Positions 1 through 64,000 of a DNA stretch of 64,000 nt are shown piece by piece (positions within the stretch are counted from its first letter, which is position 1; each line of letters opens with the position of its first letter). Source of the stretch: Lactarius indigo (taxonomy: Eukaryota; Basidiomycota; Agaricomycetes; Russulales; Russulaceae); contig JAFKAC010000059.1 in assembly GCA_025766275.1 (NCBI GenBank), forward strand, positions 62,001 through 126,000. The letters run 5' to 3'. The position numbers and the translations under genes are program-made. The notes beneath the pieces were generated by a model that saw nothing but the letters and a program-made list of their open reading frames with translations, searched no databases and was not told the DNA's origin.

Positions 1-877
1 CCGTAGGGGGTGGAGGGGGCGGGACGGCCGTCGGATTGGGGGCATCCCATGTGCCCTGAGGGACGCGCGACGCGGCGGCTGCGTTGCCGAAGCCTGTGGA
101 GCGGATGGGCGGTGCCGATGGGGTCGCGGAGACTGCGGCGGGACGCGGGGCAGAAGGGACTGCGGGCTTGGGCGGCGCGGGAGGCGCTGCACTGCGTAGA
201 GCGGCGATATCGACCTTCCCTACGGGTGTGTAGTTCGTGCCGACAGGCGCGATGGGCTCGAATTTTCGGGCTTGCTCGTTGTGTGCTGAGTACCTCGCGC
301 CGGACGCGGACTCGACTCGCGACATGATGAGAGATGGCGTCACATCGGACTTTTAGGGCCAACTCAGAAATTACGACGTGTAGTAGAACAGGTGGGATCG
401 GTGACGGACCTCATTGCGTGCGCTGATCACGACATGCGTTCCGCGGAAGAAGCGGGCAACGGCAGACGAGTGTGTGTGGAGCAGACCCTTCTTCGCCTCT
501 GGAACACCATCTCCGCACCAGTTAATCTGCACGTACTTGGGGAGATTGCTCTGATCATACGGATTAAGCTCTTGAGGCTTCCTGAGGTGCCTAATCTGCA
601 CTTACATTCGGGTCCGTCACGCGAGCAAATGCATACTGAATCCTGCAGCGAGACGGTGAGAATTAGGTGGAGAGTGAGAAAAAAGATAAAGGGGTGCGCG
701 CCTGCCGTCTGAGAACTCTTCTTCGAGATCTTCGAGGCCATTACCGGTTGACTGCACCCTAAGATCATTGGAAGCCTTCTCATAGGTGAGGATGAGCCAG
801 TCTATCCCGCGTGCATTGACTACATCTTGATATGCTTTTGTGATGTCCGGGCTGGATAAATTGACCTGTAGTGACAT
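1..877 (-). CDS. abp1: Abp1/drebrin-like actin-binding protein, 5' part (cut by window edge)
   Basis: Actin-binding protein of cortical actin patches and endocytosis. I model exons 877-702, 642-606, 550-410 and 349-<1, all in phase. The first three encode an N-terminal ADF-H (cofilin-like) domain that starts MSLQVNLSSPDI and includes LPKYVQINWCGDGVPEAKKG, close to the family consensus. Exon 4 has the linker motif APVGTNYTPVGKVDI seen in basidiomycete Abp1, then a Pro/Ala-rich stretch. The C-terminal SH3 domain expected in this family would lie beyond base 1. Intron 1 (701-643) must be GC-AG: no GT donor exists between the last plausible coding bases and the acceptor region. What is seen is the ADF-H domain and linker; identity as Abp1 is inferred from family architecture. 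Confidence 0.85.
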
Positions 878-1848
878 ACCCACGGTCGCTCTGTTTGTGA
901 TTAGCAGGACAAGACGAGACAAAGACTCGGATCTGATCACTCCTGCCTACACGGCCCGGGCGGGATAAGACAAGCTACGATCCTGACTACGATTCAACAC
1001 TACGTCTGCAGCTAAAATACCTCGAAGGATCCACACCCCCTCAACTCCTCAACGGAAAGCCAATGTTGGAGGTGATGAACCACCGGCTTCGAATAGTTTG
1101 GACGAATGATTTTGAGTCCGCACAGATCAACGATGAGGTACTTTTAACCTGCGCACAATTCGACTGTGCTACGTTGTGGGAACGTCTCCACAAACTTTTA
1201 GTCATATACAGAACATCTTCAGTAGATAGGAATTTTGAGCAAAGAAGCCGATGACCCCTGTTTCATGACCGTTACATCCTCATTTCGTTCTTTGCCGGCC
1301 AAGCTCTGTATTCTGTCGTCTTTAGAAAGGAGAAAAAAAACCAATAGAACAACTGCGTAAACCCAAATATCTCCAAATTATCCTGCCACAGTATCTAGAC
1401 CCGTCCGTTTGACTAGTCGGATCATTGATCCCTAGCCTGTGCAAGGAACGCCATCGTCCAAGACTGGTGGTGAGCAGTGTTTCACGTCGTGCAATTGCTG
1501 GTGTTCGAAGCTATCGACAAAGAGATCCTAAAGGTGGCAGAGACGCCGGAGTACGGGGAGAGTTGATAGTGATAAGTGACTCGACATAGCATTCGGGTTT
1601 GATGGTGTGTTTGGTCCCTTCGGTGACCGAAGTGTGAATATGAGGATTCATGAAATAATTTTGATGACCGATCACGGAGTATGCTCGTTCGAGCGAACGC
1701 GAGTCCTATAATTCTATCGAGTAACCGAAGGTATCGCCTTGTAAGGTGTTGTACTAGCACGATGAATGTAGTTCAGTCTGCAGAACCCCGACGTCGGCCC
1801 GACAAATAGTATAGCATCAAATTTTGACACGACAGAGACGAGTGAGAT
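878..1848. other. intergenic spacer, no gene recognised
   Basis: Lies between the start of the Abp1-like gene and the end of the transporter gene, both on the minus strand, so it must hold the Abp1-like promoter and the transporter 3' UTR. Open frames here are short and match no family I recognise. Confidence 0.5.
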
Positions 1849-3696
1849 TCACAGTCTGGTAATCAACATGGCGATCAACGCATATCCCACCATTGCGGGA
1901 GGCGCGACGAGACAGTAGGACCAGAAAATAGTGCGGCTTATAAGACGCTCGAAAGCATCGCTTGTAGATTGCGTGATCTTCCAGAGCAGAGATTAACACC
2001 GAACAACAGCGAGCCGCCAAAATAAAAGGACCTACCTGAGCGAGAGTCAACGCGGGCGGCGATGCCAGGAGAAGCACGTGGCTCAGTATGAAAACGGGAC
2101 TGCAGGTGGGATATCAGCACGTTTTGACAGATTGGCAACGAGGGATGCGCACTCTTGAAATACACGCGGGTAGCCCTGGAGTTGGCCGAACACCACAAGC
2201 GGAAGTAGCAGTGCGGGTGCAACCACCATACGGGCGAGTATGGACACGAAGACGGTCCTCCCCTCGCCCCTATTTCGGGCTTGTGTTGCGCGTAATGGTG
2301 TGCCCCTGTCCTCCTTCCACCTCCCTAGACGGAAAAGCTTGCGGAAACTGCCCACGAGAGATGCTTGTTGCTGCCCATTTAGCCCGGAGGAGGGCAACTC
2401 GGACTTGTCCGGAGGGCGATGAAAATACGCGCCAAGTACGACCAGCGTAAGAGGGATTGAGCAGTCGCCCGCCTGGGAGATGGCATCACGAATGGGACGC
2501 AGGCGCACCCCGAGCACGTGTTGCAAAGGCTGGTTAAGGGCAACAATGAGGGACAGGACAGATGCCCATAGGGGTGGCGTCATGAAATCTGTCACATTGC
2601 TCCAGACCGAGCGTCCTATGCGCACAGCTCGCTGCACTAACGTGAGAGGAGGTCGAGACCACGCTGGTCTAGGTGCATCGTCGTCCCAAGGGCTCAGGTA
2701 AGAATCTGAATCTGAAACGACTTCAACTTCGGTGTTGTCCTGGCTAGCACTGTAGACTCCAACGACGGCATGGTGCTGTAGACCATCACATTCTCCAGCG
2801 TCTCCACTCACTGAACCAATCTCATCGATTAGCGGCGAAATGGACCCGGTCTCGTCCGGGGGAACCGCCTTGGAAAGTAAGTGGACCCCATAACTCCAGC
2901 GAAGCTGCGACCGTCATGGGATAAGTCACGGCACAACGGCAAAGCGACAAACTGACAAACTGTCCCATAGTTCCGCAAAGGAGCAGATAGGTGATCGCAC
3001 GCCCCACTATTGCGTCCAGGGTATCATCTTGACCCCACTGGAGCCCCGGAACTGTGACCGCAAGCGATTGAAGAAGGGCGACGGGGAGAGAATTTGAGTT
3101 CATGATCATAGCTGCGGCCATGGCGAAGTTTCTGTCAGGATGAGGGTATTGAGCCTTGATTGCTATCAGAGACGATTGGAATGAGGCGTACCGATGTGGG
3201 CGGTCGAGTTTGAGTAGTGACCCGAGTAGCCATGCCACGCCCAATGAGACGCCGCTAACAAGCGCGAAGAAGATCGGTATGACCCAAAGCTCTCGTAATT
3301 TATCTGGAAACGTGATGGGAGTCGGGAAAGCTAGTCAAGCGAAGGTACTGACGCACCTGGTGACAGAGAAAAGGCAACTTTAGAAAACAGCAGGCATGGC
3401 GTGAAGAAATTCACATTGATGACGTTCAGTTGCTACCAATGGCATGAGGAACTATAACAATCGAGACGAAAAAAAAGTCACACTTTCTGGGTTCTCTTGT
3501 CCAAAAGGCCTCTCCAGGAAAGATAATAACCAGAAATGGACACGAGAATGACTTGGGCAATGGACTAGGATGGTGGCGGGAAGAGATATGAGGGACTCGG
3601 AACAGCATAGAACTCGGCACTCACGCTGCAGACAGTCTGAAAGAGTGGCCAAATCGGCGTCGCCTCTGTGGTCGTGAACGTCCCGAGTGAGTGCAT
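1849..3696 (-). CDS. Auxin efflux carrier (AEC) family membrane transporter
   Basis: Predicted transporter of the AEC/PIN-like family, 486 aa from eight exons: 3696-3625, 3564-3484, 3432-3357, 3303-3192, 3131-2957, 2904-2153, 2099-2036, 1977-1849. Phases agree at every junction. The N-terminal bundle carries NFFTPCLLFSKVAF and SGVSLGVAWLLGSLLKL, followed by NFAMAAAMIMNSNSLPVAL. A long hydrophilic loop follows (about residues 200-260, Asp/Ser/Pro-rich). The C-terminal bundle carries PPLWASVLSLIVALNQPLQH, then SIPLTLVVLGAYF and LLLASPPALTLAQ, typical of fungal AEC members. The protein ends in a hydrophobic helix and TRL. Fungal AEC members are mostly uncharacterised and may sit in the ER or plasma membrane; substrate unknown. 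The start at 3696 is the first ATG that splices into the conserved N-terminal helix. Confidence 0.88.
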
Positions 3697-4630
3697 GGGG
3701 CCAGAATCAAAGTCCACAAGTAAGGAGTGTGGCCAACACGACTACTTGAACACTGGGCAAAACATCGTGTAGAAAACAATAATCGCTTCAAATAAGTAGC
3801 ACTTGCCTGTGTCACATGAACCAATTACAACAAACTTGGCTCATGTGGTCCAACGCAGTTAATGTCGCCTACTTTGGAACGAAGATAGAGCGGCCTGGAT
3901 GTGATGTCTGCCAGAGGTACGTCTCCAAATGGGTAGCGCGTTCTGACAAAGCCTGGCCAACCGAAGAAGGGCCGGGTGTCATACACTGTAACTGGAAACG
4001 GACAAGGAAATGGATATAATGTACTCAGACTCGGAAGGTGCTCGGCATGATGCCCGGTTACTCGGCGATTTCAATGTAGACGTAGAGCTTGACGTAGACT
4101 CTCCACTTTACACTTTTCAGTTACATTGACAGGCTAATGTATCCCAACTTTTCAGGTGTCTCTTACTTGCGGCAATTAATTACTGAGGACGACTTCAAAT
4201 TCAAGATTCTCAAAAACATGCTTGCCAGTGAAAACATGATGTCATGATCTAATGGACCTGCCCATAAAAAAAGTCCCCGATGCTGGCTGAGGCAGCAGCC
4301 AACTTCCATGATCCATTATTTCAGTTTCAGAAGCTCTAATTCATTGTGTTATTTGATTGTATTTTGCTTGACAGTCCCCTTACTATTCCAGAAAAGGATA
4401 CAGTAAGGCCATACCATTCATATCAATCACGCCTGTCGAAATTTTGGGCTTTCATAACATTGGACTTGGGCCACCAAGTCTCGGAATACAATCCGTCTTG
4501 CATCAGCATATTCTTACATTGACTATTTACAAAATTCTGAGCCTTTATCTAGGAAAAGGCTATGTGTCGCAGGAGCCCTAAAAAGTAGGAAGGGCCGTCG
4601 CTTAGGATATGTAAAAAAAAAAAACAAAGG
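3697..4630. other. intergenic spacer, no gene recognised
   Basis: Lies between the transporter start and the cytidine deaminase stop, both on the minus strand. Short open frames only; no family motif, RNA gene or repeat recognised. A/T runs occur near 4610-4625 next to the deaminase stop codon. Confidence 0.5.
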
Positions 4631-5337
<707 letters not shown>

Positions 5338-5583
5338 TCAAAGATGACTCGAGAGAAGATGGGTGCGCAAGTGGATGATCCCGTGATTTGAATCTAATCA
5401 GCTTTTGGATCCGAGCCACTGGCACTAGATGACACGAAACAATATTTTCTTCTGTACGTTTTTTGCAGGACCTGAGACGAAAGCAGTGGCACCGCTCGTC
5501 ACCCTATCATCCAACGGTTGGTTGAAGACAGCTATGGTGTCAGCCCCTTGGAAGTTGGAACAACTCGCCACTGAACATACTTA

Positions 5584-5700
5584 GACAGTGCCGCGTCCTG
5601 GGTTTAAGCCAGGGATGGTTTCATTGAGGCTCCCGGGGCCGTAGCCGTACGGCCAGAGGTTGAGGAAGGTAAGCGGGACTTCCGTTGTGTTGCGAAAGAG
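5584..5700 (-). pseudogene. relic of a sedolisin (S53 peptidase) C-terminus, copy 1
   Basis: Minus-strand translation gives FLNLWPYGYGPGSLNETIPG, then LNPGRG and a stop. This aligns with the segment [16 protein letters not shown]...SNPGC of the full sedolisin at 52028-54041. Only the last part of the catalytic domain survives, without the Ser motif or prodomain. It is a fragment of a former peptidase gene. Confidence 0.6.
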
Positions 5701-5866
5701 GGTATAGTCGGGTTTTCCCGGATAATGCGCCATTAAAACTACAGAATAAACATTTCGGTATGACTTATGTCAATACTACTCTGTACCACAAGTATTTACA
5801 ATCATTCGGTTCATGGACGGGTGACTTTGACCCGAGACCTGTGACTTATTGAGCCCACAGATCAGC

Positions 5867-6005
5867 CAAAATGGACAGACACAAGTCTGGCAGAACGGAC
5901 GGGATCCCATTCAATGACAGCGGAAAATCCATCGGCGTTGCACCCTCGTGGGTTCTGGCACCGAGGTTCCGAGCCAGAGGCGATGTCATTGAACCCTCCT
6001 GGTTG
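5867..6005 (-). pseudogene. relic of a sedolisin (S53 peptidase) C-terminus, copy 2
   Basis: Minus-strand translation gives GFNDIASGSEPRC, then NADGF, EWDPVR and VSVHFG followed by a stop. This matches [23 protein letters not shown] and VSLHFD at the C-terminus of the sedolisin at 52028-54041. It overlaps in content with relic 1, so at least two paralogues have decayed here. Confidence 0.65.
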
Positions 6006-6311
6006 TCTCCATGTGGTCAGGGCCTCAAAGCAGGAGCTCGTTGGACAGCATAGAAAGGAAGAGGGAAAGACATACAGGTGCCACGCAGCTCGTACATACC
6101 GCGAGATGTTGCACTTGAGCGAAGATGTCAGGGTAGTCGCAGCTCTCGAAGTGCTGGACGAATCACGGAGTAAGAACTCGTCAGATCACGGTAGCAAATA
6201 TACTTGTAGAGGCCGTCATATCGGCTGCCGAGATTTTTGTGGTCCACACCAGATTTGATAAGGCGCTTCCTTGCCGTCCCTTCCCATCCAAGTCTCGTCT
6301 CGTGTCAAGTT

Positions 6312-7136
6312 ATGCACTCACAATTCCGTATCGTAGTAGCGACTGGCTCGCTCCCTTGTACTCATGGTCACCTTCACACTTTCGTGGGCCATGCACGGCT
6401 CGCGTCCACTTCCGCCTCCTCTTCCACGTCGCCTCCCTTTCCCTTCCCAACCCACCGCAACCCGACCCCACACCAGATCTTCCATCTCTCCCCAGGTGCC
6501 TCCCAAGCCGACATCAAAGCACGATGTACGTCCGTCTCTCACACCCACCTCTCGCCCACCAGCCGACACATATATATGGCAGATTACGAACTCGCCCGGA
6601 CATTCCACCCCGACGCGCCGGCAGCACAAGTGCTCCCCGCGACGGTGCGCCACGCGCGCTTCCACGCCGTCACCAGAGCATACGACGTCCTTCGTGGAAA
6701 ATCGCACGCCTCCTTCGGAGCGGATGGCGATGACACATATGCCACCGAGCTCGCCCGGCGGAGACGCCAGCATGTCCACCGGCAGGCGTACCGCCGGCGG
6801 GCGGCGGCAGACTTCGCGGAGGCTGCGGGCGTGGGCGGGGCGGACGAGGCATGGAAGGACCAGTTGATTATCATCGTCGGGCTCGCTGTGCGCACACCGT
6901 CTTCCTCCCCTTCCTTCCCCTGACGTCACCACTCGACTTATGTGTAGTCCCTCGTGGTGGGCTTCCTGCCCACATTGCTGTCGCTACACACGATTCCTGA
7001 TGCGCGGCACCGCGCTGCGTCCGCAAACCTGGCGCGGGCTCGTGCGGACGCACGGACTTTTGGAGACGAGCGGCGCGCTGCAATTCGTGCGCGCGTAGCT
7101 GAGGATAGAGCGCACAAGGAGGAACCTTCGTTGTAA
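6312..7136 (+). CDS. J-domain (DnaJ-like) protein with C-terminal membrane segment
   Basis: J-domain cochaperone that would stimulate an Hsp70. Exons 6312-6525, 6583-6887 and 6948-7136 join in phase to 235 aa. The J domain reads HQIFHLSPGASQADIKARYY, then ELARTFHPDAP, so the essential HPD tripeptide is present, followed by FHAVTRAYDVLRG. The first splice restores helix II exactly across the intron. The middle is Arg/Ala-rich. The second splice builds one hydrophobic helix, LIIIVGLA joined to SLVVGFLPTLLSL, followed by a basic, charged C-terminus. The Ser/Thr/Arg-containing N-terminus could be a mitochondrial presequence, but this is not certain. Localisation and Hsp70 partner are unknown. The start is the ATG at 6312; an upstream start is not excluded. 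It converges on the Tgs1 gene 95 bp away. Confidence 0.8.
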
Positions 7137-7231
7137 TATACGTGTACCAATCGCACCATAGATAGATCATTGCATCTGCATACTTAACATTGTTACTTTT
7201 TGTTTGTCTGCACAAAAGTTGAACGGGCATT

Positions 7232-8291
<1,060 letters not shown>

Positions 8292-8325
8292 AGTATGATA
8301 CAGTACGGCAAGAAAAAAATTGAGA

Positions 8326-8399
8326 TGGCCAACGTGGGGATCGAACCCAAGACCTTCGCGTTATTAGCACGACGCTCTAACCAACTGAGCTAGTCGGCC
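8326..8399 (-). tRNA. tRNA-Ile (anticodon AAU)
   Basis: A complete cloverleaf reads on the minus strand: acceptor GGCCGAC pairs with GTTGGCC plus discriminator A, D-arm TAGCTCAGTTGGTTAGAGC, anticodon loop CTAATAA in a 5-bp stem, and T-loop TTCGATC. No intron is present. Eukaryotic A34 is expected to be edited to inosine to read AUU/AUC/AUA. Poly-T (minus strand) follows soon after the 3' end, as expected for RNA polymerase III termination. Confidence 0.97.
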
Positions 8400-8893
8400 A
8401 GTGAAATTATTTTATTCCTTTAGCACTCAAAAGAGGTCGCACGTGATGAGCGCCTGAATGCATACTCCTCGCACCTCGGGATCCCAACCACGATTCATCC
8501 CAACAACCAAGCCAAACTCTTGATTGACACCAAGGTACCCAGGATAACGGGCTGCACCCTGAACTTTGTGAGCGCGGAAGGAGGGGCGACTGGTTGATTC
8601 GAAGTTAGAAGATGTAGTATGCTGTAACTTGTCGTAAAAAGCTCCCGTGCAGCAGTCAGGCTCACCAAGTTCGAGTTTATTTTCTGAGAGCCCAAGAAAG
8701 GCTTTCTTCTGAAATGGCAAAGCGACCTCAAAACGTCGTCACTCGATCTCTGAGTCTGTATCACAGTCTCTGAAACACAGAACGGCGCCATTGTATGATA
8801 TAGGCACAACCACGAGTTTTGCTGTTACAGCACGAGCGGTCGCCGCATGACGTTGTGCCTCCTGTCGGAAGCCCCGGGGGAAAGCGAGGAGGT
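8400..8893. other. intergenic spacer, no gene recognised
   Basis: Lies between tRNA-Ile and the FAD oxidoreductase. A 97-codon minus-strand open frame (8427-8720) has no recognisable domain. The region must hold the oxidoreductase promoter. Confidence 0.4.
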
Positions 8894-10834
8894 ATGGACA
8901 CCGTGTTTCGTACACCTTCAACCATGACACGCGTCAACACCCTGGTCCTCGGCCTAGTCATCGTCATGGGGAACTCGGCGGCTTTCTCACCGTGGAGTCC
9001 CCATAATCCATTACAAGAGCCTTTTCAGACCGTCCCTTCGTTGCCCTCGGGATCGTTCCCTGTACACAATGCCACGCACTCGTTCTGGATGGCGGGCGCT
9101 CCTGGTGTAAACCCCCTTGCCCGCGAGGGCAGTAGTGGGCCCCTTACAACCGACGCAGATGTCTGCATTATTGGCTCAGGAATCACTGGTGTATCGGTGG
9201 CGTATCACCTTTCTGAGTTGTTGAAGAAGGGCAGTGAGACACGGTCAGATCCACTGAGCGTCGTCATCTTGGAAGCACGGGACTTTTGTGAGCTCCCTTC
9301 TCACCTTCTGAACGTAACACTTATTGGGTTTTTCCTTAAAGGTTCTGGGGCAACAGGTGCTGTACGTGGCGCTGGCTGTGATTGACGCTCATGTTTGTGC
9401 CTCTAGGTCGAAATGGGGGCCACCTTTCGGCGCACAATTTTTTGGGTTTCGTGAGTGACACAGCAAAATGGGGGATCTTCGATGCAATCAAGTCAGTCCG
9501 CATTGAAGAACACGTCGTTGACGCGATTACAAAGCTCGTAAAAGATGCGAGGCTGGAGAACGAAGTCGACCTTATTGAGGGGGTGCGCACGAACCTTTTC
9601 TTTACGAACGAGGAGGAAGCAAAGACCCGGGGCGAGTACGAGGCTGCAAAAGCAGCGGGGATTGATGTCTCCGTTGTAGAGTGGCTCTCTCAAAGCGAGG
9701 TCGAAAAGGTACGCCGGGCACTAGTCACTTGCGGCGGCCATTCTATCCCCGTAGCCTTAATCACCCTCGCAGACATACGGAGCGCACTATCCTGCCGTGC
9801 GCATCCCGGGAAACACTATATGGCCTCTCAAGCTCGTCACCCAGCTGTTCAAGCTTGCACAGAACGCCTCAGAGGCTTTCACCCTCAAGCTGCATACCCA
9901 CACGCCTGTGACGGCTGTCAAGCGGTCCTCCGCCGAGTACGGCAATGCGCGGCGCTGGACACTAGAGACGCCACGTGGGTCCGTGGGATGCACGCACGTT
10001 GTGCACGCGACAAACGCGTATGCGTCTAGCTTGCTCCCGCAGCTCGCCGGGCGCACTGGCATCGTGCCGACACGCGGGCAGGTCATCGCGGTCCGTGCGG
10101 CTGTGCCCGCGCGGGAACTCACGCTGTCGGGTTTCACGGCTGACCACAGGAGGGACTACTGGTTTGTGCGCCCGGGCTCGGCGCCTGACGAGCGCCCGCT
10201 TGTTATTCTCGGTGGCAACCGTCTTGCGGAGGGCGGCGCGCGGGATGCGACGACGGACGACTCGGTCATAGACCCCATCATTGGGAAACGGCTCAGGGAG
10301 TACCTGCCGGAGGTATTCCCAGGGAAATTTGAGAGTGGCGTAGAGCCGGAGATGGAATGGGTGCGTAGTGGTACTGATCGTTGATCGTGCCTTTCATAAC
10401 TTTCCGCTGCCTGGCAGACGGGCATCATGGGCTTTACGGAGCTCGGGGACCCATTTGTACGTTCACATGCTTTTTTTCCCCCCGCAAGCTATTCCATCAA
10501 CTGCCTCCCCTGCTGCTGTAGGTTGGACCCGTGCTAAACCGATTCGATATCGGAGGAGTGCCTTATGAAGGACAGTACATCGCTGCCGGATTCACGGGCC
10601 ACGGCATGCCCCGTGCCTTTGGCTGGTTCGTATGCTCTTTCCTGCACGCCCACTCTGGTGACCATGCATCTCAGCGCGGACATTGTGGCCCGAATGATCA
10701 CAGCAAAGATTACCGGCCAAGAGTGGGAGCTACCGTCATGGCTTCCAAGACATTATCTCACAAACCTGGACAACTTTTGGCGCGCGTCTATGGAGGACAT
10801 ACATAACGTAGACGACCGCAATGTGCCTCGCTAG
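8894..10834 (+). CDS. FAD-dependent oxidoreductase, DAO family
   Basis: DAO-fold flavoenzyme (amino-acid oxidase/glycine oxidase superfamily) that would oxidise a C-N bond; substrate unknown. Seven exons: 8894-9287, 9342-9356, 9407-9708, 9773-10360, 10418-10456, 10522-10625, 10675-10834; 533 aa, all phases consistent. Exon 2 is only 15 nt. The FAD-binding Rossmann motif is VCIIGSGITGVSVAYHL with the acidic strand end VVILEARDF; the spliced SGATGRNGGH follows. Further core motifs are THVVHATNAYA, RPLVILGGNR and the C-terminal flavin-contacting YIAAGFTGHGMPRAFG. An alternative start at 8924 gives a more typical hydrophobic N-terminus (VNTLVLGLVIVMGN), so secretion or membrane insertion is possible; the choice of start is uncertain. 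Confidence 0.9.
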
Positions 10835-12335
10835 CTATGGGCTGTAGACTGCTTCCATCCTCCTAGCAATCATTGATACCTTACAAACATCATCTCCGAT
10901 CCTCCGCGGCGCCGTGTACAACCCGATTGTATTGCCCACGATCTGACACCGAGGACGTTAGCCCAGTCGTTTGGAGATATCGTGTATGATATGGCTTGCT
11001 AGTACGCAGGTCGTGGGTACGGTGAGCTTGGGCTTGTTTGCGAACTTGATTAGACTTCCCACGTGTCGACCTAAAAGAAGTTCTGGACCGAGGGTATTCG
11101 CACGTCAACGACCCCATTAGCCCTCAAGGCCTCAAGGATCCCCAAACGCCGTGCCTACTAAGTCGTCGTGACTGCGAGTCCATCTCTTGGCTAGACTGTT
11201 GAATCTGGACATCACTCTCTGGGACATGCAGCCTCGTAGTTATCGCCGTGCCAGGTGACCAACACAAACTTCGACTGCTTCCCTGGGAGATTCCGTAGGT
11301 ATTGCGCCGAATTATACCGCATTGGGCCTAAAGCTGAACTGCGCAGGATCATGCGGGAGGATTCTTCAGCACAAATCGGGGCAGCGCTTATGGCACTCTC
11401 CGTTCTTCAATCGAAACCGCCGAACGTTTCTGATCAAGCGGGCCTACTATTGGGTGTGACTTGCCACGAGATTACCCCACAAGCCAACATGACAGACCAT
11501 TCTTTCACCCGTTCCCTTAACGGGTTTTTGTACCTATCAATCAACGGAGGCGTATCTCTGGAGGTTAAACAGAAGCCACGATTTCCACAAAGAAATGGCA
11601 GATACAGATTGGTAGATTGTTCCAACTGACTTTTCTGGCATAGACAGTTGTGCAGTCCCGGACAGAGGGGCCTCTGCATGACTGATGGAGTGGGGTGACT
11701 GGTACCCGGAGGATTTGCGGCGCCGCGCCTGTCGATCCACGATGCATAATGCATTGATTGCGAAACCCGAGGTCTCGGAAAGTAAGATTCCCAGGCACAC
11801 AAGCCCGATGTTAACTTGATAGACAACATAAGAGATTGACTATTGAGATCGTATCGTTCGGCATTCGACGAATAGACGAGACGCCGTTCCGAAGACTTGG
11901 GTTGTTCTGCTTTCGCGACCTAAACCTTCATTTTCACCACGTATCCCCTTTCCAAATTCGCTCCACCTTCTCTGAGGATTTAGATTTACCGTTAATCTCC
12001 AGCCAAATATGGCCTTTACTGTATGGCCAACTACTGATCACAATTGGCGTTTCTTGAAGTGGCCATTGGCTGCTACGGCCAAATTCCCATTCTGGCAAGT
12101 GCATTCACCGCTTACCACCACCAAGACCACCACCATCACCACCATCACCACTTCCTCACTTCTCGGTTTCTTTACGCCAACGAGGAAGAAACATTGTGGC
12201 AAGTTGGCAAAAGTGTGTCTCTGAGGAGCGAACTGAACCACTCCTTGTCATCACCACTTCGGACCCTGTCGCCGAGGGGGCGGTTCTTCAAGCGCCAATA
12301 ATAGACGCCAGTCCTTGTTCTTCTTCTTTCGAACC
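10835..12335. other. 1.5-kb spacer, no gene recognised; CAC/ATC-rich tract at 12114-12151
   Basis: No open frame here joins into a recognisable protein on either strand; the longest (11255-11629, plus) has no known motif. A degenerate ACC/ATC trinucleotide tract lies at 12114-12151, a little upstream of the RCC1-PHD gene. The 3' UTR of the oxidoreductase and the promoter of the RCC1-PHD gene must lie inside. Confidence 0.45.
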
Positions 12336-14844
12336 ATGTCCTACACACATACCTCGGACGGTAGCCCAGGCACGCAGAAATGGGGAAGGGGCAAGTATAT
12401 CGCCTTGTTTTGCATCTGGGACCCGACACTAAGGCTCTCTCCCAGTTCTGATCGCAGGGGGAACCGACTGGTGTGTATCCACGAGTCACGAGGCTGTGCA
12501 ATTTCAAGTTTGTTGATGTTGAGGTAGGCCAAAGTTGGGTCGCAAAGAGAAGGGTGGAAGGGTAGAAGATTCCGAGTGCGCTCTAGTCGTCTTTCGGGCC
12601 CATCATACGTGCACGCTGATCGGCCTTTTTCCGTTTCTGCCTCTGTTAGACACCCCGACCTACTCGAGCCCCACATCCTACGTTCACTCAGCAACGTAAA
12701 AGCTGTCAGCGTTCACACGTCCTGCGCTGGCTGTCACACGATTGTGCTCGACATTGAAGGCACCGCGTGGCTTTTTGGACGCAACCAACCTGCCGCATTG
12801 GGCGTACCCGGCGTCGAGACCATCTCGGAAAACGCACCGCGCCAACTACGAGCAACGGACCTCGGCGCGCCGCCAGGAACCGTATTTGTGAATGCTGCGT
12901 GCGGCCGGAGTCACTCCGTTCTCGTTGGCAGTAATGGACGCGTATGGACTGCGGGACTGAACACCCTTGGCCAGGTGAAGCCGTCGAGTCATCTCTCCCA
13001 TCTTGCCGTCACGCTGACGTGGGTGTCACTTAAACTCACAGTGCGGGCACACGCCCTGCCCGGAAGTCAGCACGTTCAAGCTCGTGAACGGACCTCTGAA
13101 TCCAGTAACCGGCGAGCAGGAGCACGTTCGCGCCGCAGCAGCTGGGATTACATTTACGTTATTCCTAACTGGACACGGAAAGAGCACGTGATGCTTGTTT
13201 TTGTTTTTGCGTGAATCAGTGGCTGATGTGATGACTGACGCTCACGCTTCACAGTTTATGCCTGCGGAAGCGGAGAGAAGGGCCAGCTCGGCAACGGGCG
13301 TACAGGAGAGCATATCGCTACAGGAAACAGGACAGGTTTTGACATTGAAAGTGAACCCAGTGAGAAACTCACCTGCCCGTGTTTAAGTCAGGCGCTTACA
13401 ACGATTGTACCAGTTCCTGTCAAGGGTTTAGACGACAAAAAGATCGTACACATCGCTTGTGGGCAACAGCACAGCATTGCACTCGACGATGAGGGGTACG
13501 GTTTATTCGTCCCATCTTGGAAGTGTGACTCATGGGATTCTTAACTCAGTCTTGTGTATGTCTGGGGCTACAATGGTTACTGCCGCCTGGGCCTTGGAAA
13601 TCAGAGAGATGTGTTAACTCCTCAGGTTGTTCCCCAGGCATGTCACGTATCGCTCTTGTCACCACGACGAACATGATGGCTCATGACATGTGCGCGCATA
13701 CAAAGTTTGCAGGACCAAACACGCAATATCTCGGCGCCAAGGTGTCCGCTGGACCATCAAATTCTGTGGTGATCGATCGGCAGGGAATGTATTATGTAGC
13801 AGGAAAGGTTAGCCTCTGGACCTTTTTAATGTTGAGAGGCGCTGACCCTCCCCGATTCAGTGGAAAAATACGGGAGATGGTGAGCACGCGTTATCAGTTG
13901 CATCGTATGGGCCATCGTTGACAGTTATGGAGGCTCGGCGGGACAGCCATACTCCACTTTCCGACTTTTACAAGAAATAATGGGGTGCAAGATAAGGCAC
14001 GCTTGCAGTGGCGGGGTCACACATTTCGCGCTGGCACCAGATGAAGAGGAAGGTGGGGTTATGACCGTCGCCTGGGGTCAAAATGCGGCAAACGGCGAGC
14101 TTGGTCTCGGTCCCGAAGAACCCAAAAGCGCGACCAAGCCACAGCGCAATCAACCACTTGTCGGCATTGACGTATTCGAGTCTGTTTCTTTCCCATTTTT
14201 GTTTGAGGGATGACGACGTTGACGTGCGCGGTAGTATCACGGCGGGCCAAAATACGGCGTTCTTCCTCGTCACCCCGAACGAGAAGTACTCGGACCTGCA
14301 GCGACACCCCTCCGAGCTCGACACGCCAGAGGAGTGCCTGATATGCCATCAAGACAACGGAGACCCGCTCGCGTGTGACAAGGTGCGGACTCTCCTTCCT
14401 ACCTCACACAGTTCTTGTCGACGTACACTCACACAAACACCGCAGTGCGACAAACCGTACCACCATACGTGTCTCAACCCACCCCTCGCCGCCATCCCAG
14501 ACGGCGAGTGGTTTTGCCCGGACTGCGTCCGCAACCCTGGTGCGCCGATCGGTACCGATGCCCTGAGGCCCGCAGCGGGGTATTACGCGCCCGCCGTGCC
14601 GTCGTCGCGCAAGAAGGCGGGCGCCCGTGCTAGGGACCAGGATGACGTCGAGGAGGACGGGGACGACGACGACGATGGTGACGGAGACGATGATGGCGAT
14701 TTCGATGACGACGACGATGACGACGATGTTGGGCGGAAACGCAAGGCCCCGGCAAAGCGCGGAGCAGGTTCGTCCTCAATTTTTTTCAGCTCACTGCTCC
14801 TAGAGATTGATCTGATTCTTGTAGCGTCGAAGCGGAAAAAGTAA
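12336..14844 (+). CDS. RCC1-repeat protein with C-terminal PHD finger and acidic tail
   Basis: Chromatin-type protein: an RCC1 beta-propeller fused to a PHD finger. Thirteen exons: 12336-12390, 12446-12470, 12528-12575, 12650-12974, 13042-13183, 13255-13495, 13550-13637, 13706-13807, 13861-13879, 13933-14179, 14235-14382, 14446-14767, 14825-14844; 593 aa. RCC1 signatures include CGRSHSVLVG, YACGSGEKGQLGNG, IACGQQHSIALDDEG and WGYNGYCRLGLGNQ. The PHD finger has the C4HC3 pattern (CLICHQDNGDPLACDKC, then YHHTC and WFCPDC). A long Asp/Glu run and a Lys/Arg-rich terminus suggest nuclear localisation. PHD fingers commonly read histone-tail lysines; the target here is unknown. Introns 1, 5 and 7 need GC donors. 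Three exons are under 26 nt. Confidence 0.87.
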
Positions 14845-15505
14845 GGCGGCGATGTGGATGGGTCTGTTGTCCGGCTGACAGTCTAGGTGTCCTCTCGACA
14901 TGCAAATAATAGTACAGCACAGCACAATACAGCTCGTTACTACACCACTCAGTGCCCCTCCCTCCCCTCACTCCATCACTTTTCCTTAGTTTGTTTGGTC
15001 CGTTTGAAACCCCATGCTACTTACTAATGTCTTTTTTTCTTTGTTTGATTTTGAATCAGCTAGCAAACACGTGTCGGTCGATTTTGTTTGTTTTCTTTTT
15101 TGCAAGTTAGCGTACTCGAACATAAAACCGCATCGATCTACATACAATTCCTCCGTACCGTAACCCCAACCTCTGGTGTCTATCCCTTATAATAACAAGT
15201 GTACGACGCGTCGGTTGGCGAGTTCTCGAATTTCGGGCATGGAAAGCTTTTTATTTAGTAGAAGTCCCAGACCTCCGGAAAATCTCCTGACTATACTACT
15301 TTCTATAGGCAGATACTGTAAGCGCTACATCCCGCTTGCTTCCTCCCCGTCCCCGCACCGCACCGCCGCCGTCTCAATGGATATATATGTGGCGCGTGAA
15401 TTAGTTAAGATAGTGATAGTGGTAAGAGATGATATACAGACACAAAGGCAAAAATGTACGTCTCAGAAGTTAAAAAAAAAGGAATAGAGCCGGTCCGAAG
15501 TTCCT
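14845..15505. other. convergent 3' spacer between RCC1-PHD and squalene synthase genes
   Basis: T-rich stretches (15030-15110) and an A run at 15472-15481, consistent with 3' UTRs of the two converging genes. No coding signal seen. Confidence 0.5.
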
Positions 15506-17307
15506 TCATGTGAAATACAGGACGAGATAGACGATGCCAAGTGAGAGCCCGAGGACGAGGAAGACCGCGCCGCCAACCATGGCCAGGACATCCCATGGTG
15601 GGCCCTGGTTCGAGCTCAGTGAGGAGGACGGCGAGCCGCCCGCCGATATCCGCTCGCGGATCCCGAGAAGCCGCTTCTCGTCCGCAGCGCGTCGATCGGT
15701 CTCTGCGTCTGCGTGCGCGATGCGCGAGCGAGCATCGGAGGGGTCGAAGGAGACGCCGGGGCTGGACCCGTACTTGGAGGGCATGACGCGGATGAAGGAG
15801 GGGTAGTTGTGCTCGGCCCAGTGCTCGATCTTGGCGCAGGCGACGGAGACGCGGAGGTAGTTGGGGTCGGCGGGGGACGCCTTGGCGTGGATGGAACGCA
15901 CGTGTTCTTTGAAAATATTCACGACTTCACGCGGGTTCGTCGAGCGCATTATGAGCTATCCATAGGGTAAGACGGTGGAGATGATGGGAAAAGGAGGGGG
16001 CACGCACCTCGGCCGCTTTAGCCTTGCGGATTTTGATATTCCGCTCAAACATTTGTGGGTTCATGAAGCAGAGGTCGAGCGTCGCGAGGGCCATGGTTGC
16101 GGGGATGGCGACGAAGTTGAAAATAGACTGATTTCTGAGAAGGCGGAGGTAGTCGAGGGCGTCACACGCATGCCGAAGCGCGTCGACTATCATCGCGCTC
16201 TGCACCCAGGCAGCGCGGCGTGGGTCACGGAGCAACTCCAGGACGTCCCCAGATGGCGTGTGTCCGTCGGCGGTGAACTTGGCGGAGCCCCAGATCTCGC
16301 GCGGCCAGAAAAAGCGGCGGTCGTCAGCGTCCTCGCGGAAGTCGCGGATGATGTTGGTCTTTTGAAGAAGCAGACCGACTGAGTTGGAGAGCTCAAGCTG
16401 TTGAGCGAGTGAGTCCGCTTCCTTGCCCGTTGCGGAGAAAAGCCGTGAGAGGCCCTCGCCGACGAGGCCGGCGACGTAGTGGCAGTAAAGATCGTATTCT
16501 TCGACGGTTTCGAGGGTGAGAGGCACGGGAGAGAGCGCAGCACGATGGGCGAAGTCGGCCATCCCCGTCTGCATTTTGTGGCAGATGTCGACAATCGTTT
16601 CGCGGCAGCTATAACGGTTTCGATCAGCGTTCCAAATCGGACAGTTAGTAGGGCGGGCGTACTTAGGCTCGAGGCGTAAGAGCTCCTCGACGACAACGTG
16701 ATAGTCGACAAGGACAACGCGGTCTTTCTCGTTCGGACCGTTGCCATTGAAATTCCAGCCAGGGGTGACGGTCTTCTCGTGGAATGAGCGCAGCAGCGGC
16801 TGTTTGATGTTGTCCGGGATTGTCATATCATCTTCGATGGTATCGAGGCCGCGGAGGACAACATAGAATAGGCATATCTAGAAGAGTATACGTGAGTTCC
16901 AGTCGCGTCGAGACAAGAGCGCAGTAATGCCGTAAGAGGAAATGGAATTAGCTCTAAGCGAACGCTTGTGATGTGAATGCGAACGGCAAATTCATTTGGT
17001 TGTCTTTTTCCCATGCTCGGGAAGATGTACGAGAGAGGCGACAATGAAAAGTGTTTTGACAGAATAAAGAACTTACCACCCGGGCGAGATCGCCGTCTAA
17101 CTCTTTGATGACGGAGGCAAAACTGCGACTAGTAAAGTCGAGCAACTCCCAGCACCTGCGCATCGCCGGTCTATCCCAACCTGAGGTGGGATGCTCCTCC
17201 TTTCTTGTGATATCTCGTTTTGGTTCATGGTAGTTCCAGAACTGTAAGAGGATGCGGAACTCGTGTGGATGTGTGAGGGCAAGGGTGAGTATTTCAAGTG
17301 CGCCCAT
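15506..17307 (-). CDS. erg9: Squalene synthase (farnesyl-diphosphate farnesyltransferase)
   Basis: Condenses two farnesyl diphosphates to squalene through presqualene diphosphate (NADPH, Mg2+) on the ER membrane, the first committed step of ergosterol synthesis. Four exons: 17307-17077, 16877-16663, 16608-16008, 15955-15506; 498 aa, within the usual fungal range. The two Asp-rich motifs are present: VLRGLDTIEDDM and LLQKTNIIRDFREDADD followed by RRFFWPREIW. The CHYVAGLVGEGLSRLFSATG helix and a C-terminal membrane anchor, VGGAVFLVLGLSLGIVYLVL, are intact. Intron 1 is long for this window (199 nt); intron 2 has a textbook CTACTAAC branch site. It is divergent from Vps10. Confidence 0.97.
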
Positions 17308-17892
17308 GGCTGAAGAAGATGAGGGTATCTATGAAAGAGAAGAGAGAGAGAAAGAAAAGATAATATAAGGGAATGTGAGGTGAGAGTGAGAGTATATGCG
17401 TACCAGTCGGTGGTTTGGTCGTACCATTTTTATTATTATTTACTGGTAACCCGATCCGACCGACCGTGAGCTGGCACCGCCGGTAACCCAACACGCCATT
17501 CCTTTTTCATTATGACCCAATTAACACACTCCGCTCCTATCGCACGGTTTCGGGTGTCAGGGTTTCGGGTTTCGGAACACACACATCGTTTGGGGAAACG
17601 GGATTTGGGCAAGGATGGTACATTTGATCGTGGGTACAAAGTAGATGTAGCTCTTGCCGTATTGAATCGATTGAACAACTATATGCGTGCTGCAGCGTGC
17701 AATGAACCGAACAGGGCACCCCAACCGGCGCGGTGACACCGTAGTACACGTCAGTCGCTCTCCTTTCCCGACTTTCCATACAGTCGTTCCCATCCTTCCT
17801 CGTCATATTTTTCTTCTTTCCTCTTTTCATATCACCTTTTTATTTTCCTTATCAACGTCTGCAATACCCCAGAAGGGGGCTTATAACCACCG
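17308..17892. promoter_or_regulatory. divergent promoter region, squalene synthase / Vps10
   Basis: 585 bp between two start codons facing apart. Directly upstream of the squalene synthase ATG there is a pyrimidine-rich tract on its sense strand (17331-17360), a common fungal core-promoter feature. A short repeated word GGGTTTCGG occurs near 17550-17570. No sterol-response site is claimed. Confidence 0.5.
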
Positions 17893-20800
17893 ATGGGGGC
17901 GGGCTTTCTTCTCTCGTTCGCAACCCTACTCCTCTCATTCCTCTTCGTCCATGCACAAAACTCTCCCAAAGTGAAGGTCAATCGCTTTGAAAATTTGCCC
18001 GCAAAGCTATATTTCTTTGACGACGCTACGGTGCGCCATGAGTAACACGCGCCACGGTAATCAACTGACGACGTTTTTGCGTGCAAGTACGTTGCGTACC
18101 ATGACGCTATTCAACGCGACCTCTATGTCTCGAGCGACGAGGGCAAAAACTGGCAACGTGTCGCCGATATACCTCAAGGAAAGACAGCACTCTTCATAGA
18201 GCATCCGTTTAACAACCGTATTGTGAGCGTTTCTTCTCCGGCCTGCCCTCCTATATGTGCCGCAGTTCCTCGCTCGGCTCCTTTTTTGGTTATGGCTGCG
18301 CACGATTCGACGGTAGCAACAACGCATTCCTGCGCTACTTACATTCTCGCCTTAAGTCCTTGGCTTTGAAAGCCCTAGGACTCGGCGAGCTTCAAGCCGC
18401 CGCACAATCGGTCGTGTGATCCCACACCTGGTCTCACCCTGAGTTAGCTGATGGCACGGGCTTCCACCAGAGGGCCACTCCGATTTTGATCTACATACAC
18501 CCAACACCCAAGCATGGTGCTGACAACTCTTCTCACTTAGGCCTTCGTCCTTACCCAAGGAACGACGCACTACAGGACAGAGGATCGCGGTCAATCCTGG
18601 CGCTCGTTCGAGATGCCCATACCTCCATCTTACGTTGGACGCCCTCTATCGTTTCATTCCGACCCCTCGAAATATGGTTATGTGATTTATCAGGGTACCA
18701 AGTGTGAGCGCGAGGGCGGTTGGTCCTCGATCTGCCATGACGAAGTGCGTCCCAATCTACCCTCTCCAAGGTGCCAGAGGAAACCACCTGACCGGCCCCA
18801 CAGACGTACTACACAAAAGAGGCGTTCTCAGATGAACCCAAATTGCTACTTTCTGAAACCTCTCAATGCTCTTTTGCACATAGCTCCAAAGATTTCAAGC
18901 ACGAGGCTCACGCAGACCTGATCTACTGCGTTGGTTTTGATACTGCATCCTCGAATGGCTACCACTCCATTTCGTCGTCGCGTCTCTTCTCTTCCACCGA
19001 CTTCTTCACGAGCGATACGCGCACTGAAGATCTTGGCATCAATCGTGGTGCCCGTGGTGTCGTAGCGTTCGCGATCGTGTCCAAGTACGCTGTCGTTGCC
19101 TTGAAGGATCTGAGCGGGGCAGCGGGCAGCGAAATGCTCCTTTATGTCACCGTCGACACGCGCACCTGGGCGCAGGCACAGTTCCCACACGCGTCGAGCG
19201 CGCGCCTACGCGAGAACGCGTACACCATTCTCGAGAGCACTACCCACTCGCTTGCCGTCGATGTCGTGCTCAACGACTCGGGCGCAGTGGGCACCCTTTT
19301 CGTGAGCAACTCGAACGGCACCTACTTCGTCGAGAGCTTAAAGGACACAAACCGGAACGAAGTGGGCTTTATCGACTACGAGACGCTTTACGGTGTGGAT
19401 GGCGTCGGTCTGGCCAATGTCGTCGCCAATGCCCAGGATATCGAGGGGCGTAATGTACCCAAAGAGCTCAAGACATTGATCACATTTGACGATGGTTCGT
19501 TTGTTCTCCTCGTGTCTGCCAAAATGAATGCCCTTCTGACATTCAGATGGTACATAGGGAGCTCATGGTCCTCGCTTCGCCCTCCGTCGGAAGACAGTGA
19601 GGGTCACCGCATCAGCTGCGACCCGTCTGACACGGACAGCTGTTCGCTCCACTTGCACTCCGTTACGATCCCGCATAACTTTGGACGCATATTCTCCTCC
19701 CCGGCGCCTGGGTTCGTGATGGGTGTCGGCTCGATCGGCAGCGCGTTACGCCCGTACGAAGAATCTGATACGTTCCTGAGTACTGACGCCGGCGTCACCT
19801 GGTCCATGGTCCGTCCCGAAGCGCACAAGTACGAGTTTGGTGACCAGGGCGGGATTATTGTCGCCGTGAACGATGAGGAGACGGTCGACTTTGTGAGCTA
19901 CTCGACCGATCTCGGTAAGACGTGGTACGTTATCACCGCAATTCTTTGAGCGAGAGAAAACTCAGAAAGCTCACTGCCATTAATGCAGGAAAAAACTACA
20001 GCTTGGCGTCAACATTCGTGCACGGGCACTGTCGACCGTCCAGGACTCGACATCACAAAAGTTCTTGCTCCTTGGACAGCTATCGCGCCAGGACGCGACG
20101 GACGAGGGCCGCGTCGCCTCCATCTTTCTTGATTTTGCGCCGATGGGTAGACGCAAGTGTGGTGAGGATGACTTTGAGCGTTGGTACGCGCGTACGGCAA
20201 AGAACAAGGAGTGTTTAATGGGTCATAAGGTGCGCTATCGTCCTTTTGTCGGGTTATGCGGGTGTGTATGTGCACTGACGGGGATCGGGAATAGCAATGG
20301 TACAAGCGCCGCAAGCTCGGTGCGGACTGCTACGTCGGTGACAAGTTCTCGGACCCTGTTGAGCACGAAGAGGATTGCCCGTGCCAGGATGAGGACTTCG
20401 AATGGTGCGTCGCGCAGGGCGTTCGCTTCCGAACAGGTGATGACGAAGTGGTTTGGTGCGGGGCGTTGCAGCGATTATAACTATGTCCGTCGTGGCAGCT
20501 CTTGCGTACCCGTCGGTCCAGAGCCGATTCCTGCGGGCGTGTGTAAGAGCCCGGATCAGACGTACGAGGGTTCATCTGGGTACCGCATCATCCCGGGGAA
20601 CACGTGCGACCGGAACAAAGGGCTCAAGAAGGATGAGCTAATAAAGAAGAAGTGCTCCCAGGGTGAGTTCCTCGCCTTCTTGGGATGCTTCTATACCGCG
20701 CAACGCTAACGCATCATGTAGCGCAACCAGAGGAAGGCAATGTTGTCCACCAAACGGTGCGCACGGTCGTGTTACATGTGTACGTTCGAAAGGACAGATA

Positions 20801-23432
20801 TTGACGATGGATGGCAGTTCAACTTCCCAGCACGGATCGTGCAACATGCGTACTTCAAGGAGTCAACGACAATCCTCGTCCGACTCGAAGACGCGTCCGT
20901 CTGGCAATCAAGCAACGAGGGGTACACATGGGACCAGCTCTACCCCGAGGAGACATTCCTCGCGTTTTACCACCACACCTTCACCTCCGATCGCGCGTAC
21001 TTGATCACCAATACGAACAAGTTCTTTTACACGACCGACACGGGCCGCTCGTGGAACTACCAGAACGCACCGAAACCGCCTAACACGTTCGGCGCGCAAG
21101 TACTGCACTTCCATCCGGAACACTCGGACTGGATCATCTGGACCGGGGATGAGGGCTGCGGCAGCGGGGGGAACAATTGTCACGCAGAAGCACACTATTC
21201 ACGGGACAACGGGCGGAGGTGGACGCTGATAGAGACGTATGTACGCAATTGCGCCTGGGCGCGCGACAAAGGTCTGCTCGTCGACCCGTCGCAGATCCTG
21301 TGCGAGTCGTTCCGCGACAAGACGGGTTCGCAGCGTTTCTTCCAAATGGGCGCCAACCCATTGCAATTGGTCGGCGGGTCGAACTTTTTCGCGAAGAAGT
21401 TCAAGATATTCGACGAGATCGTTGGGTTTACCAAGTTTTCCGAGTACTTGATTGTTGCTGAGGTACGTCATCTCTGTTTGCGCTTACCTTTTGTAGCTGA
21501 TGAGATTTCTGTGTGCAGTATCTGCCTGAACAGCACTCACTAGACCTGCAAGTATCCCTAGATGGCCATAATTTTGCTACTGGCCAGTTCCCTCCTACTA
21601 TGCGTCCCGAGCAACACGTGAGTGTTGGCCCTCTCAATCCACTTCATAGCTAACCGTCTGCAAACCAGGCGTACACCGTCCTTGAGTCGAGTACCGATTC
21701 CATATTTTTGCACATGACAACGTCCGAGCCACCGCGCCCGTACTGGGGTACCATCCTCAAGTCGAATTGGAATGGGACGTACTTTGGCACGTCAATCGAG
21801 AACGTGAACCGTGACCAACGCGGGTTCGTCGACTTCGAGAAGATGATCGGGCTCGACGGCATCGCGCTTATTAACGTCATCGCTAATCCTGAGGCAGCAG
21901 CCGTCACGGGCACCAAGGAGTTACAAACGCGCATCACGCACAACGATGGGGGTAGCTGGAAGCCACTTAATCCGCCTAAACGCGATTCCCACGGCCAGGA
22001 GTACGATTGTCGGAGTGCGGTGCGTTAGTTCCTACCCCTTGATTTCTCCCCAGGGACACTGATGCCTGCGACAGTCTTGCGCGCTCCACGTGCATGGGTA
22101 CACGGAGCGGTCCGATCCCCGCGCGACTTTCAGTAGCCCGTCCGTCGTCGGGCTAATCATGGCGGTGGGCAACGTGGGCGAGAAACTTGCGCCGTACGTG
22201 GAGAGCGACACATTCCTGAGCCGCGACGCAGGCTTTACGTGGGAGGAGGTGCACAAGGACGCGCACTTGTGGGAGTTTGGCGACTCAGGTTCAATCCTTG
22301 TCATGGCAAACGATGAGGAGCCAACGGACCACGTGCTGTTCACGACCGACGAGGGTCTCAACTGGCGCGAGTACAAGTTCTCGGACGAAAAGATACGCGT
22401 GCACTCCATCGTCACTGTCCCATCCGACACGAGCCGCCGCTTCATCCTCTTTGGGGCCTTTGCGCGTTCGCTCGCGGCCGTTGCAGTGCATATCGACTTT
22501 TCGTCGCTCACGAGTTTGCAGTGTGCGTGTCCACCCCCTTCTCCTGTCATTCCATCATCCGTCTGACGCAGTTACATAGGTAAATTGGATATTGAAGACC
22601 CAGGACAAGACGACTTTGAGTTGTGGAGCCCGAGCGAGGAACGGTCTGAACGGTGCTTATTCGGCCGCCAGGTGAGCGTGCCCCCATAACTAATGACGAC
22701 TCACTCATCCTTTGTTCAGACGTTGTACCATCGCCGCAGGCGTGATCGCAATTGTGTCGTAGGGACCCAGCCCAAAGGAAAAGAAACCATCGTAAAGAAC
22801 TGCCCGTGTATAGATTCAGACTTTGAATGGTGAGAAAACTTGGTCCTTTTGCAGAAATCAATGTGGAGAGACACTGATCTGCGGTACTTGTCAGTGAATT
22901 CAACCACGTGCGCAATGCAGATGGCAAGTGTGTGCTCGTCGAAGGTACGCAGCCTCGACCCGACAACGACTCTTGCCGCGGTGGAGCGCAGTACTGGTAC
23001 GAGCGCACGGCGTACCGACGCATCCCGCACTCATCTTGTGAGGACGGCGAACGGCCAGATCGCGGCCGGCGGCACCTGTGCCCGGGAGTAGCAGCACACG
23101 GGCCGTTCTTCTGGTTGTTTGTGTTGCTTGTGCCGTTCGCATTCACGACGCTCGTCGCAATGTGGTACTACAAGCGCTCGGGACTAGCGACGGGCACGAT
23201 CCGTCTACCAGGAAGCGATGTGCGTCCGCGTTTCGGTGCATCGGATGCTGGCTTCGTCGAGACGCTTGCGAGCGTGCCATGGTTTGTCATTGGCGTCGCA
23301 GCTGTCGCGTTTGAGGCGGTCGCTGAGTGGGCCCGTGGCGCGACACTGTCGTTGCGTGCGCGGAGGGGATACAGAAACGTGCCTGTCGACGAGGACGCAC
23401 AGATCCTACGCTTTGCAGACGAAGAAGAGTAG
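17893..23432 (+). CDS. vps10: Vps10/sortilin-type sorting receptor
   Basis: Type-I membrane receptor that sorts carboxypeptidase Y-like hydrolases from late Golgi to vacuole. Sixteen exons: 17893-18030, 18088-18222, 18541-18744, 18804-19494, 19558-19924, 19989-20229, 20295-20404, 20472-20662, 20722-20756, 20818-21462, 21519-21617, 21669-22019, 22075-22522, 22580-22671, 22720-22829, 22895-23432; 1464 aa, like yeast Pep1. A signal peptide ([18 protein letters not shown]) is followed by two Vps10 propeller domains with BNR/Asp-box repeats ([71 protein letters not shown]). Each is closed by a Cys-rich 10CC module with [10 protein letters not shown] or [10 protein letters not shown]. The membrane helix is [20 protein letters not shown]; the tail ends [15 protein letters not shown] plus acidic residues. 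A second hydrophobic stretch ([17 protein letters not shown]) lies in the tail. Confidence 0.96.
18223..18540 (+). other. unusually long intron 2 of Vps10 with an internal hairpin
   Basis: 318 nt, against 48-65 nt for all other introns of the gene. At 18355-18382 it has a near-perfect inverted repeat: AGTCCT/AGGACT flanks GGCTT/AAGCC around a TGA loop. No tRNA, C/D-box or H/ACA pattern could be confirmed by eye. It may host a small RNA or be the scar of an insertion. Confidence 0.4.
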
Positions 23433-23677
23433 ATTGTGCGGACATTTTCGTCAGAGGTTGTGTTCCTTTTGCTGCTATACATATGGGATGTACAGTTTTT
23501 TGATTTCGTTTTCTTTCGTATGAACATGACATGTCATCATAATTATTCCTTTCTCTCGCTATTTTCACTGTAATCGAATCGAGCTGCTTTGCATCACGGG
23601 AAAAGAGACTGCAATTGGGTGATACAGACAACAAGAAAAACGGTCATGACAATAAGGAGTGGGTAAGGATACGTAGG

Positions 23678-24493
23678 TCATTCGATTACGCCGAGATGGT
23701 CTTCCTTAATCGTCCCTATTGCGAACTAGAGCGATAAGGCAAAAATAACACGAATGAGGGGATGGCAAAAAGAACGGGGGAACGATACGCACTATCTCCG
23801 TCGCGTCTACACGCGTACCGATGATTTTGATACGTATTTTGGTGTTGTTCTCGATGACCTGTTGACTTGCTCTACATGCGACGCACTAGAAACAGATTAG
23901 GAGCACTTACCTGGTCCTGAGAAGTGTACGATGGTGGGTTCGAAGACGGATCGAATTTGAGGTCAGGGTGGAGGAGCTGCAGAGAAGGGGTTTGAGTGTG
24001 GGGGTCAAGGAGTGCAAAGGACGCGTCGCGCACTTGCTGTGAGACAAAGCAATTCAGAGGGCCGACCTCCGCGAAAATGCCCATCTGCCCAGATAGACAA
24101 TCAGGCAAGACAGGAAAAACAAAGGGGGTGTGTGTGTGTACCCGGGTGACGTTGTGGACGACGCCGTCGACGACCTCGCCCTTGAAGGGCTTGAACACGA
24201 TGGCGCGATAGCGGGTGACGAACTCGGCCTGGCCGTTTCCCGAGATGACCATGCCCTTGCCGATGTCAGAGATGGAGACGACGGCGATGATGAAGCCGAA
24301 CTGGCCGGAGCAGGTGCCCTCGACGTCCGAGTAGAGCTTCGACTCGAGGTACTGCTGCATGCGCGGCCCGAAGTAGGACGGGTGCAGCATGATCGTGTGC
24401 GTGAGCTCTTTCTGCACGGGCGGGGAATTACATGGAGACTTGTCAGCGTTACGCACGCGCGAGAAGGAGGACTGGAGTTACGATGAAGAACAT
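23678..24493 (-). CDS. rpb7: RNA polymerase II subunit Rpb7
   Basis: Stalk subunit of RNA polymerase II that pairs with Rpb4, binds nascent RNA and links transcription to mRNA export and decay. Six exons: 24493-24482 (only MFFI), 24411-24142, 24084-24034, 23976-23911, 23858-23793, 23725-23678; 170 aa, matching the family (about 171). Landmarks are KELTHTIMLHPSYFGPRM, VEGTCSGQFGFIIAV, GEVVDGVVHNVTR joined to MGIFAEVGPLNCFVS, DLKFDP and IGTRVDATEI joined to FAIGTIKEDHLGVIE. Intron 3 (24033-23977) is 57 nt and stop-free, so retention would insert 19 residues between the two halves of the S1 domain; the spliced length fits better. It is the apparent source of pseudogene pieces at 34771-35322 and 41394-41944. 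Confidence 0.95.
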
Positions 24494-25550
24494 CGCCCGA
24501 GGTCGCTGCTCGCGTATAGCGACGCGTGTGGTCGTCGCTGCTGAATGCGCTGCACGTGTTGCCGGCGACCACGAGTGGCTTACTGTAGGCGTACCGGCCC
24601 GCCTACAAATCCTCTCAACGTCGACCCCCTCTTCCGCTTTGGATCTCCCAGCCGGAACTAGTCGAAAACAGACGAAGAGCCTGATTTTGAAAGAATTTTC
24701 AAGCGTGCCGTATTTCTCGTCGACTCGGACCTAACCGCTGAGGCAGACTCGAACAGCGTTCGGGCGCAGCTTGGTCGTTTGCGGGGTCTTTACGGGGCGA
24801 CCTTTACCGCTTTGTTACTACTGTAGCACTCGAGGTAGCTCGAACGGTCTCTGAGACGCGTGAAGCGAACGCTACATCTGACCGGCCGGTGCTGCTACTC
24901 GTACGTTCTGGATAAAGAAAGGGCATCAGCCGAGGGGGACCTGATGTTGAATAACGCTTCCAACTCGTGATCCCCAAGGAACCTATTGTTGAGTATACAG
25001 TCGTCCTATGTGGGCTGAAAACCCGCTTGCGACTAGCTATTTGGGATTTTCCACCGGGATTTCTGATGGCGCTTGGTCACTACTTTTCTTTTCCTTGTCG
25101 ACCTGCTTGTCTCTGAATGGGCCCTTACTTCCGATCTCAGCTGACGCCGCTACGCTACATTTGCGATCATTTTTTTTCAAGATCCCGACAAGGCGGTTGG
25201 TCTTGTCGATCAAGTCACGTCGTTGCTTTATCCCGTTCAATACCTGACGTGTCAACAGCCTGACCTGTCGTACCGCCTAGATGATGTAAGTCGAGCCTAC
25301 CGTGTCAGGCCTACCTCGTGCTGTACAATTTGTTGCGCTCGTGCAAGCTCTAAACAGGGGTGGAGACGACTGTATCCTTCAGATTCGGTTCGAGTGGACT
25401 GGGAAAAGCTAGCACAGATGGCTCGTTGAGCGTAAGAGAGCTGGTCACCAGCAAGTCCTGACTGTACATTCTCTTTTGGCTCAAAGTAAACGTAGGTCCA
25501 ACCCAAAGGGCCTGCGGTGGCTAATATCTGCTCACTGCACATTCATGTGG
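24494..25550. other. 1-kb spacer, no gene recognised
   Basis: Lies between the start of Rpb7 and the stop of the aminotransferase, both on the minus strand. Plus-strand frames around 24590-24830 look protein-like in composition but are interrupted and match no family I know; they may be remnants of a decayed gene. Confidence 0.35.
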
Positions 25551-27359
25551 TTACAAACGGGAGTGCTCCCTAAGTACTTCCTCTACACTCTCTACAAATA
25601 TATCTACAACCTTCTCCACTTCCTTACGAGTGATATTGTATGCAGGTGCAAATAGTATTTCATCCTCCTCTACTCCTTTAGCGTTTCCACCCGATCTCGA
25701 CAGGCTCACAACTAGCCCCTTCTCAAAGCATCGTGCTTCCACAAGCCTTGCAAATAGCTGTCCTTTTAAATCTACTCTTTCACCTTCGGGCCCAGAGAAA
25801 TCAAACTCAACAATCCAGAGCGACCCTCCACCGCGTATGTCAAATGTAAAAGGCCTCGCGAGTGCATTGGGAGACAGTAGGCGCTCGCGGAGAAGCTGGG
25901 CGAGAAATTCACCCGTTTGGCGCCCATTCTCGAGAAGGTTCTCTGCCGCTATCACTTTTTGCACGGCAACGGCAGCTGCACAGGATATCGGGTGCGCCTG
26001 ATCGCAGCAGGTCAGGCAGACCGGAACGAAGCAGGGTGATTGTTACACACCTGGTAGGTGTGGCCATGTTTCCAGAATCCATTCTTGTCACGAATGCCGT
26101 CCGCGACCTGCTTAGACATAAGGACCGCAGCGATGCAGGCATACCTATACCACAGTCAGAACAAACACCAGAAAGTGCAGTGAAGAATAGCTAACCCTCC
26201 ACCGAGGCTCTTCCCGATGACTTGAATGTCCGGCGGTTCATTGTCGCCATAGCTCTCCCAGGCGTGCGTCACACCCATCCCTACATCGGTTGTCAACGCG
26301 TCAACCGTGAAGCACGGTAGCCGACTCACGGCCCATTCCACACATGACTTCGTCCAATATAAAAAGTGCACCGTACTTCCTGCAAACGGACTTCATAGTT
26401 TTGAAGTAACCCTTTGGCGCAGGAGACGCCCCTACGACGGTTTCGGCGATGACTGAGAAAAGTATGTGCGCTCAGTACGTTGTTCGATGTTCAAGACATA
26501 AGTTACCTACACCCTATGACGGTATCCGGTCCGAGCTCGAGGAACTTGTCCTCCAGTTCCTGGCGGAGCCTCTCCACATACTGTTCCTCAGTCTCGTCGG
26601 CTCGCTGGAAGCGCTTCGCATAGGCAGGTGACACCTTATGGATATTCTCATGTTGGAGAATATCTTCGTAAGGTGCGCGCCATGAGGGACGTCCAGACAA
26701 AGATAGGGCGGTGACCGTATTGCCGTGGTAGGACATATGTCTGGAAATGAGGCACTTGCGTTGTGGCTGGTTCTGCTCGAACCAATACTGAAAAAGAACA
26801 ATTGTCAAATGCCATTCACCAAAATCTGCAACCTGGTTCTGACCTGACGAGCAAGCTTTATGGCGCTTTCCATCGCCTCAGAGCCTATGCAAAAAGAAGT
26901 ATTTGTGATTTTAAAACACCAGTGGTTTATGGGCCGAGCTGACCTCCAGCAACGAAGCCACAGAGCTCGAAAGCACCTTTTCCCGACTCTAGTAATATAC
27001 TAGCGAGCTCCTCAGCAGGCTCGTTCGACAACTGCATGTTATAAACGTCTAGAAACAGTCAGCTATCGTCTATATTTTCAAAGAGAATGCTGCTACTCAC
27101 AGGCAAGCTTATCGACCTGTTCTTTCACGGCCTCGCGTACGACCGGGTGACCATTCCCAATGCACGCAACAGCAGCGCCACCAGCAGCGTCGATGAACTC
27201 TCGCCCGTCCTGGAGCGTGACGTAGATCCCCTTTCCACTAACCGCAACAGGGGGCTGCCCCGGCGTGAGCGGCAGAAGTGCGGAGGGGCGTAATTCCTCT
27301 TTATCAGATCCACTGGGAGGTGCAACAGCAGACCTCATACTATAGGATGTAGAGGACAT
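25551..27359 (-). CDS. Class-III PLP-dependent aminotransferase
   Basis: Omega-transaminase-fold enzyme of the group that includes GABA, ornithine and DAPA aminotransferases; exact substrate unknown. Eight exons: 27359-27101, 27048-26944, 26884-26844, 26787-26511, 26452-26330, 26280-26196, 26144-26051, 25997-25551; 476 aa, normal for the class. Seen in order: FIDAAGGAAVACIGNGHP, GFVAGGSEAMESAIKLARQY, the aromatic SYHGNTVTALSLSG, GFIAETVVGASPAP, the cofactor-binding Asp in LFILDEVMCGMGRMG and the Schiff-base Lys in VIGKSLGGGYA, then FWKHGHTYQAHPISCAAAVA. All catalytic elements are intact. It is the last single-copy gene before the repeated units. Confidence 0.93.
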
Positions 27360-27822
27360 GGATGCTGTCACAGGGAACGATGCGAGTCTGCCACGACAGC
27401 ACAGCCGATTTAAAGCAAAGGTAGATTAGAGGATCTGGTCTCGTATGAAGATAGCCTAAATGTAAACGGAGCCGCGGGACTCTTTTCCTCTTGCTTTTTC
27501 CATCCAAGACCGCTTGCAAAACCGGGGGTTGTCCGCTTTTGGTGAGACCCGGTCCATGTTACGTTACGTGCGCCTATCTAGCATCTACTGTACCAGGCAA
27601 CGACTGGGGGTAATCAATTACGTCCAACCTCTCTATTACTGTAATGCTCGCTTCAGGTAGCAGTCTAAAAGAGGCTCGGATCTGGGACATCATCCACTGG
27701 AAACTGAGTCTGTTATACAGTACGAGAAAACCTGGCCTTGAAACTGCGAGGTTGTCGATCAATCTATAGTCAAGGGGCTTTCGAAAAGCTGCGAAGAGAG
27801 GTTGTTGAGATGACACGGCTGA

Positions 27823-28250
27823 ACCCCCGCGTCTCTGCGGGCATCCTCAGCGCGGCTTGGAACCCCGTACACCCACTATTCCCTTACACCCGCCTATTCT
27901 CCACCTTGGATGGCGCCCTCCGCCTCCTTAGTTTTCTTCAACTTACGCGTGCCGCGTCCCGTCCGGAATCCGGTCCGCCCCCTCCCGATGTGCCACCTGA
28001 ACCCGACTAGGTAAGGGGCCCTCTTCTTTGCGCTCTCCGTTATGCTGTCTCGCTCTCCTTCTCTACGCGCCTTTTCTGGCTCAACCTGACGCTTTCCCGT
28101 TTCGTCTGTGTTTGTCTCCTTCTCGGTTTCGATACTTATGACTCGGGGCACCCATACCACGCTTTCTCATAACTGTAGTTTACTACGACCGGTCTGTATC
28201 TTCGCATGCGCACTCCGGAATACAAATTGATCCAAAAAAAAAAAAAAAAA
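27823..28250 (+). mobile_element. LINE-1: 5'-truncated non-LTR retrotransposon 3' end (unit A only)
   Basis: A 428-bp insertion bounded by perfect 14-bp target-site duplications GATGACACGGCTGA (27809-27822 and 28251-28264) and ending in a 17-nt A tail. The remaining coding part reads LFSTLDGALRLLSFLQLTRA, like the extreme C-terminus of fungal LINE ORF2 proteins, then a stop. Its last 50 bp (GACCGGTCTG near the start, TGATCC before the A run) resemble those of LINE-2, so both belong to one family. Units B and C show the uninterrupted equivalent near 35866 and 42465. Confidence 0.85.
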
Positions 28251-28792
28251 GATGACACGGCTGACTTTTTTTCGGTGTCGTCATGACACGGGTGACGGGT
28301 CTGACCAGGTCAAACAGCAGACTCGCGTTTGCTGGGGTCCGAATACATATACATGTGTAATGCTGAGATTCTGCGCAAGAACCCGCCATCGTTGAGGCCA
28401 ATTTATGTATTTTAAATTGTCAAGGACCGTACATTTTTTAAAAAAAAATCCATTAAAGTGCGCCTTGGGGTACGTGGCCCTATGTGGCACTTTTACAATA
28501 CATTCCTTCCCTGTAATATATCCTTCGGCTCCTCTTTTGTATTAACAACTTTACAATAGAAAAGGACCGTACGTAATCATACCAAGCAGAATAGATCGCA
28601 AGGAAGGCATGGGGATTTGTATTTTTTCTGTTTTACAGTAAACGGCTTTTGCGCGCAGAACCCCACGTAGGCTTCCGATACAATGCTATATATATACATT
28701 TTCCGATGAATTCCGTCCACAAAGTGAATGTCTGTAGTACCGTAAACATGTGACCGCCACCAGTAAAACTCCCAGCTCAGACCTTGAGCACG

Positions 28793-31594
28793 TCACACAA
28801 GCTCGCCCGCAGAATATGAAAGGCCCTGGTCCCCGGGAGAGGCAGCGCGCTGCACCGACGACGGCAACACCGGGGACAAGCGAGAGGGACCTGCCAATAC
28901 GACCTGTAGCGTAGGGGTTGTAGAAGGACCAACGTGCGCCGTCAGCGAGTCCTCTATCTGCGGAAGAACGTCAATGCCCTCCACGACCGGTTGCGGCGCA
29001 CGTGTAGCCATCTCGACACTGTCCCCGGCTAGCCCTCGAGTCGTTTCCCCTGACGTAACCTGCGCATGCACCGAAGATGGCGTCGGCGATAATGATCCTT
29101 GCAGTAGGTGCCGTGGAAGCGACTGCGCCACCGACCATGGCGCGAACTGTGGAAGTGATGGCAGCGATGACGGTGCCAGCCACTCGGGCAATCGCACAAG
29201 AAACTGTGCCAGCGAACTTGTTCGCGGCCAATCCAGCGACCAACCCAGCGATCGAAACACCGACAGAACCAGCTGGGTTTGCGACGGAGCCAGCTGGGTC
29301 CGCTGCAGAGGCAGCTGGGACCGTGACAATGACGGCGATCGTGACCGCGACAATGACCGTGATCGTGACCGCGACAATGACGGCGATCGTGACCGCGACG
29401 GGGTGGGTGTTTGTCTTAGAACCTGTGTCGAAAGCAGTGGCGGCGATGTCCCTGAACTCGGTGGCGAAGACGGATCCTGATCCGCAAACTGAGTTAAAAG
29501 CGGTGGCAGTGACACCTCTAGCGTCTCTGAGAGCGTCTTTGCACGCGCCAGTAGACGGAGCTCTGTGTGAGCGCGATGGAACGCCTCGAATTGCGGTGGA
29601 GGAGCGTCTGCGACAGAATCCCGTGTGAGTATCTCGAGCGTGAGCGTGATGAGGTCCTGCTGCGCGGCGCGAATGAACACAGGCGACGCGCGGTTGCCGT
29701 GCTGCTCGGATATGCTGCTACCGGTCCGGTATTGTTCCGTATTGCGCGCATCGAAGAGAGCACAGCGCTCTTGGTGGATTGTGTGCGCGCTGTCCGATGT
29801 CAACCAGGGCATGCCCATGTACTTGATACCGTTCCCAATGTCCGCGAGGAAGCGCCCGAGGTTCTGAAGCCGCGCATTGTCACCGTGCAAGTCAGTGTCG
29901 GTGGCAACGCCAACATTCGCACTGGTGTAAATGTTTTCGTTCTCATCGCGGGCTACGCTATCGTTGGCACCAGGGACGGCGCCAGCGCCGACGCGGAGCC
30001 GCTTCGATAGGAACTTCTTGCCGGCGTCGTCGTCGTCCCAGATAAATGGGACACCTTCTAAAAAGAAGCCGAGCGCACGTGGTGGGGTGATAGTGAACGC
30101 AGCGATCACCGCCGCGACACATCGTACAGAGAGAAAGACGTCGTCCCCCAGGTTATACGTGTCCCACAACTCCTCAATGATTTCAAGAGACTCGGGAGCT
30201 TTCAGGAGCGATAGGATCACCAGGGAATAGTGCTCCCCGGCAGCATACAGAGCGAGTATGTCACGAATTGCGCCAGGAATGTAGTAGAGCGCCTTCAGGC
30301 ATGTCTTGATTCTTTGACGCTGGAGGGCTACTGAAAGGTTGCTCGCAGTTGCCCGTTGCGCGAGCCCAAGGATGCTCCACGCGAGTGGCTCGTTAAAGCT
30401 CGTCGGTCCAGGTAAGCCCGAGAGGATGGTGTGAATAGTGGGGCGTGGGTCATCAGCTTGAGGGTCGTTGGACGTGGTAAGAGCCCTGGACTCGTACAGA
30501 CCGGGGATCCCTGCGGCAAAACTTTCGAGTTCGTGGTCTTCGTCGAGCTGGCTGACTGTCCAATCGAGCGCCGAACTGTATATTTCCATCGAGATGAGTT
30601 TCGCTGAGTTCTCGAGATTGGAGATCATTTTAGCTGAGAAGGACTTGAACTTGTTCTTCTGAAGGTTCTGGGACTCTACCACTGCCCTACTAACTGCTCC
30701 CCATTGACTATTCAATCGCTCCATGCAGAGATGAGTGGCCGAGAAGAAAGATACTAAGGCCTTGTGAGCACAAAACCAAAGAAGGGATGTCAAGGGTGTG
30801 TGATAGGGGCAGTCATGGGAGAAGAGCGGCGTCAGTGTGAGGGCGAGGTACGAGAGAAGGCAGAACGCCACAATTGAGAGTGTGAAATATGCGACGACGT
30901 GATTGGCTCGGAAGGCGAAGACGACGAGTCCGGCGAAGAACAGGAATACGGATATGAGAAGAAGGAATGGCAACATATCAGCAAGCCAGGAGATCCCGAA
31001 CCTGCGTGCACCTTGTGCAAAGTATTCCCGGATATGCGCACGGACGTGAGGCGCGTGGTTCCGTTGAACCATCTGGAGATACTTGCGGGCCCATTGTTGC
31101 AGCAGTGTGGCCATGAGCGCGCATGTGAGACTGAGTACGAGGCTGAGGAACCAGACCGAGTTGATAAATACCACCGATGCCGCAGGGGTGAAGGAAGTTT
31201 GGACGGATGGAATTGTGGGACTGGTGGTACCGCCGGTGGTGGAAGTAGAAAGTTGTTGGGATATCTGTGCGAGGAGGGACTGGGTGGTGACATTTGGATC
31301 TTGCTGCAAGTTCTGGTAGCTGACAGCGATGAAACTAGCCACGGTCGAAGAGAAGAGGCCGGTCTGAAAAGAGAGAGCACCGTTTGCAAATCAGGTTCAT
31401 GGAGATTGATAACAGAAGCGTACAAAGAGGAGGATGCCATTTGCCTGTCCGTCCCAATTATCGACATTTTCCTTGTCAAGGGTTTGTGCCCTGTCGATGT
31501 ACATAGAGAAGATGGCCCCAGAGGAGTCACTATATGTAGGTTTTTCAGGAGCAGTGGTAACATTCTGGGGCGTAGGTTGTTGCCGGGCAGCCAT
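28793..31594 (-). CDS. DUF6535-domain membrane protein, copy A
   Basis: Agaricomycete-specific protein of unknown function. Two exons, 31594-31424 and 31363-28793, give 913 aa. Exon 1 has SGAIFSMYIDRAQTLDKEN and exon 2 resumes exactly in the first membrane helix (GILLF joined to TGLFSSTVASFIAVSYQ), the conserved DUF6535 intron position. About four membrane helices follow: SVVFINSVWFLSLVLSLTCA, then MLPFLLLISVFLFFAGLVVF and YFTLSIVAFCLLSYLAL. After a large soluble region with an Arg/Asn-rich helical part, the last 220 residues are Ser/Pro/Gln-rich. Only copy A has RS-type octapeptide repeats there (SRSRSPSL class). In exon 1 and the membrane region it resembles copy C; in the middle it resembles copy B. 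Confidence 0.85.
29322..29400 (-). repeat. 24-bp minisatellite inside DUF6535 copy A
   Basis: On the plus strand, a 24-bp unit beginning GATCGTGACCGCGACAATGA occurs at 29337 and 29361 and partly at 29385, with a partial unit before 29337. On the coding (minus) strand it encodes Ser-Arg-rich octapeptides. Copies B and C lack it and instead show a degenerate 12-bp periodicity (word CCAGCGAC, for example 36757-36815). Confidence 0.85.
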
Positions 31595-32017
31595 AACGAT
31601 TGGTTGGGACTCGGATACAAGTGGGTGCGCACAAGATGATTTATCAAGACTATAAAACGCTGGGCATATCGGGAAGTTAATAATCGCGATTCTACTAAAG
31701 GGTAAGCAAAAGTGGGACGGGGACAAACTAATCATCAACTTCGAGTTAATTCCGGTTCAGGACTTTGACAGGTTCGGTGGCAATTTTGGCCAGTCACCGT
31801 ATCAGTATTATATCATTACCTGATGCGCTTTCTGCGGCCCGCGCAACACAGCAGATCGTAAGAGGAAAACTCTTAAAAGCGTTGGGAAAGGTCCTTCCAG
31901 CTATTATACACAAACTCAACGATAACAAGGGTATTTCACCGTTACTGTAGCAGAAAATAAGAATAGAGACGATGGAAGACAAGGCTGCTAATTCACCTGT
32001 GACAAAACAGATTCCGT
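31595..32017. other. 5' flank of DUF6535 copy A (putative promoter)
   Basis: Conserved with the flanks upstream of copies B (from 39008) and C (from 45609) but with small indels. No open frame of note. It ends at the LINE-2 insertion point, so that element lies about 420 bp upstream of the copy A start codon. Confidence 0.5.
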
Positions 32018-32705
32018 GCCATACCCCCCAAAAAGCTCGAGGCAGGGTATACTCTGATTACCCGGCGCACACATGCCACTGCCTTGCGACTTGCCACTGT
32101 CCACTCTTTCACATCAGACTATTCCCGACGACATCGGCCAGACCTCCCCCTTGAGGCTAGCCACTGCTCCTGCGGTCACCTGGATAAGTTCTTCTATCAC
32201 CTCGTTTACGATTGTCCCCGGTATACCAGACACCGGATGCTCCTTCTCCATCATCCTCCCCTCTATGACCACGAACCTTGTTCCCTGTTTGCTGGGGATC
32301 GCGACGTGGTGTACACCTTCTTACGCCTCTTCCTGACTAAGCTGGCATCAAAACCGGAGTTCGAAGTGCCCGCGTCTCTATCGGGAACACGCGCTTGCCG
32401 AGCTCCACGAACGCCTCCTCCACCCTGTCGAAATCGACCTGCTCTTCGAACACGACCTGGACCCGGCCTAATCGGCTGCCCGGTAAATACCTTCTCTCGT
32501 ATTACTCCTCTGCCGTTACTTTTTCCTTGCGCGGTATGCTACTCCTTTTCCTACGGTTCTTACGTTTCCTCTGGGAGGTGACGAACTTTATTATATTACC
32601 ACATGGGTTTTCTTACTTCTCGTAAATCTCCTCTCTCTTTATAGAGGATGAGGACCGGTCTTGTATTACTGTCCCAGAATAAACATGATCCAAAAACAAA
32701 AAAAA
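32018..32705 (+). mobile_element. LINE-2: 5'-truncated non-LTR retrotransposon 3' end (unit A only)
   Basis: A 688-bp insertion between perfect 14-bp duplications AAAACAGATTCCGT (32004-32017 and 32706-32719; some A may belong to the tail), ending in an A-rich tail. It encodes the C-terminal part of a LINE ORF2: LATVHSFTSDYSRRHRPDLP, then the zinc-type CSCGHLDKFFYHLVYDCPRY and FAGDRDVVYTFLRLFL. Frames are broken in places. The matching site in unit C (near 46020) reads straight through without the element; unit B has lost this stretch. Confidence 0.88.
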
Positions 32706-33197
32706 AAAACAGATTCCGTCCATAGGTTTATCGGAGCTTATCTAAGAGGTGACAATGGAAGCATAGTGATATGAGTAAGTGGGAGCACATTGGCGCCAGA
32801 TGTGTGAGGTGACTCTCCTTCCGGGCATGATAACGAAAACAGATACCAACACTGAGAATCCCACCCTCAATCCGACCCGCAGGACACACCCCAATGAGCT
32901 TGGGTACTAGTATGGGACAGTCGCAACCAGGCTTCACAGAAGAGGAACAGACAGCAATGACGTGGTGTACTGTATCGTTTGTATGGCGCACTTGTAGTGC
33001 AAAGCTTGGTGCAAAGTTTTCCACAACGCCCGCCGGGTCTTTTTCGTACTGTACTCCCGTGAGTGCAGGGAGTAGCTTAGCCTTGCTAGCTAGCGCTAGC
33101 GATTTCCAACAAGATTTCCAAATCACAACGCGAGGTGTAGGCGGGGTTTTAATATTTGCATATCAGCCAATAGGCTAGCTCCAACCCTGAACAATCC

Positions 33198-33211
33198 TTG
33201 AAGCTTGAAGC
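33198..33211. repeat. TTGAAGC heptamer, two copies (unit A)
   Basis: TTGAAGC is repeated twice here, once in unit B (39408-39414) and four times in unit C (46307-46334, last copy CTGAAGC), at the same place in each unit. It is a length-variable heptamer tract. Confidence 0.85.
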
Positions 33212-33600
33212 TTCGATGAGCCATTGCAATTTGCACTGGCGCCCTTCTTTCCGGCGACAAAGTCATCTCGTCTGTCTGTCATTACGGCACTGTACGTGAA
33301 TTCCTAAGGAGCTGATGAGTTAGACGCGTGTGCAATGTCAATTATTTAGCCTATCTGAGCCCGTCGCTCCCCTCGACTTCTGATCTTACTGCTAATCTAT
33401 GATACTTTCATACGGAACTGCCCCCTCTGGTGCCCCACACGTTTGGCATAGCGGACCTTCCAATCGAGCGGGCTTCGTGGGGTCTGTGCGCTCAGGCTGT
33501 GCCGGAATGGAAGACATAGATAACCGGCGTTAGTATGAATACTACGAAATCGATACTGCATCTACCAGTGCATGCTAGGGAGTGGGAATGTTGTGTCAAC

Positions 33601-34431
33601 TTCATCTCCGACACCCTTTCCTCCTATCTCTCGCACGGCCTTCCACAACCCTTCCCATCCAGATCCGCGAGAATGTTCGATGGTCTCGCCTCGCCGTCAA
33701 TGGCATCCCTACAGGACACGTGCACCTTCTACTCCCACAGAATTTCATGCTGCCCTAGCCCATGACAACCCTTCCTACCGTACCCCTCGCCCTACGCGAC
33801 CCCTCCTGGGTCTGAGCACCAGGCAGTTATGCCCCGGGCTCGGTTTCTTCTCTTGTCCTCGCGTTCGAGGATCCTGATGGGGATGGGGATACCCTAAGGA
33901 CTCTCCTTGGACAGCGGAATCTGTATGCCTTCGCGAATGCAGAACACCTTAGGCGTTGGAAGCAGAAGCCTCATGCCAAAGCAACCATGCCTTCCGCATC
34001 GCGCGACTAACGCCTTTTTCTCCTGGCCTGGGCCCTCCGCTCCTCAGACTATTGCGGGGACCAGTGTGTTCCCTTACTCTTCTCGAATCTTTGTTGATTG
34101 GCACCCCGTTCTCGGACTAAACACCCAGCTCCGTTCCCCTTGTCCTTACTGAGTCAGCGACGGACCCTTAACTCTATGCTCCTTGTAAGCCGCAGTGTTG
34201 AATCTCTGAAATATCGGGACAACAAGCCGCTAAAAAAGGTCTGAAACTGTATGCACAGGGAGTTCTCAAGTACTGCATTTGGTTTGGTTACCGCACAGAC
34301 GGAATGGACATCTTATCTCGTGATACCTACTTGCATTACTTTTACAGTAAGTACAAGGCACCACGAGGACCAGTCTCGATCTATAGTCTATACCCCTGGA
34401 GTATAAATAGATTTTTGTTTAAAAAAAGAGC
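33601..34431 (+). mobile_element. LINE-3 (unit A copy): internally deleted non-LTR element with ORF1-like coding
   Basis: 831 bp bounded by 11-bp duplications GTTGTGTCAAC (33590-33600 and 34432-34442) and ending in an A-rich tail. It carries a broken ORF1/gag-like reading frame: GIPTGHVHLLLPQN, LRDPSWV, SSLVLAFEDPDG, LGQRNLYAFAN, LRRWK. This pattern is typical of the RRM-like ORF1 product of Agaricomycete LINEs. In-frame stops and shifts make it inactive. No reverse-transcriptase core is left. Unit C (around 48375-48395) shows the empty site. Confidence 0.75.
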
Positions 34432-34770
34432 GTTGTGTCAACATATTGATGTCATTAGCACTTGATCGATCCATCAGCGGAAAGGCGGCGCATTCATTGT
34501 ATGTGGTGACGACCCACACAAGTCAGACAGTGTAGAGTCATGTTATGATGGATCCGCTAGAAGTCATTCACACGCTGTACAAATCTTGGTACAGACAGTG
34601 ACTTGAAACTGCTAAACGCTGCAGTCACGAATCTCAAAGAGGGGTGACGGGAAGAGCACCTATAAAATGTACAGATTGGACAATGAATGGCACGATATGG
34701 TGGTTGGGCCAAGCTCGGGGCTGTTGCTGGTAGAACACAAGACCATGGTTCAGACTCGAGGGTGATGATA

Positions 34771-35322
34771 TGCACAACCTCCGTCGCGTCTACGCGCGAG
34801 TCTATGACTTTGATTTTTGTGTTGCTCTCAACGACATGTTGACTTTGTTCCACATGCGACGCAGAAGAAATGTCTCGGAGGCACTCACCTGGTCCTGAGA
34901 GATGTACGATAGCGGGTTCGAAGACGGATCGAATTTGAGGTCAGGACGGAGGAGCTGTGGAGAAGAGGTTTGACCTTGGGTCCTGAGGTTGCAAGGAACG
35001 CGATGCGCACCCGTTGCGAGACGAGGCAATTGAGAGGGCCGACCTCCGCGAAAATGTCCATCTGCCCAGATAGACAACCAGGCGTGAGGACAGGAAAAAC
35101 AAATGATAGGATAGCGGGTGCATACCCGGGTGACGATGTGGATGACGTCGTCGGCGACCTCGCCCTTGAAGAGCTCGAACACGATGGCGCGATAGCGGGA
35201 GATGAACTCGGCCTGGCAGTTTCCCGGGACAACCATACCCTTGCAGATATCAGAAATGGAGACAACGGCAATGATGAAGCCGAACTTTCCGGAGCAGGTA
35301 CCCTCAACGTCCGAGTAGAGCT
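34771..35322 (-). pseudogene. Rpb7 pseudogene fragment (unit A)
   Basis: Homologous to the functional Rpb7 from inside exon 2 (codons for VEGTCSG onward) through exon 5. Exon 1, the start of exon 2 and the last exon (FAIGTIKEDHLG) are missing. Recognisable pieces are EFISRYRAIVFELFKGEVAD, IFAEVGPLNCLVSQR, DLKFDPSSNPLSYISQDQ and SRVDATEV. Introns are retained at the same places, so this is a DNA-level duplicate, not a retrocopy. It is on the same strand as the source gene. Confidence 0.88.
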
Positions 35323-36272
35323 ACTGTAGTGTGTTATTGCCAGTGTTGTACAAGTCAGGCTGACCCAGGCTTTGGGCGGGTCAGTCGACAAATCGTGGGA
35401 ATAGATAAGATAAGATCGGACACGCTTTTAAGCGGAGACTCATTTTGAGATTGACGGGAGAACGGACTGCAACGTTTGCAGTCAGAACAGAACGACGCAA
35501 CATGCGTTGGTTTCCCTATTACCACCACCTCAGGCTCGGCGAGCAGACAGCGATCGTTGTACGCAACGGTTATCGGTCGCAGTATGGCTCACTCATCCCC
35601 AAATTCGCGGATATGGGACACACTGGCAACTAAGTTTGTTCTAAAGTACAAGAAAATCTGTCATCCTCTTGGTCGCCTTATGAAACTGCGGGTTGTTACA
35701 GGGGTTGTTGACGGATTTACAGTCAAGACGTTCTCGAAAAAGTTGTGAAGGAAGGTTGTTGAGACGGTTTCAGACCTTCGTGTTTCATACGTAATGGTCT
35801 TCGCTACGTACGACCCGTCCTGGTACTAGTTTGCTTGCATCTGGGAATAAAAATGGGTTGAAAAAGGTCGTTGAGATGACGGATATCTTTCCGATGTTGT
35901 CATGCCAGGTCTGATGAGGTCCGATAATAGATTCGCGTTGGTTCCGAAGGCAAGTGCGAGGCCGAGATTCCGCGCAAGAGCCTGCCATCTTCGAGGCCAA
36001 TTTGTGTATTTGTCAATAACAGTAGGAAGTCATACAGGCCGAATAGTATGCATCTAGTCAGATCGCAAAGAGGGCATAATGTACACATAATATTTACAGT
36101 AATTGTTTCAAGAACCTTTTTTGCACGCCTTCGGTGATACGGAATCATTTGTAGCGCGTCCGTTTATTTTATATCTACACTTTCCGATAAATTTAAGTGA
36201 CGATTGTCTGTCGCACCGTACATATGTGACCGCCACCAATCAAACTTCCGGCTTAGATAGGACTTGAGCACG

Positions 36273-39007
36273 TCACACATGCGCGCCCGTCGAATCTGAA
36301 AAGCCCTGGTCCCCGGGAGAGGCAGCGTATTGCACCGACGACAAGGAAATCGAAGACAGGCGAGAGGGACCTGCTGATACGGCCTGTGGCGTAAGGGTTG
36401 TTGAAAGACCAACGTGCACCGTCGGTGGGCCCTCTATCTGCGGAAGGACCCCAATGCCCTCCACGATTGGTCGCGGCGCGCGCGTAGCCATCTCGACGCC
36501 GTCCCCGGCTTGCCCTTGAGTCCGCTTCACTTCCCCTGACGTAACTTGCGTATGCACCGGAGACGGGGCCGGTACCGCCGGCCCCCGGGCCAGTAGTGGC
36601 GACTGTGAAAGCGACTGTGTCAGGAGGTGTGGCAGCGACTGCGATGCAAACTGTGGCAGTGATGGTGGCGATGACGGCGTAAGCCACTGGGGCTGAGATG
36701 GTGTCAGCGACTGCGCAAGAAACTGTGCCAGCGACCTTGTTCGCGCCTGTTCCAGCGACGGGCCCAGCGACCGGACCAGCGACTGGGCCATTGGCTGGGC
36801 CCGCGACGATCTCCGCGACTGTGACTGCAACGGGGTCAACGGTTGTCCCAGAATTTGAGTCAGAGGCCGTAGAAGCGACGTTTCCAAAGGCCGTGGCGAT
36901 GACCGATCGGAAAATTGAGCTAAAAATGGTGGCAGTGACACCTCTAGCGTCTCTGAGAGTGTCTCAGCGCCTGCCAGTTGACGAAGTTCTGTGTGAGCGC
37001 GATGGAACGCCTCGAATTGCGGTGGAGCAACGATTGCGACAGGATCGCGTGTGAGTATCTCGAGCGTGAGCGTGATGAGGTCCTGCTGCGCGGCGCGAAT
37101 GAACACAGGCGACGCGCGGTCGCCGTGCTGCTCGAATATGCTGCTACCGGTCCGGTATTGTTCCGTATGACGCGCATCGAAGAGAGCACGGCGCTCTTGG
37201 TGGATTGGTTGCGCGTAGCCCGATGTCAACCAGGGCATGCCCATGTACTTGATACCGTTCCCAATGTCCGCGAGGAAGCGCCCGAGGTTCTGGAGCCGCG
37301 CATTGTCACCGTACAAGTCAGTGTCGGTGGCAACGCCAACATTCACATCGATGTAAATGTTTTCGTTCTCATCGCGGGCTACGCTATCGTTCGCACCAGG
37401 GACTGCGCCAGCGCCCGCACGGAGCCGCTTCGATAGGAACTTCTTGCCGGCGTCGTCGTCGTCCCAGATAAATGGGACACCTTCTAAAAAGAAGCCGAGC
37501 GCACGTGGTGGGGTGATAGTGAACGCAGCGATCACCGCCGCGACACATCGTACAGAGAGCACGGCGTCGTCCATGGGGGTGTCCCACAACTCCTCGATGA
37601 TCTCAAGCGACTCGGGAGCTTTCAGAAGCGATAGGATCATCAGGGAATAGTAATCCCCGGCAGCATACAGAGCGAGTACGTCATGAATTGCGCCAGGAAT
37701 GTAGTAGAGCGCCTTCAGGCATGTCTTGATTCTTTGACGCTGGAGGGCTACTGAAAGGTTGCTCGCAGTTGCCCGTTCCGCGAGCCCAAGGATGCTCCAC
37801 GCGAGTGGCTCGTTAAAGCTCGTCGGTCCAGGTAAGACAGAGAGGACGGTGTGAATAGTGGGGCGTAGATCATCAGGGTCGTTGAACGTGGTAAGAGCCC
37901 CAGACTCATACAGACCGGGGATCCCTGCGGCAAAATTTTCAAGTTCGTGGTCTTCGTCGAGCTGGCTGAGTGTCCAATCGAGCGCCGAACTGTATATGTC
38001 CATCGAGATGAGTTTCGCTGAGTTCTCGAGATCGGAGATCACCCCTTCTGAGAAGGACTTGAACTTGTTCTTCTGAATGTTCTGAAACTCTACCACGGCC
38101 CCATTAACTGCTCCCCATTTTTCGTGTAAATGTTTCGCACAGAGATGGGTAGTCGAGAAGAGGAACATTAAGACCTTATGAGCACAAGGCCAAAGGAGGG
38201 ATGTCAAGGGCGTGTAATAGAGACAGTCACGAGAGAAGAGTGGCATCAGTGTGAGGGTGAGGTACGAAAGAAGGCAGAACGCCACAATTGAGAGTGTGAA
38301 ATATGCGACGACGTGATTGGCTCGGAAGGCGAAGACGACGAGTCCGGCGAAGAACAGGAGTATGGATATGAAAAGAAGGAATGGCAGGACATCAACAAGC
38401 CAGGAGATCCCGAACCTGCGTGCACCTCGTGCAAAGTATTCCCGAATATGCGCACGGACGTGAGGGGCATTGTTCCGTTGAACCATCTGGAGATACCTGC
38501 GGGCCCATTGTCGCAGGAGTGTGGCCATGAGCGCGCATGTGAGACTGAGTACGAGGCTGAGGAACCAGACCGAGTTGATAAATACCACCGATGCCGCAGG
38601 GGTGAAGGAAGTTTGGACGGATGGAATTGCGGGACTGGTGGTACCGCCGGTGGTGGAAGTAGAAAGCTGTTGGGATATCTGTGCGAGGAGGGACTGAGTG
38701 ATGACATTTGGATCTTGCTGCAAGTTCTGGTAGCTGATAGCGATGAAACTAGCCACCGTTGAGGAGAAGAGGCCAGCCTGAAAAGAGAGAGCACCGTAAG
38801 CAATCAGGTCCCTGGAGATTGACAACAGAAGCGTACATAGAGGAGGATGTCATTTGCATGTCCGTCGCAATTATCGAAAAATTCCTTGTCAAATGTTTGT
38901 GCCCTGTCGATGTACATAGAGAAGATGGCCCCAGAGGAGTCACTATACGTAGGTTTTTCGGGAGCAGGGGTAACATTCTGGCGCGTATGTTGTTGCCGGG
39001 CAGCCAT
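36273..39007 (-). CDS. DUF6535-domain membrane protein, copy B
   Basis: Exons 39007-38837 and 38777-36273, 891 aa. Same architecture as copy A: SGAIFSMYIDRAQTFDKE, four-helix DUF6535 region (AGLFSSTVASFIAISYQ, then LSLTCALMATLLRQWARRYL), soluble middle, Ser/Pro/Gln-rich tail. The tail (QSLTPSQPQWLTPSSPPSLP) is nearly that of copy C and unlike copy A, while the middle (VARDENENIY...VGVATDTDL) is nearly that of copy A and unlike copy C. Exon 1 has its own changes (FFDNCDGHANDILLY). No stop or frameshift, so probably functional. Confidence 0.84.
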
Positions 39008-39856
39008 ACAGTAACGATTGGTCGGGACTCTGATACAAGTGGGTTCGCGCAAGATGATTGTCGAGACTATAAAACGCTGTAATAACCGCGATTCTACTAC
39101 TGTAAAGGGTAATCAAAAGTGGGACGGGGACAAACTAATCATCAACTCCAAGTCCAGGTTTAGTTGACGAAGACGCGATGACCCCCCACTTTGACAGGTT
39201 CGGTGGCAATTTTGGCCAGTCACCGTATCAGTAACATGTCATTACCTGATGCGCTTTCTGCGGCTCACACAACACAGCAGATCGTAAGAGGAAAATTCTT
39301 AAGAGCGTTGGGAAAGGTCCTTCCAGCTATATACACAATGCGAGGTGTAGGCGGGGTTTTAATATTTGCATATCAGCAAATAGGCTAGCTCCAACCCTGA
39401 ACAATCCTTGAAGCTTCGATGAGCCATTGCAATTTGCACTGGCGCCCTTCTTTCCGCCGTTTCCGGCGACAAAGTCATCTCGTCTGTCTGTCATTACGGC
39501 ACTGTACGTGGATTCCTAAGGAGCTGATGAGTTAGACGCGTGTGCAATGTCAATTATTTAGTCTATCTGAGCCCGTCGCTCCCCTCGACTTCTGATCTTA
39601 CTGCTAATCTATGATACTTTCGTACGGAACTGCCCCCTCTGGTGCCCCACACGTTTGGCATAGTCGGTAGTCGTCACACTGACAACGGCTACAGCGGAGT
39701 TACTGCGCGGACCTTCCAATCGAGCGGGCTTCGTGGAGTCTGTGCGCTCAGGCCGTGCCGGAATGGAAGACATAGATAACCAGCGTTAGTACGAATACTA
39801 CGAAATCGATACTGCATCTGCCAGTGCATGCTGGGGAGTGGGAATGTTGTGTCAAC

Positions 39857-41054
39857 TTCATCTTCGACACCCTTTCCTCCTATCTCTCGCACGGCCCTCC
39901 ACGACCCTTCTCATCCAGATCCGCGAGAACGTTCGATGGTCTCGCCTCGCCATCAATGGCATCCCTACAGGACACGTGCACCTTATACTCCCACAGAATG
40001 TCATGCTGCCCTGGCCCGTGACAACCCTTCCTACCGTATCCTTCGCCCCACGCGACCCATCCTGGGTCCGAGCACCAGGCAGTTATGCCCCGGGCTCGGT
40101 TTCTTCTCTTGTCCTCGCGTTTGAGGATCCTGATGGGGATACCCTAAGGATTCTCCTTGGACAACGGAATCTGTATGCCTTCGCGAATGGAGGAGACCTT
40201 AGGCGTTGGAAGTAGAAGCCTCATGCCAAAGCAACCACTGGCATGCCTTCCGCCTCGCGCGACTAACGCCTTTTTCTCCTGGCCTGAGCCCTCCGCTCTT
40301 CAGACTATTGCGGTGACCAGCGTGTTCCCTTACTCTTCTCAAATCTTTGTTGATTGGCACCCCATTCTCGGACTAAACACCCAGCTTTGTTCCCCTTGTC
40401 CTTACTGAGTCAGCGACGGACCCTTAACTCTATGCTTCTTGTAGGCCACGTGTTGAATCTCTGAGGTATCGGGACAACAAGCCGCTAAAAAAGGTCTGAG
40501 GCTGTATGCACAGGGAGTTCTCAAGTACTGTATTTGGTTTGGTCACCGCACAGACGGAATGGACATCTTATCTCGTGATACTCACTTGCATTACTTTTAA
40601 GTACAAGGCACCACGAGGACCGGTCTTGATCTATGGTCTATACTATGCCTGATCACTCATTCGGACGGGACCACTGAGTCAGACGGTCACGCTTAGTAAC
40701 GGTCCTATTTTGGAATATTTGGAACTCCGATCTACCGAAGAGGCAAGGGAGCTCACGTGCACGTCCCTCCACTTTCGGAAAGTAGTCAGCCACTAAATCG
40801 AACCCCGACACGGCGTTGGTCGGCAGGCGTGACATAGAGCCTTTTTTCTAACTTCGCAACACACCAAGATTTTAACAAAAAAAAAGTACGAGTACATTAA
40901 GGTGTAGTATTAGACATTGTATATTTAATTTTGTGAGGGTTGAGGCAGAGGTGAGTGAGATAATTGATGTGTTTGACTCAGTGGTCCCGTCCGAATGAGT
41001 GATCAGGCATAGTACCCCTGGAGTATAAATAGAATTAAAAAAAAAAAAAAGAAC
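39857..41054 (+). mobile_element. LINE-3 (unit B copy), interrupted by a MITE
   Basis: Same element and insertion point as in unit A, flanked by GTTGTGTCAAC at 39846-39856 and 41055-41065. Without the MITE it is about 826 bp. The ORF1-like frame is longer here than in A and open from about 39838 to 40215 (NGIPTGHVHLILPQN, SWVRAPGSYAPGSVSSLVLA, FEDPDGDTLRILLGQRN, LRRWK, stop). Confidence 0.75.
40643..41012. mobile_element. 370-bp MITE with 39-bp perfect terminal inverted repeats, TA target duplication
   Basis: The ends start CTATGCCTGATCACTCATTC and are exact reverse complements over 39 bp (40643-40681 against 40974-41012). The element is flanked by TA (40641-40642 and 41013-41014), and the sister copy in unit A (34391-34392) has the empty TA site. 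It encodes no transposase. TA duplication points to a Tc1/mariner-type transposase acting in trans, which is an inference. It is inserted inside LINE-3. Confidence 0.93.
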
Positions 41055-41393
41055 GTTGTGTCAACATATTGACGTCATTAGCACTTGATCGATTCATCAG
41101 CGGAAAGGTGGCGCATTCATTGTATGTGGTGACGACCCACACAAGTCAGACAGTGTAGAGTCATGTTATGATAGATCCGCTAGAAGTCATTCACACGCTG
41201 TACAAATCTTGGTACAGACAGTGACTTGAAACTGCTAAACGCCGCAGTCACGAATCTCAAAGAAGGGTGACGGGAAGAGCGCCTATAAAATGTACAGATT
41301 GAACAATAAATGGCACGATATGGTGGTTGGGCCAAGCTCGGGGCTGTTGCTGGTAGAACACAAGACCATGGTTCAGACTCGAGGGTGACGATA

Positions 41394-41944
41394 TGCACAA
41401 CCTCCGTCGCGTCTACGCGCGTGTCTATGACTTTGATTTTTGTGTTGCTCTCAACGACATGTTGACTATGCGACGCAGCAGAAACGTCTCGGAGGCATTT
41501 ACCTGGTCCTGAGAGGTGTACGATAGCGGGTTCGAAGACGGATCGAATTTTTGAGGTCAGGACGGAGGAGCTACGGAGAAGGGGTTTGACCTTGGGTTCT
41601 GGGGTTGCAAGGGACGCGTTGCGCACCTGTTGCGAGACGAAGCAATTGAGAGGGCCGACCTCCGCGAACATACCCATCTGCCCAGACAGACAATCAGGCA
41701 TGAGGACAGGAAAAAACAAATGACAGGATAGTGAGTGCGTACACGGGTGACATTGTGGATGACGCCGTTGACGACCTCGCCCTTGAAGAGCTTGAACACA
41801 GTGGCGCGATAGCGGGTGATGAACTCGGCCTGGCAATTTCCCCCGGGACGACCATACCCTTGCAGATATCAGAAACGGAGACAACGGCAATGATGAAGCC
41901 GAACTGGCCGGAGCAGGTACCCCCCTCAACGTCCGAGTAGAGCT
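41394..41944 (-). pseudogene. Rpb7 pseudogene fragment (unit B)
   Basis: Same truncated span of Rpb7 as in unit A, introns retained (GEVVNGVIHNVTR, MGMFAEVGPLNCFVSQQ, TRVDATEV). It has its own lesions, including extra bases in a C run near 41842 that shift the frame and small insertions near 41550. It descends from the same captured fragment as the unit A copy. Confidence 0.87.
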
Positions 41945-42869
41945 ACTGTAGTGTGCTGCTGCCAGTGTTATACAAGTCAGGCCGCTGAGGCTGACCCAGG
42001 TTTTAACGGGTCAGTCAACAAATCGTGGGAAGAGATAAGATGAGATCAGACAAAGATTGACGGGAGAACGGACCGGAGAGTCTGAGGTTTCCAATTAGAA
42101 CGACGCAGCATGTGTTGTTTCCCTATTACTACCACCTCAGGCCTCAGGCACGGCGACAGACAGCGATCGTTGTACGCAACGGTAATCGGTCTAGGTCTGG
42201 CTCACTCATCAAAAAAATACGCGGATCTGGGACACACTGGCAACTAAGTTTGTTCTGAAGTACGAAAAATCTGTCATCTTATGAAACTGCGGGGTTGTCG
42301 CAGGGGTTTTTGACGAATCTACAGTCAAGAGGTTCTCGGAAAAGTTGTGAAGGGAGGTTGTTGAGGTGGTTTTAGACCTTCGTGTTTCATATGTAATGGT
42401 TTTCGCTACGACTTGTCTTGGTACTAGTTTGCTTGCATCTGGGAATAAAAATGGGTTGAAAAAGGTCTTTGAGATGACGGATATCTTTTCGGTGTTGTCA
42501 TGCCAGGTCTGATGTGGTCCGATAACAGATTCGCGTTGGTTCCGAAGGCAAGTGTGAGGCCGAGATTCCGCGCAAGAGCCTGCCATCTTCGAGGCCAGTT
42601 TGTGTATTTGTCGATAACAGTACGAAGTCATACAGGCCGAATAGTATGCATCTAGTCAGATCGCAAAGAGGGCATAATGTACACATAATATTTACAGTAA
42701 TTGTTTCAAGAACCTTTTTTGCACGCCTTCGGTGATGCGGAATCATTTGTAGCACTTCCGTTATTTTATATCTACACTTTCCGATAAATTCAAGTGACGA
42801 TTGTCTGTCGCACCGTACACATGTGACCGCCACCAATCAAACTTCCAGCTTAGATAGAACTCGAGCACG

Positions 42870-45608
42870 TCACACATGCGCGCCCGTCGAATCTGAAAAG
42901 CCCTGGTCCCCGGATGAGGCAGCGTACTGCACCAACGACAAGGAAACCGAAGACAAACGAGAGGGACCTGCCAATACGGCCTGTGGCGTAGGAGTTGTAG
43001 AAAGACCATCGTGCACCGTCGGTGGGTCCTCTATCTGCGGAAGGACCCCAATGCTCTCCACGATTGGTCGCGGCACGCGTGTAGTCATCTCGACGCCGTC
43101 CCCGGCTTGCCCTTGAGTCCGCTTCACTTCCCCTGACGTAACTTGCGTATGCACCGGAGACGGGGCCGGTACCACCGGCCCCAGAAGTAGCGACTGTGAA
43201 AGTGACTGTGTCAGGAGGTGTGGCAGCGACTGTGACGCAAACTGTGGCAGTGATGGTGGCGATGACGGCGTCAGCCACTGGGGCCGAGATGGTGTCAGCG
43301 ACTGCGCAAGAAACTGTGCCAGCGACCTTGTTCGCGACCGTTCCAGCGACCGGCCCAGCGACCGGACCACCGACTGGGCCATTGACTGGGCCCGCGATGA
43401 TCTCCGCGACTGTGTCTGCAACGGGGTCAACGGTTGTCTCAGAATTTGAGTCAGAGGTCGTGGCAGCGGCGTTCCCAAAGACCGTGGCGATGACCGATCG
43501 GAAAATTGAGCTAAAAATGGTGGTAGTGAGTCCTCTAGCGTCTCTGAGAGTATCTCAGCATCTGCCAGTTGACGAAGTTCTGTGCGAGCTCGATGGAGCG
43601 CCTCGAATTGTAATGGCGTAGGGCCTGCGACAGATTCCCGCGTAAGTATCTCGAGCGTGAGCGTGATGAGGTCCTGCTGCGCGGCACGAACGAATGCAGG
43701 TGAAGCGCGATCGCCGTGCTGATTGGATATGCCGCTACCGGCCCGGTATTGTTCCGTGTTGCGCGCATCGAAGAGAGCACGGCGCTCTTGGTGGATTGGT
43801 TGCGCGTTGTCCGATTTCAACCAGGGCATGCCCATGTACTTGACCCCGTTCCCGATGTCCGCGAGGAAGCGCCCAAGGTTCTGAAGCCGCGCTTCATCGT
43901 TGTGCAAGCCGGCGTCGTCAACACTCGCGTCGCTGAAAATGCTTTCGTCCTCCTCATAGACTACGTTATCGTTCACGCTAGGGACAGCGCCATCGTTCGT
44001 ACCGGGGCCGGCGCTTAGGCGAAGTCGCTTCGACAGGAAATTCTTGCCGGCATCGTCGTCCCAGATAAATGGGACGTCTTCTAAGAAAATGTCCAGCGTA
44101 CGACGTGGTGGGGTAATCATGAACGCAGCGATCACCGTCGCAGCACACCGTACAGAAAGCGCGACGTCGTCCCTGGGGGTGTCCCACAACTCCTCGATGA
44201 TCTCAAGCGACTCGGGGGTGTTCAGGAGTGGTAGGATCACCAGGCAATAGTGCTTCCCGGCAGCATACGGAGCGAGCACGTCACGAATTGCGCCAGGAAT
44301 GTAGTAGAGCGCCTTCAGGCACGCCTTGATTCTTTGCCGCCGGAGGGTTTCTGAAAGGTCGCTCGCCGTTGCTCGTTGCGCGAGCCCAATGATGCTCCAT
44401 GGGAGCGGCTCGTTAAAGCTTGTCGGCCCGGGTAAGACAGAGAGGACGGTATGAATAGTGGGGTGTGGATCATCGGGGTCGTTGGACGTGGTAAGGGCCC
44501 CGGACTCATACAGACCGGGGATCCCTGCGGCAAAATTTTCAAGTTCGTGGTCTTCGTCGAGCTGACTGAGCGTCCAGCCGAGCGCCGAACTGTATATGTC
44601 CATCGAGATGCGTTTCGCTGAGTTCTCGAGATTGGAGATCATCCCTTCTGGGAAGGACTTGATCCTGTTCTTTTGAATGTTCTGGAACTCTACCACGGCC
44701 CCACTAACTGCTCCCCATTTTTCGTGTAGGTGCTTCGCACAGAGATGGGTAGTCGAGAAGAGGAAGACTAAGGCCTTATGAGCACAAAACCAAAGGAGGG
44801 ATGTCAAGGGCGTGTGATAGGGACAGTCATGGGAGAAGAGGGGCGTCAGTGTGAGGGCGAGGTACGAAAGAAGGCAGAACGCCACAATTGAGAGTGTAAA
44901 ATACGCGACGACGTGATTGGCGCGGAAGGCGAAGACGACGAGTCCGGCGAAGAACAGGAGTATGGATATGAGAAGAAGGAATGGCAGGACATCGACAAGC
45001 CAGGAGATCCCGAACCTGCGTGCACCTCGTGCAAAGTATTCCCGGATATGCGCACGGACGTGAGGCGCGTGGTTCCGTTGAACCATCTGGAGATACCTGC
45101 GGGCCCATTGTTGGAGGAGCGTGGCCATAAGTGCGCATGTGAGACTGAGTACGAGGCTGAGGAACCAGACCGAGTTGATGAATACCACCGATGCCGCAGG
45201 AGTGAAGGAAGTTTGGACGGATGGAATTGCGGGACTGGTGGTACCGCCGGTGGTGGAAGTAGAAAGTTGTTGGGATATCTGTGCGAGGAGGGACTGGGTG
45301 GTGACATTTGGATCTTGCTGCAAGTTCTGGTAGCTGACGGCGATGAAACTAGCCACGGTCGAGGAGAAGAGGCCGGTCTGAAAAGAGAGAGCACCGTAAG
45401 CAAATCAGGTTCACGGAGATTGACAACAGAAGCGTACAAAGAGGAGGATGCCATTTGCCTGTCCGTCCCAATTATCGACATTTTCCTTGTCAAATGTTTG
45501 TGCCCTGTCGATGTACATAGAGAAGATGGCCCCAGAGGAGTCACTATACGTAGGTTTTTCAGGAGCAGGGGTAACATTCTGGGATGTAGGTTGTTGCCGG
45601 GCAGCCAT
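42870..45608 (-). CDS. DUF6535-domain membrane protein, copy C
   Basis: Exons 45608-45438 and 45377-42870, 892 aa. Exon 1 and the membrane region are close to copy A (DKENVDNWDGQANGILLF, TGLFSSTVASFIAVSYQ), the tail is close to copy B, and the middle is its own (SVNDNVVYEEDESIFSDAS). Reading frame intact. Function unknown; the array context and variable tail are the main clues. Confidence 0.84.
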
Positions 45609-46306
45609 GACGGCGGGTTGGGACTCGGATACAGGTGGGTGTGCACAAGATATATATCAAGACATTGCTGGACGTTATATCGGGAGGTTGGTAATCACGA
45701 TCCTTCTGAAGGGTAAATGAATGGCGAGTCCGACAAACTAATCCATTCCGAGTTCATTCCGGTCCTGGTTTGGTTGACAGATAATATCGCCCGACAGGTT
45801 TGTTTGACAGGTTCAGTGGCAATTTTGACCAGTTACAGTATCGTTACCTGATGCGCCACACAACAGATCGTAAAAGGAAAGCCTAGATTTTCACTGTAAG
45901 CGTGTTGGGAAAGATCCTGCTAGTTATAAAAAAACACAACCATAATACGGGTATTGCACCACTGTAGTAGAAAATAAGATTGAAGGCGAGGCTGCCAATT
46001 TACCTGTGAAACCTGACTGACGAAACATATTCCGCCCACTGCTGCATCGAAGCTTATAGCAAGGGCTACAAATGGAAGTATACCGGTATGAGTAAGTGAG
46101 AACACAGTGACGTCCAGATGTGGCGCAAAATTGGCCGCAACGCCTGCCGGATCTTTTCCATACTGTACCCCCGTGATGGAGTGCACGAAGTAGCTACCTC
46201 AGCCTTGCTACTGCAACGGCGCAACACACAACCATTTTTGGATATAGGCGGGGTTTGAATATTTGAACATCGGTTACTGAGTTCGCCGATCCCCTGACCT
46301 CAATCC
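45609..46306. other. 5' flank of DUF6535 copy C, empty LINE-2 site
   Basis: Aligns with 31595-33197 of unit A without LINE-2. The pre-insertion sequence near 46020 reads GACGAAACATATTCCGCC, against the duplicated AAAACAGATTCCGT in A. No gene seen. Confidence 0.6.
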
Positions 46307-46334
46307 TTGAAGCTTGAAGCTTGAAGCCTGAAGC
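46307..46334. repeat. TTGAAGC heptamer, four copies (unit C)
   Basis: Three TTGAAGC units and one CTGAAGC in tandem. The same locus has two copies in unit A and one in unit B. Confidence 0.9.
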
Positions 46335-46710
46335 TTCGATGAGTAGTCGCATTCGCCTTGGCATGCGATCTCTCCGGTGACCAAGTTATCTCGTCCGTCT
46401 ATGCTATACGGGAATTCCTAAGGAGCTGATGAGACGGTCGCGATGCATGCAATGTGACCATGTCTTACCGTCACGTCACTTGAGCCTGCGGCTTCCCTCG
46501 ACTTCTGATCTGGCTTCTGATCTACGATACTTTGGCACTGAACTTCCCCCTCCACACAATTGACATAGTCGGTGGTCTTCGTATTGACAGCAGCTACAGC
46601 AAATGTCTACTACATAAGAATCGGGGAGCAATGAACTTTGACTAGAGCTTTGTTTGCGCCCTCCTTGACCCAATCTTCTGTTCTGCCCTTTACTACGCCA
46701 TTTTTCTACC

Positions 46711-47429
46711 ATGTCCGGAGATCCCTTTGTAGTCTATCCGTACTAAAAAGCGACCCTGTACGAAAACCTTTTTGTCGGAATCGTCTATGGTGAGGGACAA
46801 GCGACTCGCCGTTGCCACCCCGATTTCTGAGCCATTGTGCTGTACATCACAGGTATCTATATCGTACTCTACGTCACCTCGGTCCACATCCTCCTGTGAG
46901 TGTTCTCGAAGGAAGGACGACGCAAGCCTACAGTAGATGACTTTCAGGCGCAAACCAGGTTTCACTTCGTCTCGGCCTAGCATGTTCATTGTTGGGATCA
47001 CGACTTTTATGTTCGTCATGGGAATAGTCGCATTGGTCCTAGAGAAAGCTCTCGAGTTCCAGTCTATCCAGTCATTCAACTCATTTTTCGATCCCACGGC
47101 TGGCAATGCGTGTTTTTCTCAGTGCGTTCGGTGGCATCCCTTCTACACGTTCTTCTGGGCATTAAATAGTGCTAAAAACCAACTGAACACAGGGCCTATA
47201 TCCGACGCTCATAATCATCCTCGTCGCCATGCAGAAGAGCTCGATTGAATACTACTCGACCTACTCGAACGGAATACAGTTGGTAAGGGGGCCAGCACTC
47301 AGACCACCCCAGGTCAGTGACATGCCACAACACGTGTACATGATTCGTCGCGAGTACACGAGTGATTCGGATACACATGTTCTGCCTATGGTGTCTATGA
47401 AGACCTCCGATGAGGAAAGGGGCCTGTGA
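46711..47429 (+). pseudogene. broken paralogue of the multi-pass membrane protein at 49247-50696
   Basis: Starts MSGDPFVVYPY and then hits a stop; downstream pieces LYENLFVGIVYGEG, VLYITGIYIVLYVTSVHILL, RRKPGFTSSRPSM and GITTFMFVMGIVALVL match the intact gene. The coding sequence then jumps from the second/third helix to the C-terminal MQKSSIEYYST, SDMPQH, IRREYTSDSDTH, so several exons are deleted. The C-terminal stop is directly followed by a solo LTR. Confidence 0.85.
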
Positions 47430-47431
47430 TC

Positions 47432-47704
47432 TGTTGGAGTTCAGCCGCACACGATGAGTAAGCATCGGGAAACTCCGAGCTAGCTGAAGTCGGAAACGAC
47501 CAAGTCGAGTACAGCTGCTCTACTATACCACTATAGACTTAGCGTAGAAAATTTCCGCCTATTAAATTGAACATATATACTTCGTAGCTACAGTAGCGAC
47601 ACCTCAGTCTTTTCTCCCGAAGACTGAGGTCAGTACTTCATTTCACTTTCCGTATGCTACCTTACTGACTCGTAACTTAGTCGCGCTTTCCCGCGCCTCT
47701 AACA
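47432..47704. mobile_element. solo LTR, 273 bp
   Basis: Begins TGTTGG and ends CTAACA (near-perfect short inverted ends, TG...CA) between 5-bp duplications TGATC (47427-47431 and 47705-47709). The paralogous locus after the intact gene (50693-50710) lacks the insertion and reads continuously. An 11-bp inverted repeat with an 8-nt loop (47601-47630) lies inside. There is no coding sequence; such solo LTRs arise by LTR-LTR recombination of a Gypsy or Copia element. The family is not identified. Confidence 0.82.
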
Positions 47705-47709
47705 TGATC

Positions 47710-49246
47710 TTTGGCCGGTGGGATGAAATCTGTCGTCGTTGTCCACTTTAATCATGCCATATTTAATTCGCGGGTAACCTTCATGTCTACCCAGTATACT
47801 CCTTGTGCGCGCCTTGGTAACCAAATGAGAGAAGGCGGAAGCTGTTAAGAAGCGTGCAAGTAGTGATGATGATGAAACCAAATTGGGAGAGTATTTTGGG
47901 CCTACTGTATTGTTTAGGACAACTGGGCGGATACAAACTGCAGAATCTGGAAAGCAGTATGTGTCATATGAGTGGAAAGCGATTAGAATAGAATTGTACT
48001 GCAATCCCACTTACAGCGCTTTTCATCATGGAGGTCTTCCTCCAAATTATCCTGGGGCGGGTTGAGTAGCTATGGCGCAGCGAGTGGGGTTATCAGTGAG
48101 CATCTTTTTACAATGAACAGCATAGAGAGGAGCATCAAAACGGGTTGGTCAAGATCACTAGACCCGCGCAGAGTTAGACGGTGATGCTGAGTCAATATTA
48201 GCGTCCTGGGAGATCCACCGTGAGGCACTGCATGGACCTTCCACAATCGAGCTTCGTGGAGTCTGCACGCTTGGGCTGTGCCGGAATAGAATAACTGGGG
48301 TTAGTATGGAAAAGGTTCGGTAGAATTTGATACTGCATCCGCCAGTGTATACTACTGGAGCAGCGGGTGAGCATGTTGTGCCAACATATTAACATTCCAT
48401 CAGTGGGAAGGCGATGCATTCGTTGGATGCTACCCAAATCACCGTGTCTTGAAACTTCGCTAAACGCCACAGTCCATCAGGAAAACGAAATGTGACTCAC
48501 GGATCCAAGCACAGATCTCAGAGAAGGAGAAGAGCACTCATAGATTGTACAGATTGGACAGCACGATATGGTGGTTCATCCTAGAGGCTGTTTCTGGTGT
48601 AACACGGCCTCTGGCAAGGCCATCATGATGATCAGGCTCATGGTTCTGAGTCCAGGTCAGCTCCGAGTCGATGTCGTCGCCGCTCAGGCTCAATGTGATG
48701 TGATGAGACGTGTGACCACGTGACTGCAAATGGCGTTTTGAGCGCTTCGTTATGGCGCCACCTGTACTCTTGGCAGTACTGTAAATCCATTCGCACGCCG
48801 TCTCTCTAGTGAGCTGTATCTTCTAAAAAGCCAGGGTGAGTTTGATGAAACAGATGTGATGCAAGTACTATTTTATTGCCCATGGTGGCAACCCTACATG
48901 TGTAGGAGATGGCCATTTTCTTGATGCTTGATGCTGCCTTCCGAGTCACATCACTGGCTTTGGACCATTTGAGACAGCTGGCTCCCCCCCAGCGGCCTAC
49001 CGACACCTATCTACGATATGCCTCTTTCGCACGCCAGTACTTCCCCCTCCGGTTCCACACAATTGATACATTCGGCGGCGGTTCTCGCTCTCAGGTTGGC
49101 CGCGGCTCTTGCTGTGGCCACAGTAAATGCCTACTACTTAAGAATCCGCGGGGAGCAGTGAGTTTTCTTTTCCTCATACTTGGCCTCTCGCTCTGATCTG
49201 CCAACTCCCTCAGCCACTCCATTTCGCGCGCATTATTTTTGCCGCC
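47710..49246. other. decayed spacer: 3' flank of the pseudogene, tail of unit C, 5' flank of the membrane gene
   Basis: 47710-47780 matches the sequence after the intact gene (50700-50765). 48220-48600 matches unit sequence at 33464-33580 and 34440-34730 with the LINE-3 site empty. 49030-49130 matches the pseudogene upstream region (46540-46620). No intact gene seen. Confidence 0.55.
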
Positions 49247-50696
49247 ATGTCCAGCGATTCTTTGGCTAGTTATTTATACACCCTGACCGCGTACAACAAC
49301 CTTATTGTCGGAATCCTTTATGGTGAGAGGCAAGAGACTTGCCATCTATACCGCAGTTTCCGAGACATTTTGCTGTACATCACAGGCATTGACACTGTAC
49401 TCTACGTCACCTCGGTCCATATCCTCCTGTAAGGTCGTCTGCGCTCTCAAATGAAGGACGACGCACGCTTACAGTAGATGGCTTTCAGGCGTAAACCAGG
49501 TTTCACTTCGTCTCGACCTAGAATGGTTATGTTTGGAATCACGACTTTCATGTTCGCCATGGGAACCATTGCACTAGCGCTACTGACGACTCTCGAGTTT
49601 CAGCAATACCAATACTCCACGGGAGGCAATGTATGGTCATCATATCACATCAATGTCGTCTTTGCTGTTGCGTTAACTATCGCACGCCTGATGGTGCGCC
49701 TGCACTTCTATGCCATCTGCTCGACTCAACTAAAAGCTGTCCAGTATATTCTAAGCGATATTATCTGTGCCTGGCGTGCGGTGGTTCTATGGAACAGAGA
49801 CAAACGCGTCATCGCCATTCTTCTACTTTTCATCCTTGGGACCATAGGTAAATAAAGAGACCCCTCATGGTCGCCGTTCTGTGCTCATCATGAACCAATG
49901 TTTGTAGCTGCTGGTGGATGTGAACTTGGTCTTGGACTCATACCTTGCTTCAAGTACAACGAACCCTACTACTACTCATTCAAAGCATTTGCAAATATAA
50001 GGGTTTCAGGCCCTATTATCATGGTTGCCCCAACACTGGGAACTAATCTAGTCTCCACCGGGTTGATCGCCTGGAAGGCATGGTACGCTCTTCTCACATC
50101 GGACCCCCAGATGGCCATCTCTGACCATGTCGCTGACGTAGGCAACGCCGCGTCTTAGTCAGGAAACATTTGCATGAAGGGAGTGGATCTGTGAACGTTG
50201 GGAAGGTCTTCGCTCTGCTCATCGAGTCTGGTTTTATTTATTGCTGCCTTTTGGTATGTCCTACTTTCCAGAAGCGTCGATGCTTGCAGAAGGGCTCACT
50301 GCGCTACTTCAGGTTTTATATTTGATCTCGGTGTTCGGCGTGATACCTCCACCATCACTTGCTATCATGAACCATGTCTTGTTTTTTTCCTCAGTGAGTC
50401 CTGCGGCACATGCGTCCCTAATACTCATTCTCTTGGGCACTAATAGTGACTTCACGAAGGCCTTGTATCCGACCATTATAATTGTCCTCGTCGCCATGCA
50501 GAAGAGCCCGATCGAATACTACTCGACCTGCTCTGCCGGAATGCAGTTCGCGGCTGGGCCAGCACTCGGACCGACTAGCGCTTGTGACATGCCACGACAC
50601 TCGTACCCGATTCGTCGCGAGTACGTGAGCGACCACGATACACACATTCCATCTATGGTGTTTGTGAGGACCTCCGATGAGGAAAATGGCCTGTGA
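49247..50696 (+). CDS. multi-pass (about seven-helix) membrane protein of unknown function
   Basis: Six exons, 49247-49428, 49489-49693, 49745-49847, 49908-50082, 50142-50253, 50313-50696, give 386 aa with all phases matching. Helices recognisable by eye: YNNLIVGILYG, LLYITGIDTVLYVTSVHILL, GITTFMFAMGTIALALL, AVALTIARLM, VIAILLLFILGTI, GPIIMVAPTLGTNLVSTGLI, FALLIESGFIYCCLL, VLYLISVFGVIPPPSLAI and YPTIIIVLVAM. The C-terminal tail is hydrophilic. This resembles the large Agaricomycete group of uncharacterised 7TM-like proteins; I cannot assign a ligand or enzyme role. Intron 2 (49694-49744) is 51 nt and stop-free. The first exon is less certain. A broken paralogue lies at 46711-47429. Confidence 0.7.
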
Positions 50697-52027
50697 TATT
50701 TGGCCGGTAGGACGAAAATTGTCGCCATCGTTCAGTCAAGTCATGCCGTATTTGCAGGCGACCTTCTATTTCTACGATCTCTCTTCGCCGGTGTCAACGT
50801 GCGTGAATGCGCGTATAATACTTTGACTCCAGTTCTCTGTAGAATCGCAAAAGCCCGGCTAGATACCCTACTTGCTCTTACCCACGCTGACAGCTACTTA
50901 CTTTTCACATCATTCTCACGGACCTTAAAGTCTCTACCTAAATACATTTTTCATTTGCTTGCTCGGGAAGGCAAGGAAGTACGTTTATTAATTTGTGAGT
51001 GTGAGATTTTTGGCATATACTGTACCCGAATTTGGTTCCGGCTTCGGAACATCAACAGGCCCGGGCATAAAACTTCAACAAGTTCAGCTACAAGCTGATC
51101 TATGAGGATCAGATTGTCTGGTGCCGCTCCAAGTAGAGTCTGTGTATTAGCGCGGCCTCGCGGCCGCATACTATACTTGATAAGGATGGGATCATCCACT
51201 GGGACACACAATCAGCTTCTCCTTTGTGCTCGTCACGTCTGCTCGCGGGCAGGCTAGCAGGAGTGCTTGATATTTCCCTGATTCGCATGTAATGCTCGGA
51301 AGCTGTTCCGTCATATAATACCTCGTAACGTTCTTCAGCATGAACAAGCCGCCGATCTTTAAGCTGTCAACGCGGCGCAGGAGGGTCTTGTATGAGAGCC
51401 TCCGCAAGTCGTCTAGCTTGGCATCCACCGTGAGGGACCACATGTCAATTGTAACTTAGCTCCCAGCAAGCGCGATTTCCATGGCCCCTGATCGGTATTA
51501 CGGAATGCACAGTGCTAGTGCAAGTACCCATTTCGTAGTCCAACTAAACGCGCAGAACTAGACAAAAGTTGAAATCCGCTTTTATATGCTAACAGGACTC
51601 TTTTGCGAGGGGGTGACAAGAGAGATAAATTCACCCTCACCTCAGCCCTCAGGCTTTTCCACCACGCGGGGCTCACAAATAAACGCAACACCACCCAAGA
51701 CTATTCGGCCTCACCACGACTTACCAACATCCTGAACATCATTCCGACCTATAACTTTGAGGTATAAGCTGTGTTCCTATAGGCACCACTTTCCACTGGT
51801 CGCCCTCCTTGATTATTGTATCCCTAATGTCATCATACACTGGGGACTTTAAATCTGAAAAAGAACCATTGGTCTATACAAATTGGTATCTCTGTGTAAT
51901 AAGCAGTTGGTTTATCGCGTTCGGGGATGTAAATTTCACTCCTCTTCTGACTTCTCTTCATCGATTATTTCCTCCAATTTGTCAAAGTCGGGCGTCCCGA
52001 GACCCGTGACCTATAGGGCCGATAGCA
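50697..52027. other. 1.3-kb spacer, no gene recognised
   Basis: Begins with the 3' flank shared with the pseudogene. A minus-strand open frame at 51192-51443 has no known motif. The right side is the 3' flank of the sedolisin gene. Confidence 0.4.
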
Positions 52028-54041
52028 TCAGCCAACGTCGAAATGAAGAGACACAAATCCGGCAGGGCGCACAGGGTCCCACCCGTCGATAGCGGGGAAT
52101 CCGTCTGTCCTACAGCCCGGGTTCGAGCCAAATGTGATGTCGTTGAGGCCGGGGAGGCCGAAGCTGTAGAGCCAGGGATTGAGGAATCCGAGCGGCTGCT
52201 TGCCTTTCGAAATGCGGTAGTCGTTCAGCAACGAAATAATGCCGGCCACGGTCTGTAGTACGTTGGGCAGTCAGCTGGGGGTGGACGGCGGCAGAAGGTG
52301 GGAGGTGGGAAAAACGCACAGGCGTCGAGCAGCTCGTGCCATCCATGTCCTCGGGTTCCCCGTTAACGACGATTTTGAAGTTGAGCGCCTGCGCAGAGAT
52401 GTCGGGTATCCCGCGCCCATGAGGACTACACGAATACAAAGTAAGACTGGGTCAGGTAAGGTCGTGGGAGCGGACGAACTTAAAGAGACCGTCGTATATG
52501 TCGCCGACGTCCTCGAGGAAGAGGGGCACAGCAACATCCTGGTAGTACGGGCGTGGAAAGTAGTTCGAGAAGCCACCTCCGGAGAGGCTCGCGGCGATCT
52601 CGGGATCGTCATCTGTCGTGCCGCCAACGCTGGTGACCCACGGACCTACAAAAGTGTGGTCGTGTTGTCAGTGGCTTGTATCTACGTCTGTGTGTCGCTT
52701 TCTGACAAAGAATAAAGAACTCCACACGTACACGATGCAGGGAACTCGGGGAGGAACTGGACGCTGAATTGTCCGTCGCTGTTCCGGACCAAACAATGAC
52801 CCCGGCCGACACCCCAGTCACCGCTCGAGAAGATGACACTGACGCCCAGCGCGCCAAGCTTCAAGAACTCATCGCAAATGGCGTACGCATATTCCAGCGG
52901 AGCACTGTACTCGGGACCACCGTACGACGTGCTAATTGTCGGAGGGATGTCCTCCAGATCTAACATATAGGCGAGCCAGTTGAGGTATGGATCTGTGGCT
53001 GTATTTAGCACGCCGCCTGTGCTGTAAAAAATGTTCTTTGTCGGGTAGGTAAAGGCCTCGGCATACTGGATGCCGAGATTGGCCTCGAAGCCGGGGTCAT
53101 TCGGATCATACCCGCCACCGTTTACCAGCTCGACAGTAAAGGTCGCATATTCCCCGTCGGTGCGATATTCCGTCATGAAAGCAGTCAGGTCCTGCAGGTT
53201 AGGGTATTCCCCGGCGTAACCCACAGTTGCGATCGCATTTTGGTCTACAGCCGCCGGCACGTAACCCATCGTTTTGTACAGCCCGCGCAGGTACGACGGC
53301 GTGACGGGGTCTTTTTTGTTCTCTCTGGTCTCCACGAGCTCCTCCGATCCCGCCTTTGTCCGTGCAGCAGCTGTCCCACGGGGGCGAATGCGCGGTTTCA
53401 TCCACTGCGTGCGCGGAGAGCTAAAAAATGTCGTCGGTACGACAGTTCTGATGTGCTCGTGTAGGACCTCAGGGAGCGAGTAGCTGACTGTGCGAAGGAT
53501 GGTGTCATTTACCTCGACATGTTGGTAAAGTTGGTACGAAGCGCCGAGGATAACGTTGGCTTTAGACACGGGCACGCCGACGACCATCAGCCAGTCACCG
53601 CCAAGCATCATTGAGATAGAAGAAGGGGGAATGCCGTGGTCCTTAAGCCATGAGTGGACAAGGTTGAGCGTTTCTGGGTGCGGAGCAACGAGCTTAGTGA
53701 CCTGCCCCTTAGACAGGTATGCCCCATATCTGCAGCGGAACAAATAGGTTCATGAGTCCACGGACAGGTGGCGGGATGACGTACTTTGGATGTCTTGGGT
53801 CACTGACCTCACGGAGCACATCGACCAACGCATTTTCATCCTGGGGCTTCATTTTCAGGAAGAGGTCAATCGTAGTGTCGGCGGGTGGGTGGCCCAGGGT
53901 CTCCCAGGCCTCCGGGACAGTATTCCAGGAGTGTTTCACCATCGTTCGATTCCAACGTCGCGTAGGGGGCGTCGCGAGGCCGCCAACGAACCCAGTAGCA
54001 AGGACGGAGAGTATAGAGAGCAAGCGATTCCACCCTGACAT
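52028..54041 (-). CDS. Sedolisin (S53, tripeptidyl-peptidase type) with catalytic Asp replaced by Gly
   Basis: Secreted acid serine-carboxyl peptidase fold. Exons 54041-53785, 53729-52732, 52645-52480, 52425-52320, 52252-52028; 583 aa, typical prepro length. Signal peptide [17 protein letters not shown]; prodomain about residues 30-190 ([17 protein letters not shown]). In the catalytic domain the Glu of the triad motif is present, but the motif reads EANLGIQ where sedolisins have ExxLD, so the catalytic Asp is Gly (codon GGC near 53075). The oxyanion Asp is present in [12 protein letters not shown]. The nucleophile is in DGTSCSTP. Calcium-site residues appear as [11 protein letters not shown] and GWDP. 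It may be inactive or reduced in activity. It shares a divergent promoter with the phosphate carrier. Confidence 0.88.
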
Positions 54042-54450
54042 GATTACGATCACCTAGATGATTTGTTGGAGAGAACGAGGCTGTGCGGCCTTTTCAGGCT
54101 AGTTGGAGGCCGGGAGAGTCCTAACGACTCGAATTCCCCGGCTTTATGCCATTTCACTAAACTGAACGGCGGCATTATCGATATTGGGTGCCGTCGACAT
54201 GGGTATATGCGATATAATGAGATCCTGCCTCCTTGCCCAAACGGGACGCTGACATAATCGACGGTTAGAGCCTGCGAAAAAAAATGGCGAATAGAGTCAA
54301 CTCTGACCTCGAATCCACTTCAACTTCCACCTCCACCTACACCTCCACCTCCATTCCCCTTCCCCGCTTGCTCGTGGACAGGCCATCCAGGCAAGCTAGA
54401 GATATATATCTGCCGTAGATTTATCTTCGTCCCCATTTAATTCAACCTCA
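54042..54450. promoter_or_regulatory. divergent promoter, sedolisin / phosphate carrier, with CCACCT tract
   Basis: 409 bp between opposing start codons. A pyrimidine-rich, CCACCT/ACACCT-repeated tract at 54318-54362 sits about 90-130 bp upstream of the carrier ATG on its sense strand, a frequent arrangement at strongly expressed fungal genes. Inference only. Confidence 0.5.
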
Positions 54451-55615
54451 ATGTCGCACCTCGCTCCGTCAGGCAAGTGGGATGCCCGGTGAGCTGTCAT
54501 TTTATATTCCTTTTCTTCTTTTTGCTTCACAATAACTGATACGCGTCCGAAGCTATCTTGGACCAGTCCCTCACGATACATCATACTATGCCAAGTGCAT
54601 GCTTGGCGGTGTTCTCGCGTGTGGTCTCACCCACGCCGGAATCACACCCCTCGATGTTGCTAAATGTAACATGCAGGTAAGCCTCGTGATCCCCCGTCGC
54701 TATTCACGCTCATCTCGCTCCGTCAGGTGAACCCCGCCAAGTACACGGGTAGCATCAGCGGCCTGAAAACTATCATCGCTGAGGAGGGCACAAAGGGTAT
54801 CTGGAAAGGCTTCGGCCCTACTCTTATCGGATACTCTCTCCAAGGCATGTTCAAGTATGGCTTGTACGAGGTCTTCAAGGATGCCTACATGAACCTTGCC
54901 GGCGAGGAAGCGTCCGAGAAGTATAAGGGTGCCATCTGGCTCGCCGGCTCGGCTAGCGCCGAGTTCTTCGCCGACATCGCGCTCTGCCCGCTCGAGATGA
55001 CCAAGGTCAAGATTCAGACCAGCCCCGCTGGCAGTTTCCCTGTTCCCTTCGGTGCTGCCTGGGCCGAAATGGCCCGCACAAGTGCCGAGACGCGTTTCCC
55101 CTTCGGCTCCCTCGTTCCCCTGTGGTCCCGTCAGGTGCGGTTCTTTTGTAAGCGCACTGCCACACCAGTCTTTAACTCTCCCCATAGATCCCATACACGA
55201 TGGCCAAGTTCTTCTGTTTCGAGAAGATCGTGCAGCTCTTCTATACGCGCGTCTTCACTGAGCCGAAGGACAGCTACAGCAAGCCCACGCAACTCGGCGT
55301 CACCTTCGCGTCTGGTTACCTCTCCGGTATCGTTTGCGCTGTAGTCTCGCACCCTGCCGATTCGCTCGTCTCTCAGCTCGGCAAACCACAAAATAAGGGC
55401 AAGAGTCTCGGCGTAATCGTCAATGAGGTCGGCTTTGGTACTCTTGCAACGAAGGGTCTTGGGACTCGTGTGGTCATGATTGGTACCCTCACTGGTACGT
55501 ATAATATATATTTTTGCGACCCCTACTAATTCCATGTTCACGTATAGGCTTCCAATGGTGGATTTACGACACCTTCAAGTCTTCAATGGGCATGGGCACG
55601 ACTGGTGGCAAATAG
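54451..55615 (+). CDS. mir1: Mitochondrial phosphate carrier
   Basis: Mitochondrial carrier family protein importing phosphate (with H+) across the inner membrane for ATP synthesis. Five exons, 54451-54488, 54553-54676, 54727-55134, 55188-55494, 55548-55615; 314 aa, normal size. Three carrier repeats are visible: GITPLDVAKCNMQVNPAKY, IALCPLEMTKVKIQ and VVSHPADSLVSQL, each the PxD/ExxK/R-type signature or its variant. FFADIALCPLEMTKVKIQTS and FQWWIYDTFK are characteristic of the phosphate carrier. The N-terminal exon gives MSHLAPSGKWDARYLGPVPH, joining to TSYYAKCMLGG. The symbol follows the yeast homologue. Confidence 0.94.
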
Positions 55616-55984
55616 ACTCATACCTTAATAAAATGATCCCCTAGGTATGTGTGTCATTGGTACGTCTGGAGGTATTCTTCTGACTGTGGACTAGAGGACC
55701 GTCAAGATATACTCGGCCCATCATGTATGTTGATTGTCTTCGTTCCCAGTTATTCTTCCTAGTCTGTCCCTAGCTAGTTATGTGTGATTGGTATAGATTG
55801 TGTTCACACATATCCTACTATTCGTGTTGTCTGTGGGAACGTGAAGGTCTGAACAGCGGTTTTCGGAAATTGGGGATTAGAGGTTGTGAGGCGGGCAGTC
55901 GGGCCGCATCGGGATCTGTGCCAGTGTGCCGCGTAAGCATGCCGCATCCGAGCTTTGCAGTGACAACCCATAAAACGATACAGT

Positions 55985-56580
55985 ATGCCAGATCCCATAA
56001 AAACACCCGACGATCTCGTGAAAGAGTAAATCTACCTTCATCGTTTAGGTTCATATAAAATAAAAACAAAAAGATGACCGGTCGAAAACACACAGATTCA
56101 AGAAATCAGGCGAGTTCGACCGTCTCAGGCGCGAGCTCCTCGCGCAATTCCAAAACGGAGTGCGTGCTGTGCACCCCAAATCCTTCTCTGCAGTCTGTGT
56201 TGACTAGGTATCGGGATGAAAGGTGGGAACGGAGGCGTTCTGTGCGCGCGTGGACGATATTGCGCGCGCGCGGCTCGAGGCGGAGGACAAGCTGCACCTC
56301 AAGGCGGACGATACGCTCCACCGCGAGCTGTTGCAGGAGCTCGATCGGTAACAGATGACTCCTGTTCTTTCTCTCTCGTAAGCCAGCTGACGGGGAGTAC
56401 ACAGATTCCCGCTCGTCGAGCGCGCTCTCGCTGACGTGCCTGCGCTCGCGGATCCCGAGTTCGCCGCTGGGATACGTAGACACGCCGAGAACCTCGTGCG
56501 GCGCTCTCGCGGCCTTCCTGGTACGTTCATATTTCCCCCCCCCCCCCAACGTCGCTTTTGTCTGCTCTTCAGCTGGTTGA
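55985..56580 (+). CDS. shg1: Shg1/BOD1-like protein (COMPASS-associated)
   Basis: Small helical protein of the BOD1/SHG1 family; yeast Shg1 belongs to the Set1/COMPASS H3K4 methyltransferase complex. Exons 55985-56025, 56096-56159, 56223-56347, 56405-56520, with a last short exon 56573-56580 giving 117 aa. Motifs: TPDDLVKEFKKSGEFDRLRR, EAFCARVDDIARARLEAEDK, LLQELDRFPLVERALADV. The intron phases rebuild the family consensus precisely. The 3' end is uncertain: after the last acceptor the phase-matched frame stops at once, but another frame stays open to about 56703 (WLSEDEPSRVNG...), so the true C-terminus may be longer. The last intron contains a 13-nt C run (56535-56547). Confidence 0.78.
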
Positions 56581-57315
56581 GTGGCTTTCAGAGGACGAAC
56601 CGTCGCGGGTTAATGGCGCGCGGGATGAGCGGCCGCTGCGGAATGGGGCGTCGCACGATGAGGCCCCGCGTGATGAAGGGATGGAGATATCGGATGGGTG
56701 ATTGGGATCTGCGTTGCTAGGTTACCTGCTACCTACTTTGCCTCGATGCCGCAGTTCTAGAAAGGACTCCTCAGTCGCGCATAGCGCGACTCAGTTCTTG
56801 GGCTCAGCTATCATTCCTTTTTACACCTCACTGTAACGCCGAAGCCGACGAACGCCCAGACGAACTGAGCATAGACTTGGGTATATTCTAGGAGAGCTCG
56901 CGAAATCACAATCGAGGAAAGTCGCAAGTATACTTACACTTGCCACATAGAGTGAGTTAGGAATCACGCCTCAAACCTTTCTGGTCACCGATGCGGTACA
57001 CATTCCTCATCTCACTCCTAGGAGATCTCCGGTGAGCAGTTATGAATAGAACCACAAGGCGCGACGCGTTGTTTACAGGTACACAGGTACTAATAGTACA
57101 TTTTTACTACCAAATGCATTCCTTGTCTTTCCAACTGAGCATACAACGCGGCATTGTGTTTTAAAGCCGAACGTGGAGTAAATAACAAAAGGAAAACCCG
57201 GAATCCCTGATTTCGAGATCGTCATTAGGGACCACAGATATATAGCCAATCAGTGAAAGCGCTCAAGCTCCACCGCCTTCGTAGAGGACGACGATGGCGT
57301 GTTTGCATCTGGTTC
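56581..57315. other. convergent 3' spacer, no gene recognised
   Basis: Lies between the Shg1-like gene and the 3' end of DUF6535 copy D. The first 120 bp may be coding if the alternative Shg1 frame is used; beyond that no coding signal is seen. Confidence 0.4.
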
Positions 57316-60300
57316 TCATTTCAGGTTGTGAGCGTCGGCACTGGCATCAGTATCGAAGTTTTGGATAACGTGGGGCGGTCGTTGGCTTAGGGCGACGATG
57401 TCCGTGTCGGAATTCCGGGACTCGTGCGGTAAAGGCAGCGGTTCAACCTCAATTCCTCCGCCCGCATCGCCGTTTTCGACTGCCGCGTCATCCCCTGATT
57501 CAGAGACGCTTGAAAGTGGACCCTCCGCAGGTGGGAAAATCTGCTCTGCATGATAATCCGGGGGTATTGGCGCGGTCGCGGTCGCGGAAGCAGAAGCAGA
57601 AGCAGGATCTGAGGCGGGGACAGGATTAGACGGGTATGCCTGCGCGATAACTCCCGGCTCGGCGCTCTCTTCCACGGGCGTGTGGAAGCGCGTGCCTGGC
57701 GTAGAAAGCGAAAGCGGGCCCGAGTGTGACTGCTGGGGTATATATAGCCCGAGACCCTGCCCAGCTACCGTGGGGAGAGGTGTCGGAGGCCATGGGAGTG
57801 ATGACGAGCGGCTTCTTTCTGGAGGCGGCGTGGCGGGAGGTGAGGACCGAGGTGCGAAGAGATCGCGTCGCGGTGCATGCGCCAGCGAATTCGGCGACGA
57901 GGCGTGCGAAGAGTGCGGACGGCTCCGTGAGCCCGAGCCCTCTCTTCTCTGTACCACGACCACGGGTAAGGACGAAATACTAGTACCCTGTGCAGATTCC
58001 GACTCGGGGGTGATCGCCGTCTGGAGGCTTGTGCTGGCCTGCATGGGCGGCGCGAATGGCTCGAGCCTGGCAGCCAGCACGAACCCATACTCAGCGCTGC
58101 TATTGGAAGATGATGTCGATGACGACGACGACGACGACGACGAAGGAGATGGTGGCTGCGCAGCAGGAGTTGCTGCGCTTTCATCAAGTCTCTGTACCAC
58201 CGACGATCGCGCGCTGCCGTGCATGTCAGGAGAGGATGGGGACGGTGGCAATAAAGGAGACGTTGGAGCACTATCACGGGATTGCTGCTCCGCCCACGAT
58301 CCTGCGCTGCTGCGCCTGTTAGGAGGCGGCGGAGACGTTGGGGCATTCTCATAGTGTTCCCAAGTTTCCCACGATCCCAACCGCCTGTTGGAAGATGACA
58401 GAGAAGGTGTCCGGGCATGAAGAGTCGGAGGGTCGTCATAAAATCCCGACGCTGACCACCATCCCTCCATGTCGCGCCCGCCGGAAGATGAGGGAGAAGG
58501 TCGTCGGCCTGGAGAGGTCGAGGCGTCGTCATAAGGGTTCTGCGCCGGCAACGAACCCACGCGGTCGCGTCTGCTAGAAGTTGATGGAGACGGTGGCTGT
58601 GTGGTAATAGTCAGGGCTACGTCACGGAGTCTACTTGCAGCCCGCGATCCCATGCTGTCGCGGATGTTGGGGTCGGCGGGCTCCCGGGGGTGCTGTACTG
58701 TATCAATAAATTCGCCCTGTTCCGGCTCAACTGGCACGTCGATATAAGGTCCCTGCAGGCGGCCGCTTGGCGAATAGAGGGGCCGGGCTATCTTGTGAGC
58801 GCTATCCACCTCAGATTAGCACCCGCGCCACTAAACAAGTAACGTGCACTTACTTTCTCCTGCTGTCGCTCCGTACCAACTGGAAGAGGCCGATCTCCAG
58901 TGACTTTGCTGTAGAGTTTCGCGGGGAGGCGGGGCCTAATAGGCGTTGACTGGGGGCGTCTGGCTTGGATAGCGATGGTTGCGGATGGGTGGGGACAACG
59001 GCAAGAGAGTTACGAGATCCAGAAGGGGCCGGTAGCAGCAACGGCTTCCGAGAAGGCTGTGCTGCGGAAAACTGATAGTGAAGTAGCTTTCTTCTTATCC
59101 ACGCCTGAGAATTGTTGAGTGTGTCAGCCAAGTCCGGGCATGTGTCTTCGTATTCAAACAGTATTGATTGTGCCGACTGCCACAGGTTTGGCGTCCCCAG
59201 TCCCCGGACAGCCAAAGGTATGATCTTCTCTCCAATCTTGACGATGAACTGGTACACGGATCCAGAGAGATTGTCGATATCCCGGAACATCACGTCAATG
59301 TGCTGTTCCTTGAGGAACTTCAGGAGCCCAAGTAAACTTCTCTGGCTGCGTTCATTGAGCTTGCCTTGCAAGGTTCGTATCGGGATGGCGATTGTCTCCA
59401 AAGTTTCCAGTATCATTTTTTGATCAGCGTCGCTCCTCCTCGGGCCCTTGATAACATGCTTGATTAGCTGAATCACGTTAGCTACATGCCCCGACGCAAT
59501 AATTCTTGGCATGAGTTCTTTCATTGTAGCCGAGCTCCACTGGTCAAGGCATTCGGTGGCTTCGTCGACATAGGCGCTGAGAGGTAACTGGGAAGGTTCC
59601 AAAGGTCTCAGTGTCCTGTACAAAAGTTTGGCATGTAGCGAAAGATAAGCCAAGACGGAATCTAGCATCGACGACTCCCCGTTATCTGTCTCGTTGTGCC
59701 GCAATTCGACGTCGTCGTAGAGCCAAGCCTCAGGCGGGCACATGTTCTGTTCCCAGAGGTACCTCAACATCTTAAGGTCCGCTTTTTCGGCGTCCCAATT
59801 GAGGCACTGGGCTCGCTTGCTCTCCGGCTGTGGTGAGTTCATCCTCAGCGTCTCGATATGCGTTTGCGTGGATTGAGCCCAAACCGCGAGGAGGTCGTGG
59901 TTGATCTTCTCTTTGATCTTGTTCCTGACCCTGGCCCTTCGGCCGCTTCTACGCCCCTTGTCCCTTGTACTCTCGAGATATGCGAGAAGACGTTCTACCG
60001 TCACGAGCTTCTGTTTCGTATATGCGCCTAGTTCGTCGTAGTCCACCAAGAGTCTCCAAACGGCGACAGCAGCGGTACAACGCGCGTGCATCGAAATCAC
60101 CGAGTCGCCGACGGACCGGAGACTCATGGTGACATCGATCACCTTTTCCGGAAAACTGTAGCTCCATTTCCAAACGCAATGTGGATCGCCGTCCTGCAAC
60201 GTCACCCCCATGTCATCGGAGAACCAATTGGCGGTAAGAGCACGAAGGGCGCTCAGCCCGGAAACCGATTGGCGCCGGCGGATGTCTACGGAATCGTGCG

Positions 60301-61462
60301 CGGGTTCTACACAGTTGACCAACAGGTCCAAGATGTGGCGCGCTAGGTCTTTGCGCTTTACGAGCTCGTGCATGATGACGGGGGCCCCGACGATCTTTTC
60401 AGAGCGCATGAAACCCGCAATTCCTTCGATGAACGGCTCGCAGTCGCCACGATCTATGAGTGATGAAAGCGCCCACGAAAGCGAGGCGAGGTCTCGGTCC
60501 TGCGTCCCATCACGAGTCGCAGACGCGTACTGCTCGCGGCCACGGGAAAGACTGCGCGAGTCGACGACGATGGGCCAGCCCTCCACATTGACGAAGCTGA
60601 GTGGGCGAACGGCCTGCTTGATGTACCACAGCGCGCTGGAGAGGGGAGTGCGATAGGGACTTTGCAGGTCGTGCAGGGGGAACCAACTGAGAGCGAGGTA
60701 GAACGCCGCGATGACGATGAGGACGCAGAGCGATAAGAGCGAGAGCAAGCGGCTGGCTGGGGCGGCGATGTCGACCAAGCCGGCGATGAATAGGAACATA
60801 GCCAAATGCAAGAGCGCCAGCGCACCCTCGACGACGGCCTTCACGCCGGAGCGCTCGATTCCTTGCAGCAGGAACGCGCGGACGCGGGCACGCTGATGCG
60901 GTGCCGCGCGTCGGCCGAGGGCTTGGGTGTACTGGCGCGCCCATTGCTGGACCAAGGTCGCACATAACGCACTTAAGAGGCTGGAAAGCAGACTTGAGCA
61001 CCACAATGCGTTGGCGCGAAGTAAGGATGAGAGATTTGCCGGGGTGGGAGCGGGAGTGGTTCCAGGCGTTTGGTTTGACTGTGTCATGGTCATCTGTTGC
61101 AGGCTTCCGACTAGAAATGCAGTCACTACAGCAGAGAAAAGACCGGCCTAGGATTGCGCTAAGCTATGCATCGACATTGGGTTGTGAGACGTTGGCTGAC
61201 TTACAAAGATGAGCAGCCCATCCATATCAGCTTTCCAACTCTCTGCCAGTGCCTCGTCATGGCGCTCGCTTTCTGCCAGATAGACTGACCATAGCTTTCC
61301 AGAGCTTTCTACAGCATACCCAGTGGTTCGTGGACTAGGTGGGCCTGTTGACGCGGGGAACACAAGTGAGTGAAGACTGGAAAGATGCCGTGGGAAGCTT
61401 GAAATACCGTTTGGAGCTTCCGCGCCGTCCTTTGCAGCTTCGACGTCGACTGAGCGAACCAT
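57316..61462 (-). CDS. DUF6535-domain membrane protein, divergent copy D with long Ser/Pro tail
   Basis: Exons 61462-61205, 61147-58854 and 58801-57316 give 1345 aa. Exon 1 has SSGKLWSVYLAESERHDEAL and splices into the first helix (DGLLIF joined to AGLFSAVVTAFLV), the same intron position as copies A-C. Membrane region: LLSSLLSALCATLVQQWARQ, then MFLFIAGLVDIAA and LLSLCVLIVIAAFYLALSWF. A long soluble helical part follows. A GTAAGT donor at 58853, a CTAAT branch-like site and an acceptor at 58802 remove the stop at 58850 and join in phase to a 495-residue Ser/Pro-rich tail. Without that splice the protein would end after 851 aa. Too divergent from A-C to be a recent duplicate. Confidence 0.78.
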
Positions 61463-61802
61463 ATTTTCGGTTCGCGTCAAGAAATCAGTTGTAAGGAGAC
61501 CCGTACTTGGATGAGAGACGCCCGTCCAAGCTCTCTGCCCGATCCTTGACGGCGCTCAATCCCTGATAAAGACGTCTCTTCCATTTTCTGAGTTCTGTGG
61601 ACGCAAACTCGAATTAGGCTACGATATGCCACGCGGTACAAGCAAGTCGGATCACCGGACGCCAGTACTGTACCTGGAAACATGTAAAGCTGGTTCACAT
61701 GTCAAGACCTGGCCGTAACGGCTTGCATTGGATGCCAGTGGCCTAAGAGACTGCGCCCGCGATAGCACCGACCGGCGAGAGCTCTTCTTGCGACCTCCCA
61801 TC
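61463..61802. promoter_or_regulatory. divergent promoter, DUF6535-D / MocA oxidoreductase
   Basis: 340 bp between opposing ATG codons. No specific motif is claimed. Confidence 0.4.
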
Positions 61803-63379
61803 ATGGCCTCGCTCTATGGGTTTGTAAACCGGCTCTACGTTGTGCGTATGATGCCCAGTTTTTTGGTATGCTGTACTGATATTGACCCCTGACGAATCGT
61901 AGGTGTTCAACCCACCCGCCCCAAAAGAGCCCACCGCATCACCATTGCGGTTTGGGATCCTCGGTGCGGCGAGAATCGCACCTATTGCGCTGATTTTGCC
62001 CGTGAAGAGCCATCCAGATGCAGTGGTGGCGGCTGTTGCTGCGCGGGATCAAGAGCGTGCGGACGCTTTTGCGAAGAAGCACGGCATCCCGAAAGCCTAT
62101 GGTGGGTCGGAGGCGTATCAAAGTACGTTAACGACTTGTTCTATAGACACGTGGGGTGCTAATTTATATTACGAATCGCAGAGCTATTGGACGACCCCGA
62201 GATTGATGTCGTGTATAACCCGGTGCGTCATGCATCGCCTAATCGTGAATGGGTGACTTAGGGAGTTTATTACACAGTTGCCAAATGGCCTCCATTATGA
62301 ATGGACTATGAAAGCACTCGCAGCTGGAAAACATGTCCTGCTCGAAAAGCCAAGTGCTAATACGGCCGAAGAAACGCGCAAGATGTTCGCTTTCGCTCAG
62401 GAAAAAGGCCTCGTCCTATTGGAGGCATTCCACTACCGGTAGGCTGCACGGGATTTCATCGTTGGTGCGAATAATCGGTGCTCATTGTGGGAAGATTCCA
62501 TCCCGCAACACGTCGCATGAAAGCGATAATCGATAGCGGCGAGCTCGGCACGCTGACAAAGATTGAAGTCAATTTCGGCATCCCAGGTTTCTTCGTCAAG
62601 GACAGCGACATTCGGATGGAATATGACCTGGGTGGTGGCGCCATGATGGACATGGGATGTAAGCTTCACACTGCCTTCACCCGAGGATCTCACTGAGACG
62701 TTTCCCGCAGGCTATGTCATGTCCATCTCGCGCTATTTAGCAAATGCCGATCCGACAAAGGTTATCAGCGCAAATGCCGAAGTACTCCCGAAGTTCCCTC
62801 GAGTTGATATCAGCACAACCGCCACGCTTGCCTTTCCCACATCGGGAGGGAGCACCACCAACGGGTCCGCGGACGGCCTCACCGCGACCCTTTTGACGCA
62901 CTTCCGACTTCCACCTCTGTTGGGGTTCCTTCCACGTTTGCCGAATTTTTCTGTGCGTGTATCTGGGACGCGCGGCACTGTTGAGCTGAGCAACTTCCCT
63001 GCTCCATGGCTGCATCACAACATCACGGTTGAGAGCTCGGAACAGGAGGGTGGGCAATTGCGGAAGCGCACGGAGAAGCATTACGGGAACCTCGGGTGGA
63101 CAACGTGAGTATCTTCTCACCGTGGACCATCTGCCATCTGATTTGGACATGTGCGCAGATACCGCTACCAACTAGAGGCGTTCGTTGATAAGTTGCGCGG
63201 CCGAACGCCCGAGCACTGGTACGACGCCCAGGACTCTATCACCAACATGGAGTGGATAGAAGCCGTCTATAAAGAAGTCAGTCGCTTGTTTCTCCCTGGA
63301 CAGAGTGATCTCGGACTGATACTTGTATTCTCAGACCGGGCTCGGGTCCCGTCCTCCATCAACTGCCGAAGTGCCATAA
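61803..63379 (+). CDS. Gfo/Idh/MocA-family NAD(P)-dependent oxidoreductase
   Basis: Soluble dehydrogenase related to dimeric dihydrodiol dehydrogenase and fungal D-xylose dehydrogenases. Eight exons: 61803-61841, 61903-62122, 62182-62222, 62278-62438, 62495-62658, 62711-63104, 63159-63276, 63335-63379; 393 aa, phases consistent. The Rossmann motif is LRFGILGAARIAP; the conserved catalytic-site motif is AGKHVLLEKPSANTAEE (EKP). It is followed by VLLEAFHYRFHPATRRM and YDLGGGAMMDMGCYVMS, typical of the family. The C-terminal half has a beta-sheet domain (SGTRGTVELSNF). Substrate not known. The first exon (MASLYGFVNRLYV) is short but splices cleanly. Confidence 0.9.
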
Positions 63380-63601
63380 ATTTCCCACATCGGATCTTTT
63401 TCATCTTTTCTCACGCCAGGTTGTCGGTTATTGTTGCAATTACGTAATATTATAGTGAGGATCTGGTTGCGACGCCGGCCGCACTGTATTCAAGCACCCA
63501 TCTCATCTTACTCTTTGTTGCCCTCTTTTCCCCCTCCCTTTTCCTTCCGCTTTTCTCCTCCGTCCTCGACTCGTACGGCTCCCTTTTCTCCTTCCCTCGC
63601 A

Positions 63602-64000
63602 ATGAGCCACGCACCATTTCCTCCTAATAGAATGCCATCTAATGCCCCACCGCGACTTGCCTCTCACCCCTCCCATCATTCATGGCGTCAATTTGATGAA
63701 AAACCTACAGCCCTGAGCTCTCTCAGCTCGACTCTCAAGATGAGCCCAACCCGTGGCTGGCTGGCCAGCACCCCTCGGGATTCCGTGCACCACCATCATA
63801 AGAGTAGCAGCGATAAAGACGAGCGAAGAGGTTTACTACAGCAACATAATATCCTTGCCCATCTCAGGAAGGCGATGCGTAACATCCTCCGGTCTTCAGA
63901 AATCCTCCCTACCACTTCAATATCGCATCGAGGTAATAGTCCCAACAGCGCGCGACCGTCCCTCACCCCCCTTTCATCTCCGAGCCTCCCTGCCCTCCCG
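63602..64000 (+). CDS. unrecognised low-complexity protein, 5' part (cut by window edge)
   Basis: An ATG at 63602 opens a frame with no stop to the end of the window (133 codons). It is preceded by a pyrimidine-rich leader (63500-63598), as expected for a fungal promoter/5' UTR. The sequence is Ser/Pro/His-rich (MSHAPFPPNRMPSNAPP; VHHHHKSSSDKDERRGLL; LRKAMRNILRSSEILP). No domain recognised. Introns may be present and the last part could already be intronic. Confidence 0.5.
   Translation, partial: MSHAPFPPNRMPSNAPPRLASHPSHHSWRQFDEKPTALSSLSSTLKMSPTRGWLASTPRDSVHHHHKSSSDKDERRGLLQQHNILAHLRKAMRNILRSSEILPTTSISHRGNSPNSARPSLTPLSSPSLPALP

Follow-up and report, generated by a model that had tools for sequence, protein, structure and literature searches.

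The DUF6535 array on the two haplotypes

The window (64,000 nucleotides, positions 62001-126000 of contig C247) belongs to a 90.3-Mb, 291-contig Lactarius indigo assembly that includes two haplotypes. Three open DUF6535 genes (A1, B1, and C1) lie in tandem in the window, as the preliminary description had reported. Each gene has two exons with a GT-AG intron of 59-60 nt after codon 57, and each tandem unit carries one gene, with unit spacing of 7.4 and 6.6 kb. All three genes match the Pfam profile PF20153 at 139-140 bits (cut-off 23.9, E about 1e-40) over profile positions 30-176 of 177. A1 has an open frame with GT-AG splice sites, and its middle and tail are A-type. About 29 Ser/Arg-rich residues in the tail of A1 (window 29273-29362) are missing in the other six copies described below. 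The coordinates of the features are listed in Table 1.

The region C220:136-241k is collinear with C247:22-126k, with 95-98% identity in the main flank blocks, and the 2 kb left out of the first comparison match in place at 98.5%. An RPB7 query (182 residues of a partial gene with the intron read through) gave one unbroken match on each contig (182 and 177 residues) plus relics. Since the contigs are collinear and each holds a single unbroken RPB7 match, we read C247 and C220 as probably the two haplotypes of a dikaryon.

The array has three copies on C247 vs two on C220, where B is without a separate allele. A fourth type, D, is present on both haplotypes about 70 kb from A and is inverted relative to the array. 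Open frames were found in all seven copies, with lengths of 882-913 aa. In the whole-genome DNA search (best 40 of 99 candidates), the seven copies have 85-100% identity, and the next locus after them reaches 73-75%. To the right of the array, the window contains parts of a direct repeat that has diverged (73-78%; 46752-47430 and 49285-50697), and a further related piece lies at C220:217247-218773. C220:229084-233192 is a second copy, 91% identical, of window 57443-61532 (4 kb), where the allelic copy starts from C220:234585.

Table 1. Features of the DUF6535 array and its surroundings. Positions are those of the window unless a contig is given.
Feature	Position	Strand	Description
RPB7 gene part	23875..24420	-	Source of relics; unbroken match once per haplotype
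A1 DUF6535	28793..31594	-	Exon 1 31594-31424, 60-nt intron, exon 2 31363-28793; 913 aa
A-B spacer stretch	32003..32999	.	Putative insertion; almost without counterpart in fetched C220 part
A-B spacer part	33124..34393	.	Repeated in B-C spacer (39334-40643) at 90%
RPB7 relic, A-B spacer	34767..35322	-	Truncated
B1 DUF6535	36273..39007	-	Exon 1 39007-38837, 59-nt intron, exon 2 38777-36273; 891 aa; mosaic
B1 C/D2-type segment	36273..37068	-	About aa 628 to stop; 92-98%
B1 segment, mainly A-type	37095..38166	-	About aa 262-619; 93-96% to A1/A2
B1 D-type segment	38168..39007	-	Exon 1 and membrane domain to about aa 261; mostly 98-99% to D1/D2
B-C spacer part	39334..40643	.	98-100% to spacer right of A2 on other haplotype
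B-C spacer stretch	40644..41012	.	Without counterpart at same place on other haplotype
RPB7 relic, B-C spacer	41388..41944	-	Truncated; frame-shifting gaps in exons
C1 DUF6535	42870..45608	-	Exon 1 45608-45438, 60-nt intron, exon 2 45377-42870; 892 aa
D1	C247:18832-21548	+	Outside window, inverted relative to array
A2	C220:207182-209888	-	Array copy, other haplotype
C2	C220:213386-216124	-	Array copy, other haplotype
D2	C220:132221-134973	+	Inverted copy, other haplotype

Both spacers hold about 560 bp derived from the adjoining RPB7 gene, thus the duplicated unit exceeded the DUF6535 gene. No frame-shifting gaps were seen in the exons of the two RPB7 relics other than the one in the B-C spacer. 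RPB7-like partial matches are also present at C270:1937570, C281:927853, and C257:203325 (78-83% identical over 92-99 residues). For the putative insertion in the A-B spacer, three 250-bp tiles have no match on C220 and one has 52 bp at 83%, and the ORF at 32003-32578 has no Pfam match. From the subset of spacer ORFs considered, the heavy transposon damage named in the preliminary description is not accepted as established.

Changing similarity along the genes

The closest pair among A1, B1, and C1 changes along the genes. In nucleotide windows of 150 columns, A-C is closest at the gene start (97%, vs 91-92% for A-B and 92-95% for B-C). B-C is closest near aa 262 (window 1650; 93%, vs 81% for A-C and 77% for A-B). 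A-B is closest in the gene middle (93-97%, vs 80-90% for A-C and 80-89% for B-C), and B-C is closest again in the tail (86-95%, vs 66-84% for A-C and 65-85% for A-B). The exception is inside the membrane half (columns 1200-1349), where A-B is at the top with 99%, followed by B-C (97%) and A-C (95%). The shared stretches given in the preliminary description were all recovered: DKENVDNWDGQANGILLF and LFSHDCPYHTPLTSLLWF in exon 1 and the membrane region are common to A and C, LHEKWGAV...FQNIQKN and the tail type are common to B and C, and VARDENENIY and VGVATDTDL in the middle are common to A and B. That description presented a mosaic of three copies; the switching of the closest pair stands, but copy D outside the window also takes part.

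Seven copies were compared for recombination. The PHI value is 0.134 (380 informative sites), whereas 1000 permutations gave a mean of 0.373 and a minimum of 0.354. For 600 ungapped variable sites, the best single tree requires 844 steps vs a total of 744 for the four-segment solution (penalty 8), and the lowest cost among 100 site shuffles is 833. A penalty of 12 instead of 8 gives three segments. The chance origin of the switching pattern is excluded. In AU tests, whose p-values are optimistic because the segments were chosen from the same data, every segment rejects all trees offered but its own, with two exceptions in segment 3: the whole-gene tree is accepted there, and so, marginally, is the segment-4 tree (p 0.058). 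For segment 4, the more conservative SH test retains the segment-3 and whole-gene trees (p 0.18).

The maximum likelihood trees of the four segments differ. B joins D1/D2 in segment 1 (bootstrap 100), and C and D split from A and B in segment 2 (bootstrap 100). B, D2, and C group together in segment 3 (bootstrap 100, with B and D2 at 76). In segment 4, B groups with D2 (bootstrap 97) and D1 with A2 (bootstrap 100). A GENECONV-like test, with p-values per pair and uncorrected for the 21 pairs, found runs at p<0.05 in 15 of the pairs and no such run in the remaining six. Examples of such runs are A2-D1 (47 sites), B1-D2 (38 sites), and A1-B1 (29 sites). The idea that breakpoints favour highly conserved stretches was discarded, as the 120-bp windows at three switch points rank at the 33rd-41st percentile of conservation.

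A single topology along the whole alignment is thus in conflict with the PHI test, the segmentation, and the AU tests. Successive duplication without exchange, in which uneven rates or constraint along the gene shift the closest pair, could mimic the pattern if three sequences alone were compared, and constraint does differ between segments. However, the topology conflict among the seven copies is strong, and near-identical non-allelic tracts are also found in noncoding sequence (A2 and B1 upstream at 98-100%, A2 and D1 3' flank at 98-99%), which makes this explanation exceedingly improbable. The conflicting segment trees of the seven copies support the earlier proposal of gene conversion or unequal exchange rather than simple successive duplication.

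Composition of the copies and probable exchange between them

B1 is a mosaic with a D-type membrane half, an A-type middle, and a C/D2-type tail. The first part of its A-type segment is transitional and closest to D2 (94%). Tile painting of C220 (250-bp tiles) reveals that A2 combines a B-type upstream, an A-type body, and a 3' end of D1 type. Its unit matches the inverted D1 at 95-99% identity over the first kilobase. The A2 body is 92-100% identical to A1, where the tile at 209500 is slightly nearer C1. The 5' end of A2 and about 1.7 kb upstream are 96-100% identical to B1. The type switches from B to mostly A around exon 1 and to mostly D past column 3523. The A2 3' end is 95-99% identical to the non-allelic D1 vs 83-92% to the allelic A1, and the two nearest upstream tiles are 96-99% identical to B1 vs 82-86% to A1.

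Exchange extends to the noncoding spacers and is not restricted to the genes. Past the A2 upstream region, C220 has a short B-C-type piece (99%), about 1 kb of A-B-type spacer (92-99%), and a mixed stretch. C220 is C1-type after the mixed stretch, mostly at 94-99%, where the tile at 215750 is slightly nearer A1.

The D copies also differ in their tails. The D1 tail is A2-type (76-94% at first and 98-99% in the last part). In D2, a B/C-type tail is immediately followed by the remnant of an A/D-type tail (C220:135570-136242), which looks like a scar left when one tail replaced another.

C1 and C2 are mutually closest along nearly the whole gene; the exceptions are the area around exon 1, in which the similarity of A2 or A1 equals or exceeds theirs, and a small number of further windows. 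The L. pseudohatsudake protein P0001 is nearest to C in nine of nine segments, with ties to D1/D2 at aa 266-300 and to D1 at aa 481-560. Thus, the middle shared by A and B and the 5' end shared by B and D look derived. By the same comparison, C is probably the conserved orthologue and the parental-type gene from which A, B, and D are derived. The agreement of A and C at the 5' end, which had been counted towards the mosaic, is present but is largely shared ancestry rather than exchange, because P0001 is nearest to C throughout and B has a D-type segment there. A run of 16 sites between A2 and C1 (p 0.001, GENECONV-like test) and the few differences between them (4 in 203 sites vs 5 for A1-A2) leave room for some exchange between A and C.

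We conclude that the small DUF6535 array, whose genes encode predicted multi-pass membrane proteins, very probably evolves by non-allelic homologous recombination that includes the inverted D copy, as judged from the sequences of the seven copies. In the simplest account, A and B would have undergone unequal crossing-over within the 5' part of the gene, giving A2 and the absence of B, and conversions would have occurred in addition. Such unequal exchange would explain why the other haplotype has two array copies and an A/B hybrid. Gene conversion would account for the tracts shared with the inverted D. Conversion rather than a single crossover is the probable form of exchange with D, because a crossover would invert the interval, and the roughly 67-70 kb between are collinear on both haplotypes. 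Exchange of both forms may have produced new combinations of membrane, middle, and tail parts.

Haplotype switching or collapse during the assembly of a dikaryon could also create false hybrids and a false difference in copy number. Both haplotypes are in one assembly and the array copies are 82-89% alike, which is a setting prone to assembler error. The hybrid A2 also coincides with the copy-number difference between the assembled haplotypes, and the evidence comes from the assembly itself. However, the array copies on C247 differ by 11-18%, their spacers have private stretches, and the B and C units compared share no exact run above 114 bases. The flanks are collinear on both contigs, and B1, D1, and D2 are also mosaic away from haplotype junctions. 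An assembly artefact is therefore improbable.

Ordinary allelic meiotic crossing-over among old and different array haplotypes, with copy loss and without conversion, would fit the difference in copy number between the haplotypes and the resemblance of A2 to a crossover product. However, allelic crossing-over does not produce similarity between loci of opposite orientation such as B1 and D or A2 and D1. The likeness of B1 to D (98-99% over most of the membrane half) and of A2 to D1 links loci that are about 70-77 kb apart, and there is little chance that allelic crossing-over is the whole explanation.

Selection and the possible role of the family

The preliminary description took the open frames as an argument for selection, and this argument holds in part. 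In the alignment of the seven copies, each of the 17 gaps in exons has a length divisible by three, and the two gaps that break this rule are both intronic. The DUF6535 frames are kept open, in contrast to the truncated RPB7 relics. When the observed substitutions were placed randomly in 2000 runs, zero stops were obtained in 1% of runs for A1-A2 and in no run for A1-B1, A1-C1, and B1-C1; the same simulation gave zero stops in 14% of runs for C1-C2 and 19% for D1-D2. Whole-gene dN/dS is 0.12 for C1-C2, which are strongly constrained, and 0.76 for the looser A1-A2; it is 0.46 for D1-D2 (first 640 alignment columns). From segment 1 to segment 4, dN/dS is 0, 0.05, 0.15, and 0.31 for C1-C2 and 0.20, 1.31, 0.65, and 1.33 for A1-A2. 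Tail dN/dS is about 1 or above in four close pairs: A1-A2 as given, A1-D1 (1.11), A2-D1 (0.96), and B1-D2 (1.31). These values suggest that at least A may be less constrained than the parental-type C, with all copies kept open.

The public gene model P0002 matches C2 up to the tail, where it takes another frame. The P0002 tail frame was rejected, as the two frames other than the main one have 24 and 3 stops (C1 and C2 counted together) and ratios of 1.89 and 1.06. The main frame of the C1/C2 tail has zero stops and a dN/dS of 0.32, and it is also backed by the relatives P0001 and P0003.

Raised allelic divergence was considered as a sign of balancing selection and was rejected. The allelic dS of the copies is 0.050-0.067 vs a pooled value of 0.053 (range 0.025-0.092) for eight neighbouring ORF pieces, thus long-term balancing selection is not supported. 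These values also bear on the view that the array is a nonself-recognition or arms-race locus in which new combinations are retained and spread through selection for variety. The difference in copy number between haplotypes, the swapping of segments, the very large family, and the two A1-A2 segments with dN/dS above 1 are in line with that view. However, there is no sign of old balanced alleles in the allelic dS, C is strongly constrained, the spacers are exchanged too, and a 10-kb stretch taken from a different DUF6535 cluster is collinear between contigs at 96.3%. We regard a recognition locus as unlikely. The collinear 10-kb pair also indicates that mosaic arrays are not universal in the family.

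At least 150 DUF6535 matches above the cut-off are present in the assembly (150 scored of 924 candidates, both haplotypes), with dense clusters on C230, C246, C190, C216, and C1 (here a contig). Among public proteins, 802 matches were found among 7994 scored candidates, and of the 120 listed, those that carry a name belong to Lactarius and one Russula. The window copies match the PF20153 profile, but they are a tight subfamily whose long variable tail lies outside the Pfam domain. An alignment of 61 sequences led by P0001 (88% identical to C1) has 28 invariant columns, and the conserved positions of the wider family are present. The earlier remark that the role of the family is undescribed agrees with the literature search on DUF6535, which gave a table entry in the excerpted text of PMC12387923.

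The hydropathy profile has four strong hydrophobic stretches (aa 53-71, 121-145, 190-208, and 210-231) and a fifth, weaker one that falls within the helical region. Modelled at full length, P0001 (mean pLDDT 69.6) has long N-terminal helices, then a helical part from about 320 to 640 that is largely confident apart from a weak stretch near 510-540, and a tail of mostly low confidence. The middle domain modelled alone (mean pLDDT 78.6) has a weak and generic resemblance to ARM/HEAT solenoids. The likeness to ARM/HEAT-repeat scaffolds thus consists of a helical, solenoid-like middle domain in the models with weak scores. Unlike those scaffolds, the DUF6535 copies have an N-terminal membrane block, and the sequence search against solved structures (E up to 1) found no related chain. 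Judged from the architecture alone, the most likely reading, still a tentative one, is a membrane-anchored adaptor or scaffold in which the N-terminal block may anchor an ARM/HEAT-like helical domain and a disordered tail.

Tandem families that undergo gene conversion and unequal crossing-over include primate opsin arrays and the hnwd genes of Podospora. The DUF6535 array is similar to them in its patchwork copies, its hybrid gene at the copy-number change, and its tracts in both coding and noncoding sequence. It differs from them in that an inverted copy about 70 kb away participates and in that the comparison is of two haplotypes from one assembly. The process behind the mosaics is therefore already familiar, and the case is well supported and belongs to a large and little-studied family.

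A far more speculative view is that DUF6535 forms a combinatorial repertoire of membrane receptors in Russulaceae, with hundreds of arrayed genes and some arrays that reassort membrane, solenoid, and tail parts. If this were true, the two nuclei of a dikaryon would differ in their sets, which would give distinct surface or organelle identities to nuclei or individuals. Whole-gene trees of mosaic arrays like the one in the window can mislead. The array provides a two-haplotype example, from a little-studied family, of apparent unequal exchange and conversion in which a distant inverted copy also takes part, and setting the conserved and probably parental-type C apart from the derived copies guides which copy to study first.
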